From positions 12,776,186 through 12,840,185 of the forward strand of contig OX442317.1 of NCBI GenBank assembly GCA_949358305.1: a DNA stretch of 64,000 bases, written 5' to 3'. Below are positions 1 to 64,000 of the stretch, piece after piece. The position numbers and the translations under genes were made by a program. Each line of letters opens with the position of its first letter. Position 1 is the stretch's first letter. A model generated the notes under the pieces. That model searched no databases, was not told where the DNA came from, and saw nothing but the letters and a program-made list of their open reading frames with translations. This DNA is from Strigamia acuminata. Its lineage: Eukaryota; Arthropoda; Chilopoda; Geophilomorpha; Linotaeniidae.

Positions 1-3000
1 CCAATGTGTCTGAATGTTCTGAAATAGTGTTTAAACCTTAGTAGAAGGCTTCAATGTAAGTTTTAGCAACATTTAAGCAATGATTTTGGAGAATAGACTT
101 TTGATCTCATCACAGTTGACTTAGCACAAACATCACAAGACCAATGTCTCTGAATGTTCTGAAATAGTGTTTAAACCTTAGTAGAAAGCTTCAATGTAAG
201 TTTTAGCAACATCCAAGCAATAATTTGAAAGAATAAACTTTTGATCTCATTTGACGTCACAGTTGACTTAGCACAAACACCACAAGACCAATGTCTCTGA
301 ATGTTTAGAAATAGTGTTTAAACCTTAGTAGAAGGCTTCAATGTAAGTGTTAGCAACATCCAAGCAGTAATTTGAAAGAATAAACTTTTGATCTCATTTG
401 ACATCACAGTTGACTTAGCACAAACATCACAAGACCAATGTCTCTGAATGTTCTGAAATAGTGTTTAAACCTTAGTAGAAGGCTTCAATGTAAGTTTTAG
501 CAACATCCAAACAATGATTTGGAAGAATAAACTTTTGATCCCATTTGACATCACAGTTGACTTAGCACAAACACCACAAACCAATGTCTCTGAATGTTCT
601 GAAATAGTGTTTAAACCTTAGTAGAAAGCTTCAATGTAAGTTTTAGCAACATCCAAGCAATAATTTGAAAGAATAAACTTTTGATCTCATTTGACGTCAC
701 AGTTGACTTAGCACAAACACCACAAGACCAATGTCTCTGAATGTTTTGAAATAGTGTTTAAACCTTAGTAGAAAGCTTTAATGTAAGTTTTAGCAACATC
801 CAAGCAATGATTTGGGAGAATAGACTTTTGATCTCATCACAGTTGACTTAGCACAAACATCACAAGACCAATGTCTCTGAATGTTCTGAAATAGTGTTTA
901 AACCTTAGTAGAAAGCTTTAATGTAAGTTTTAGCAACATCCAAGAAATGATTTGGGAAAATAGACTTTTGATCTCATCACAGTTGACTTAGCACAAACAC
1001 CACAAGACCAATGTCTCTGAATGTTCTGAAATAGTGTTTAAACCTTAGTAGAAGGCTTCAATGTTAGTTTTAGCAACATCCAAGCAATAATTTGAAAGAA
1101 TAAACTTTTGATCTCATTTGACATCACAGTTGACTTAGCACAAACACCACAAACCAATGTCTCTGAATGTTCTGAAATAGTGTTTAAACCTTAGTAGAAG
1201 GCTTCAATGTAAGTTTTAGCAACATCCAAGCAATGATTTGGGAGAATAGACTTTTGATCTCATCACAGTTGACTTAGCACAAACACCACAAGACCAATGT
1301 CTCTGAATGTTTAGAAATAGTATTTAAACCTTAGTAGAAGGCTTCAATGTAAGTGTTAGCAACATCCAAGCAATAATGTGAAAGAATAAACTTTTGATCT
1401 CATTTGACATCACAGTTGACTTAGCACAAACACCACAAACCAATGTCTCTGAATGTTCTGAAATAGTGTTTAAACCTTAGTAGAAGGCTTCAATGTAAGT
1501 TTTAGCAACATCCAAGCAATGATTTGGGAGAATAGACTTTTGATCTCATCACAGTTGACTTAGCACAAACATCACAAGACCAATGTCTCTGAATGTTTTG
1601 AAATAGTGTTTAAACCTTAGTAGACGGCTTCAATGTAAGTTTTAGCAACATCTAAGCAATGATTTGGGAGAATAGACTTTTGATCTCATCACAGTTGACT
1701 TAGCACAAACACCACAAGACCAATGTCTCTGAATGTTCTGAAATAGTGTTTAAACTTTAGTAGAAAGCTTTAATGTAAGTTTTAGCAACATCCAAGCAAT
1801 GATTTGAAAGAATAAACTTTTGATCTCATTTGACATCACAGTTGACTTAGCACAAACATCACAAGACCAATGTCTCTGAATGTTCTGAAATAGTGTTTAA
1901 ACCTTAGTAGAAGGCTTCAATGTAAGTTTTAGCAACATCCAAGCAATGATTTGGAAGAATAAACTTTTGATCCCATTTGACATCACAGTTGACTTAGCAC
2001 AAACATCACAAGACCAATGTTTCTGAATGTTCTGAAATAGTGTTTAAACCTTAGTAGAAAGCTTCAATGTAAGTTTTAGCAACATCCAAGCAATAATTTG
2101 AAAGAATAAACTTTTGATCTCATTTGACGTCACAGTTGACTTAGCACAAACACCACAAGACCAATGTGTCTGAATGTTCTGAAATAGTGTTTAAACCTTA
2201 GTAGAAGGCTTCAATGTAAGTTTTAGCAACATCCAAGCAATGATTTTGGAGAATAGACTTTTGATCTCATCACAGTTGACTTAGCACAAACATCACAAGA
2301 CCAATGTCTCTGAATGTTCTGAAATAGTGTTTAAACCTTAGTAGAAAGCTTCAATGTAAGTTTTAGCAACATCCAAGCAATAATTTGAAAGAATAAACTT
2401 TTGATCTCATTTGACGTCACAGTTGACTTAGCACAAACACCACAAGACCAATGTCTCTGAATGTTTAGAAATAGTGTTTAAACCTTAGTAGAAGGCTTCA
2501 ATGTAAGTGTTAGCAACATCCAAGCAGTAATTTGAAAGAATAAACTTTTGATCTCATTTGACATCACAGTTGACTTAGCACAAACATCACAAGACCAATG
2601 TCTCTGAATGTTCTGAAATAGTGTTTAAACCTTAGTAGAAGGCTTCAATGTAAGTTTTAGCAACATCCAAACAATGATTTGGAAGAATAAACTTTTGATC
2701 CCATTTGACATCACAGTTGACTTAGCACAAACACCACAAACCAATGTCTCTGAATGTTCTGAAATAGTGTTTAAACCTTAGTAGAAGGCTTCAATGTAAG
2801 TTTTAGCAACATCCAAGCAATGATTTGGGAGAATAGACTTTTGATCTCATCACAGTTGACTTAGCACAAACATCACAAGACCAATGTCTCTGAATGTTTT
2901 GAAATAGTGTTTAAACCTTAGTAGAAAGCTTTAATGTAAGTTTTAGCAACATCCAAGCAATGATTTGGGAGAATAGACTTTTGATCTCATCACAGTTGAC

Positions 3001-6000
3001 TTAGCACAAACATCACAAGACCAATGTCTCTGAATGTTTTGAAATAGTGTTTAAACCTTAGTAGAAAGCTTTAATGTAAGTTTTAGCAACATCCAAGAAA
3101 TGATTTGGGAAAATAGACTTTTGATCTCATCACAGTTGACTTAGCACAAACACCACAAGACCAATGTCTCTAAATGTTCTGAAATAGTGTTTAAACCTTA
3201 GTAGACGGCTTCAATGTAAGTTTTAGCAACATCTAAGCAATGATTTGGGAGAATAGACTTTTGATCTCATCACAGTTGACTTAGCACAAACACCACAAGA
3301 CCAATGTCTCTGAATGTTCTGAAATAGTGTTTAAACTTTAGTAGAAAGCTTTAATGTAAGTTTTAGCAACATCCAAGCAATGATTTGAAAGAATAAACTT
3401 TTGATCTCATTTGACATCACAGTTGACTTAGCACAAACATCACAAGACCAATGTCTCTGAATGTTCTGAAATAGAATTTAAACCTTAGTAGAAGGCTTCA
3501 ATGTAAGTTTTAGCAACATCCAAGCAATGATTTGGGAGAATAGACTTTTGATCTCATCACAGTTGACTTAGCACAAACATCACAAGACCAATGTTTCTGA
3601 ATGTTCTGAAATAGTGTTTAAATCTTAGTAGAAAGCTTCAATGTAAGTTTTAGCAACATCTAAGCAATAATTTGAAAGAATAAACTTTTGATCTCATTTG
3701 ACGTCACAGTTGACTTAGCACAAACACCACAAGACCAATGTGTCTGAATGTTCTGAAATAGTGTTTAAACCTTAGTAGAAGGCTTCAATGTAAGTTTTAG
3801 CAACATCCAAGCAATGATTTTGGAGAATGGACTTTTGATCTCATCACAGTTGACTTAGCACAAACATCACAAGACCAATGTCTCTGAATGTTTTGAAATA
3901 GTGTTTAAACCTTAGTAGAAAGCTTTAATGTAAGTTTTAGCAACATCCAAGCAATAATTTGGGAGAATAGACTTTTGATCTCATCACAGTTGACTTAGCA
4001 CAAACATCACAAGACCAATGTCTCTGAATGTTTTGAAATAGTGTTTAAACCTTAGTAGAAAGCTTTAATGTAAGTTTTAGCAACATCCAAGCAATGATTT
4101 GGGAGAATAGACTTTTGATCTCATCACAGTTGACTTAGCACAAACATCACAAGACCAATGTCTCTGAATGTTCTGAAATAGTGTTTAAACCTTAGTAGAA
4201 AGCTTTAATGTAAGTTTTAGCAACAACCAAGAAATGATTTGGGAAAATAGACTTTTGATCTCATCACAGTTGACTTAGCACAAACACCACAAGACCAATG
4301 TCTCTGAATGTTCTGAAATAGTGTTTAAACTTTAGTAGAAAGCTTTAATGTAAGTTTTAGCAACATCCAAGCAATGATTTGAAAGAATAAACTTTTGATC
4401 CCATTTGACATCACAGTTGACTTAGCACAAACATCACAAGACCAATGTTTCTGAATGTTCTGAAATAGTGTTTAAACCTTAGTAGAAAGCTTCAATGTAA
4501 GTTTTAGCAACATCCAAGCAATAATTTGAAAGAATAAACTTTTGATCTCATTTGACGTCACAGTTGACTTAGCACAAACACCACAAGACCAATGTCTCTG
4601 AATGTTTAGAAATAGTGTTTAAACCTTAGTAGAAGGCTTCAATGTAAGTGTTAGCAACATCCAAGCAATAATTTGAAAGAATAAACTTTTGATCTCATTT
4701 GACATCACAGTTGACTTAGCACAAACACCACAAACCAATGTCTCTGAATGTTCTGAAATAGTGTTTAAACCTTAGTAGAAGGCTTCAATGTAAGTTTTAG
4801 CAACATCCAAGCAATGATTTGGGAGAATAGACTTTTGATCTCATCACAGTTGACTTAGCACAAACACCACAAGACCAATGTCTCTGAATGTTTAGAAATA
4901 GTGTTTAAACCTTAGTAGAAGGCTTCAATGTAAGTGTTAGCAACATCCAAGCAATAATTTGAAAGAATAAACTTTTGATCTCATTTGACATCACAGTTGA
5001 CTTAGCACAAACACCACAAACCAATGTCTCTGAATGTTCTGAAATAGTGTTTAAACCTTAGTAGAAGGCTTCAATGTAAGTTTTAGCAACATCCAAGCAA
5101 TGATTTAGGAGAATAGACTTTTGATCTCATCACAGTTGACTTAGCACAAACATCACAAGACCAATGTCTCTGAATGTTTTGAAATAGTGTTTAAACCTTA
5201 GTAAAAAGCTTTAATGTAAGTTTTAGCAACATCCAAGCAATGATTTGGGAGAATAGACTTTTGATCTCATCACAGTTGACTTAGCACAAACACCACAAGA
5301 CCAATGTCTCTAAATGTTCTGAAATAGTGTTTAAACCTTAGTAGACGGCTTCAATGTAAGTTTTAGCAACATCCAAGCAATGATTTGGGAGAATAGACTT
5401 TTGATCTCATCACAGTTGACTTAGCACAAACACCACAAGACCAATGTCTCTGAATGTTCTGAAATAGTGTTTAAACCTTAGTAGAAGGCTTCAATGTAAG
5501 TTTTAGCAACATCCAAGCAATGATTTGGAAGAATAAACTTTTGATCCCATTTGACATCACAGTTGACTTAGCACAAACATCACAAGACCAATGTTTCTGA
5601 ATGTTCTGAAATAGTGTTTAAACCTTAGTAGAAAGCTTCAATGTAAGTTTTAGCAACATCCAAGCAATAATTTGAAAGAATAAACTTTTGATCTCATTTG
5701 ACGTCACAGTTGACTTAGCACAAACACCACAAGACCAATGTCTCTGAATGTTTAGAAATAGTGTTTAAACCTTAGTAGAAGGCTTCAATGTAAGTGTTAG
5801 CAACATCCAAGCAATAATTTGAAAGAATAAACTTTTGATCTCATTTGACATCACAGTTGACTTAGCACAAACACCACAAACCAATGTCTCTGAATGTTCT
5901 GAAATAGTGTTTAAACCTTAGTAGAAGGCTTCAATGTAAGTTTTAGCAACATCCAAGCAATGATTTGGGAGAATAGACTTTTGATCTCATCACAGTTGAC

Positions 6001-9000
6001 TTAGCACAAACACCACAAGACCAATGTCTCTGAATGTTTAGAAATAGTGTTTAAACCTTAGTAGAAGGCTTCAATGTAAGTGTTAGCAACATCCAAGCAA
6101 TAATTTGAAAGAATAAACTTTTGATCTCATTTGACATCACAGTTGACTTAGCACAAACACCACAAACCAATGTCTCTGAATGTTCTGAAATAGTGTTTAA
6201 ACCTTAGTAGAAGGCTTCAATGTAAGTTTTAGCAACATCCAAGCAATGATTTAGGAGAATAGACTTTTGATCTCATCACAGTTGACTTAGCACAAACATC
6301 ACAAGACCAATGTCTCTGAATGTTTTGAAATAGTGTTTAAACCTTAGTAAAAAGCTTTAATGTAAGTTTTAGCAACATCCAAGCAATGATTTGGGAGAAT
6401 AGACTTTTGATCTCATCACAGTTGACTTAGCACAAACACCACAAGACCAATGTCTCTAAATGTTCTGAAATAGTGTTTAAACCTTAGTAGACGGCTTCAA
6501 TGTAAGTTTTAGCAACATCCAAGCAATGATTTGGGAGAATAGACTTTTGATCTCATCACAGTTGACTTAGCACAAACACCACAAGACCAATGTCTCTGAA
6601 TGTTCTGAAATAGTGTTTAAACCTTAGTAGAAGGCTTCAATGTAAGTTTTAGCAACATCCAAGCAATGATTTGGGAGAATAGACTTTTGATCTCATCACA
6701 GTTGACTTAGCACAAACACCACAAGACCAATGTGTCTGAATGTTCTGAAATAGTGTTTAAACCTTAGTAGAAGGCTTCAATGTAAGTTTTAGCAACATTT
6801 AAGCAATGATTTTGGAGAATAGACTTTTGATCTCATCACAGTTGACTTAGCACAAACATCACAAGACCAATGTCTCTGAATGTTCTGAAATAGTGTTTAA
6901 ACCTTAGTAGAAAGCTTCAATGTAAGTTTTAGCAACATCCAAGCAATAATTTGAAAGAATAAACTTTTGATCTCATTTGACGTCACAGTTGACTTAGCAC
7001 AAACACCACAAGACCAATGTCTCTGAATGTTTAGAAATAGTGTTTAAACCTTAGTAGAAGGCTTCAATGTAAGTGTTAGCAACATCCAAGCAGTAATTTG
7101 AAAGAATAAACTTTTGATCTCATTTGACATCACAGTTGACTTAGCACAAACATCACAAGACCAATGTCTCTGAATGTTCTGAAATAGTGTTTAAACCTTA
7201 GTAGAAGGCTTCAATGTAAGTTTTAGCAACATCCAAACAATGATTTGGAAGAATAAACTTTTGATCCCATTTGACATCACAGTTGACTTAGCACAAACAC
7301 CACAAACCAATGTCTCTGAATGTTCTGAAATAGTGTTTAAACCTTAGTAGAAGGCTTCAATGTAAGTTTTAGCAACATCCAAGCAATGATTTGGGAGAAT
7401 AGACTTTTGATCTCATCACAGTTGACTTAGCACAAACACCACAAGACCAATGTCTCTGAATGTTCTGAAATAGTGTTTAAACCTTAGTAGAAGGCTTCAA
7501 TGTAAGTTTTAGCAACATCCAAGCAATGATTTGGGAGAATAGACTTTTGATCTCATCACAGTTGACTTAGCACAAACACCACAAGACCAATGTGTCTGAA
7601 TGTTCTGAAATAGTGTTTAAACCTTAGTAGAAGGCTTCAATGTAAGTTTTAGCAACATTTAAGCAATGATTTTGGAGAATAGACTTTTGATCTCATCACA
7701 GTTGACTTAGCACAAACATCACAAGACCAATGTCTCTGAATGTTCTGAAATAGTGTTTAAACCTTAGTAGAAAGCTTCAATGTAAGTTTTAGCAACATCC
7801 AAGCAATAATTTGAAAGAATAAACTTTTGATCTCATTTGACGTCACAGTTGACTTAGCACAAACACCACAAGACCAATGTCTCTGAATGTTTAGAAATAG
7901 TGTTTAAACCTTAGTAGAAGGCTTCAATGTAAGTGTTAGCAACATCCAAGCAGTAATTTGAAAGAATAAACTTTTGATCTCATTTGACATCACAGTTGAC
8001 TTAGCACAAACACCACAAACCAATGTCTCTGAATGTTCTGAAATAGTGTTTAAACCTTAGTAGAAGGCTTCAATGTAAGTTTTAGCAACATCCAAGCAAT
8101 GATTTGGGAGAATAGACTTTTGATCTCATCACAGTTGACTTAGCACAAACATCACAAGACCAATGTCTCTGAATGTTTTGAAATAGTGTTTAAACCTTAG
8201 TAGAAAGCTTTAATGTAAGTTTTAGCAACATCCAAGCAATGATTTGGGAGAATAGACTTTTGATCTCATCACAGTTGACTTAGCACAAACATCACAAGAC
8301 CAATGTCTCTGAATGTTTTGAAATAGTGTTTAAACCTTAGTAGAAAGCTTTAATGTAAGTTTTAGCAACATCCAAGCAATGATTTGGGAGAATAGACTTT
8401 TGATCTCATCACAGTTGACTTAGCACAAACACCACAAGACCAATGTCTCTAAATGTTCTGAAATAGTGTTTAAACCTTAGTAGACGGCTTCAATGTAAGT
8501 TTTAGCAACATCTAAGCAATGATTTGGGAGAATAGACTTTTGATCTCATCACAGTTGACTTAGCACAAACACCACAAGACCAATGTCTCTGAATGTTCTG
8601 AAATAGTGTTTAAACTTTAGTAGAAAGCTTTAATGTAAGTTTTAGCAACATCCAAGCAATGATTTGAAAGAATAAACTTTTGATCTCATTTGACATCACA
8701 GTTGACTTAGCACAAACATCACAAGACCAATGTCTCTGAATGTTCTGAAATAGAATTTAAACCTTAGTAGAAGGCTTCAATGTAAGTTTTAGCAACATCC
8801 AAGCAATGATTTGGAAGAATAAACTTTTGATCCCATTTGACATCACAGTTGACTTAGCACAAACATCACAAGACCAATGTTTCTGAATGTTCTGAAATAG
8901 TGTTTAAATCTTAGTAGAAAGCTTCAATGTAAGTTTTAGCAACATCTAAGCAATAATTTGAAAGAATAAACTTTTGATCTCATTTGACGTCACAGTTGAC

Positions 9001-9109
9001 TTAGCACAAACACCACAAGACCAATGTGTCTGAATGTTCTGAAATAGTGTTTAAACCTTAGTAGAAGGCTTCAATGTAAGTTTTAGCAACATCCAAGCAA
9101 TGATTTTGG
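1..9109. repeat. 140/147-bp tandem satellite array, left block
   Basis: The whole stretch is head-to-tail copies of one AT-rich monomer starting ccaatgtctctgaatg and ending cacaaacaccacaaga. There are two length classes. The 140-bp class reads ctcatcacag where the 147-bp class reads ctcatttgacatcacag, a 7-bp indel. Diagnostic variants (tgtgtc start, ttaggag, gtagacggc, tagaattt) recur in the same order, which shows higher-order duplication. The block starting at 1 recurs at 2161, 6727 and 7587, and a segment of about 1146 bp around 5101 recurs around 6247. There are no genes here. The array ends inside a monomer at gattttgg, where E1 is inserted. Centromeric or pericentromeric location is inferred from the structure only. 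Confidence 0.97.
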
Positions 9110-10688
9110 TGTAGCAAACAACCTTGGATCTCACAGGGGAGGACTGGCGAATTGGTCACCAAACTCTGGAAACCGCCCGAGACTGTATAGTGGTTGATGA
9201 AACAAGCTGAAATCCTTTCTCTGAGCCCAAGCCTAACTTGAAGAAGGATTAGGCCTGACTGCATGAAACTAGGCCTAACTGCATTTAGATGAAGTGATTG
9301 GCAAAACCTCTTTAGCTGCTGGGTAGAAATTCTGTGCTCCCAGGGAGGAGGAGAGCAGGCAAAGCTCTCTACTCACAAGTCATCCTGTTTATTGAAGTAA
9401 AATAAACCCAGGAATAATTTATCCAAAGAAGGAGGAAAAACATCAACTGGCTTTAATACTTAACAACTGATAACAACTGAGTTGCTTCTTTAGCAACCTA
9501 CTCTTAACAACTGGTCACCTGATTACAATAAATGTCAGTGACCAAACAATACAGATTTGAATAATAACAATAGTGCCAACAAGGTTTCCGTATATAGACA
9601 ACAGATGTCAAACTTAACATAAATAAAGGCAAAACTTAACCTAACACCTTGAAAACAGTATGACCTGTGCAAACAGCACTTCACTTAAACTTAACAGATA
9701 ATTCAAAGGCTAAAACTAACATTAACTGCACTCAAAACACAATGCTGAGCCCAAACCCCAATTGCCACCAAAAGAGGGCGCAAAGTGTCACAAACCTTAA
9801 CCCGTAACAACCATACAATAACAAAGGTAAAAGCTTAGATTAACAACCCTTAATATTGGTAATTTATACAAACAATAACTAGTAAATATTCCCTATGTCC
9901 AGGTCTCCTCAAAACCCCAAAAGAAATAATAACAGGGCAACAGTGCAGCACCAAATCCAAGATGGCGACCATGCAACTGCTAAAATGACGTGAATGGAGC
10001 CAAACAAGGTCGCGAGCGACTCACAGGCCTTCTCAACGATGGATCTGCGTCTTAGAACGGTCAGTACAGCTTTCCCAGTGCTTGGGCATTGAAACCCGAC
10101 CAATTCAACTCATTTGCAGGACCCACACGACCACGAGAGGCGTCGCAAGGCGTACGCTCACGCCCGACGCTCGCAAACGCTCACAAACGATGTCCAACGC
10201 CCATCCAGCGACCCAAGACACCTGTGGACTACCTTAAACACCAATACAAGTTAGTATAAATTAAATCACAAGCAAAATAAGCACCAAAAACTACAATTGT
10301 GCTTATTTCAGGTTCTTCCCATCTCCCAGTTCACTTGCGCTATGGCGGCCATCTTGCCGATGCACGCCTATCTCCTTCGCAAGTGAACTGGAAACAGGAG
10401 AGAACTTACAAATACTAGAAATAACTCAGAAACGTGAAAAAGACACATAAATTAATTACAAAAGACTAAAAACACAACTTTCAAACATTCCAGGTGTGGC
10501 AGGCGAAGTGACAACCCTCTTGAACTACCAGGATCGTGACAACAAAGCGGCAAACCAACTGGGCATGTCAGATATGTGTTAAAAATCTATCTAAACTTGA
10601 CAACAAAATTAAAAAGCCTTTTCTTTCTTTCAGAAGATGAACAACGTGAAATCTCCAGATCCTTTTTGTTGCGTTCTTGCTCGCAACA
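9110..10688 (-). repeat. E1 3' LTR (1579 bp)
   Basis: This is a direct copy of 25326-26904. In the sense direction it starts with a 22-bp hairpin (10667-10688) whose 7-bp arms are TGTTGCG and CGCAACA, and it ends GTTTGCTACA. A poly(A) signal AATAAA lies on the minus strand at 9388-9393. Perfect 14-bp inverted arms (CCAGTTCACTTGCG) at 10326-10339 and 10378-10391 enclose a YY1-like ATGGCGGCCATCTTG core. A second AAGATGGCGACC motif is at 9959-9970. The short ORFs across it are not supported as genes. Confidence 0.95.
10326..10391. repeat. Perfect inverted repeat in the E1 LTR
   Basis: Arms of 14 bp, CCAGTTCACTTGCG and its exact complement, lie at 10326-10339 and 10378-10391 around a 38-bp centre holding ATGGCGGCCATCTTG. 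The same structure is in the other E1 LTR and in the E3 LTR near 42011-42076. A decayed half (cccagttcagttgtgaaggcgg) can be seen in the E7 LTR near 30541. It could be a cruciform or hairpin regulatory element, or a fossil of a small inverted-repeat insertion. Confidence 0.85.
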
Positions 10689-11540
10689 TCGCTGCCGGCC
10701 AAAAAAGAAGAGAGCAGCCGCCCTGAAGGAACCGCATTCATGAAGAAAAGACCGAGCATACTGACTTTCACCATGCCTATATCCCTTGGCAAGAATCCAC
10801 AACGAATCATAGAACCCCTTTTCCCAAATCGAAAATATATTGACTCTTCTGTTAACAATACATTAACATGAACAGGAGCGGGTCCCCTGAAACGAGAAGA
10901 TCCTAGACATACTGCAAAATAACCGGACTCTAACCTGCAACTCGTAATACAAAGAAACGACTAACAATCACAAAAAAAAGAGCTTGTCTCTCCCATAGAG
11001 ATTGACCTGCAGTCAACTTTGGGAAACTGAGACCCCCAACCAATGGGGTCAGTCAACGACAAGACACCACTAAACCACAAATAACCTTAAAGCTAAACTA
11101 ACGAACCGACTTCTCATACACTTCCTTTAAGAGGTAGTTTGAATCCTCAGACAAAATTCGCCCCTAAAGACACCGACTTACGCAAGCACCTGAGCTCAGC
11201 CATTGATCCATTCAGGAAGCCTGCCAAAGTTGACATCAAACTGAAACGAAAATGCCGCAGAAAGCTAAAGCAGATTCCTATCTAACTAAGCAAAAAACAA
11301 CCAATTCATCGTTGGGACGCCAAGCGACCAACCTAAACAGGCGATCAACTCACGACTTGATGATAAACAACCAGCCAAGCCAGCGACCGTCCACTCAGGC
11401 GGCAACTCACTGCAAAGATAAACTCGTGCCCAATTTCCTTTAAACTAAATATCTTCCACTAGAAAGAACTAAACTAAACTGTGTAATGAACCAAAATAAC
11501 AATTGGAACCAATAATACGCAATGTCAAAGAACACACCCC
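10689..11540 (-). other. E1 internal region, 3' part (non-coding)
   Basis: This joins the E1 3' LTR to the insertion point of E2. Next to the LTR, the sense strand reads a pyrimidine-rich tract followed by GGCCGGCAGCGA, and the same layout is found in E4 and E5. The stretch at 10689-10740 resembles the matching position of E5 (gagagcagccgccctgaag). No gene is recognised. Confidence 0.75.
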
Positions 11541-13010
11541 TGTTGCGGTCAGTCAACAGGAACAGAGAAGAACTGAGATGTGGCGATTCGAAACTCCCGC
11601 CAACAAACTCAAACGATCGTATAGTGAAATTCGTACGTATACCGTGTTGAAATGCACTTGATTCGCCTCAAAATCTCCTGTTACATGAAGGTTTAACTGT
11701 TGGAAACACTTTTGCATGGTATCCAAGTGTTTGCTGATCCATTGGCCAGTCTGGGAAAAATGGTTTTCTACTCAGGACACATTGGAAATGGGTCAAAAGC
11801 AGAAAAGGTAAGAGTTAACATTAACACGACTATTTTAATCAAATATAAAAATGGCAACTCAATAATTACACATTATAATAGGATGGCACACGCCAAACCA
11901 ATTGTTGGCAAATTACAATAAAGAAATACTCCGTTGACATGGAAACGGAGGAAATGCAATTTCAAGCAAAGACAACAAATTACGAGAAATGTACTAAAAA
12001 TAATGTGTAATAACTCAAAATGAGCACAAAAAACTCAGGAATAATAAAGTCTATCGTAACAACAAGATTCGTTAATCAAAACAATGAGAAAACAGCGAAA
12101 ACAGTGATCGCTAGGCAGACAATTGGGCCTAACCAATCAAAGACAAGCAAAATGACATAATCATCAAGTTTGAATTCAAAGTCACACACAAAACCAAATA
12201 AGTAAAGATTTTGCATTGAAATACACTAAAACTAAATAGTACAAACACCAATTGAGATATAAAAACAAAACGACATGAAAGATTTACAAATCATCGGCAA
12301 AATCCAACATGGCGTCCGGTAAACACTACATTGGCGGCAAAACACAAGGTTTGAATTTCAACACAAGAAATAACTTATGTAAACACTTTGGAATAAGTAA
12401 ATAAGTTCAGGAAATGTAATTTCCCGCAAACAAGACACGTTTTAATGAAAGAACACTTGAAATCAACCGCAAACCGAACGAAACGATCTTGGACGGCAAC
12501 GCACATGCGGGGTCCGTCACGATCGCTCGTAGCAGAAAAACGGCTGTTCCGGGACGAAATTAGAGTGCACGAATCAACAGATCACCCCCAAATTAGTCTA
12601 AAACAATGTCAAAAACAATTCTAACCATCAAAATTCCGTCCAAACGGAAGGTTAGAAGTTTGAACAAAAACCGAACTAGAACTTGAAATATGACGTCACG
12701 TCAATAACACTAGTGAACTGTTTAACGACAAATGCACCAAATTTCACCCGAAATCACACAAATTGATAGAAAATGAATAAAGTAACACAAAATCACGCAA
12801 TAAACACTAGAAATAAATGCAATAAACAATGGAATATCACATTTCATCAAACATCAGTATCTGAAAGCACTAAAAACATTTTAATAATGCAAAAATCCTT
12901 TAAATAAAAACTGAAATGTTATGCAAAATAAAACACACTTTGGAAACATTTATTCAGACACAAATTGGCAATAAAAGTAGTTTCTAAATTATTCCACGTT
13001 GTTTGCAACA
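11541..13010 (-). repeat. E2 3' LTR (1470 bp)
   Basis: This is a direct copy of 19230-20699. In the sense direction it starts TGTTGCAAACAACG, a short potential hairpin, and ends CCGCAACA. It has an ATGGCG motif at about 12309 and a CRE-like TGACGTCACGTCA near 12691. No ORF of note. Confidence 0.95.
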
Positions 13011-13068
13011 ACGAATTGCCAGCGAGAAAGAGAGAGAAGAGAGATGAGAGAAGTCTGCAAAACACACA
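13011..13068 (-). other. E2 pyrimidine-rich tract before the 3' LTR
   Basis: Only 58 bp separate the polyprotein stop from the 3' LTR. In the sense direction this is mostly C and T followed by GCTGGCAATTCGT. A conventional purine-rich plus-strand primer tract is absent. Confidence 0.6.
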
Positions 13069-16000
13069 TCAATCAAGTTCAAGGGCTCTAATATGCCTTA
13101 CAGAACGACGCAACTCTCTTCCATCGGGAAGCACAACACTGACGATGCGAATTAGTCCATCATCACCAGGAAAAACTTGTTTTATTCTGGCAAGAGGCCA
13201 AAAGTAAGGGTTGGTTCCCATCTTTTCAAGAAGAACAATCTGATCAATTTTGGGGTTTTGAAAAGATTTATCTCCTTTAGTCTCATAAAAGTTTCTTAAC
13301 TGCATCAAGTAACTGTGTTTCCATATACTCCAAAAATCCCAAATGAACTGTCTTCTTTTCTTGTCGAGTTTTCGAAGGTCACTTTTCTTGATTGCATTCA
13401 AGGTCTTGTTGATCATGTATTTCGGCATACCTCCCGTTAAAAAGTTTTCAGGTGAAAGGATTCTGCCGCCGTCTATATTTTCGTGTACATACGACAAAGG
13501 TCGTGAATTCAACACGGAGCTGATCTCAAGAACCAAGGTTTGTAAATTTTCTAAATCCACAGTGTGTCTCAATAAAGTTTTCCGCAATTTATCCTTTACT
13601 GAACGGACTAGTCTCTCCCAAGCTCCTCCCATCCACGGTGAGAGCGGAGGAATAAATGTCCATACAATCCTTTTCTCAGACAGAAATGTTTTTATGTCCG
13701 AACGGCCAATCAGTTTTCCCCATGACTGAATTTGTGTACTTCCTTTTTCAAAGGTTTTACTGTTGTCCGAGAAGACTTTTGCTGGACAACCGTAACGAGC
13801 ACAAAATCTTCTGAATGCCAATAAGAATTTCTCAGTGGATAAATCTTCGGACACTTCGAGATGTAAACTTCGTGTAACCATACAAGTGAATAATAAAATG
13901 TATGTTTTCTTCAATCGTTTTTTGTCCTTTCCCACAAAAATAGGTCCTAAATGATCGATTCCGGTGTGTTGAAAAGGAGCTGCTGGGGTTACTCTTTCTT
14001 TCGGTAATTCTCCAGTAGACGGATTATTTCTTGCAAGTTTAGTCCTTCTGCAAACGGAACATTCTCTTATCACAGTCTGAATGGTCCTGCGTCCTCGGAG
14101 AACCCAAAATTTCTCACGAATTCGGTAAAGTGTTTCACTCAAATCTCCATGCATGAGATCAAGATGAGTCTTGCGAATAATTAATCTAGTTACCCAACTT
14201 TCGTTATGCAAAAGAATCGGGTATTTTTCGTCAAACGAAAGCAAAGACAATCTCAGTCTGCTGCGCAAACGTAAAAGTCCATCCTCATCTAAGAAATATT
14301 CAAAATTTTTCAAAGGGGAGTATCTCTCAACTTCAGTCTTGTTTCTCACAGCTTCGATCTCTTCTCGAAAGTAGATTTCTTGTGAAAATTGAAGAATCCT
14401 AATTTGACTGGATTCCATTTCGCGTTGCGCGAGATCTTCGCCGCGAAAACGATGAGATTTCCAGCGCAAAATGTACGAAAATACTCTAACTAGACGGTTG
14501 AAGTTGCGATATCTTTTGAAAAATTTGCTTATAAATGTCTCTTTGACTTGAACATTCATAACCACAATTCTTTTTTCTTCTTCGGGTAGTTTTTCTTGCA
14601 CGACCTCGACTTTTTCGATTTTAGAAACGTCCACGCCGTTCCACCAAAGTTTATTTGTCATTAATGTTTTTGCATCGTGTGGTCGTGTAAGTAGATCTGC
14701 AGGATTGAACTCTGTCGGAATATGTGACCATTGGCTTGCGTCAGACGATGAAACAATTTCCTGAACGCGGTTAGAAACATAAGGCTTCCACTCATTTTTC
14801 TTCGAATTTATCCAAGCCAAAGTTATGGTGGAATCAGAAAAATATTGAATGGTTTTGATTGGATAACCTGGCAGAAAGTTATTTGTCAAATACTGACACA
14901 TCCGTACACCAACGACCGCAGCAGTTAATTCAAGTCTAGGCAAGGTAATCTTTTTTGCAGGGGCTAGTCTACATTTGCTGAGTAGCAAAGTTCTTTTTCC
15001 TTTGTTGTTGACGATGAAAATTGCACATCCAAAGGCTTTAGTGCTGGCATCACAGAAAACTTCAATACTCAACTCTTCATTAGAATAGGTTTCTAACCAT
15101 CGAGGTACCTTATAGCCTTTTAATTTCTGGATGTCTCGACTCCATTCGTCAATCTCTTGCTTTTCTGAGTCCGAAATTCTTCCGTCCCAGTTCTTTGTAC
15201 GTAGACAAATGTCTTGAAGAAGGAGTCTCATTTTCAAAACGACTGGAGAAATGAGTCCCATCGGGTCGAAAATAGAGGCTACCAAAGAGAGAACTTCACG
15301 TCTTGTGTTCGAAATAATGTCCATTTGTGTAATCCTGAACATGAGGACGTCTTCTTGCGTGTCCCATAAGATTCCAAGCATTTTTATCACTCCCTGTTCA
15401 CAGAATTCGTCACTTCTCATGTGAAATCCCTTTTCTTTGATGTCATTGAAAACCTTTTCATTGGCTGTCGCCCATTTAACAAGTGAGAGTTTCCCGTCAT
15501 CCAAAATCATTTTTAATTCTTCACAATGCTTTGTTGTGTCTGTCGTGTGATCACCTCCAGAAGTTAAATCATCCATGTATATCCCGGCGTCCAGTGCATC
15601 AACTTCTTTCGGATGTGTCTCCTTGTATTGATCAGCTTGTTTCCGAATTGTTGCGCACAGGAGAAAAGGAGAGGAAATAACTCCAAATGGTACGACTATC
15701 ATCCTCAAAATCATAATATTATTCCACAAATTTCTCCACGAATAGGGGTTCTTGAAATATTGCCTCGAGACCCACAAAAAACGCAGAAAGTTCCTATGTG
15801 TGGGGTTTATCATTACTTGGAGGAATGCTTGTTTAATGTCAGCAATGATTGGAATGCAATACAATCTGAATCTGACCATCACCAATATCAAATCTGGATT
15901 CAAAGATGGTCCAGGAAAAAGGCAGTCATTTAATGAGCGTTTTCCTTTTTTCGCAGACGACGCATTGAATACGACTCTGAATTTCGTTGTTTCCCGGTCC

Positions 16001-18321
16001 TCTTTGATCACTGGATGATGTGGAATGTTATATATTCCTTTCTTTAGGAACCGGTCTTCAGTTGGAACTTCCTCAGCGTGGTTTTCTTCAATGTACTGCC
16101 ACATTGAGTCGTCATATCGCTTCTTATAATCGTCATTTGAGTCGATTCTCTTCAATGTGTTGGCTAATTGGTTAAGTGCGAGCTCCCAGTTTGAGTCCAA
16201 GTCAGTTTCTTGTCCATTAAAAGGCAGCATCACCTCGTATCTTCCGTCATCGAGACGTTTTGTCGTGGCTTCAAATCGATCTCTTGTGAAATCGGATTCT
16301 TTTTCACCAGCATTAATCCCAATTGCCTCTAAATTCCAAAGTTTGTCCAATTGTTCATGGATTTCTATGTTGCAAGTATTACAACATGAAGTCAAATCAG
16401 CTTCATCTTCGAATAAATCCGTATTTCCGGCTGCTCCGATAAGCACCCATCCAAATAACGTATTTATGAGTCCAAGATCGTCGTTGATTTTCTTTTTGCC
16501 ATCTTTAATGACTTTCCACCAGGCATCAACTCCCAAAAGAATGTCTATTTGAGATGTCTTGGCTGGCAGATCTTCGGCAAGTTCAAGATTAAGCTTCTTC
16601 ACCTTTTCTATTACCGATGCATTCAAAATGCCCTGCACTTTCGGCAAATTTTCCACTGAAAGCATTGATAATTTGAAGTTTTGTGCGTCATTCTTGCTTT
16701 GAAGAGTAACGTTGTATACGTCGTAATCAGTGGCAGCAGGCATAGAATCGTTGAACCGTTGTGTGGTCGCAGAAATACTGCCGCACTTCTTCAGTTTTAG
16801 TCGGTTCACCAGTTCAGTTGTAATGAATGACCGATGGCTACCCGGGTCAATCATGCCTCTGATGTGGTGTGAACCTCCAGATTTGGTTTTGAGGTCAGCA
16901 ACAAAAATCATAAGTTGAAGAGAAGTGGATATCGCGCACGAGACGTGTGTGGTCACTTGCGACTCCTTGGGTTTCTCTGTCGGACTTGGAGAATTGTTCA
17001 CCTCAGACTTCTTACAAATGGTTGAATGATGTCTTCCGCCACAATGCTTGCAGGAAAACTTCACTTTGCAGTCACCAACGCGATGACCTGTTCGAAAACA
17101 ATTAAAGCAAAGTCTGTTTTTCTTTATCAATTCAATCTTTGCATTGATTTCGAACTCCTTTTTGCAAGAACCGCTCAAATGGTCTTCTTGACAAAAAATG
17201 CACTTGAGTGCCTTGGAATTCGCAGACTTGTTCTCTTGTCTCGACTCTGTCTTCACTTTGGAGCTTGAAGACGATTTTGAGTCTTGCGTCGCGGTGCAAG
17301 TCGTCATGGATCCTTTAACTTTAGCCTTTTCAACTTCAGACTTTTCCTTCTTTGCTTTTTCAGATGGAGAAACAGCTTCAGTGCGTTCTGCCATAGCTAC
17401 TTCCTTTTGAAAAAAGTCAAGCAAAGTCAAAATGTTCTTGCAAGACAGTCCATGGACTTGGTAAAAACGCAAAGTCATTGGAGCAGGAAACTTGCTAAGA
17501 ATGTCCGGCATCAGAAATGCACCAGATGTCCGTACAGGAATCTTCAGTTGCTCAAGAAGTCGTATTGTTGAAGAAATTTTCGTCAAATTTGCTTTCAACA
17601 CCTTTGTCGGGTATATGCTTGAAACAGTCTTCAAGTCTCGAATGGATTGGATGAGAGCCGTCTGTTGCGCATCCTCATCGCCATAGTTACGATCAAGTTC
17701 TTCCCGTGCCAAGTCATAGGATTCCTCGATCAAAGGAAAGGTGGAAATCAAAGCCGCAGCCTCACCTGTACACATAGTTTGAAGGTATTGCAACTTTTCA
17801 ACACTGCTCAGATCTGGGTCATTATGAACAGAAGTTTCAAAGTTGCTCTTAAACGTCTTGTATTTGATTATCTCCCCGTCAAACTTTACAGATTCAAGTT
17901 TGGGCAACTTGGAATTCTTGCGGAAAGAAGTCGAAGTATTCAAGGATGTATTTGCACCGGAAACTGTAGACATGTTGAGTCTTCCTCCAAGGGTTGGAAG
18001 AGACCGCTTTGAAACCTCCCACCTTCTTCGGAGAAGTTCCACTCTCGTTTGTGATGATTCCAGTTTCTCGACACTCTCAAGGTAAAACGCGTGCTCACAG
18101 TAGACTTGAAGCTCGTTCAGGCCATTTACAACGCGTGTCTCTTTCAGATTTGCAGTAAGCAGAAGCGCTTCTAACTCTCCTGGATCGCTCGTCTTCTCCG
18201 ACAAAGACAGCAAGTCGTTGAGAGATGAAAGTTGTGCTTCCCACCTGGTCTCTAGTATTTCAATTTGCTCCACAGTGAGTAAATCGCGTTCGGAAGTTTC
18301 TGTATCTCTATCTCTCTCCAT
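13069..18321 (-). CDS. E2 BEL/Pao Gag-Pol polyprotein (1750 aa)
   Basis: One open frame from ATG at 18321 (G at -3 and +4) encodes all functions of a BEL/Pao element. The Gag-like region is at about residues 20-330. Three zinc knuckles follow at 374-386, 405-418 and 424-436. The A17-type aspartic protease has DPGS at 492-495. The reverse transcriptase has a first catalytic Asp at 828 (ADIKQAF) and YMDD at 915-918. RNase H has D1091, E1131, D1163 and D1209. Integrase has an HHCC zinc site (H1386, H1391, C1421, C1424) and the DDE triad D1456, D1519 and E1569. Every catalytic residue expected is present and there is no stop or frameshift. By family knowledge the protein acts in cytoplasmic virus-like particles and then inserts cDNA in the nucleus. 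It is a credible source of enzymes for the non-coding neighbours E1 and E5. Confidence 0.97.
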   Translation of the reverse strand: MERDRDTETSERDLLTVEQIEILETRWEAQLSSLNDLLSLSEKTSDPGELEALLLTANLKETRVVNGLNELQVYCEHAFYLESVEKLESSQTRVELLRRRWEVSKRSLPTLGGRLNMSTVSGANTSLNTSTSFRKNSKLPKLESVKFDGEIIKYKTFKSNFETSVHNDPDLSSVEKLQYLQTMCTGEAAALISTFPLIEESYDLAREELDRNYGDEDAQQTALIQSIRDLKTVSSIYPTKVLKANLTKISSTIRLLEQLKIPVRTSGAFLMPDILSKFPAPMTLRFYQVHGLSCKNILTLLDFFQKEVAMAERTEAVSPSEKAKKEKSEVEKAKVKGSMTTCTATQDSKSSSSSKVKTESRQENKSANSKALKCIFCQEDHLSGSCKKEFEINAKIELIKKNRLCFNCFRTGHRVGDCKVKFSCKHCGGRHHSTICKKSEVNNSPSPTEKPKESQVTTHVSCAISTSLQLMIFVADLKTKSGGSHHIRGMIDPGSHRSFITTELVNRLKLKKCGSISATTQRFNDSMPAATDYDVYNVTLQSKNDAQNFKLSMLSVENLPKVQGILNASVIEKVKKLNLELAEDLPAKTSQIDILLGVDAWWKVIKDGKKKINDDLGLINTLFGWVLIGAAGNTDLFEDEADLTSCCNTCNIEIHEQLDKLWNLEAIGINAGEKESDFTRDRFEATTKRLDDGRYEVMLPFNGQETDLDSNWELALNQLANTLKRIDSNDDYKKRYDDSMWQYIEENHAEEVPTEDRFLKKGIYNIPHHPVIKEDRETTKFRVVFNASSAKKGKRSLNDCLFPGPSLNPDLILVMVRFRLYCIPIIADIKQAFLQVMINPTHRNFLRFLWVSRQYFKNPYSWRNLWNNIMILRMIVVPFGVISSPFLLCATIRKQADQYKETHPKEVDALDAGIYMDDLTSGGDHTTDTTKHCEELKMILDDGKLSLVKWATANEKVFNDIKEKGFHMRSDEFCEQGVIKMLGILWDTQEDVLMFRITQMDIISNTRREVLSLVASIFDPMGLISPVVLKMRLLLQDICLRTKNWDGRISDSEKQEIDEWSRDIQKLKGYKVPRWLETYSNEELSIEVFCDASTKAFGCAIFIVNNKGKRTLLLSKCRLAPAKKITLPRLELTAAVVGVRMCQYLTNNFLPGYPIKTIQYFSDSTITLAWINSKKNEWKPYVSNRVQEIVSSSDASQWSHIPTEFNPADLLTRPHDAKTLMTNKLWWNGVDVSKIEKVEVVQEKLPEEEKRIVVMNVQVKETFISKFFKRYRNFNRLVRVFSYILRWKSHRFRGEDLAQREMESSQIRILQFSQEIYFREEIEAVRNKTEVERYSPLKNFEYFLDEDGLLRLRSRLRLSLLSFDEKYPILLHNESWVTRLIIRKTHLDLMHGDLSETLYRIREKFWVLRGRRTIQTVIRECSVCRRTKLARNNPSTGELPKERVTPAAPFQHTGIDHLGPIFVGKDKKRLKKTYILLFTCMVTRSLHLEVSEDLSTEKFLLAFRRFCARYGCPAKVFSDNSKTFEKGSTQIQSWGKLIGRSDIKTFLSEKRIVWTFIPPLSPWMGGAWERLVRSVKDKLRKTLLRHTVDLENLQTLVLEISSVLNSRPLSYVHENIDGGRILSPENFLTGGMPKYMINKTLNAIKKSDLRKLDKKRRQFIWDFWSIWKHSYLMQLRNFYETKGDKSFQNPKIDQIVLLEKMGTNPYFWPLARIKQVFPGDDGLIRIVSVVLPDGRELRRSVRHIRALELD

Positions 18322-18525
18322 CTCAAATTCACGGCTGTAAATTATGAAACAGAAGATAATATTTTGAACAACAAAACACTTCGCTTTAAACTTAAAAAGA
18401 ATATAACTGAAACTTTATACTTGAAAAGAATAAAATTCACAATCATTCACTTTAAAAGAACAGAATTTTTCAAAGTTTTCTTGCCCAAACGACAAAAAAC
18501 CTTGAAAATGCACAAGAATATCGAG

Positions 18526-18553
18526 TGTTTTAGCAATCAAGGATGCTAAAACA
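18526..18553. promoter_or_regulatory. Perfect 10-bp stem-loop in the E2 leader
   Basis: TGTTTTAGCA and TGCTAAAACA are exact complements separated by 8 nt. The hairpin sits about 205 nt upstream of the Gag start. Its position suggests a packaging, dimerisation or translation element, which is inference. Confidence 0.65.
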
Positions 18554-19056
18554 AACGAGCGACCTTGATCACGTATTAAAAGCGTGACTCAAAAAGTCCT
18601 ACACAAGTTTGAATTATTTCTGCGGTTCGTACGGAACGAATCTCGCTAGAAAATCACTATCAGATTCACGATAATAACTGACAGCTCTTGCAATGAGAGA
18701 CTGACCAGTTTCTAACTCCAAAAAATCTAAATCTCCCCTGGTTAAGCCAGTTATATGGAGATGCATGCACAAAATCAAGAGAACACTTGAGAAATTCACA
18801 ATAAAATACACTTTCAGTGAACTTTCCCTCAAAACTAGCTTAGGAAACAGCAAAAACAGCTTTGAAATACCCAATACAATACCCTCATGCAACCAAAATC
18901 TTAAAAATACAAGCACTGAATGCAAAACACAAGAATAAGCAATTATTTCAGGGGCAAATCGGCTTTCCAGCACAGCGCGTTGTGTAATCCAAGATGGCGA
19001 CCGAAGAATCTCGTTGCTTGCACAGAAATGTTCGTGATCGACGCCAAATAAATCCC

Positions 19057-19065
19057 CGTTGTGGC
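19057..19065 (-). promoter_or_regulatory. Putative second tRNA-His contact site in E2
   Basis: The sense strand reads GCCACAACG, the exact complement of the anticodon-loop sequence CGUUGUGGC of tRNA-His as I recall it. It lies about 150 nt downstream of the primer site. The other BEL-like elements here carry a related motif. Confidence 0.5.
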
Positions 19066-19191
19066 TGTTGCCACGTTGAACGACGACCATTCTAGCAGAC
19101 GACGACTCACAGACGTAATTTCCGTCAATCGCACCAGACGCACGGTTGAACGTATCAAATGATGAACCGGAAAAAACTCACAAGAAGCAGA

Positions 19192-19214
19192 CGAAATCCT
19201 GGTCACGTGCACCA
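19192..19214 (-). promoter_or_regulatory. E2 primer-binding site (tRNA-His-like)
   Basis: The sense strand starts TGGTGCACGTGACCAGGATT, 15 nt downstream of the 5' LTR. With one extra base it matches the complement of the 3' end of an arthropod-type tRNA-His (…CCTGGTCACGGCACCA, recalled). Confidence 0.7.
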
Positions 19215-19229
19215 AAAATTCTTATTCGA

Positions 19230-20699
19230 TGTTGCGGTCAGTCAACAGGAACAGAGAAGAACTGAGATGTGGCGATTCGAAACTCCCGCCAACAAACTCA
19301 AACGATCGTATAGTGAAATTCGTACGTATACCGTGTTGAAATGCACTTGATTCGCCTCAAAATCTCCTGTTACATGAAGGTTTAACTGTTGGAAACACTT
19401 TTGCATGGTATCCAAGTGTTTGCTGATCCATTGGCCAGTCTGGGAAAAATGGTTTTCTACTCAGGACACATTGGAAATGGGTCAAAAGCAGAAAAGGTAA
19501 GAGTTAACATTAACACGACTATTTTAATCAAATATAAAAATGGCAACTCAATAATTACACATTATAATAGGATGGCACACGCCAAACCAATTGTTGGCAA
19601 ATTACAATAAAGAAATACTCCGTTGACATGGAAACGGAGGAAATGCAATTTCAAGCAAAGACAACAAATTACGAGAAATGTACTAAAAATAATGTGTAAT
19701 AACTCAAAATGAGCACAAAAAACTCAGGAATAATAAAGTCTATCGTAACAACAAGATTCGTTAATCAAAACAATGAGAAAACAGCGAAAACAGTGATCGC
19801 TAGGCAGACAATTGGGCCTAACCAATCAAAGACAAGCAAAATGACATAATCATCAAGTTTGAATTCAAAGTCACACACAAAACCAAATAAGTAAAGATTT
19901 TGCATTGAAATACACTAAAACTAAATAGTACAAACACCAATTGAGATATAAAAACAAAACGACATGAAAGATTTACAAATCATCGGCAAAATCCAACATG
20001 GCGTCCGGTAAACACTACATTGGCGGCAAAACACAAGGTTTGAATTTCAACACAAGAAATAACTTATGTAAACACTTTGGAATAAGTAAATAAGTTCAGG
20101 AAATGTAATTTCCCGCAAACAAGACACGTTTTAATGAAAGAACACTTGAAATCAACCGCAAACCGAACGAAACGATCTTGGACGGCAACGCACATGCGGG
20201 GTCCGTCACGATCGCTCGTAGCAGAAAAACGGCTGTTCCGGGACGAAATTAGAGTGCACGAATCAACAGATCACCCCCAAATTAGTCTAAAACAATGTCA
20301 AAAACAATTCTAACCATCAAAATTCCGTCCAAACGGAAGGTTAGAAGTTTGAACAAAAACCGAACTAGAACTTGAAATATGACGTCACGTCAATAACACT
20401 AGTGAACTGTTTAACGACAAATGCACCAAATTTCACCCGAAATCACACAAATTGATAGAAAATGAATAAAGTAACACAAAATCACGCAATAAACACTAGA
20501 AATAAATGCAATAAACAATGGAATATCACATTTCATCAAACATCAGTATCTGAAAGCACTAAAAACATTTTAATAATGCAAAAATCCTTTAAATAAAAAC
20601 TGAAATGTTATGCAAAATAAAACACACTTTGGAAACATTTATTCAGACACAAATTGGCAATAAAAGTAGTTTCTAAATTATTCCACGTTGTTTGCAACA
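19230..20699 (-). repeat. E2 5' LTR (1470 bp)
   Basis: This direct copy of 11541-13010 has the same length and no difference seen by eye. Its right edge is followed by the cccc target duplication and then E1 internal sequence. Confidence 0.95.
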
Positions 20700-22240
20700 C
20701 CCCCAGTCTAACTACACCTGAAAAATCAAGAAAACTGTGCTCACTTTTTAAAAAACAGTTACCTGTTGACATTGCAGAAAACGAAACCCCTCCCTTAGTG
20801 AAATCTTCATTCAAACCTCTCTAGAACTCTCACAACGAGAAGCGGCCACTTAAATTTAAGACAAGTAACTTCAATCGTGCCCCACCCGACTAGTAGTACA
20901 AAATCTTTTCTCAATTTTTTTTTTCCACTACAAGCAGGGCTCTGCTAAACTAACACAAGACAAGCCAAAAATTTGAATCTAAGAGCGCACAACACATAAT
21001 TCCTTTTTTTAACGAAAAACTAGGGGTATCCCCTGACACCGCGAATTATCCTCAATGCTTTCTCCTCATTCGACCTTCTCTCTGGCTAACATCTCAGCTA
21101 AACCTTCCTTCCTATCATAACCCATTTTCCTCCCGACAGAAGAAGAATGCTGCCACGGCGTTTAAACCACTAATGCCGGAGCCAGAAAAGGTCGAAAAAA
21201 AACAACATCTGTGAATTTCTTTGTGAGAGAAACCCACCTTTTAAAGGTATAAACTATGAATTAACTAACCTTTGACTAACTAGGCTTTTATCTCAGAAGA
21301 CTTCCGCGAGTATCTGATACGCCACTAACCTCAACCCCATGGTCGTGTGACCGTCAGACTCGTCGCAAAAAGCTCCGAAATCAAACACTAACAAAAAAGG
21401 CTAATTACTAATTTCTACTATATCGTCGCCTCTACGTTCTCCTATTGGAAGCTAGCCCAAGGGGACTCGAAATCACGACTTACTCTTCATTTCTAACCTC
21501 TGCCCTTTTCTCTCATGAACCCCAAAAAAACTTGTGCACCTGTGTTCAGCCAAAAACACTTGTGCTTCTCTGCTCAAAACTTTGGGTAGGAGGGGGCGTG
21601 AAAACAAGTTGCGATCCACTCAACTTTGATCGCACATCTCCCAATGCTTGACGCATCTGACGAATTAACTGACTCAATCTCATGCATAGGCAAAAAGAAA
21701 CCCGGATCCAAAGGAGGAGAAGACTTCCTTGCACAATCTAAGTACCAAGGCAAAGTTTACTGCCCATCTCGGACGAGCAATGGACAAGACCGAAAGTTGA
21801 ACAGTGCTCAGAAGCTCAGGAGAACGTGAGCAACAGGAATTAAAGTATGGTGATGAAGTTCACCCTCTAAAACCGATTAGCTCCTCGTGTATTGGGTCCA
21901 ATAACACGAGTGTCCACCAGAGAACCGACACGCCCAAAAAACAGTTCCGTTCCATCTCCCGCGAGACCGAAACCATGCCCCGACTGACGAGGACCCTCAA
22001 GAACTTTACCCCATGCACCTTGAGTAAGTATACGAAACTAAACCAAAAAAAAAACGCGTGGCTCTGCCTAAAAAAGAAAAGAATATAGAATCCCTGGCCC
22101 TTTCTCACATCAAGGTTGTTGGACTCGCACCTTGTCACTAAGGGCGAGTGTACCCTGTCCTAGAACAACCGAGAAAGTGAAAGAACTCTGCTTCTGGGCT
22201 CCTAACCTTTCACTAACCCTAATGCTTGCACAAAAGTGCT

Positions 22241-22440
22241 TGCTTAAGCCTGATAGACTAAACTATCAATCGCTTAAGAACCTCTAATTCGCTTAAGCCT
22301 GACGGACTTAACTATCATCCGCTTAAAAAACCTCTTATTCGCTTAAGCCTGACGGACTGAACTATCATCCGCTTAAGACCATCTAATTGCTTAAGCCTGA
22401 CTGACTTAACTATCATCCGCTTAAGACTCTCTAAATGCTT
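22241..22440. repeat. Minisatellite in E1, about 50-bp unit, four copies
   Basis: Units contain gcttaagcctgacggactta followed by actatcatccgcttaag. The E3 counterpart is at about 55681-55890. Confidence 0.85.
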
Positions 22441-22605
22441 TTTCTATGGGTTTGTTGGGCCACCGTTAACCAACTAAAACCTTTTTCTTTGGGTTTGACG
22501 GACCAACTGTTAACCGACTAAAGCCATTTTTTCCAACTCGGGGTTCGACGGACCAACTGTTAACCGACTAAAGCCCTTTTTCTATTGTTCAGTTCGACTG
22601 ACTTT
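22441..22605. repeat. Minisatellite in E1 with a GTTAAC core, three copies
   Basis: Each unit carries ggaccaactgttaaccgact or a close variant. E3 has four copies (about 55500-55680), so the copy number changed between two otherwise near-identical elements. E5 has the same core at 60625-60780. Confidence 0.85.
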
Positions 22606-25094
22606 GGTTAGCAGTGCAAAATGAACCTATGCAAGTGACCGTTAACTCAACACTCACATGTTAATGCTAATTCCCTATCCAACGCGACTCTTGTAACGAA
22701 ATCTCACATGCTTATCACGTTACACATTGCAACGTCACGAGGCAGCTTTGGGAATTTGAGGGTTGACTGACGAATGCCCCGCCCTATCGGCGTACTTCAA
22801 CAACCTCTCTTTTCTGTTTTGACAAATAAGACTTATCTCTCTTTGGCTCTTTCTAACCTTAATCCGAACCAACGGGGCTTATTGTCCTCTTTCTTCTCCT
22901 ACTGCCACTCTGACTGCAAGGCAATAGGCCTTGGCCCTTTGAACCCCAGTCCCAGAATGTATCCAAGAACTGAGTGTGGGACAACACTGGAATCCATCGT
23001 GAGTGGACTACTTAACTATGCTACAACTAAATTCCCTAAGAAACAAATTCGGAAAACTATCTTAACTTAAACCGCAGGAACAACAAGTCTTCAAAAGAGA
23101 GAGAAGTGCTGCGTTTCTTTTTCCAAAAATGAAATTCTAAAACATCCTCAAACACTACCTCTCTCGCTGGCTTTGCTGACCAACCATTGTTCCATTCGTC
23201 AACGCGGCACTCTGCTCCGCCAACCGCAAATGGCTAAGCGCCAAATGGGTGCTCGAACAAGCAGGTTAACTAATCGCACAAAAAAAACCCGAATATGTAA
23301 CTTTCTATTTCTTATAAAGACAACTTTCAATAAAAAATAAATTTAAAGACTGTTAACCTCTAATATCTAATTCTACAACTTTGGAGTCTCGAAAAATGCT
23401 CTTACAACCCTGATCTGATCAATTAAGCGCCCTTATACCCCTTCCAACCACACAATGTGCAAGGTGGAGACTGCACTTACTAACATCAATTGTCTCGAAT
23501 TTGAAAGACTGACCCTAATGGACGATCGTTTCACCCTGAACAAGCCCCAACATGCAGTAACTAACTTTCCAAAAAGGGGGGTACCCACCCAACTGATCTA
23601 CAAGCGCCCTCGCAAAGACGCTTGGTGGCTGCGAACTTAACAAGCAATTTTCCCCAAAACTCTGAACTAACTTATAACTAAAAGGTTTACACCGAGAAAA
23701 TAATGACAAACCCAGTAACGCATCCAAACTTCCTAACCAATTGTGAACGCACTAAAACAAAGGTACAACACGCTGGAAGTGGGAACATCCACAAATTCTT
23801 AGCAGTAACTTCTCAAAAACCTTTTATCACAAACGAGACTGAATGGAGGACTGATTCCTAAATTTCCGCTTTCTCTAATTAAACAGCTAGTGTGGCTTAT
23901 CTTATCTCAACCCACGCACAGGTTCTTCTGAAAAACCTCACACACTAACACCTGCTTAAACAATCAACTAAATAATACGGAAGTCCCCCAAAATACAATC
24001 AAAACGCACTCTTCCATGTGGTCAGTCCACTGAAAGGCTGGCGGACAAACACGGCGGCCATTGAGACGGGATCCCTCACCTCCACTCTCCCACGCAACCC
24101 AATATAACTGGCTGAGTGTAGTAGGGGAGAAGGAGCGACCACTCGATTGCCACAACCGAAAGAACAAGCAAACGAGCGCGGGACCGCTTCTCATCAGCCT
24201 CAAACATGGCCAATCTGCCGTCAGTCAACCTAACAGTTCACAATAGACCTGACCTCAAAACTTAATCAACTCTTAAAGCTAGAAAGAACTTCAAACACAA
24301 GCAAACAAAATTTTAGACTGAGAGAAGTGTCCAAGTGCTTACAGCCTTTCAAAATATTATAACCAAACTTATTTCAAAAATTCAGGAGCGTGGCTCTTTC
24401 TCAAATTGCTTGAGCAAGGGGACCATACTCTCAGGTCGCTCCCACGCAAAGCACCGAGTCTGCTCACACAGTAAAACGTTAAACATAACTGCCTGTATCA
24501 ACTTCAAAACCAAAAAACCAAACACCGCAAAAGCACCTGGATAAAACTCTCAATCTTAACAAACCTCTTTCTAAACTAATAAAAGCAAAGCTTGTCTTCT
24601 TTCTTTTCTGCCCTGACGGCAGGCGTCCACCTTCCCGTACGACTTGGCGTTAATGCTCAGTTGACTGGAGCGTGACTTGTCCTTTGACTTGTCTGCACCG
24701 ACCAGCAACCCGCTTGCACCGCTAACTGTCCAGCCGTCTTCATCGTCCTGATGTGCCAACCACATGATGCGACCTTGCAACCACAAGCTCCTTGAAGACA
24801 ATTGCATTGTCCCGCTCAGCTTGACTTGACTCGTACACACCACACTGACACCTCCTGGACAAGCTCAACAACAGGAAGGCAAAACTAAATTCTAACTTAA
24901 TTCAAACAGAAACTCCCCTGCTTTAAGCAGTTATATGGAGTGCAAAACTTAAACGCTAACTTAAATACAAAAAAGCACACTTCCCCTCCCCCCAGAAGGA
25001 ACACATCAAAAACCCAGAAAACAGCCCACCAAAAATACACTTTAATAACTAAAAATGTTCTTCTTCTTTCAGGCTGTAGCTGTTCAACTTGCAC

Positions 25095-25106
25095 ATTGCG
25101 TTGTGT
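25095..25106 (-). promoter_or_regulatory. Putative second tRNA-His contact site in E1
   Basis: The sense strand reads ACACAACGCAAT, about 206 nt downstream of the primer site. CACAACG is complementary to the tRNA-His anticodon loop. The 12-mer is exact in E3, E4, E5 and E7. Confidence 0.5.
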
Positions 25107-25288
25107 TTGACTTGGCAGACTCAGGACGTCAATGGCCGCTCTCACGTGACTCTCTGGCGTGCGCACTTGATGCCGGCCGCTCACGGAACCAGCCGTACAA
25201 ACGAACCAACTGGCACGCACCAACCCACTTGAATCACTTGCTGAACATCCAAATGACCTCTTTTCCATGCGCGCTGTACACACGTGCA

Positions 25289-25312
25289 CGAAATCCTGGA
25301 ATCACGGCACCA
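25289..25312 (-). promoter_or_regulatory. E1 primer-binding site (tRNA-His-like)
   Basis: The sense strand begins TGGTGCCGTGATTCCAGGAT, 13 nt after the 5' LTR. The first 11 nt match the complement of a tRNA-His 3' end exactly, and CCAGGATT continues the match after a 2-nt insertion. Confidence 0.7.
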
Positions 25313-25325
25313 AAAAACAGCTCCC

Positions 25326-26904
25326 TGTAGCAAACAACCTTGGATCTCACAGGGGAGGACTGGCGAATTGGTCACCAAACTCTGGAAACCGCCCGAGACT
25401 GTATAGTGGTTGATGAAACAAGCTGAAATCCTTTCTCTGAGCCCAAGCCTAACTTGAAGAAGGATTAGGCCTGACTGCATGAAACTAGGCCTAACTGCAT
25501 TTAGATGAAGTGATTGGCAAAACCTCTTTAGCTGCTGGGTAGAAATTCTGTGCTCCCAGGGAGGAGGAGAGCAGGCAAAGCTCTCTACTCACAAGTCATC
25601 CTGTTTATTGAAGTAAAATAAACCCAGGAATAATTTATCCAAAGAAGGAGGAAAAACATCAACTGGCTTTAATACTTAACAACTGATAACAACTGAGTTG
25701 CTTCTTTAGCAACCTACTCTTAACAACTGGTCACCTGATTACAATAAATGTCAGTGACCAAACAATACAGATTTGAATAATAACAATAGTGCCAACAAGG
25801 TTTCCGTATATAGACAACAGATGTCAAACTTAACATAAATAAAGGCAAAACTTAACCTAACACCTTGAAAACAGTATGACCTGTGCAAACAGCACTTCAC
25901 TTAAACTTAACAGATAATTCAAAGGCTAAAACTAACATTAACTGCACTCAAAACACAATGCTGAGCCCAAACCCCAATTGCCACCAAAAGAGGGCGCAAA
26001 GTGTCACAAACCTTAACCCGTAACAACCATACAATAACAAAGGTAAAAGCTTAGATTAACAACCCTTAATATTGGTAATTTATACAAACAATAACTAGTA
26101 AATATTCCCTATGTCCAGGTCTCCTCAAAACCCCAAAAGAAATAATAACAGGGCAACAGTGCAGCACCAAATCCAAGATGGCGACCATGCAACTGCTAAA
26201 ATGACGTGAATGGAGCCAAACAAGGTCGCGAGCGACTCACAGGCCTTCTCAACGATGGATCTGCGTCTTAGAACGGTCAGTACAGCTTTCCCAGTGCTTG
26301 GGCATTGAAACCCGACCAATTCAACTCATTTGCAGGACCCACACGACCACGAGAGGCGTCGCAAGGCGTACGCTCACGCCCGACGCTCGCAAACGCTCAC
26401 AAACGATGTCCAACGCCCATCCAGCGACCCAAGACACCTGTGGACTACCTTAAACACCAATACAAGTTAGTATAAATTAAATCACAAGCAAAATAAGCAC
26501 CAAAAACTACAATTGTGCTTATTTCAGGTTCTTCCCATCTCCCAGTTCACTTGCGCTATGGCGGCCATCTTGCCGATGCACGCCTATCTCCTTCGCAAGT
26601 GAACTGGAAACAGGAGAGAACTTACAAATACTAGAAATAACTCAGAAACGTGAAAAAGACACATAAATTAATTACAAAAGACTAAAAACACAACTTTCAA
26701 ACATTCCAGGTGTGGCAGGCGAAGTGACAACCCTCTTGAACTACCAGGATCGTGACAACAAAGCGGCAAACCAACTGGGCATGTCAGATATGTGTTAAAA
26801 ATCTATCTAAACTTGACAACAAAATTAAAAAGCCTTTTCTTTCTTTCAGAAGATGAACAACGTGAAATCTCCAGATCCTTTTTGTTGCGTTCTTGCTCGC
26901 AACA
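25326..26904 (-). repeat. E1 5' LTR (1579 bp)
   Basis: Direct copy of 9110-10688 with equal length. It ends at gctcgcaaca and is followed at once by the ttgg duplication and satellite. Confidence 0.95.
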
Positions 26905-29900
26905 TTGGAGAATGGACTTTTGATCTCATCACAGTTGACTTAGCACAAACATCACAAGACCAATGTCTCTGAATGTTTTGAAATAGTGTTTAAACCTTAG
27001 TAGAAAGCTTTAATGTAAGTTTTAGCAACATCCAAGCAATAATTTGGGAGAATAGACTTTTGATCTCATCACAGTTGACTTAGCACAAACATCACAAGAC
27101 CAATGTCTCTGAATGTTTTGAAATAGTGTTTAAACCTTAGTAGAAAGCTTTAATGTAAGTTTTAGCAACATCCAAGCAATGATTTGGGAGAATAGACTTT
27201 TGATCTCATCACAGTTGACTTAGCACAAACATCACAAGACCAATGTCTCTGAATGTTCTGAAATAGTGTTTAAACCTTAGTAGAAAGCTTTAATGTAAGT
27301 TTTAGCAACAACCAAGAAATGATTTGGGAAAATAGACTTTTGATCTCATCACAGTTGACTTAGCACAAACACCACAAGACCAATGTCTCTGAATGTTCTG
27401 AAATAGTGTTTAAACTTTAGTAGAAAGCTTTAATGTAAGTTTTAGCAACATCCAAGCAATGATTTGAAAGAATAAACTTTTGATCCCATTTGACATCACA
27501 GTTGACTTAGCACAAACATCACAAGACCAATGTTTCTGAATGTTCTGAAATAGTGTTTAAACCTTAGTAGAAAGCTTCAATGTAAGTTTTAGCAACATCC
27601 AAGCAATAATTTGAAAGAATAAACTTTTGATCTCATTTGACGTCACAGTTGACTTAGCACAAACACCACAAGACCAATGTCTCTGAATGTTTAGAAATAG
27701 TGTTTAAACCTTAGTAGAAGGCTTCAATGTAAGTGTTAGCAACATCCAAGCAATAATTTGAAAGAATAAACTTTTGATCTCATTTGACATCACAGTTGAC
27801 TTAGCACAAACACCACAAACCAATGTCTCTGAATGTTCTGAAATAGTGTTTAAACCTTAGTAGAAGGCTTCAATGTAAGTTTTAGCAACATCCAAGCAAT
27901 GATTTGGGAGAATAGACTTTTGATCTCATCACAGTTGACTTAGCACAAACACCACAAGACCAATGTCTCTGAATGTTTAGAAATAGTGTTTAAACCTTAG
28001 TAGAAGGCTTCAATGTAAGTGTTAGCAACATCCAAGCAGTAATTTGAAAGAATAAACTTTTGATCTCATTTGACATCACAGTTGACTTAGCACAAACACC
28101 ACAAACCAATGTCTCTGAATGTTCTGAAATAGTGTTTAAACCTTAGTAGAAGGCTTCAATGTAAGTTTTAGCAACATCCAAGCAATGATTTGGGAGAATA
28201 GACTTTTGATCTCATCACAGTTGACTTAGCACAAACATCACAAGACCAATGTCTCTGAATGTTTTGAAATAGTGTTTAAACCTTAGTAGAAAGCTTTAAT
28301 GTAAGTTTTAGCAACATCCAAGCAATGATTTGGGAGAATAGACTTTTGATCTCATCACAGTTGACTTAGCACAAACATCACAAGACCAATGTCTCTGAAT
28401 GTTTTGAAATAGTGTTTAAACCTTAGTAGAAAGCTTTAATGTAAGTTTTAGCAACATCCAAGCAATGATTTGGGAGAATAGACTTTTGATCTCATCACAG
28501 TTGACTTAGCACAAACATCACAAGACCAATGTCTCTGAATGTTCTGAAATAGAATTTAAACCTTAGTAGAAGGCTTCAATGTAAGTTTTAGCAACATCCA
28601 AGCAATGATTTGGAAGAATAAACTTTTGATCCCATTTGACATCACAGTTGACTTAGCACAAACATCACAAGACCAATGTTTCTGAATGTTCTGAAATAGT
28701 GTTTAAATCTTAGTAGAAAGCTTCAATGTAAGTTTTAGCAACATCTAAGCAATAATTTGAAAGAATAAACTTTTGATCTCATTTGACGTCACAGTTGACT
28801 TAGCACAAACACCACAAGACCAATGTGTCTGAATGTTCTGAAATAGTGTTTAAACCTTAGTAGAAGGCTTCAATGTAAGTTTTAGCAACATCCAAGCAAT
28901 GATTTTGGAGAATGGACTTTTGATCTCATCACAGTTGACTTAGCACAAACATCACAAGACCAATGTCTCTGAATGTTTTGAAATAGTGTTTAAACCTTAG
29001 TAGAAAGCTTTAATGTAAGTTTTAGCAACATCCAAGCAATAATTTGGGAGAATAGACTTTTGATCTCATCACAGTTGACTTAGCACAAACATCACAAGAC
29101 CAATGTCTCTGAATGTTTTGAAATAGTGTTTAAACCTTAGTAGAAAGCTTTAATGTAAGTTTTAGCAACATCCAAGCAATGATTTGGGAGAATAGACTTT
29201 TGATCTCATCACAGTTGACTTAGCACAAACATCACAAGACCAATGTCTCTGAATGTTCTGAAATAGTGTTTAAACCTTAGTAGAAAGCTTTAATGTAAGT
29301 TTTAGCAACAACCAAGAAATGATTTGGGAAAATAGACTTTTGATCTCATCACAGTTGACTTAGCACAAACACCACAAGACCAATGTCTCTGAATGTTCTG
29401 AAATAGTGTTTAAACTTTAGTAGAAAGCTTTAATGTAAGTTTTAGCAACATCCAAGCAATGATTTGAAAGAATAAACTTTTGATCCCATTTGACATCACA
29501 GTTGACTTAGCACAAACATCACAAGACCAATGTTTCTGAATGTTCTGAAATAGTGTTTAAACCTTAGTAGAAAGCTTCAATGTAAGTTTTAGCAACATCC
29601 AAGCAATAATTTGAAAGAATAAACTTTTGATCTCATTTGACGTCACAGTTGACTTAGCACAAACACCACAAGACCAATGTCTCTGAATGTTTAGAAATAG
29701 TGTTTAAACCTTAGTAGAAGGCTTCAATGTAAGTGTTAGCAACATCCAAGCAATAATTTGAAAGAATAAACTTTTGATCTCATTTGACATCACAGTTGAC
29801 TTAGCACAAACACCACAAACCAATGTCTCTGAATGTTCTGAAATAGTGTTTAAACCTTAGTAGAAGGCTTCAATGTAAGTTTTAGCAACATCCAAGCAAT

Positions 29901-30221
29901 GATTTGGGAGAATAGACTTTTGATCTCATCACAGTTGACTTAGCACAAACACCACAAGACCAATGTCTCTGAATGTTTAGAAATAGTGTTTAAACCTTAG
30001 TAGAAGGCTTCAATGTAAGTGTTAGCAACATCCAAGCAATAATTTGAAAGAATAAACTTTTGATCTCATTTGACATCACAGTTGACTTAGCACAAACACC
30101 ACAAACCAATGTCTCTGAATGTTCTGAAATAGTGTTTAAACCTTAGTAGAAGGCTTCAATGTAAGTTTTAGCAACATCCAAGCAATGATTTAGGAGAATA
30201 GACTTTTGATCTCATCACAGT
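26905..30221. repeat. 140/147-bp tandem satellite array, right block
   Basis: This is the same satellite as the left block, resuming exactly where E1 split a monomer (ttggagaatggac). The rare aatggac variant recurs about 2.0 kb later (near 28912), marking a higher-order unit that also matches the left block near 3830. A subset of 147-bp monomers carries TGACGTCA. The array is cut at cacagt, where the E7 LTR begins. Confidence 0.97.
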
Positions 30222-31177
30222 TGTTTCGAGCAACAGAAAGGAGGAAAGAGAGACCACAACTGCTCGTCAATTTGATAGTAGTTTGATTTTATGTGTTCGA
30301 AAATGTAAAGAAGAGTTACTAATTTCGGTCTTATAATTGTATTATTTATTTAGCAAATATCTAATCTTTTTCTGTTGTAATAGGAATTTTACATGTCTTT
30401 TTTGTGTGCCAATTTTCAGTAAAGACAATGTTTGTTAGGTATTTTATCTCTTAGAATGACAAGGTCAAGGTTTAGGAATTTTTAGTCTTGTTTTCCAATG
30501 TTTTCATGCTATGTTTACCTATTTCTAAGTCTTGTCCTGTTCCCAGTTCAGTTGTGAAGGCGGAATGACGGGTTTGAAGCATCTGAGTTGCTTTAAAGGT
30601 GCATTAGAAAAGAAGGAATTGTTAATTTTGTAATGGATTGCAATTAATGCATTTTTACAGTGTATTTGACTTGCTTTAGATGCGTTATTTGCATGTTTAG
30701 TTAAGTTTATTCCTATTCTATTTGTTATAATTCTTTCCAATGATTTCTGTTAATTTTAGTTGATTTTATCTCTATTATGAGGCACAATGCAAGCTTTAAC
30801 TTATGTTATTTATGAATTTAGTCACTAGGTGCCTCATGAATTTGTTGTTGCTATAGAATTGTTGTTGTTATGAAGTTGTTACACTCTTGTTATGAAGAAT
30901 TAGATGTAGTTAAGTTGAATTTGCCTCCATGTTAATGTTTTGAAATGATTAAAAGCATTATCTGGATTTTTCTACACAAAGCTTTATTTTATTCAACATC
31001 CAACATGTGTGAGTAAGGAGATTTAACCCCAAACTCCCTGGAGCAGCTCCCCACAAGATCCAGTGCAGAAACTCAAGTCAACTCATTTCTTCCCTCAGTA
31101 TAGGCCTATGGGAAATTTGCCAAGAATCCCCCATCGCGTTACAACTCGTCGCATCACGGCAGTGGCGAGTTGCAACA
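30222..31177 (+). repeat. E7 5' LTR (956 bp)
   Basis: The boundaries are inferred from the satellite break on the left, the TG…CA ends (TGTTTCGAGCAACA to GAGTTGCAACA) and the primer site 4 nt beyond the right end. The second LTR lies outside the window. The start can fold as TGTT/AACA. A decayed part of the E1 LTR inverted repeat is near 30541. Confidence 0.75.
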
Positions 31178-31181
31178 TTTT

Positions 31182-31204
31182 TGGTACCGTGACCCAAGGA
31201 TTTT
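31182..31204 (+). promoter_or_regulatory. E7 primer-binding site (tRNA-His-like)
   Basis: The site begins TGGTACCGTGACCCAAGGAT, 4 nt after the LTR. It differs from the canonical tRNA-His complement at base 5 (A for G), as E3 does, and has a degenerate 3' half. Confidence 0.65.
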
Positions 31205-31603
31205 GTTGTTGCCAACCAGGATTTTCGTCCAGTTCTTCCAGTGGATTTCAGTGCACGTCATTGCATTTTTAGCCAGGTGTGTGACGTCGATTTCACGGTG
31301 ATTTGCGTGTGTGTTCCCGACTTCACAGTGAGGCAGTGTGTGGCATCTAGTTCGCAGTAAGCAGTGTGTGGTGCCGATTTTCGTGGTGTGAAGTGTGTGA
31401 CAACACGTTTTTCGATTTTTCTCTACTGGATTATTGTCGCCATTTGCGACAGAAGTGTGTTTGTGCTGTGTCATCCTTCGCAGTCGTCAGGGAGTTGATT
31501 CGTCAGTGGATTTTATGTCAAGTGTAACGAGTTCGGAGTCCTTCTACTGTGGCGGTCAACATAAGGAGACAAGCAAGCGATTTCCTGGTCAACAATTTGA
31601 GAA

Positions 31604-31615
31604 ACACAACGCAAT
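31604..31615 (+). promoter_or_regulatory. Putative second tRNA-His contact site in E7
   Basis: ACACAACGCAAT occurs about 422 nt after the primer site. It is the same 12-mer as in E1, E3, E4 and E5. Confidence 0.5.
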
Positions 31616-31807
31616 GTCAATCTTCAAGTTCATCTGCAGCTGAAAAAAGAACAAGATTAATTTTAATTCAATTGCTGTTAGAATTTAAGAATTATATTTA
31701 TTTAAATTAATTCTTTATCTGATTTTTCAAGGAAGTTTCTGCCAATTTCGAGCTGTGTTTGGGGAGTTTAAAAAGGGGTTTTTTATGTCAATAATTTTAA
31801 ATATCAA

Positions 31808-31995
31808 GTTATTATCTCTTAAGTGCGGAGCTATTGTATATGATAGCTAATTATCTCTTTTGTGCAGCGCTATTATAAACTATAGCTATTATCTCTTTGT
31901 GCGGGGTTATTGTAAAATATAACTATTTATCTCTTTTGTGCAGTGATATTGTAAAAGATAACTAATTTATCTCGGTTGTGCGGTTAGATATTAAT
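31808..31995 (+). repeat. Leader minisatellite in E7, about 47-50-bp units
   Basis: Four to five diverged units each contain ttatctcttttgtgcag or a close variant, then an AT-rich tail. It may be RNA structure or simple expansion. Confidence 0.75.
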
Positions 31996-32309
31996 TATTA
32001 ATTTCGAACTAAGTGCATTTTGGGGGAATTATCAAGATATTTATGCGGATAAGTCAATTTGTGCGGTCAATAATTCCGTCCCAGTGTATTACGTATAGTG
32101 TGTTAAGTCAATTTGTCTGTGGCATTTCGGAGTTGAGTTTAGCATTTTATTTCGAGGTCGTTTTTCATTTGCACACCGCATTTGAATTAACGTTAAGCAA
32201 GTATAAGTAAGAGTCTGTGAAGTTCGGAGAATATTCGTGGGGATTTAATTAGCAGTGATTGAGTTGTTGAATAGAATTTTTATTCTCATTCTCTCTTTCT
32301 CGAGAATAA

Positions 32310-32572
32310 ATGGCAACTGCAGCTGGTTTGACCGCGGAAGCAGCGGAAGAGAAAGAAACACAATGGCAAGCCAAGGCCCAAGGAGCAGAGGATCTGCTCT
32401 CGACATCTGCAAACGTTCTCGACGGGGGTGAGCTTGAAGCTCTCCACGCAACAATAGATGCGCAGTTGAGTGACCTTATTGATGAGCTCGCTGTCTTTAA
32501 AGACAAGATAGAACGTTCAGATTACCTGCTTAGTTTGAGACGTCTCGAAGACATTAGGACTAAGGTCAATCT
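32310..32572 (+). pseudogene. E7 Gag N-terminus, split by the copia element
   Basis: The frame opens at ATG 32310 and encodes 87 residues before copia enters. It is BEL Gag-like: a Trp-containing acidic segment and the GGELEAL motif line up with GELEAL in E2 and E4, followed by a predicted helical, charged stretch. The frame is exactly continuous with 39565 once copia and one aatct copy are discounted, so it was one ORF before the insertion. As it stands the ORF is interrupted. Readthrough into the copia LTR would add about 37 unrelated residues before a stop. Confidence 0.88.
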
Positions 32573-33050
32573 TGTGGGGTTATTCCCGGCAATTCTGCAA
32601 ACGAAATCAAAAGAAACATCAGTTGAAACGGTGCGCGAAACCGACATGCGTGCGCCATCTTTAATTCGTGAGAATATCAGGTGATACACGGTTAGAGGCT
32701 ATTTGCACTCTCTAACAACATAGGATAAATCATTGTCAAGTTTCCAATGATTTGTCCTTTACAATCGCAAGTAAAAAACACCGACATTAATAATCGATAA
32801 ACCAAGGAAAAAGGATAAAACACAAATCGCTTTTTCAAGCAGACGACATCAGGGACGTGTGCTGTAAAGGAGAGAATATTCAACCGCGGTACATAACAAG
32901 CATTGATAAAAATCATTATCGGTTGAACACTGGATCGGGACATTAATTTACAACACACTTGTTACACATACTCGGAAATTGTGTAACCAATAAATCACGT
33001 AACACAGGAACAAATATTTAAGCACTTCAAAATGGGTTTGCAACCCAACA
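32573..33050 (-). repeat. Copia 3' LTR (478 bp)
   Basis: Direct copy of 39082-39559. The small minus-strand frame inside it is present in both LTRs and is not a gene. Confidence 0.95.
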
Positions 33051-33061
33051 AATCCCCCTTT
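33051..33061 (-). promoter_or_regulatory. Copia polypurine tract
   Basis: The sense strand reads AAAGGGGGATT immediately upstream of the 3' LTR, the normal place for the plus-strand primer. The BEL-like elements in this window lack such a tract. Confidence 0.85.
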
Positions 33062-33068
33062 GCTTAAA

Positions 33069-36000
33069 CTATTTGTCCATAACAAAAATGTGTTCGCAAA
33101 GAGTGTTTAACCTTGGTTTCGCTAACCATTTGGTTAAAATATCTGCCACGTTCAGAACCCCGGCAATGTGTCTAATAGAAAACGTTCCTTTTTCGAACCA
33201 GTCACGGACGAAATGCAGTTTGACATCTATATGTTTATTAGCGCGGTTTTCTATTCTATTTTTCGTATACTGAATCGCCGGCATACTGTCGGCATATACG
33301 CACGGGGTTGCGCGTTCGACACAAAACATAATGTCTGCGTCGTACAGTCGGTGAAGCCATATAATATCCTTCACCCCATCGACCACGGCCAGAAATTCAC
33401 TCTCCATGATCGACAGGGAGGTCATTGTCTGCTTATGGCAGTTCCATGAGATTGGAACCCCCCCTAGGTACACTATATGGCCCCCAAAGCTTCTTCTCTT
33501 GTCTTGGTCTAGGGCGAAAGACGCGTCAGTGTAGACAGTAAGGGAATCATTCCTACAATTCGATAAATCGATGGCATAGTTTGGTGTGTTCCCTAAATAT
33601 CGCAATACCTGCATCAGCATTCCAACATGACGCGCCGAATGTTTTTCATTGTATTGCGAGAGGACTATAACCGAAAAGAGGATATCAGGCCTAGTCCTGC
33701 TCGCAATAAAAAGGAGACTCCCGACCAAGTTCCTGTACGGAAATACCGTGTTCACCCGTTCACCCTCTTTAACTTGCTGGATCATTGTGCCAGGGGTCAC
33801 TGGCACTCGCACACGGTGACACGGATCCACTCCATACATCTTACACAGCTTTTCTATGTACTTTCTCTGGTGAATACGGATTCGCCCCCCGGATCTGTCG
33901 AATTCGATGCCCAACAATAGGGTCACCGGACCCAAATCAACAATGTCGAAGAAACCGCGAATCCATTTCAGGACGCATTTTTCGACGTAATCGTCTCTTG
34001 AAAAGAGTACGATATCGTCGACGTAGAAAATGATTACTGCTTCGTTGTCCAGAGAATAGACACAGTTCAGTCCTAGCATTGGCTCAAATCCCAATTGGAG
34101 CAGACAATCGTGGAGCGCTTGGTACCACATTCGTCCGCTCTGATGAAGGCCATATAAGGCCTTCAGCAGCATCCAACACTTATGTCGGTTTTTCGCTGTC
34201 CTGTAACCCTTGGGGACTTCACAATATTGCACTGTATCGAGGTCGCCATAGAGGTAGGCGGCCTTAATATCGATGTGCACGTCACGCCAGCCCTTAAGCA
34301 CTACCAGAGTGCAGAAGAACACGATAACGAGGACGAAATTGACAACGGGGGAAAATACCTCCGTAAAGTCAATTCCAGGCCTCTGTTTAAACCCTTGGGC
34401 CACCAATCGGGCCCGGTAGCGTTGAATTGCTCCGGTGTGATCGCGTTTCATCTTATATATCCATTTTGTCCCCAAAAGCTGTACGTCTTTAGGCTTGTCA
34501 ATTTCACGATAGACTTCTCGTTCATCAAAAATGTCAATCTCGTCCTTCATCGCCCCTTCCCAGTAGGGTTTGTTAATGCCCTCGATCGCCTCCTCGTAGG
34601 TGTCGGGCTCAATTGCACAAAACCCCGCAAAAGGTAAGGGTTCCTCCCCTTCTAACGTTTTGAAGTCGAAAAGGTTCGGATCGTATGCGTAACCTTCTCC
34701 ATCGCACCACCGTGCAACATCAGTTCGACTTCTAAGTTTGTCATCATTGGGCGAGAAATAAACAACGTCAACTTTTCCAGCCGTTGCCCCGGCTTTCCGG
34801 ACAGACTGGATTCTCCTCCATTTCGTCATATCCAGCGGCAATAACATTGGGTCTGGGGTTTCTTTCTCTTTCACCTTTCCCTTTTTACCCGAACCACGAC
34901 GAGTTTGTACCCCAGGAGGGGGTGCCAGATCTGGATCCTCATCGTCGTCAGGATAAACGTTTAAGAAATTTTCATCATCCCCCTTCGCCCCACCAATTTC
35001 TTCAACTGGATTATCTCCATCAATACCCTGCGCCCCACCAATTTCCTCATCATCCCCAATAGGATCAACTCCAATTGCAGGCAACTCAATTGTCCGCTGC
35101 ACATTTGGTCTCAAAGCAGGTCCTGGGGTTCTAGGTGGAATAGGGGGCGGAATGGGCGGTGGGATAGGAGGTGGCATAAAGGGTGGTGGCTGTCCAACAG
35201 GGACAACGGAATCATCGTCATCTTCCTCGGTGTCGGAGGAAGAGTAGCCAAAACTCTTAAATTCTTCGGATCCCCCTTGAGGTTGTCGAACTGGAGTCTG
35301 TAATCTCTTCCCAATCTCGTACCAATACGAGTCCTCGAAGATCCGCACGTGTTTTGACGCAAAAACTTGATTTGTTTTAGGGTCCCAGATCCTATAGCCC
35401 CTAGTGGAGATGGCATAGCCAACCAATGCTCCTGCCCATGCCCTACCCTCCAATTTGCTTTTGCGAGTCTGGGATGGAACATGAACAAAAGTCTTCGACC
35501 CAATGCATTTAATGTGTCGTAAAGATAGTTTCTTATTGAAAAATATCGAGTAAGGTGTTTTGCCTTCAATCCCCTGGTGAGGAAACCTATTCTTTAAGTA
35601 GACGATAGAAGTCGCCAATTCAGCCCAAAGGGGATAGGGGAAACTGTTCTCGAGCATCAAAGCCCTCACCCCGCTAATAATTGTACGGTTGGCCCTTTCA
35701 GCCACGGAATTCATTTCCGGAGAATATGCATTTGTTCGAATGCATTTTAATCCTATCTTGGAAGCGTAAGTGTCCCAATCCCGAGAAATAAATTCCCCGC
35801 CATTATCAGTCTTAATACATTTGACTTTCTTAGAAGTCGTTCTTTCCACTTCAGTTAGCCATCGTTTGAAATGACCCAAAACCTCCCCTTTGGTTTTCAT
35901 CATAATTATCCACATATACCGTGAATAGTCGTCCACGAGAATAAAATAGTAATTAGCCCCACCTAAGGAAGGACCCTGTGATTTCCCCCAGACATCCATG

Positions 36001-37895
36001 TGTACAATGTCTAAAATCCCTTTGGTTGAAATCGCAACTATAGGGGGAAAGCTTGCTCTCGTGCTTTTGGCGGTTGCACATGCGTCACAGGTAGACAATT
36101 CCTTAGTGGACAGGTTAATTCCAAATACGTCATCAGACTTTTCTAATTTTGAAATGCCTTTAGCATTGAGATGGCCCATCCTCGAATGCCATGTGTCCAT
36201 GGTTTGGGGCCGCTCCTGGTTTCTAACTTTCACATCATCGGCGTTTCCGCCGTTAGCTTTCGCTGTCGCATTAGCTTGGGGAATATTCACAGGAGGTGTC
36301 TGAACCTCATTCCCCGCTTTCGGCAAATTAATCGCCGCAGGCGCTGACGTTTTCTCGCTCACTTGCGCACTCAAATTAGCTGCGGACGTCCCTTTATCCG
36401 ACTTACTCAAACTTTTTAGTAATGCGTTCTTATAGTCTAAAATGGTTAGTAACGGTTGCACAAATCTTTCATCCTTTACAGATGATTTGATCAAGTCGAG
36501 GACAGCAGCCGCATTCTGTTGCGCAGTTAATGCAGCTGTGTTTACATTCCCAACCTCGATACGACAGTTAACTTTATACAATCTATTCGAAGTTCGAACT
36601 GCCGTAATCGATGGTTCCTCGATCTTATCTTTATAAATAAACATTTCCCCATTTTTGACAAATGTGCACATCCCAGCCTCATCGGTGCGTCCAAGTGAGA
36701 TGAGATTCTTCCGAAAATTGGGTGCGAAGAAAACATTCTTCAAAGTAATGTCCCTATGTCGGGTTCCATAAAGCGTGGTGATGACAACATTGCCGACTCC
36801 TTCGATTTTCGATTTGCCTTCACCTTGTTGTACGCTGAAGTTAGACAGCGGTCTAAAGTCCGAGAACCAACTCCGGTTGAAAGAGAAATGGTCGGTCGCC
36901 CCTGTGTCCACGTACCATTGAGAATCACAATTGCCGTGCGACACAAGGGATAATGGCTGTGCAGGTTTTTCCTCCAATACTGCCGAGTATAAAGTGTGGG
37001 GCTCATCCGCATACGGGTCCAGCTGTGTGAGATTTGCTCTCTGTTGCCCTTTTCCACGGCCCCTGCCACGTCCACTTCCTCGATTTAATTGGGCCGGCGA
37101 ACCAGCAGCGGCAGGAAAAGTCCCAAAAGCTCCTTGCTGTTTTGGAGGCGACGGGCACTCTCTAGCGAAGTGACCCGTCCCTCCACAATTAAAACAAGTG
37201 CCCCGTGAGGGCCCAGTAGCTGTTGAAGGTTTCCCACGTGGTTTCCATTTTTGCTTGGCAAATAATGCAGTATTGTCCATTTGTTGAGTTAGGACACCGA
37301 ATTCGTTGCTTGATTCGTAAAGGCGATTGTATTCGCCAAGCAACCTCTCTTTCACGTTTTTAGCCGTGAAGTCAGCATCTTCCCAATGATACGCTGTCTG
37401 TTTAATGTTCTCATATTGTGGGGGTAAGTGGTCCAAATACTGGAAAGCGTGGAACTCGTCGGAGACGTCGATTTTCACGTCTTTTAATTCCGTGACCTTC
37501 CGATCGACTCGCCCCGTGAAAACGAGCATTTCCTCGCCTTCTAACATTTTCATGTTCAAAAAGTCACGGCGCAGTCGAGCGCGGCGTGCCCTCGTCGTCG
37601 GTTGATAAGCGTCTTTTAACGCTTCCCAGACTTTTGCAGCAGTGGGACAAGAGACGGCAATAACTTGCTGAGGTTCCGCGCAGCTCATGCAAAGGGTTGA
37701 CATGGCTTTGTCCTCCCGGACTTTGAAGTCTCTTTTCTCCTTGGCTGTGGCGGTGTCAGGCGGTTGTTTCTCCGTGCCATCCACGTGACCCCAAACACCG
37801 TTGTATTTGAGGAGCAGCTGAACCTGCACCGACCACGTAGCATAGTTCGTACCGTCGAGTTTCTTAATATCCTTATAGTCGTCGTGTTTTGACAT
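33069..37895 (-). CDS. Ty1/copia Gag-Pol polyprotein (1608 aa)
   Basis: One uninterrupted frame. I chose ATG at 37895; the frame extends six codons further to a GTG at 37913, but that is not a usual animal start. The Gag has a CCHC knuckle at residues 234-247. The protease motif is DTGA at 330-333. Integrase has H570, H575, C603 and C606 and the triad D697, D733 region E733 (D-36-E spacing). A long acidic and proline-rich linker, including PPPIPPPIPP, is at about 888-1000. RT has D1209 (HIDIKAAYLYG) and YVDD at 1291-1294. RNase H has D1457, E1498 and D1536 followed by HIDVKLHF. It makes particles, copies its RNA and integrates the cDNA. All catalytic motifs are present. The stop lies 18 bp from the 3' LTR, next to the polypurine tract. 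Confidence 0.96.
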   Translation of the reverse strand: MSKHDDYKDIKKLDGTNYATWSVQVQLLLKYNGVWGHVDGTEKQPPDTATAKEKRDFKVREDKAMSTLCMSCAEPQQVIAVSCPTAAKVWEALKDAYQPTTRARRARLRRDFLNMKMLEGEEMLVFTGRVDRKVTELKDVKIDVSDEFHAFQYLDHLPPQYENIKQTAYHWEDADFTAKNVKERLLGEYNRLYESSNEFGVLTQQMDNTALFAKQKWKPRGKPSTATGPSRGTCFNCGGTGHFARECPSPPKQQGAFGTFPAAAGSPAQLNRGSGRGRGRGKGQQRANLTQLDPYADEPHTLYSAVLEEKPAQPLSLVSHGNCDSQWYVDTGATDHFSFNRSWFSDFRPLSNFSVQQGEGKSKIEGVGNVVITTLYGTRHRDITLKNVFFAPNFRKNLISLGRTDEAGMCTFVKNGEMFIYKDKIEEPSITAVRTSNRLYKVNCRIEVGNVNTAALTAQQNAAAVLDLIKSSVKDERFVQPLLTILDYKNALLKSLSKSDKGTSAANLSAQVSEKTSAPAAINLPKAGNEVQTPPVNIPQANATAKANGGNADDVKVRNQERPQTMDTWHSRMGHLNAKGISKLEKSDDVFGINLSTKELSTCDACATAKSTRASFPPIVAISTKGILDIVHMDVWGKSQGPSLGGANYYFILVDDYSRYMWIIMMKTKGEVLGHFKRWLTEVERTTSKKVKCIKTDNGGEFISRDWDTYASKIGLKCIRTNAYSPEMNSVAERANRTIISGVRALMLENSFPYPLWAELATSIVYLKNRFPHQGIEGKTPYSIFFNKKLSLRHIKCIGSKTFVHVPSQTRKSKLEGRAWAGALVGYAISTRGYRIWDPKTNQVFASKHVRIFEDSYWYEIGKRLQTPVRQPQGGSEEFKSFGYSSSDTEEDDDDSVVPVGQPPPFMPPPIPPPIPPPIPPRTPGPALRPNVQRTIELPAIGVDPIGDDEEIGGAQGIDGDNPVEEIGGAKGDDENFLNVYPDDDEDPDLAPPPGVQTRRGSGKKGKVKEKETPDPMLLPLDMTKWRRIQSVRKAGATAGKVDVVYFSPNDDKLRSRTDVARWCDGEGYAYDPNLFDFKTLEGEEPLPFAGFCAIEPDTYEEAIEGINKPYWEGAMKDEIDIFDEREVYREIDKPKDVQLLGTKWIYKMKRDHTGAIQRYRARLVAQGFKQRPGIDFTEVFSPVVNFVLVIVFFCTLVVLKGWRDVHIDIKAAYLYGDLDTVQYCEVPKGYRTAKNRHKCWMLLKALYGLHQSGRMWYQALHDCLLQLGFEPMLGLNCVYSLDNEAVIIFYVDDIVLFSRDDYVEKCVLKWIRGFFDIVDLGPVTLLLGIEFDRSGGRIRIHQRKYIEKLCKMYGVDPCHRVRVPVTPGTMIQQVKEGERVNTVFPYRNLVGSLLFIASRTRPDILFSVIVLSQYNEKHSARHVGMLMQVLRYLGNTPNYAIDLSNCRNDSLTVYTDASFALDQDKRRSFGGHIVYLGGVPISWNCHKQTMTSLSIMESEFLAVVDGVKDIIWLHRLYDADIMFCVERATPCVYADSMPAIQYTKNRIENRANKHIDVKLHFVRDWFEKGTFSIRHIAGVLNVADILTKWLAKPRLNTLCEHIFVMDK

Positions 37896-39081
37896 CACGA
37901 CGACACAATGCACAATAATAATGAAGGATGCACGAAAAAATCACTAAATTCGGAAATTATTCCGCACAAAACACTTCACTAGAATCAAATCACACAGTGC
38001 ACACTTGTCACCCACCAAAAATGAAGGCGAAAAAACAATTCCACCCGTGGGCAAACCGCTATAAGAGCGGCGATCAAACCTTGACTGGTCGTTCCCCAAC
38101 TCTTCCGTCCGACCTCCTAGGGTCGCGGGATCGGTTGGGTGGCCGTGAACAAGCCCAGACAAGAATACAGTGCCACGTACCCGACTGGACGTAGGGTGGC
38201 ACCGATACTAAGAGGGGACCAAAAACAAAAACTTAAAATTAACAAAGTTTCACGACAAAATGGTAAATACACTTTTGCGTTGTTAAGATGGGCGGATTGC
38301 GGGATCCGATCGTCGCAATCGCTTCCGTCCAGCGTAGAACGTTGTTTAGACGTTATCGGTGCGCGGAAATGGGGCTGACGCGCTACCGCTCGCACACGTC
38401 CGTGCAAAGCGGGGAAAAACGATCCAAAATCGTCGTCGCGCCCGTCCGCGCCTTCGTGTAGCACTCCGGGGTGCAAAACACGGCTTTTCCGGTCAAATAT
38501 TGTCGTGTACGCAGACTTATGCGTACAGAGACACTCGAAATTGGTTTCCACCGTCGACGGCGATGAAAATCCAAACAAAAATGGCCGCTGGTGAGGATTT
38601 GTTCTCCACCGGCGATCCACTGCTGATTTCCGATCGTTTTCGGTAATTTTCGCCTGATTCGGGGCGAAAATGCGTCGTATCAACGTTGATTCTCGTTGTT
38701 TCGGCGAGAATAATCGTCGTCTCGGCAAAAAGCTGGCGTCTAGGCGTGTATCGGCCCGAAAACACGTCGTTGCTACGTCGGCTGCACTGCCGAATCCAAA
38801 ATGGCCGCCGAAGAAAATTTGCTTCGTAACGGCGTGGAAAAGTGCTTATTTCGCACTGAAAATAAATATTTCGACACTGCTTACTGTCGTAATAGTCCGT
38901 TGTACTGTCCGCACACACAATCCCGACGATTTGAAAAAGTTGGCGAAGTTATTTCGCACGTCGCCGGCGATTCGTGTCTGCAACGACCTCGGCCGACGTC
39001 CTGCACTCGTTTCGTCTCGAAATGTTCCGGAAAACTCCCAAAAACTGCTGGCCTTATCGTCGCACAGCCTCTGCTACCACT
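37896..39081 (-). other. Copia 5' leader
   Basis: A 1.19-kb CpG-rich leader, clearly higher in GC than its surroundings. It carries ATGGCCGC (YY1-like) motifs near 38580 and 38801. No gene is recognised; the overlapping short frames on both strands are inconsistent with any family I know. Confidence 0.7.
39068..39079 (-). promoter_or_regulatory. Copia primer-binding site (initiator Met tRNA)
   Basis: The sense strand reads TGGTAGCAGAGG, 2 nt downstream of the 5' LTR. It is the exact complement of the 3' end of animal initiator Met tRNA (recalled). The plant version would read TGGTATCAGAG, so this supports an animal host. Confidence 0.85.
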
Positions 39082-39559
39082 TGTGGGGTTATTCCCGGCA
39101 ATTCTGCAAACGAAATCAAAAGAAACATCAGTTGAAACGGTGCGCGAAACCGACATGCGTGCGCCATCTTTAATTCGTGAGAATATCAGGTGATACACGG
39201 TTAGAGGCTATTTGCACTCTCTAACAACATAGGATAAATCATTGTCAAGTTTCCAATGATTTGTCCTTTACAATCGCAAGTAAAAAACACCGACATTAAT
39301 AATCGATAAACCAAGGAAAAAGGATAAAACACAAATCGCTTTTTCAAGCAGACGACATCAGGGACGTGTGCTGTAAAGGAGAGAATATTCAACCGCGGTA
39401 CATAACAAGCATTGATAAAAATCATTATCGGTTGAACACTGGATCGGGACATTAATTTACAACACACTTGTTACACATACTCGGAAATTGTGTAACCAAT
39501 AAATCACGTAACACAGGAACAAATATTTAAGCACTTCAAAATGGGTTTGCAACCCAACA
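39082..39559 (-). repeat. Copia 5' LTR (478 bp)
   Basis: Direct copy of 32573-33050, followed by the aatct target duplication and the resumed E7 gag frame. Confidence 0.95.
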
Positions 39560-39564
39560 AATCT

Positions 39565-41713
39565 TCTTAAGCAAAGGACGAAATTTTCAAAACAGATGCA
39601 GGATAAGTTTGGGGCACATCCCGGCGGAAATACGCTAATGAATTCTGGATTTCTGAACAACTCATCGATAATCTCAAGGAAGACTACAAAGCTTCCAAAG
39701 CTGACATTGCAGAAATTCGACGGGAATCCGATGGAGTATAAGAGCTTCATGGATATGTTTTCAACCACAGTTGACGCCGATGCCGAGTTATCGAACGTCG
39801 AAAAACTTCAATATCTTAAATCAAGTTGTATCGGGGAAGCGGAAGTGGCAATCAAGTCGTACCCACTTACTAACGATTCGTATTTAATGGCACTTAGTAG
39901 CTTAGAAGGACTTTTTGGGTCGGAAGTAGCCCAAAAGAACGCTCTGGCGAGGAAAATTCGTGAAACTGAAGCAGTTAAAGATTTGTACCCAATCAAGCCA
40001 GTAAAATCTCTATTGACGTCCCTCACCGGTGCTTTCCGAACATTAGAACAGTTGAAGTTCCCAGTTACGACTACTGGATTATTTCTAATCCCGGAATTAT
40101 TGCGGAAGTTTCCACCGGAATTGGGAAGACGATTTCATAGGATTTACAAAGGAAACGTGGAAAACGTTAATTTATTTCTCGAATTTGTAGCAAGCGAAGT
40201 CAGAGTAGCAGAATTATCAGACGATAGCGTATTTACCAGTCAGAAAGTCACCAAGAAGAGTGAGAAACCAGCAACTAGAGAGCAAAAAGAAGAATTACGA
40301 GGGACCATGTCATCTTGCGCGGTTGCGCAAAATACGTCATTCGGGTCTAATACGAAAGAATCATTCAAACCAAAATCAGGTCCAGTCCGGAAATTGATCT
40401 GTGCCTTCTGTGAAGGAGATCATTTCAACAATAATTGCGACGCAAATCTGGAAGTTTCGGAGAAATACGACATCGTTAAGCGAAAACGTCTATGCTTTAA
40501 TTGCCTGAGACCAAGCCATACAGTGGGTAACTGCCCTGTAAAATTTTGTTGCCGATCATGCGGTGGTCGACACCATTCTTCAATTTGTAACAGAGGTCAT
40601 GCGGAAAAGCCAACTGATACCAAAGAAGAGAACGTCTCCGCCAACGTCTCGTTGTCGGTCTCAAGTGACGTCCAGCTAATGGTTTTCACAGCATTGTTCG
40701 TCCGAAAGAGTGGCGAAACAATCCCAGTTCGTGGATTACTCGATCCGGGTAGTCATCGTTCATATATTACGAAGCGGTTAGCAAAGAAATTACACCTAAA
40801 CAAGATTGAGACGTATCACACCATGACCCAGTGTCTGCTGAACAAGGAACCAGTTCCTACAACTCATGACGTGTTTAGATTCGAGTTGCAGTCTCGTCAC
40901 GACAAGCAGAAAGTGTCTGTATTTGCTCTTGATACCGACACACTTCCCAATATAAAGGGAGTGATAGATCACCAAACGCTGCAACAAATCAAGTCGTTTA
41001 ATCTTGAGATGGCAGAACCACATCCCTCCGTGTCAGATGAGGTAGATGTCTTGATCGGAAGCGGAGCATGGTGGAAAATAATTCAAGCGGGAACGAAGAG
41101 AATTAGTCCAGAATTAGGAATGATGAAAACAGTTTTTGGATGGATTTTAAACGGACAAATTAACTCAAAAGAGCCTTCCATCTACAAAGACGATATCTCA
41201 CTGGGAGATGTATCGTGTATGGCGATCGATTCTGGAAAGAAGATGACTTTCAACACTTCAAAAAAGGACAAAGGCGGGTTTGGACAGGCGAATTCCACAT
41301 CAATGCCCGACGAGAAAAGCGAAAAGGGTGGAGTACGAGCAAAAGGCGTCATCGCTTCTCGTTTTGCCGCGAGCCGCTCTAGCGAGCTGGAGGTACGGCA
41401 TCCTGACGTCCCCATCGAATTGGAAATGGATGGAAAGCGGACGTTTAAAGGGATAAGGTCGGGCAAGATGGCGATTTCTCAGAGTCCTGACACACTGGAG
41501 TCTACGGAAAAGAAAGGAGAATTTCCAAAAAATTTCAAAAAAGATGAAGAAAAGGGTTTAAGTAAATGGAGGAAGATATTGAAATGGAGTCGCAAGAAAC
41601 TCACCAATTCGCACAGAAGATCAAATGCAGTCACAAAGGCCACGGGAAATATACATTTAGTAATTGGCCCAATGTTTTCTGGAAAAACTACTGCTTTACT
41701 TAATGTAATCCGA
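39565..41713 (+). pseudogene. E7 Gag-protease continuing into a thymidine-kinase-like domain (truncated)
   Basis: This resumes the E7 frame after copia; the first internal Met is at 39596 (numbering from there). The Gag region aligns with E2 and E4 (KLPKL, FDG, NVEKLQYL, GEA). Three zinc knuckles are at 269-281, 300-313 and 319-331. The A17-type protease has DPGS at 383-386 and the conserved FGWILNG at 514-520. E2 and E4 pass from this point into RT (KLW..…IGIN) within about 40 residues, but E7 never does. It has a hydrophilic, lysine-rich, unrecognised linker (about 525-680) and then GNIHLVIGPMFSGKTTALL (684-702). E3 cuts the frame after residue 706, and readthrough adds LTR-encoded residues to a stop at 41815. 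No stop or frameshift lies inside. The downstream half is outside the window. Confidence 0.87.
41645..41713 (+). pseudogene. N-terminal fragment of a type II thymidine kinase domain
   Basis: Twenty-three codons in frame with the E7 gag-protease ORF. GPMFSGKT (41666-41689) is the Walker A signature of the TK1-type thymidine kinase family. The preceding Gly-x-Ile-x-Leu-x-Ile strand and the following T-x-LL…IR helix are also placed as in that family. Such enzymes phosphorylate thymidine in the salvage pathway to dTTP. The lid, the Walker B Asp and the zinc site are not in this window, because E3 cuts the domain at once. The identification rests on one short but distinctive motif. The alternative is another P-loop NTPase, which I consider less likely given the exact P-M-F-S-G-K residues. 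Confidence 0.72.
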
Positions 41714-43290
41714 TGTTGCGAGCAAGAACGCAACAAAAAGGATCTGGAGATTTCACGTTGTTCATCTTCTGAAAGAAAGAAAAGGCTCTTTAATTTTGTT
41801 GTCAAGTTTAGATAGATTTTTAACACATATCTGACATGCCCAGTTGGTTTGCCGCTTTGTTGTCACGATCCTGGTAGTTCAAGAGGGTTGTCACTTCGCC
41901 TGCCACACCTGGAATGTTTGAAAGTTGTGTTTTTAGTCTTTTGTAATTAATTTATGTGTCTTTTTCACGTTTCTGAGTTATTTCTAGTATTTGTAAGTTC
42001 TCTCCTGTTTCCAGTTCACTTGCGAAGGAGATAGGCGTGCATCGGCAAGATGGCTGCCATAGCGCAAGTGAACTGGGAGATGGGAAGAACCTGAAATAAG
42101 CACAATTGTAGTTTTTGGTGCTTATTTTGCTTGTGATTTAATTTATACTAACTTGTATTGGTGTTTAAGGTAGTCCACAGGTGTCTTGGGTCGCTGGATG
42201 GGCGTTGGACATCGTTTGTGAGCGTTTGCGAGCGTCGGGCGTGAGCGTACGCCTTGCGACGCCTCTCGTGGTCGTGTGGGTCCTGCAAATGAGTTGAATT
42301 GGTCGGGTTTCAATGCCCAAGCACTGGGAAAGCTGTACTGACCGTTCTAAGACGCAGATCCATCGTTGAGAAGGCCTGTGAGTCGCTCGCGACCTTGTTT
42401 GGCTCCATTCACGTCATTTTAGCAGTTGCATGGTCGCCATCTTGGATTTGGTGCTGCACTGTTGCCCTGTTATTATTTCTTTTGGGGTTTTGAGGAGACC
42501 TGGACATAGGAAATATTTACTAGTTATTGTTTGTATAAATTACCAATATTAAGGGTTGTTAATCTAAGCTTTTACCTTTGTTATTGTATGGTTGTTACGG
42601 GTTAAGGTTTGTGACACTTTGCGCCCTCTTTTGGTGGCAATTGGGGTTTGGGCTCAGCATTGTGTTTTGAGTGCAGTTAATGTTAGTTTTAGCCTTTGAA
42701 TTATCTGTTAAGTTTAAGTGAAGTGCTGTTTGCACAGGTCATACTGTTTTCAAGGTGTTAGGTTAAGTTTTGCCTTTATTTATGTTAAGTTTGACATCTG
42801 TTGTCTATATACGGAAACCTTGTTGGCACTATTGTTATTATTCAAATCTGTATTGTTTGGTCACTGACATTTATTGTAATCAGGTGACCAGTTGTTAAGA
42901 GTAGGTTGCTAAAGAAGCAACTCAGTTGTTATCAGTTGTTAAGTATTAAAGCCAGTTGATGTTTTTCCTCCTTCTTTGGATAAATTATTCCTGGGTTTAT
43001 TTTACTTCAATAAACAGGATGACTTGTGAGTAGAGAGCTTTGCCTGCTCTCCTCCTCCCTGGGAGCACAGAATTTCTACCCAGCAGCTAAAGAGGTTTTG
43101 CCAATCACTTCATCTAAATGCAGTTAGGCCTAGTTTCATGCAGTCAGGCCTAATCCTTCTTCAAGTTAGGCTTGGGCTCAGAGAAAGGATTTCAGCTTGT
43201 TTCATCAACCACTATACAGTCTCGGGCGGTTTCCAGAGTGGTGACCAATTCGCCAGTCCTCCCCTGTGAGATCCAAGGTTGTTTGCTACA
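41714..43290 (+). repeat. E3 5' LTR (1577 bp)
   Basis: It begins with the terminal hairpin (TGTTGCG and CGCAACA arms, 41714-41735) and ends GTTTGCTACA. It includes the 14-bp inverted repeat at about 42011-42076 with AAGATGGCTGCC inside, a TATAAAT at about 42534 (possible TATA box) and the poly(A) signal AATAAA at 43009-43014. The 64-aa frame at 42299-42493 is also in E1 on the same sense strand, but it is not a recognisable gene. Confidence 0.93.
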
Positions 43291-43303
43291 GGGAGCTGTT
43301 TTT

Positions 43304-43327
43304 TGGTACCGTGATTCCAGGATTTCG
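43304..43327 (+). promoter_or_regulatory. E3 primer-binding site (tRNA-His-like)
   Basis: TGGTACCGTGATTCCAGGAT lies 13 nt after the LTR. It matches E1 except for G to A at base 5. E7 shows the same substitution. Confidence 0.68.
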
Positions 43328-43509
43328 TGCACGTGTGTACAGCGCGCATGGAAAAGAGGTCATTTGGATGTTCAGCAAGTGATTCAAGTGGGTTGGTGCG
43401 TGCCAGTTGGTTCGTTTGTACGGCTGGTTCCGTGAGCGGCCGGCATCAAGTGCGCACGCCAGAGAGTCACGTGAGAGCGGCCATTGACGTCCTGAGTCTG
43501 CCAAGTCAA

Positions 43510-43521
43510 ACACAACGCAAT
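43510..43521 (+). promoter_or_regulatory. Putative second tRNA-His contact site in E3
   Basis: ACACAACGCAAT, 206 nt downstream of the primer site, at the same spacing as in E1. Confidence 0.5.
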
Positions 43522-44070
43522 GTGCAAGTTGAACAGCTACAGCCTGAAAGAAGAAGAACATTTTTAGTTATTAAAGTGTATTTTTGGTGGGCTGTTTTCT
43601 GGGTTTTTGATGTGTTCCTTCTGGGGGGAGGGGAAGTGTGCTTTTTTGTATTTAAGTTAGCATTTAAGTTTTGCACTCCATATAACTGCTTAAAGCAGGG
43701 GAGTTTCTGTTTGAATTAAGTTAGAATTTAGTTTTGCCTTCCTGTTGTTGAGCTTGTCCAGGAGGTGTCAGTGTGGTGTGTACGAGTCAAGTCAAGCTGA
43801 GCGGGACAATGCAATTGTCTTCAAGGAGCTTGTGGTTGCAAGGTCGCATCATGTGGTTGGCACATCAGGACGATGAAGACGGCTGGACAGTTAGCGGTGC
43901 AAGCGGGTTGCTGGTCGGTGCAGACAAGTCAAAGGACAAGTCACGCTCCAGTCAACTGAGCATTAACGCCAAGTCGTACGGGAAGGTGGACGCCTGCCGT
44001 CAGGGCAGAAAAGAAAGAAGACAAGCTTTGCTTTTATTAGTTTAGAAAGAGGTTTGTTAAGATTGAGAGC

Positions 44071-45618
44071 TGTTGCTAATCAGCATGGCAGTGTGTTAAG
44101 GATTATGGCTCAGCAGCCATCTTGTTTGATGTATAGTGGTAACTGATGGTAAAATATGTGGTTTCTTCTACCTTGCATGAATTCCCTGAATTTCCATGTT
44201 GAAAGATCATTCTTTCCTTGTCTGGATTGCTGGGAAGTTGTTGATCAGTAGTAGTTTATCTAGTTGGCCCAGGAACCCAGCTGGGTGGGGAAAAGAGTGT
44301 TTTTTCCTACTCTTCCATTAGGCCTAAGGCAAGAACACTAAGAGAGAGGAAAAGAACAACTTCTTTATATAACTTCTTTGAAAGAACTCTCATACAATAC
44401 ACACAAGCATGTGCAAACAAAGATCATACACTTTAAACAATCATAGGTCAACCAAACAAGTGTTAGAGCTGACCCTTTAACAATAAGATCATCAATCAAA
44501 ACACTAGAAACCTTTAAGGCTTCTGTACATAAGAAGAGTAACAATGTATGCTGGTCCCAATAGGTTTCCTTATTTGGTTCCAGCTTAAACCTAAATACAT
44601 TTGAATAATTACTTACAATTCAAGTTAGGGCTTACAAAGAACTACTGATAGTCCTAGAGCAATAAAAACAAGGTACATAGTAGATAGAATACATTGAAAT
44701 ATGATCACTACACATAAATACTGCTTCAGATTTAGCCCTAGAAGCCAACAGCCAATTAGATTGCTTAAAGCTTGAAAACCCTGAGAATTAATATTTTCCA
44801 ACTTTAAACCTAACAGAAAAATTGCTAATGTACATTAATATTCCTTAAATATTAATAGAATAATTAACAAATATTAAAAACCCATGATATCTGACTATTT
44901 TCAGATCTAAAACACCTTCAGTACAGCACTGAAACCAACATGGCTTCCTCATTGTCAAGGATTGGAGGCAAGCACTGCATTTCAAAGCCAGGAACAACTA
45001 GGCATGTGATTACGGGTATTTCCATATTAAATTATCTTAATATTAACTAACTAACTCATTCTAAGATGTTGCAGGCAACTGACATTGCCTGTAACAATGT
45101 ACAGATACAAGGATGCACTTTTAGGCTTAAAGGTGCACCCCGCGAAGTTTGCGGCCCTCGTAGCGCCTCAACCGTAGGTCCTAAAATTCCGCTCTATAGC
45201 CCATTGGAAAGAGCATGAAAAACTCTACAAAATGGTATATTTTACGGATTTTTAGGATAACTTTTTGATATTGAATTTAACACTTTTTCCCTTCAGGTTA
45301 GCAGCTAAGAAATACAAATCAACTCAAATAAAGAAACAAGAAGAACTCAACTACTATACCAGCCTCAACATATGCAAGATTTGAAGGTAATAAAATATAT
45401 TTAACTTAACTGTATAAATTAAATAACTAGAATAATCTGAACTCTTGTTTTCCAGATCTACCGTGAAGAGCTTTTGTGATGGCTCAACCACAACTTGCAT
45501 CACTTTGAAGAGCGGTAATTTCAGATGAGTAACTCTTTGATTCCAGTCACTAAGAATTAAATTAAAATAAAATTCCTCCTTTTCAGATTTGCATCATCTC
45601 CTGTTGCAATTCGCAACA
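44071..45618 (-). repeat. E4 3' LTR (1548 bp)
   Basis: Direct copy of 51978-53525. The sense start is a 17-bp hairpin, TGTTGC-gaatt-GCAACA (45602-45618). A sense-strand TATATAAAG lies at about 44363-44371. A cagcagccatcttg motif (YY1-like on the sense strand) is at 44111-44124. Confidence 0.94.
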
Positions 45619-45670
45619 GCGCTGCCGGCGAAAAAAAAGGAAAAAGAAATTCACGTCTTCGCTGAATTAA
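45619..45670 (-). other. E4 pyrimidine-rich tract before the 3' LTR
   Basis: This 52-bp interval reads, on the sense strand, TTTCTTTTTCCTTTTTTTT then CGCCGGCAGCGC and the LTR. It is pyrimidine-rich, opposite to a normal polypurine tract, and shares GGC.GGCAGCG with E1. Confidence 0.65.
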
Positions 45671-48600
45671 TCATTCCATCTCCAAAGCACGGATATGCTT
45701 TACCGAACGAATTAATTCCTTCTGCTCACAATCCACAACCTTCACGACTCGAATCAATCCATCTTCTCCCGGGTAGACCTCTGTTATTCTGGCAAGTGGC
45801 CAAAAGTAGGGATTCTTGCCCATTCTCTCAAGCAAAACCACTTGTCCCACTTTTGGGTTCTTGAAGCCTCGATCTCCCTTGGTTTCATGGAAATTTCTTA
45901 ACTGTTTAAGGTAGCTGTTCTTCCAATGATTCCAAAACTCAAAGATGTACTGACGTCGTTTCTTCTCCAACTTCCTCAAGTCCTTGCGCTTGATGGCGGA
46001 AAGCGATTTGTTTAGCAGGTACTTTGGCATACCGCCAGTTAAGAAGTTCTCTGGAGATAATATGTACCCTCCGTCTACCTCGTCGTGAACATAAGATAGG
46101 GGACGGGAGTTGATGACCGATGCAATTTCCAAACTCAAAGTTTGGAGTGTCTCTAAATCCACTAGTCTTCTTCTTAAGACCTTGCGGAGCTTATCTTTCA
46201 CTGCACGCACCATGCGTTCCCAAGCTCCTCCGAACCAGGGAGAGCGCGGTGGAATGAAGTTCCATATAACGTGTTGGTCAGTGAACAAGGTCCGAATCTG
46301 GTCGTGAGCAAGCAGAGTGCCCCAGGACAGAATTTCCAGATTTCCTCGTTCGAATGTTTTAGCATTATCGGTGTAGATTCGAGCTGGATATCCGTACCGA
46401 GCGCAGAACCTCCGAAACGCTAGCAAAAACTTCTCAACGGATAAGTCTTCGGTGACTTCTAGGTGTATTCCCCGTGAAACTAAACACGTGAATAGTAGAA
46501 TGTAGACCTTTCTTGAGGTGTCTTGGGTATCTCGCACATAAATGGGTCCCATGTAATCCATTCCTGTTGTGGCAAATGGAGCTGCCGGAGTGGTTCGATC
46601 CGCTGGAGGATCCCCCGTTAATGGGTCATTATGAGTCAATTTCCCAATCCTGCAGGTCGTGCATTGTCGTATGACTGACTTAACAGTACCTCTTCCTCTT
46701 ACGACCCAATATCTATCTCTAACTCTATAGAGAGTCTCGCTTAGGTCTCCGTGTAGTAAATCTTCGTGCGTCTTCCTGATGATAAGGCGTGTCACCCACG
46801 AGTCAGGATGCAGAAGAATAGGATACTGCTCTTCGTACTGTAACGGTGAATGTCTTAAACGACTTCTTAGGCGTAGAAGCCCATCTTCATCAATGAATGG
46901 ATCGAAATTTTTCAGTGGGGAGCCCTTATCTAAATCTCTTTTTTCTCTTACAGCTTCAAAATCGTCTTCGAAATGTATTTCCTGAGATCGTCGAATGAGT
47001 TCTCTTTCTGCTTTATCCAACTCGTTCCTCACGAGGTATACCCCGCCGAACGAAAGAGTCCTCCAGCGACGAATGTACGCATAGACTCCAATGAGTCTCT
47101 TTAACGAATCGTATTTGGTCACAAATTCTCTAAATCCATCCCTTTGAACGGAAGTAATAATATTTGCTGGTTTGACCTTTTTCGCATCTTCAGGCATCTC
47201 TACTTCGTTTGAAGATGACGACGGAATGACCTCCGTGCCTTCCCACCAGATACGACATTCCCGGAGTTCCTTTGCTTTTCTCGGGCGAGTCAAAAGGTCC
47301 GCAGGATTCGATGCTGTGGGGACATGAGACCATTGCGACTGTTCTGATTTCTCATTTATTTCTTGAATACGATTAGAAACGTAGGGCTTCCACTGGTTAC
47401 GTATCGACTTGATCCAAGCAAGTGTGATCTCGGAGTCGGAGTAATAACGTACTGCGGTGATTGGATATCCGGGTAAGAAATTCTTCGTCACGTACGAACA
47501 CATTCTAACCCCTATGACCGCAGCAGTTAATTCCAACCTTGGTAGTGTTAGTTTGGTCAAGGGCGCTATTCTACATTTACTCAGAAGTAATGTCCGTTTC
47601 CCTTGATCATTTAAAATGTAGATTGCGCATCCATATGCCTTTGGACTTGCGTCGCAAAATACTTCTAGCGTGATATCCCTCTTTGAATAGGTTTCTAACC
47701 ATCTCTTGACTTTTAGCTCTTTCAGCTCTTGGATATCCTTGCACCAATCTTCAACTTCTTGGCGCTCTGTCTCTGAAATCGGTACGTCCCATCCTATTGA
47801 TTGACTACAGATTTCGCGTAATAGTAGTTTCATCCGCAGAACCACTGGAGAAATTAAGCCTAGCGGATCAAACACGGATGCCGCGAGCGACAACATCTCC
47901 CTTCTGGTTCTCGGAGTATTCTCGGCTGAGGGAATATTGAACATCATGACGTCTTCCTGGACGTTCCATAATATTCCTAACATCTTGATGAATTCCAAGT
48001 CTTCAAACTTGTCACTTCTCATGTGGAACCCTTCTTCTTGTAGATTTCTGAAAACCTCTTCACTAGGTGTGACCCACTTTACTAGCGGCATTTGCGCATC
48101 GTCTAAGATCTTTCGCAATAGCCCGCAGTGTTCTGATGTGTCTTGTGTACCGTCGCCTCCTGAAGTTAAATCGTCCATGTAAATCCCTTGATCTAACGCT
48201 TCCGCCTCCTTCGGGTAAACGTCAATGAAGAGCTTGGCTTGCTTGCGGATCGCAGCACAGAGTAAGAATGGCGATGAATTAACTCCGAACGGAACGACTG
48301 TCATACGTAAAATTACTAAGTTCTCCCATAAACTTTCCCACGAGTATGGTTTGGAGAAGTAGTCCTTGGCAACCCATAGAAATCTCAGAAAATTTCTGTA
48401 TGTTGGGTTGATTGAAACTTGCAAAAAAGCTTGTTTGATGTCGGCTATTGCTGGGATGCAATACAATCTAAACCGAATCATCACTAGAATTATATCCGGA
48501 TTCAGGGACGGCCCCGGATACAAACAATCATTTAGTGAATATTGGCCTTTCTTAGAGGAGGAAGCATTGAAGACGACACGGAACTTCGTTGTATCCCTGT

Positions 48601-51073
48601 CTTCTCGTATGATTGGGTGATGTGGAATGTAATAGGTGTCCTTGTCTAGAAACCTCTCTTCTTTAGGAACTTGCTCGGCATGATCCTGTTCAACATATTC
48701 CCACATCGCTTTATCGTAACGAGCTTTGTAATCTTCATTGTCGTCAATTCTCCTCAAGGTCGAACCCAATTGGTTCAGTGCCAAATTCCAGTTTTGATCC
48801 AATTGACCAATTTTCTCATTCGTAGGTAATGAGACTTCATACCGTCCATTCGGAAGACGAGTGGCGGTCTTGTCAAATCGATCTCTCACGAAATCGGATG
48901 TCTTCTCACCAGGGTTTATCCCAATTGAGTCAAGCGTCCATAACTTTTCCAATTCTTTGTACTCAGGAGAAGTATTCCAGTTAGCACTGGTGATCAACAT
49001 GTTAGCGTCAGGAAGCAAACTTTGGTGTCCAATTGCTCCTGAAACGACCCATCCAAATATGGTCTTGATCAGTCCACACTGTTTATTAAGTCTCTTCCTT
49101 CCGTTGATGAACACCTCCCACCAGACATCTACACCGAGCAGGATCTCAATGTCATTCGTCTGTGACGGCAACTCTTCAGCTAGCTCCAGTCCCAGGCCTT
49201 TAATCCTTCGGACAGCTTCTGGGTCTACTACTCCTGATACAAACGGAAGACAATCAGTTGTTAATGCTGATACCAGAAGTCCTTTTCTGTCATGTCGAGA
49301 TTTCAACTTCAGGTGATGAACATCATGACAAGTTGACTTCGGCGTCTGATCATTGAACCGCTGTGTGGCTACATGAACTTCTCCGTCTTTCTTCAGTTTC
49401 AGCTTCTGCGCAAGACTCTTGACTATAAATGAACGGTGACTCGCTGGGTCTATGATTCCGCGAACTCTATGGAACTTTCCACCTGGGATCTTCAGGTCCG
49501 CAGTAAAGACCATAAGTTGCAGCTGATCGGATGCGACCAACGAGACGCTCACTGTTGCTTCACCTGGTGACTTTTCCTTGCCTGAGTCCACTTTGACTAA
49601 CATCTTTCGGCAGATCGTTGTGTGATGACGTCCACCGCAATGTTGGCAGGAAAACTTCATGCTACAGTCGCGCATTTGATGTCCGGTATGAAGACAGTTA
49701 AAGCAAAGGTTAGCTTTCCTTACAATCTCGAACTTCTTCGCTACATCCATCAACTTCTTGCAACTGCCATTTTGATGCTCGTTGCTATTGCAAAAGGCGC
49801 ACTTATGCCTTGGCAATTCCTTCCTAGTCCCTCTTGTCTGTTGAATCGCAACGCATGTTGCCATGGATGACCTCGGACTTTCCTTTGTTGACTCTGTCTT
49901 GTCAACCTTCACCTGCTTATCTGATCCCAAAGCCTCTTCAACGCGTTCCGCGTTTGTTACTTCGTCTGAGATAAAGTCGAGCAGGGTAACTAAATTGTCG
50001 GACTTCGCTCCATGCTTCTCATAGAAACGAACGACGATCTTCTTTGGAAATTTCTTCAAAATCTCCGGTGCTAAGAACATCCCAGATGTCTCCACTGGAA
50101 CTTTTAGCTGTGCCAACAGGCGTACAGCTGATGAAATCTGAGTGAGCAAACTCTTCACTGCCTTAACTGGGTGTAACTCCTTCACGGGCTTGGCACTCTT
50201 TACTGACTTAATTAGTGCGACCCGTTGCGTGTCTTCAGCTCCATAACTCCTTGTCAACTCGGCTCTAGCAAGTTCGTATGACCCAGTGGTCAATGGAAAA
50301 GAAGAAATCAAGGCCGATGCTTCTCCGGTACAGCTTGCACGTAGGTATTGCAGCTTCTCGATTTCGGTCAAATCAGGATCATTGTGGACCGCTGTGTCGA
50401 ATCCACCCAGGAATGACCTGTATTGAAGCACGTCTCCTCTAAACTTCTCTAACTCAAGTTTAGGCAACTTGGAGTTCTTCCTTCTTGCAACCATGGACGA
50501 GTTCAACCCTGAGGCGGTCAAGTTGGCTGAAGTGTCAGCAATACTGGTTCCTCCTAATCGAGAAATCGATCGCATTGCGACATCGGCTCTCTTCCGTAAC
50601 AAGTCCATCTTGTCTTTCACTTCTTCGGCTCGAGTAACATTGTTCATGTATTGTTTGAGGTCAACCAGCTTCTTCAGTTCGTTGAGACCATTAATCATCC
50701 GGGTAACTTTTCCTTCTGCAGATGCAGCTATGGCTTCGAGTTCTCCGGCATCACAAATGTCCCTGGACTCATCTAAAAGGTTCTCTAAACCTCCGGTGTG
50801 CGTATCCCATACGGCTTCCTGTAATCGGATCTCATCCTTAGTAGGTCCGGTCAAGTGTCCAGTATGATGTCCAGCAGAAGGTCCAGCCTGAGTTCCGGTC
50901 TGAGGTCCAGTCTGAAGTACAGGTGGAGGTCCAGTCTGCTGTCCAAGTGGAAGTCCAGTCTGAGATCCAGTTAGATGTCCAGTCAAACGTCCAGCTGATG
51001 TCCTCGGGATAGGAGAGGTCACTCTCGAAGTAGGAGCTGACATCAGTCTTATGTCCTCTTTTGTCTCGGACAT
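45671..51073 (-). CDS. E4 BEL/Pao Gag-Pol polyprotein (1800 aa)
   Basis: One frame from ATG at 51073 (A at -3); the frame reaches a GTG at 51100, which I do not take as the start. A low-complexity Thr-Gly-Pro-Gln segment (about residues 27-76), encoded by a minisatellite, precedes Gag; E2 lacks it. Zinc knuckles are at 425-438, 457-470 and 476-488. The protease reads DPAS at 542-545, where E2 and E7 have DPGS. RT has D878 and YMDD at 965-968. RNase H has D1141, E1181, D1213 and D1259. Integrase has H1436, H1441, C1471, C1474 and the triad D1506, D1569, E1619. There is no stop or frameshift. All enzyme motifs are intact except that the protease Gly-to-Ala change touches the active-site loop. 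Reaction and location are as for E2. Confidence 0.96.
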   Translation of the reverse strand: MSETKEDIRLMSAPTSRVTSPIPRTSAGRLTGHLTGSQTGLPLGQQTGPPPVLQTGPQTGTQAGPSAGHHTGHLTGPTKDEIRLQEAVWDTHTGGLENLLDESRDICDAGELEAIAASAEGKVTRMINGLNELKKLVDLKQYMNNVTRAEEVKDKMDLLRKRADVAMRSISRLGGTSIADTSANLTASGLNSSMVARRKNSKLPKLELEKFRGDVLQYRSFLGGFDTAVHNDPDLTEIEKLQYLRASCTGEASALISSFPLTTGSYELARAELTRSYGAEDTQRVALIKSVKSAKPVKELHPVKAVKSLLTQISSAVRLLAQLKVPVETSGMFLAPEILKKFPKKIVVRFYEKHGAKSDNLVTLLDFISDEVTNAERVEEALGSDKQVKVDKTESTKESPRSSMATCVAIQQTRGTRKELPRHKCAFCNSNEHQNGSCKKLMDVAKKFEIVRKANLCFNCLHTGHQMRDCSMKFSCQHCGGRHHTTICRKMLVKVDSGKEKSPGEATVSVSLVASDQLQLMVFTADLKIPGGKFHRVRGIIDPASHRSFIVKSLAQKLKLKKDGEVHVATQRFNDQTPKSTCHDVHHLKLKSRHDRKGLLVSALTTDCLPFVSGVVDPEAVRRIKGLGLELAEELPSQTNDIEILLGVDVWWEVFINGRKRLNKQCGLIKTIFGWVVSGAIGHQSLLPDANMLITSANWNTSPEYKELEKLWTLDSIGINPGEKTSDFVRDRFDKTATRLPNGRYEVSLPTNEKIGQLDQNWNLALNQLGSTLRRIDDNEDYKARYDKAMWEYVEQDHAEQVPKEERFLDKDTYYIPHHPIIREDRDTTKFRVVFNASSSKKGQYSLNDCLYPGPSLNPDIILVMIRFRLYCIPAIADIKQAFLQVSINPTYRNFLRFLWVAKDYFSKPYSWESLWENLVILRMTVVPFGVNSSPFLLCAAIRKQAKLFIDVYPKEAEALDQGIYMDDLTSGGDGTQDTSEHCGLLRKILDDAQMPLVKWVTPSEEVFRNLQEEGFHMRSDKFEDLEFIKMLGILWNVQEDVMMFNIPSAENTPRTRREMLSLAASVFDPLGLISPVVLRMKLLLREICSQSIGWDVPISETERQEVEDWCKDIQELKELKVKRWLETYSKRDITLEVFCDASPKAYGCAIYILNDQGKRTLLLSKCRIAPLTKLTLPRLELTAAVIGVRMCSYVTKNFLPGYPITAVRYYSDSEITLAWIKSIRNQWKPYVSNRIQEINEKSEQSQWSHVPTASNPADLLTRPRKAKELRECRIWWEGTEVIPSSSSNEVEMPEDAKKVKPANIITSVQRDGFREFVTKYDSLKRLIGVYAYIRRWRTLSFGGVYLVRNELDKAERELIRRSQEIHFEDDFEAVREKRDLDKGSPLKNFDPFIDEDGLLRLRSRLRHSPLQYEEQYPILLHPDSWVTRLIIRKTHEDLLHGDLSETLYRVRDRYWVVRGRGTVKSVIRQCTTCRIGKLTHNDPLTGDPPADRTTPAAPFATTGMDYMGPIYVRDTQDTSRKVYILLFTCLVSRGIHLEVTEDLSVEKFLLAFRRFCARYGYPARIYTDNAKTFERGNLEILSWGTLLAHDQIRTLFTDQHVIWNFIPPRSPWFGGAWERMVRAVKDKLRKVLRRRLVDLETLQTLSLEIASVINSRPLSYVHDEVDGGYILSPENFLTGGMPKYLLNKSLSAIKRKDLRKLEKKRRQYIFEFWNHWKNSYLKQLRNFHETKGDRGFKNPKVGQVVLLERMGKNPYFWPLARITEVYPGEDGLIRVVKVVDCEQKELIRSVKHIRALEME
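50846..50995 (-). repeat. Coding minisatellite at the E4 Gag N-terminus
   Basis: Repeats built on ggtccagtctgag and related 12- to 18-bp units encode a Thr-Gly-rich, probably unstructured segment. All units keep the frame. Confidence 0.8.
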
Positions 51074-51591
51074 CTTCTTAGAGTAACTAATACTATTCAC
51101 TCTCTTAAAGTATATCGCTTCTTATACTAATACTCTTATACTAGTAATTGTGTTAGTATCCAATACCCCTGGGTCACAATGCAGACAAGGAACCCACCAA
51201 AAGGTATCTTAACTCTATAAACCAATGAGGGACTTAACCCTTAATGGGTATCTTATAGTAAGAGAAGGTGTAAATGCTTCCCTACCTGGGTAGTTCTGTG
51301 AAGCCTCTATTGTTGTCCAGCTGACTGGTCAAGCTTAACTAAGTTGAAGGAATCCCTTGTGTCTCGATCCCTTATGTCTAACCTGTCTCTACTAATCTCT
51401 CAAACTGACAAAGAATATCTATTCTATATTTCTTATAATATAACTGCTTTTCCCCCCATACTAGGTACTAGCAACTAGAATACCACTGAACAATTCATGC
51501 AAAAGGTACAGAAAAGAAAAATACAATTCAAATTCACAATTGAAAATCTTAAAACTATATCTTCTTCCAGGTTGAAGAATCCCACCAGTAG

Positions 51592-51603
51592 ATTGCGTTG
51601 TGT
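51592..51603 (-). promoter_or_regulatory. Putative second tRNA-His contact site in E4
   Basis: The sense strand reads ACACAACGCAAT, about 359 nt downstream of the primer site. Confidence 0.5.
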
Positions 51604-51938
51604 CTTGCTTGTACAGTTGACCACCACACCAGTTCAGGCTCAAGCAGGCATCCAGCAGCAGGTTGACACTTCAAGACTCTTGTAGAAATCCTCATGGAAA
51701 TGCTGCCCTGATGTTTGAAGAACTCAGCTTTCTTTCACTCCTGGCCTCTCAGGTGTACTGCAGTTGACCCTTGAATCCAGTTGAATACTGACTGAAGTTC
51801 TCACAAGATGGCACCGCATGTCACCAGCTCACACTTGTATATACATTAAGCTTAGTATGAAAACTGAATAAACACTAATGCCTTTCTTGTGTGCTGCTTG
51901 CTCCTTGATGTGGAAAATCACTGCATCCCTGTTTCAGT

Positions 51939-51962
51939 CATCCTGGTTCACAGAAGGCACCA
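51939..51962 (-). promoter_or_regulatory. E4 primer-binding site (degenerate tRNA-His-like)
   Basis: The sense strand reads TGGTGCC, four extra bases, then GTGAACCAGGAT, 15 nt after the 5' LTR. Without the 4-nt insertion (and one base) it follows the tRNA-His complement. Confidence 0.55.
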
Positions 51963-51977
51963 GAAAAACAACTGCTC

Positions 51978-53525
51978 TGTTGCTAATCAGCATGGCAGTG
52001 TGTTAAGGATTATGGCTCAGCAGCCATCTTGTTTGATGTATAGTGGTAACTGATGGTAAAATATGTGGTTTCTTCTACCTTGCATGAATTCCCTGAATTT
52101 CCATGTTGAAAGATCATTCTTTCCTTGTCTGGATTGCTGGGAAGTTGTTGATCAGTAGTAGTTTATCTAGTTGGCCCAGGAACCCAGCTGGGTGGGGAAA
52201 AGAGTGTTTTTTCCTACTCTTCCATTAGGCCTAAGGCAAGAACACTAAGAGAGAGGAAAAGAACAACTTCTTTATATAACTTCTTTGAAAGAACTCTCAT
52301 ACAATACACACAAGCATGTGCAAACAAAGATCATACACTTTAAACAATCATAGGTCAACCAAACAAGTGTTAGAGCTGACCCTTTAACAATAAGATCATC
52401 AATCAAAACACTAGAAACCTTTAAGGCTTCTGTACATAAGAAGAGTAACAATGTATGCTGGTCCCAATAGGTTTCCTTATTTGGTTCCAGCTTAAACCTA
52501 AATACATTTGAATAATTACTTACAATTCAAGTTAGGGCTTACAAAGAACTACTGATAGTCCTAGAGCAATAAAAACAAGGTACATAGTAGATAGAATACA
52601 TTGAAATATGATCACTACACATAAATACTGCTTCAGATTTAGCCCTAGAAGCCAACAGCCAATTAGATTGCTTAAAGCTTGAAAACCCTGAGAATTAATA
52701 TTTTCCAACTTTAAACCTAACAGAAAAATTGCTAATGTACATTAATATTCCTTAAATATTAATAGAATAATTAACAAATATTAAAAACCCATGATATCTG
52801 ACTATTTTCAGATCTAAAACACCTTCAGTACAGCACTGAAACCAACATGGCTTCCTCATTGTCAAGGATTGGAGGCAAGCACTGCATTTCAAAGCCAGGA
52901 ACAACTAGGCATGTGATTACGGGTATTTCCATATTAAATTATCTTAATATTAACTAACTAACTCATTCTAAGATGTTGCAGGCAACTGACATTGCCTGTA
53001 ACAATGTACAGATACAAGGATGCACTTTTAGGCTTAAAGGTGCACCCCGCGAAGTTTGCGGCCCTCGTAGCGCCTCAACCGTAGGTCCTAAAATTCTGCT
53101 CTATAGCCCATTGGAAAGAGCATGAAAAACTCTACAAAATGGTATATTTTACGGATTTTTAGGATAACTTTTTGATATTGAATTTAACACTTTTTCCCTT
53201 CAGGTTAGCAGCTAAGAAATACAAATCAACTCAAATAAAGAAACAAGAAGAACTCAACTACTATACCAGCCTCAACATATGCAAGATTTGAAGGTAATAA
53301 AATATATTTAACTTAACTGTATAAATTAAATAACTAGAATAATCTGAACTCTTGTTTTCCAGATCTACCGTGAAGAGCTTTTGTGATGGCTCAACCACAA
53401 CTTGCATCACTTTGAAGAGCGGTAATTTCAGATGAGTAACTCTTTGATTCCAGTCACTAAGAATTAAATTAAAATAAAATTCCTCCTTTTCAGATTTGCA
53501 TCATCTCCTGTTGCAATTCGCAACA
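51978..53525 (-). repeat. E4 5' LTR (1548 bp)
   Basis: Direct copy of 44071-45618 with one substitution noticed. The terminal hairpin is at 53509-53525. Confidence 0.94.
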
Positions 53526-55499
53526 GAGTTTTATCCAGGTGCTTTTGCGGTGTTTGGTTTTTTGGTTTTGAAGTTGATACAGGCAGTTATGTTTAACGTT
53601 TTACTGTGTGAGCAGACTCGGTGCTTTGCGTGGGAGCGACCTGAGAGTATGGTCCCCTGGCTCAAGCAATTTGAGAAAGAGCCACGCTCCTGAATTTTCG
53701 AAATAAGTTTGGTTATAATATTTTGAAAGGCTGTAAGCACTTGGACACTTCTCTCAGTCTAAAATTTTGTTTGCTTGTGTTTGAAGTTCTTTCTAGCTTT
53801 AAGAGTTGATTAAGTTTTGAGGTCAGGTCTATTGTGAACTGTTAGGTTGACTGACGGCAGATTGGCCATGTTTGAGGCTGATGAGAAGCGGTCCCGCGCT
53901 CGTTTGCTTGTTCTTTCGGTTGTGGCAATCGAGTGGTCGCTCCTTCTCCCCTACTACACTCAGCCAGTTATATTGGGTTGCGTGGGAGAGTGGAGGCGAG
54001 GGATCCCGTCTCAATGGCCGCCGTGTTTGTCCGCCAGCCTTTCAGTGGACTGACCACATGGAAGAGTGCGTTTTGATTGTATTTTGGGGGACTTCCGTAT
54101 TATTTAGTTGATTGTTTAAGCAGGTGTTAGTGTGTGAGGTTTTTCAGAAGAACCTGTGCGTGGGTTGAGATAAGATAAGCCACACTAGCTGTTTAATTAG
54201 AGAAAGCGGAAATTTAGGAATCAGTCCTCCATTCAGTCTCGTTTGTGATAAAAGGTTTTTGAGAAGTTACTGCTAAGAATTTGTAGATGTTCCCACTTCC
54301 AGCGTGTTGTACCTTTGTTTTAGTGCGTTCACAATTGGTTAGGAAGTTTGGATGCGTTACTGGGTTTGTCATTATTTTCTCGGTGTAAACCTTTTAGTTA
54401 TAAGTTAGTTCAGAGTTTTGGGGAAAATTGCTTGTTAAGTTTGCAGCCACCAAGCGTCTTTGCGAGGGCGCTTGTAGATCAGTTGGGTGGGTACCCCCCT
54501 TTTTGGAAAGTTAGTTACTGCATGTTGGGGCTTGTTCAGGGTGAAACGATCGTCCATTAGGGTCAGTCTTTCAAATTCGAGACAATTGATGTTAGTAAGT
54601 GCAGTCTCCACCTTGCACATTGTGTGGTTGGAAGGGGTATAAGGGCGCTTAATTGATCAGATCAGGGTTGTAAGAGCATTTTTCGAGACTCCAAAGTTGT
54701 AGAATTAGATATTAGAGGTTAACAGTCTTTAAATTTATTTTTTATTGAAAGTTGTCTTTATAAGAAATAGAAAGTTACATATTCGGGTTTTTTTTTGTGC
54801 GATTAGTTAACCTGCTTGTTCGAGCACCCATTTGGCGCTTAGCCATTTGCGGTTGGCGGAGCAGAGTGCCGCGTTGACGAATGGAACAATGGTTGGTCAG
54901 CAAAGCCAGCGAGAGAGGTAGTGTTTGAGGATGTTTTAGAATTTCATTTTTGGAAAAAGAAACGCAGCACTTCTCTCTCTTTTGAAGACTTGTTGTTCCT
55001 GCGGTTTAAGTTAAGATAGTTTTCCGAATTTGTTTCTTAGGAAATTTAGTTGTAGCATAGTTAAGTAGTCCACTCACAATGGATTCCAGTGTTGTCCCAC
55101 ACTCAGTTCTTGGATACATTCTGGGACTGGGGTTCAAAGAGCCAAGGCCTATTGCCTTGCAGTCAGAGTGGCAGTAGGAGAAGAAAGAGGACAATAAGCC
55201 CCGTTGGTTCGGATTAAGGTTAGAAAGAGCCAAAGAGAGATAAGTCTTATTTGTCAAAACAGAAAAGAGAGGTTGTTGAAGTACGCCGATAGGGCGGGGC
55301 ATTCGTCAGTCAACCCTCAAATTCCCAAAGCTGCCTCGTGACGTTGCAATGTGTAACGTGATAAGCATGTGAGATTTCGTTACAAGAGTCGCGTTGGATA
55401 GGGAATTAGCATTAACATGTGAGTGTTGAGTTAACGGTCACTTGCATAGGTTCATTTTGCACTGCTAACCAAAGTCAGTCGAACTGAACAATAGAAAAA

Positions 55500-55680
55500 G
55501 GGCTTTAGTCGGTTAACAGTTGGTCCGTCGAACCCCGAGTTGGAAAAAATGGCTTTAGTCGGTTAACAGTTGGTCCGTCAAACCCGAAGAAAAAGGTTTT
55601 AGTTGGTTAACGGTGGCCCAACAAACCCAAAGAAAAAGGTTTTAGTTGGTTAACGGTGGCCCAACAAACCCATAGAAAAA
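55500..55680. repeat. GTTAAC minisatellite in E3, four copies
   Basis: Units contain ttggttaacggtggcccaac or ggttaacagttggtccgtc. There is one more unit than in E1. Confidence 0.85.
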
Positions 55681-55890
55681 GCATTTAGAGAGTCTTAAGC
55701 GGATGATAGTTAAGTCAGTCAGGCTTAAGCAATTAGATGGTCTTAAGCGGATGATAGTTCAGTCCGTCAGGCTTAAGCGAATAAGAGGTTTTTTAAGCGG
55801 ATGATAGTTAAGTCCGTCAGGCTTAAGCGAATTAGAGGTTCTTAAGCGATTGATAGTTTAGTCTATCAGGCTTAAGCAAGCACTTTTGTG
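55681..55890. repeat. GCTTAAG minisatellite in E3, four copies
   Basis: Units contain gcggatgatagttaagtc then cgtcaggcttaagc. This is the counterpart of 22241-22440 in E1. Confidence 0.85.
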
Positions 55891-55951
55891 CAAGCATTAG
55901 GGTTAGTGAAAGGTTAGGAGCCCAGAAGCAGAGTTCTTTCACTTTCTCGGT

Positions 55952-56982
55952 TGTTGCCAGCAATCTTTGTGATCGTGTTGGCTGACAAACATTCGATGTA
56001 TATGTGACAAATGCAAAATGCCGATTTTATAGGCCTAAATCTTTGCATAGTCATGTAGTGCTTAACTCTCTCCTTTTCTTCTAATCTGGTTGTGGTTTCT
56101 GTTTCTCCCAGTCTCAGGGCTGCTTGGCTCATCCTTTTGAGTAAGTAATCCCAGGAGAAAAATGGTATAACACCAAAACAAACCGTTTTATTTATTTAAA
56201 GGAGGAAAAACAACAACATCATACTTAATGGCTACGCATCTTGACAACAACTCTGCCTAGCAACCGTGAACAATGGCGCAAGGCAAACTTAAATCTAACA
56301 AACAATTACTTGTAAATAAAGGCTAACAGTAAATAAAGACAAAAGAACAATGTTGAGCTTAAACCCAATACCTCCAAAGAGGGCACTACATGTCTCAAAC
56401 TTAACCCTTAACAACCAAGTAATAACACGTAATAAAAGCTTAGTATAAACATCTATCATTGGCATAAAATGCACAAGTTATTAAATACTATCAACCCCTA
56501 TGCTGTGTTCCAGTGAAATGTCGACACTAACTATCAAAAGGCCACCAGAACCGCACCTTAAGCACATGGCGGTCTAGCAACAGCTGAGAGACGCGAATGA
56601 AAGCAGAACCGATCCAAACTGACTTCCAGGGCCGTCCAAGGCATGACAAAAAACGCCGGGACTTCCAACTCAGTACGGGAACCTTGCAGAGAAGCCAAAC
56701 GAGGCGTTTCCAAGCCGCTCTCATTCCCGCATGCGTGCCCAAAGCGCTCAATGTCTGCACAACCACTACCGACGCCCTGCAGTGCTCGATTCTAGCCACC
56801 CCACGTTTCAGACGACCACTAAACACCCGGAACAACTAGCAAAGGTTAATTGCAATCAAAACAATACATAAAACTCTTACAAAACTAATATTTCTCTTAA
56901 ACATACAGCTAAAAGGACCTTCTACTAATTTCAGGTGAAACGCGAGTCTCCTAATCTTTTTGTTGCGTTCTTGCTCGCAACA
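55952..56982 (-). repeat. E5 3' LTR (1031 bp)
   Basis: Direct copy of 62947-63977 with equal length. AATAAATAAA poly(A)-type sequence is on the sense strand near 56188-56198. The terminal hairpin is at 56961-56982. The 102-aa minus and 80-aa plus frames overlap each other, occur in both LTRs and are not genes. Confidence 0.94.
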
Positions 56983-59900
56983 TTGCTCCCAGCCAAAAAG
57001 GAAGAGAGCAGCCGCCCTGAAGTAATCGCACGCAAAAAGGAAGGACCGAACATTCACCAAGCCTGTGTCTAATGGCAAACCCCAATCACAAAACAAAGAA
57101 CCCCTTTTCCCAAACGAAAAATTGAATTGACCTTTCTGTTAACAATCCCAAATACACGAACGAGAACGGGTCCCCTGAAACGAGAAGGCACCAAATAGAC
57201 TGCAGAAGAATACAACTAAAATAACAATAACTTATCAGCAAAATCTCTAGACTAAAAATTCACGCCTGTCTTACTGCATAAATAAACGGTAACAGGAAAT
57301 TCGCTCATGAGAGTAAATTCTGAATAAGGTCGTCGAATTGAAATTAATCAACTGCAGTCACCTGAACTAAATTCTAATAACACTCCGAACGCGAACACCG
57401 TACCCCGTCTACAAAGCAACTCGAAACTGACTCTACTCGCACGTTAACTGAGAAAAACCTTGCCTACTTCTATCGACTAATTAACTAAAGCAAAAAATCT
57501 CGTACTTAACCTAAGCTTTTTAACAAATCAAAACCTATCTCTGGAAAAATCAAAGTGAGAATTATTTCCAAAGAAATCTAAGAAGGCACGGCCTTTTTAC
57601 TTAAAAGAAGGATTCCTATTAGCTAAAGACTGGGCGAAAATTACAAACACAGCTCCAAACGGAATAACGACCCGACCTAGATTTTAACTCTACAATAAGA
57701 AGGGCTTAATTCTACAATTCGCTAATGAAGGCTAAGTTCACCCTTAATTCTAATGCCACAACTAAAGCACGATAACGTACGCAGCTCAAAAACCCAAAAC
57801 GAGGAAACTGTTACCCGACTAACGAAACCAAACGAAATAGGAATTCGAACCCAAAGTAAAAATCCGCCCCTTACTACAACGTGTGCTTAATTCTCTCATG
57901 GCACTCGTACGGAAGCCGACATGAACGTTCTTGCCACTCAACATATCCTTACAAAGGCCCGAACCGAACAAAAACGACTCCAAAACTCACCATGACCTGA
58001 ACAAAGCGCAAGTAATCGTTTCCCTACTGCAACATGTCTCTCCCTTTTGCGAACGAAAATTCGAAAAGGGGAACTTTTAACCCTAAATAAATTGCAGCAA
58101 ACACTTTTTTACCCACTAGAATAGTAATCCAACCGAAAAACAATTGAATTTCTAAGAAGAATGACGAAAAACTGAAAACCTCAGCCAAACTTCTGTCTAT
58201 CTGAATGCAGAATTAATTTCTCTTTGCTTAGCCCTTCCCATAACACATGCAAAAACTGTATCCACGGCTACCGCCATTTTGCTTCAGATAGAGTGCCGCA
58301 GACAAACTCAACCGCCAGACACTCCACTTTACTCAATCTGGATGGTCACTCTGGACAACAATAAATTAAAGCAACTCGGGGCCCTTGAATCTTAACCAAG
58401 TTCCGCAGTATGCAGATGAAAAGCTATTTTCTAAATTAATAACGCTAAAACTTGCTCTGTCTTTTTTCTAACAAGGGACCCTGCCTCCAACGCATTCAAC
58501 TAGAGAAGAGAATCGCGCAACGAAGCTGCGAGGACTAGACAATCTCAACTCGCGCGGGAAGGAGAAGAAACTTATAAAGAAAAACGCTTAGATTCACTTC
58601 TGTAAAACCACTAATACTTTTTAACTTGAATAAATTATTCACGCTAACATTAAAGAAAGAACAATCCCCGATAAGCAATTGCATTACTCTCACTGCAAGG
58701 GATCGTCTTGTTGAGAAGTCCACCCAACTATGTGGAACTCCCAAGCTAAACTCACTTAATTCCTAAGCTGGGCGTCCTAAATTTCTAACAAAGGGTCTCT
58801 CTCTCTCTCATAACTTATTACTAAGTCAACTCGTACGGATCTGCTCCCTGATGGGAATGCCCTGATAACACTTAAAACTAACCTAGCTACCTGTTACTAT
58901 ATTTAAAAATGAAGATTAAGACGAAAACGTGTCTCATAAAAAATTATGCCCATTCATTTCCGTACTCAAAGGAGAACTTGCATCTCAATCCATCGAGCTC
59001 AGCCGAAAAAACTCATGCTACAAAGCAACTAATGTACCGAATCTTAGTCCCTAAAAACAGAAAATGCGCTGACCAGTACGTGACAAACGTAATTAACCCA
59101 CGAACCCGAATATCTAACTATGAACCTCCTCAGCGGGATCAAGAGGACTTCGGTGGGCGACCCCCTGGCGTGCACTCCAGTGGGTCAACCAGACCAAAGT
59201 CCTGACACGCGGCCACCACACTATAACTTAACCTCCCGTCTTCCATTTTATATATCCTTATATTTCCTCCCGGGCGAAAAAAAAAAAAAATTTAGAGAGC
59301 GGGGGGGGGGCTAGCCTCACATGTCTTATACTGAACTAACGACTAATACTTTCAAGAAAGAAAAAGGTTTATGACGCTTGTCTGGTCTGAGATCAACTTA
59401 AAAAGAGCTAAATTAAACACGTTTTAAATTAAAAGTCAACCTGTTGGAAATTTGATCCAGAATAGACCGGACTACCAAATAACCTATCCCCTTTGACAAA
59501 TTCGACACAACTAGACTTCTTCTAAAACACGTAAGCGTCTGTATATCTAAGCAAAATCTTCCAATATCAACACTCGTCTACGATTCTAAAACAGCTGACA
59601 GTAGACGAATGAACTTTGACTATTTCTATAACGACAGACTAAACCAAGTAACTAACGTGACACGCAGCATCACCGGACATCCTCACGTTCTAAGATCAGT
59701 TGAGATCCACAATCCCCAACTCCAACCATACTCTGGGCTAAAGAGGGAAAAGCGTCGCAAGCGACCCAATCACGCTTAGACTACCGGCCAATTGCTGGCA
59801 TGACGACGAAAATAGCTTGGAGTTATACTTCGGAGACCCGCACTTATTCTTACTTGAGAGAGAGAGAGCTGTCCCAACGAAAATCTCAATTCTAAAGACA

Positions 59901-60624
59901 AGGGAACAGCCTGCAGGCTGTTTCTTATCGCCTAATATAAGAACGCCTGTGGTCAGCCAAATTACTGACCTCTCTAAACTTGGTGAGACATGGTCTCGGC
60001 TTCTAATTTTGGAGGGAATACCTTTGGTCACCTCTCCCCACTTTTTAATCAAAGGTGGGCACTGAAAAAAAAACCAATGATTCCAATTCTCAATTTCTGT
60101 TTTGCAACGAGAACTGAGCTCCCTTAACTTTCTTGTGCTCTTCATGCCCCCAGCTAACCTCAACCCCCCAACTAAACGTCTCGACACTGCTTAGGTCGGA
60201 ACGTGCTCAAACAAGGGGTTGCCTTTTCTTCCTAACTGCAGCTCAAGAAAAAGTCGTGTAACTGTGGCTGCTTTTTCGCCTTCCTAAATTGGAAGGTGAC
60301 TTCACTTGTTGGTGCGAGTCCAAAACGCTTCTAGCTCTAGTTCGTAAATCGTGCGCTCGCTTGCAAATCAACAAACTAAACTGTGCCTACTCCTTCAGCA
60401 TCTCAAACTGTAGGAAAATGGCAATGAACAACGATGAGCGCATTTAAGCCCCTATTCGTTGTCTTCTCACTACTGCTAGCGTCAAGCTGCAGTTTGCCTC
60501 GGAATGCCCTATGGTCCAGAGAGGACAGGACATGACCATGACCATGCTTTTCAGATCATGGGTCTTGAAGCTCCTGACACTAGCATTCTATGCATGCGAA
60601 TTGTCATGGACAACTGGCATCTCT

Positions 60625-60780
60625 ATATTTGAGTTTGATGGACCAACGGTTAACCAACTAAACTTTCTTCTACTCTAATTCTTGGGCTTGATGGACCAAC
60701 TGTTAACCAACTAAACCTTTCTTCTACTCTAATTCTTGGGCTTGATGGACCAACTGTTAACCAACTAAACCTTTCTCTCA
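60625..60780. repeat. GTTAAC minisatellite in E5, three copies
   Basis: Units contain gatggaccaactgttaacca then actaaacctttcttctac. The core is the same as in E1 and E3, although the flanks are diverged. Confidence 0.85.
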
Positions 60781-60944
60781 CATGAATGTAAGTCAGCGGG
60801 ACTTTTGGTCGCTCACTGACCTCACGTTTTTTCTGGTGAGACTTTAATAAGTAAATGGGTCTCAGCTCAATTCTTACTTATTATTTGCTAATTTTCTGTC
60901 CTACGCGATTCTTGTAACGAAAACTCATTTGCTTAAATTGTGGG

Positions 60945-61315
60945 ACTACTATGGGTCTATTGCGGAAGATCCCCTAGAACCGATAAACTGTGTGGTCTAT
61001 TGCGGAAGACCAGCCTAGAACCGATAGAATTTGTGGTTTATTTGGGAAAACCAACCTAAAACCTCTTAACCTATGTGATTTATCAGGGTAAACCACATAA
61101 AACTGCGAAGAATATATGATTTATCGGGGAAAACCAACTAAAACCTCTAAAGCTGTGTGATTTATCGAGGAAAACCACCTAAAACCTCTAAAGCTGTGTG
61201 ATTTATCGAGGAAAACCACCTAAAACCTCTAAAGCTGTGTGATTTATCGAGGAAAACCACCTAAAACCTCTAAAGCTGTGTGATTTATCGGGGAAAACCA
61301 ACCTAAAACCCGTCT
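60945..61315. repeat. Minisatellite in E5, about 41-bp unit, about nine copies
   Basis: The unit includes gtgatttatcgaggaaaacc then acctaaaacctctaaagctgt. The three central copies are identical, suggesting recent expansion; outer copies are diverged. Confidence 0.9.
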
Positions 61316-62601
61316 AGAATTCTCTGTGACCATCCGCAGAAGGTCCATTTAACTAGAAAACACATAAAACAGTCTGAAAGGAGACTGATTGCCATCTTTC
61401 CGCCTTCTCTAATTAAACAGCTAGTGTGGCTTGCGCTATCTCAACCCACGCACGGGTTCTTCTAAAATCGTCACACACTAAAACTTGCTTAAGCTGCTAA
61501 ATGAAGCGGAAATCCCCCAAAACTGAATCAAATCATTTCTACATGAGGACAGCTCACTGCAAGGCTGGCAGACAAACTCAGTGGCCAATTGAGGCGAGAT
61601 CCCTCGCCTCCACTCTCCCAGACAACCCGAATAGCAGGCTGAGTGTATAAAAGGAGAAGGGGCGACCACTCTTCTGCAAAAATCAAAAACAAGCAGAAGA
61701 GCGCGGGACCTCTTTCCATCAAGCCTCAAACCTGGCGGCCAAGCAGCCGTCCGAAAACCTCGCAGTTCACAATAGAACCGACCTCATGAACTAAATCAAC
61801 TATTGAAGCTAGGAGCACTCTAAAATTACAAGCCAGCAATCATGACTGGGGCAAAGTGGCCAGGTGCTGCCAACCTTTCAAAAAATGTCAAAAACTAAAT
61901 TATTTCGAAAATTCATTAGTTTGGCTCTGACTCAACTTGTATGAGCAAGACACTGAGTCTGCTCACACAGTCAACACACCTGGACAAGACTTCCCAGTCT
62001 TTCCCATCCAAAAAAATTCTTAATCCTAACAAATTCCTTCTTCTTAAACTAACATAAGCCAAGGAAAACGATTTCTTAATTCTTTTCTTCAGGAACTTGG
62101 CTTGAATCTTTGCTGCAGAGTCAAACGACCCCCGTCCAGCTCTTTAGGCTTGTCTTAGCGGACACCGTGACGTGTCCTTGCTGACTGGCGCTCTTTCTTT
62201 CACAAATAGAAAGACTACTCTAAAATTATCGCTTTTCAAGTGAACAGCTCACTGAGAGGCGGGCGGTCAAGCACTGTGTTCACAGAGGCGCAGTTCCTCG
62301 CTCTCACTCCTTTACCCAACCCGAAAAGCAGGCAAAATACTAAAAACGAAGAGAGAAACGACCACTTTCCTGCGACAATTCAACTCAAGCAGGGAAGCGC
62401 GGGACTGTTCTCAACAACCTCAAGACATTGGTCAGTGCCGACCGACCCAACTCGCAGTTCACATCAAGAACTGACACCAAACGAAACTAAATCTACTCTT
62501 ATTTGCTAACAATTATATTCAAAACGAATAATAAACTCTTAAATATTAACAAATATAAACTTAAATGAAAATTTAACAACAAAAATCTTCATATCAGGAC
62601 C

Positions 62602-62613
62602 ATTGCGTTGTGT
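62602..62613 (-). promoter_or_regulatory. Putative second tRNA-His contact site in E5
   Basis: The sense strand reads ACACAACGCAAT, about 326 nt downstream of the primer site. Confidence 0.5.
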
Positions 62614-62909
62614 ATCTGTGCCTTGATGAGTACGAAACCAACTTGGCGTCGTCTGCTCCAACCTTTCCTAGGGGAGCACGCGCGCGTCTTTCGCCTACTC
62701 TTCTGCACCATCCTGTGGTTGCGGAATTGCAGCTCCCGTTGCTCTCTTTGCAATGCAGTGGAGACAATCCTCGTTGCTTTCCTCTCCCATCTTGAAGAAG
62801 ACCGCTTGGCTCCATCAATGCACACGGAAACTCGCAAAATGGCGACGCACGTGATGTTTTATTTCGAGCAAACTCGCCTTTTTTCCAAATCTGCTCATCT
62901 CGGCAATTT

Positions 62910-62939
62910 CCAGGTTCGAATCCATGGTTCACGGCACCA
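62910..62939 (-). promoter_or_regulatory. E5 primer-binding site (longest tRNA-His match)
   Basis: The sense strand reads TGGTGCCGTGAACCATGGAT and continues TCGAACCTGG. With two single-base insertions this follows the tRNA-His 3' end through the whole T arm. It lies 7 nt from the 5' LTR. Confidence 0.8.
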
Positions 62940-62946
62940 AAAACGA

Positions 62947-63977
62947 TGTTGCCAGCAATCTTTGTGATCGTGTTGGCTGACAAACATTCGATGTATATGT
63001 GACAAATGCAAAATGCCGATTTTATAGGCCTAAATCTTTGCATAGTCATGTAGTGCTTAACTCTCTCCTTTTCTTCTAATCTGGTTGTGGTTTCTGTTTC
63101 TCCCAGTCTCAGGGCTGCTTGGCTCATCCTTTTGAGTAAGTAATCCCAGGAGAAAAATGGTATAACACCAAAACAAACCGTTTTATTTATTTAAAGGAGG
63201 AAAAACAACAACATCATACTTAATGGCTACGCATCTTGACAACAACTCTGCCTAGCAACCGTGAACAATGGCGCAAGGCAAACTTAAATCTAACAAACAA
63301 TTACTTGTAAATAAAGGCTAACAGTAAATAAAGACAAAAGAACAATGTTGAGCTTAAACCCAATACCTCCAAAGAGGGCACTACATGTCTCAAACTTAAC
63401 CCTTAACAACCAAGTAATAACACGTAATAAAAGCTTAGTATAAACATCTATCATTGGCATAAAATGCACAAGTTATTAAATACTATCAACCCCTATGCTG
63501 TGTTCCAGTGAAATGTCGACACTAACTATCAAAAGGCCACCAGAACCGCACCTTAAGCACATGGCGGTCTAGCAACAGCTGAGAGACGCGAATGAAAGCA
63601 GAACCGATCCAAACTGACTTCCAGGGCCGTCCAAGGCATGACAAAAAACGCCGGGACTTCCAACTCAGTACGGGAACCTTGCAGAGAAGCCAAACGAGGC
63701 GTTTCCAAGCCGCTCTCATTCCCGCATGCGTGCCCAAAGCGCTCAATGTCTGCACAACCACTACCGACGCCCTGCAGTGCTCGATTCTAGCCACCCCACG
63801 TTTCAGACGACCACTAAACACCCGGAACAACTAGCAAAGGTTAATTGCAATCAAAACAATACATAAAACTCTTACAAAACTAATATTTCTCTTAAACATA
63901 CAGCTAAAAGGACCTTCTACTAATTTCAGGTGAAACGCGAGTCTCCTAATCTTTTTGTTGCGTTCTTGCTCGCAACA
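62947..63977 (-). repeat. E5 5' LTR (1031 bp)
   Basis: Direct copy of 55952-56982, followed by cggt and the resumed E3 sequence. Confidence 0.94.
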
Positions 63978-64000
63978 CGGTTGTTCTAGGACAGGGTACA
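63978..64000 (+). other. E3 internal region resumes
   Basis: After the second cggt copy the sequence continues as in E1 near 22146-22168 (reverse strand), proving that E5 sits inside E3. E3 continues past the window. Confidence 0.9.

What the first reader, a model, noticed from the sequence alone, without database searches (positions are those of the whole stretch)
39565..41713. BEL-like retrotransposon whose Gag-protease ORF runs into a thymidine kinase domain instead of reverse transcriptase
The E7 frame is open through BEL Gag, three zinc knuckles and the A17-type protease (DPGS). E2 and E4 enter RT soon after FGW.L.G, whereas E7 passes through an unknown basic linker into GPMFSGKT in a TK1-like context. 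A captured salvage kinase could raise dTTP for cDNA synthesis in non-dividing cells, much as some retroelements carry dUTPase. I know of no described BEL/Pao element with a thymidine kinase. Only 23 kinase codons are visible before E3 cuts the frame, so the function and the fate of RT are unknown.
Basis: partly seen in the sequence, partly recalled or inferred. Interest (0 to 1): 0.93.

Follow-up and report, generated by a model that had tools for sequence, protein, structure and literature searches.

The report
Jumping gene carrying thymidine kinase
A family of animal-type jumping genes lacks its own copying enzyme and carries instead a complete DNA-building-block enzyme, thymidine kinase, fused to its coat protein, which suggests that a mobile element can make its own supply of a DNA ingredient.

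Summary
The window frame is BEL Gag, three zinc knuckles, DPGS protease, a linker and 23 thymidine kinase codons, cut at 41713 by a nested BEL insertion. Beyond the window the kinase resumes at C5:12844066, followed by a 3' LTR identical over 956 bases to the 5' LTR at 30222-31177. Among 150 scored kinase hits in the genome, 92 are BEL-type; 84 of these have frames of 995-1013 aa. They form two families, A and B, 52% identical, each Gag-PR-TK between LTRs, with no RT or integrase found in 4 of 4 elements examined. The kinase is complete (PF00265 E 1.5e-54; human TK1 E 2.4e-45) and constrained (dN/dS 0.12-0.19; linker 0.39-0.85). LTR pairs differ by 0-1 base, so copying is recent. The element is a non-autonomous BEL with a kinase in place of Pol; it must borrow RT and integrase. 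The most likely role is local dTMP/dTTP supply for cDNA synthesis; catalysis is inferred. No such fusion turned up in the protein search or in the listings of seven literature searches.

The parts
30222..31177 (+). 5' LTR of the kinase-bearing BEL element (family A), 956 bp; its 3' partner lies outside the window at C5:12844735-12845690 (L029:4550-5505) and is identical
31182..31195 (+). primer-binding-site-like TGGTACCGTGACCC just inside the 5' LTR; a 25-mer around it occurs 45 times in the genome (41 exact, 4 with one mismatch), 0 times in the backward control
   Evidence: named a PBS by position and TGG start (recalled convention)
32310..32572 (+). first piece of the Gag-PR-TK frame (starts MATAAGL...), cut by a Copia element
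32573..39559 (-). Copia LTR retrotransposon nested in gag (484-bp repeats 32571-33054 and 39080-39563 identical; frame 33069-37940), target duplication AATCT at 32568-32572 and 39560-39564
39560..41713 (+). second piece of the frame: Gag, zinc knuckles, protease, linker, start of the kinase
39716..40147 (+). DUF1759 (BEL Gag) domain
   Evidence: PF03564 E 2.6e-15
40400..40588 (+). three zinc-knuckle motifs
   Evidence: sequence; same motifs in two intact copies by regex
40742..40753 (+). DPGS protease active-site motif (Pfam Asp_protease_2 and DUF1758 match below their cut-offs)
41157..41644 (+). linker without blast match to the Pol of E2 or E4; dN/dS 0.39-0.85 between near relatives
41645..41713 (+). 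first 23 codons of the thymidine kinase domain (GNIHLVIGPMFSGKTTALLNVIR); rest at L029:3881 onward, outside the window
41714..64000 (.). nested insertions that split the kinase: BEL 'E3' from 41714 to beyond the window end (duplication CCGA at 41710-41713 and L029:3877-3880), itself split by BEL E2 (44070-53526) and a further LTR element (55952-63977)

Best explanation
This is a non-autonomous BEL/Pao-type LTR retrotransposon in which the RT-RNase H-integrase part of the polyprotein is absent and a linker plus a complete TK1-type thymidine kinase with a basic tail stands in its place. Shown by sequence: LTRs, 4-bp duplications, PBS-like site, Gag, DPGS protease region, whole kinase, many recent copies with an open frame, conservation of the kinase across two old families, and no Pol in the copies examined. 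Inferred: the element makes its own Gag-PR-TK particle, borrows RT and integrase in trans from autonomous BEL elements of the same genome, and the kinase, made one-to-one with Gag and so probably carried in or near the particle, phosphorylates thymidine to dTMP and so eases dTTP shortage during cDNA synthesis in non-dividing cells.
For: Two families, A and B, 51.7% identical over almost the whole ORF, both Gag-PR-linker-TK-tail. 84 of 92 BEL-type hits lie in frames of 995-1013 aa with no stop inside the match. LTR pairs of six copies differ by 0 (L030), 1 (L031), 0 (L028), 0 (L012, 1261 bases compared), 0 (E7) and 0 (L010/L009) bases. PF00265 E 1.5e-54 and 1e-53; human TK1 E 2.4e-45. 31 columns are invariant in a 29-row TK alignment that includes A, A2 and B; P-loop, DEGQFF and both Cys pairs present. 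dN/dS of TK 0.12 (A/A2), 0.18 (B/B2) and 0.19 (B/B), against 0.07, 0.06 and 0.12 for Gag-PR. BEL kinases are one group, support 100/97. No tblastn match to the Pol of E2 or E4 inside 4 of 4 elements (L012, L028, L030, L031). Uninterrupted autonomous BELs in the window (E4 and E2, 1781 and 1816 aa); a near-identical PBS stands upstream of L032, an interrupted BEL with Pol.
Against: No enzyme activity, expression or transposition data. No autonomous partner with near-identical LTRs or Gag was found; other BEL Gags seen are 36-40% identical, so borrowing in trans is inferred from need. Two nearly invariant kinase positions are changed: D111 is N in A, G112 is V in B. The window's own copy has DEEQFF for DEGQFF and is interrupted. 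Pairwise dN/dS rests on three pairs; dS near 1 for A/A2 is noisy, uneven dS along B/B suggests recombination, and the B/B tail gives 1.4 on 62 codons. Selection could act on something other than catalysis.
Confidence: 0.6

Rival explanations
1. The kinase domain is kept for a structural or regulatory job (oligomerisation of Gag, RNA or nucleotide sensing, particle assembly), not for catalysis.
For: TK1 enzymes are tetramers (recalled), so a fused TK could help assembly. Basic tail and, in family A, basic linker. Nearly invariant positions D111 (A) and G112 (B) are changed.
Against: P-loop, DEGQFF and the cysteine pairs are kept in A, A2 and B; a purely structural role does not need them all.
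Confidence: 0.17
2. The kinase is a passenger carried along without benefit.
For: Captured host genes in LTR elements are often passengers (recalled).
Against: Kept through the split of A and B (52% identity), with TK dN/dS 0.12-0.19 while the neighbouring linker runs at 0.39-0.85.
Confidence: 0.05
3. The element serves the host: the kinase copies are a source of host nucleotide salvage enzyme, and the BEL parts are incidental.
For: No ordinary TK1 gene stood out when a cnidarian TK1 was searched (150 of 202 candidates scored; the listed hits fall in the multicopy classes or are BEL-type). Other TK ORFs are multicopy too.
Confidence: 0.06
4. The frame is an assembly or annotation artefact, or the P-loop belongs to a transposon inserted into the BEL element.
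For: The window copy alone could not exclude it.
Against: 92 BEL-type hits on 18 contigs, LTRs on both sides and target duplications in E7, L030 and L031.
Confidence: 0.01

Closest known systems
Autonomous BEL/Pao retrotransposons (here E2 and E4 of the same window; review PMC3118150, title, abstract beginning and a term search with no hits only)
   Same: Gag with DUF1759, zinc knuckles, DPGS protease, single long ORF, PBS-like site and pre-LTR motif of similar sequence; family A also shares the TGTT...GCAACA LTR ends
   Different: They continue into RT, RNase H and integrase; the kinase element has a linker and TK1 instead
TR-GAG elements of plants (PMC8704663, passages read)
   Same: Non-autonomous LTR elements that keep a frame for their own Gag; one was seen to transpose although it codes for Gag alone
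   Different: Gag only, in plants; no protease or captured enzyme in the passages read
LTR retrotransposons with a dUTPase domain (bdelloid rotifers, PMC5408684, abstract and passages read)
   Same: A nucleotide-metabolism enzyme inside the polyprotein, next to the protease
   Different: dUTPase sits between PR and RT in elements that keep RT; here the kinase stands where RT would be
Teratorn (PMC5601938, search listing only)
   Same: A mobile element paper that mentions thymidine kinase
   Different: A giant DNA transposon largely derived from a herpesvirus by its abstract and title, not an LTR retroelement; how TK figures in it was not read

Membership tests
BEL/Pao LTR retrotransposon | Two LTRs with short target duplication | tested here: met
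   E7, L030, L031: LTR pairs and 4-bp duplications CAGT, CAGT, ACTG
BEL/Pao LTR retrotransposon | BEL Gag (DUF1759) and zinc knuckles | tested here: met
   PF03564 E 3.9e-15 (A) and 1.7e-17 (B); knuckles; 36-39% identity to Gag-PR of E2/E4
BEL/Pao LTR retrotransposon | BEL-type aspartic protease | tested here: inconclusive
   DPGS present and the blastp alignment to E2/E4 runs through it, but Asp_protease_2 and DUF1758 stay below cut-off in A and are not listed for B
BEL/Pao LTR retrotransposon (autonomous) | RT, RNase H and integrase | tested here: not met
   No tblastn match to E2/E4 Pol within 4 of 4 elements examined (L012, L028, L030, L031). Filed as non-autonomous BEL only
TK1-type thymidine kinase | PF00265 over cut-off along the whole profile | tested here: met
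   184.9 and 182.2 bits against 20.6; profile 1-176 and 3-176
TK1-type thymidine kinase | P-loop, DEGQFF, four zinc cysteines, thymidine-binding loop | tested here: met
   Alignment of 29 sequences, motif check; roles of the residues recalled. Nearly invariant D111 and G112 differ in A and B respectively
TK1-type thymidine kinase | Phosphorylates thymidine | not testable with these tools
   needs an enzyme assay
TR-GAG-like non-autonomous element | Single ORF coding Gag only | tested here: not met
   The ORF also holds a protease region and a kinase; it may work like one, it is not one

The most novel reading that the evidence does not exclude
A division of labour among retroelements: elements of one kind supply coat, protease and a nucleotide-making enzyme, elements of another supply RT and integrase, and the kinase acts as a shared or particle-local precursor supply that lets BEL cDNA be made in cells poor in dTTP. 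The swap of Pol for a salvage kinase happened once, before families A and B parted, and has been kept by selection.
Probability: 0.3. Interest if true: 0.92.

Novelty: new variant of a known kind. Interest (0 to 1): 0.82.

Why it matters
Retroelements are known to carry dUTPase and other captured enzymes, but a salvage kinase in place of reverse transcriptase was not found in the searches made here. If the kinase works, precursor supply is something a retroelement can bring along, and the question whether dNTP limits retrotransposition in vivo becomes testable with a natural case. The copies are abundant and clustered, and the six dated by their LTRs are young, so there is much natural variation to work with.

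Tried and rejected
Rejected: inserted P-loop transposon and assembly artefact. Rejected for the copies examined: RT elsewhere in the element (tblastn; in the window the leader 31178-32309 holds no frame of 120 aa or more). Considered: the 1118- and 1999-aa frames as RT-bearing kinase elements; they run through blocks of N (L018, L019). Looked for an autonomous partner through the PBS 25-mer. By eye, 34 of the 41 exact sites have a kinase about 3.5-4 kb downstream, and one is E7 itself. Of the other six, four were fetched in part (3 kb each): L034 is a kinase copy cut in the P-loop, L035 shows a Copia-type frame and no match to the queries, L036 a BEL Gag-PR frame (36% identity to A) that runs off the stretch, so its Pol was not seen, and L037 a kinase copy whose frame changes before the last cysteine pair. 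C1:64302068 and C21:236707 were not fetched. Of four sites with one mismatch, two were fetched: L032 (BEL with Pol, interrupted) and L033 (no match to the queries). Viral-contig scan with the ORF: 4 pattern matches, none a relative. Rfam on five loci: 0 matches. Structure prediction: busy; taken, not finished, so no model is used. The organism was not identified.

Literature: seven searches looked for a kinase in a retroelement: 25 of 1,312 papers listed; 0; 3 of 3; 0; 12 of 218; 15 of 324; 1 of 1. Only listings and abstract beginnings were seen; none listed shows such an element. In one search none of the 15 listed papers holds 'thymidine kinase'. One search was for Gag-only elements. PMC3118150 was searched for 'kinase' and other terms, 0 hits. 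Most subscription papers and bioRxiv are outside this library.

Full report
WHAT IS IN THE WINDOW. Within E7 it reads BEL Gag (PF03564 E 2.6e-15), three zinc knuckles, DPGS protease, a linker and GNIHLVIGPMFSGKTTALLNVIR, which alone passes the PF00265 cut-off (23.3 bits against 20.6). Self-comparison shows how it was broken. A Copia element sits in gag (repeats 32571-33054 and 39080-39563 identical over 484 bases; duplication AATCT). A BEL element E3 sits in the kinase from 41714 and is itself split by the BEL E2 (LTRs 44070-45619 and 51977-53526) and by a further LTR element (LTRs 55952-56982 and 62947-63977). The 5' end of E7 is at 30222: an LTR of 956 bp follows a satellite array, and the gag ATG is at 32310.

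THE KINASE RESUMES OUTSIDE THE WINDOW. In the next 10 kb (L029) the rest of the kinase and the start of the 3' LTR match an intact copy at 98.6% over 959 aligned positions. The kinase piece follows the duplication CCGA, is open to a stop after the same tail, but has DEEQFF where the intact copies read here have DEGQFF. The 3' LTR is identical to the 5' LTR over 956 of 956 bases. The flanks of the whole element give the duplication CAGT.

OPEN COPIES. A PF00265 search of the genome scored 150 of 205 candidates, all listed. Sorting the table by frame length gives 92 BEL-type and 58 other hits. Of the 92, 84 lie in frames of 995, 1002, 1009 or 1013 aa (32, 5, 13 and 34) with no stop inside the match; 7 are shorter and one (1022 aa) has a TGA. 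The counts are lower bounds, and they rest on length class; frames were read out or matched for L001, L002, L003, L012, L013, L028, L025, L030, L031, L034 and L037. There are two families. A (L013) and B (L028) are 51.7% identical over 992 aligned positions; L002 (A2) and L025 (B2) are diverged members. The ORF holds Gag, PR, linker, TK and a 45-62 residue basic tail and lies between LTRs, with a PBS-like site inside the 5' LTR.

NO RT FOUND. tblastn with the Pol parts of the window's autonomous BELs E2 and E4 finds nothing inside the elements of L012, L028, L030 and L031; the match in L028 lies at and beyond the end of the 3' LTR, on the other strand. Similarity of A to E2 and E4 ends at about residue 620, where those go on towards RT. 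Such an element cannot copy itself alone. Autonomous BELs are close by: E4 and E2 have single frames of 1781 and 1816 aa and LTR pairs 100% and 99.9% identical. L032 is another BEL with Pol, interrupted in the middle; the PBS-like site upstream of it differs from that of A by one base in 25. A and B share with E2 a motif TTTTCG(C/G)CGGCA before the 3' LTR. No autonomous element with nearly the same LTR or Gag was found (other BEL Gags seen: 36-40% identity to A or B), so the donor is unknown.

THE KINASE IS COMPLETE AND CONSTRAINED. PF00265 is matched over its length (184.9 and 182.2 bits). The best solved relative is human TK1 (E 2.4e-45). In an alignment of 29 kinases that includes A, A2 and B, 31 columns are invariant, among them the P-loop and most of DEGQFF; DEGQFF and both C-x2-C pairs are present in A and B. 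Against this, two nearly invariant positions differ: D111 is N in A, and G112 is V in B. Nei-Gojobori dN/dS by part: A against A2, Gag-PR 0.07, linker 0.39, TK 0.12, tail 0.32; B against B2, 0.06, 0.55, 0.18, 0.21; B_L028 against B_L012, 0.12, 0.85, 0.19, 1.40. For A against B, dS in Gag-PR and TK is saturated. The linker acts as an internal control: the kinase is held much more tightly than the linker and somewhat less tightly than Gag-PR. These are three pairs, and the uneven dS in the last one hints at recombination.

AGE AND PLACE. LTR pairs differ by 0 (L030), 1 (L031), 0 (L028), 0 (1261 bases of L012), 0 (E7) and 0 (L010/L009) bases, so copying of these six is recent. On the seven contigs of known length, BEL-type copies are strongly clustered: 68 of 92 copies, median nearest-neighbour distance 36 kb against 898 kb in shuffles, 0 of 1000 as low. 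The 28 of 40 hits of the 190-aa class on those contigs are not clustered, 392 of 1000. Of 11 family-A 3' flanks examined, 7 are the 140-bp satellite. In 3 of those 7 (E7, L030, L031) the element joins the same monomer position, 25-28, and L031 lies in the opposite orientation, so at least two of these insertions are independent. Whether the satellite is centromeric was not tested.

ORIGIN OF THE KINASE. In a tree of 47 rows the four BEL kinases form one group (100/97) and, with four dispersed TK ORFs of the same genome, a larger one (100/99) on a long stem. Deeper placement is open, and one of the dispersed rows (221 aa) has a long branch. One row, P0191, was dropped for lack of the motif. The capture thus looks single and from within this host lineage, but the dispersed TKs are themselves multicopy (40 of the 58 other hits are one 190-aa class), and in L026/L027 they lie in a repeat longer than 9.9 kb, so the direction of transfer is unknown. 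A search with a cnidarian TK1 showed no better-matching ordinary gene (150 of 202 candidates scored).

HOW IT PROBABLY WORKS. Shown: young, multicopy, RT-less BEL elements with a conserved kinase. Inferred: since Gag and protease are under selection though Pol is gone, the element probably still builds particles and favours its own RNA; RT and integrase come from autonomous BELs; the kinase, in the same polyprotein as Gag, is made in equal amount and phosphorylates thymidine. Cytosolic TK1 is low outside S phase in vertebrates (recalled), so a private kinase would help cDNA synthesis in resting or germ cells. The basic tail and the absence of a KEN motif agree with, but do not show, escape from cell-cycle control.

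NOVELTY. A search of 5.8 billion proteins with residues 700-1002 of the ORF, among proteins of 0.55-1.75 times its length, gave 3 hits among 1902 candidates, none a BEL fusion by its listed domains or name: Trebouxia, an ankyrin protein of Blattella, and an unnamed one. Papers: the listings show none with a kinase in a retroelement. dUTPase in bdelloid LTR elements (PMC5408684, abstract and passages) and Gag-only TR-GAG elements (PMC8704663, passages) are the nearest known kinds. Repbase and preprints were not searched, so an unpublished library entry may exist.

Noticed in passing
G000 genome; L014-L024, L026, L027: 58 of the 150 scored TK hits are other ORFs (190, 216, 221, 269 aa classes and others), dispersed and not in BEL frames; L026 and L027 show a repeat longer than 9.9 kb. 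Nearest relatives of the BEL kinases in the tree. Nature of these repeats unknown; parts of L016, L018 and L019 read N.
   Followed up: partly
window 13069-18414 (-) and 45671-51121 (-): Two autonomous BEL elements with uninterrupted 1781- and 1816-aa polyproteins and LTR pairs 100% and 99.9% identical.
   Followed up: partly
window 32573-39559: Copia element with a 1623-aa frame and identical 484-bp end repeats, nested in the kinase element.
   Followed up: no
window 1-9109 and 26905-30223: Satellite arrays with about 140/147-bp units; the same satellite flanks 7 of 11 family-A kinase elements checked.
   Followed up: partly
L031, L030, window 30222: Three kinase elements joined to the satellite at the same 4 bases (CAGT), one in the opposite orientation: possible target preference.
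   Followed up: partly
C5:14359997-14371361; C13:9873156-9883567: Head-to-tail kinase elements that seem to share LTRs, as after recombination between LTRs (positions of LTR, PBS and kinase hits only).
   Followed up: no
P0004, P0006-P0010: Other unusual TKs: an ankyrin-TK protein in Blattella, and 374-386-aa Anaeramoeba proteins, of which P0006 looks like two TK domains in tandem.
   Followed up: no
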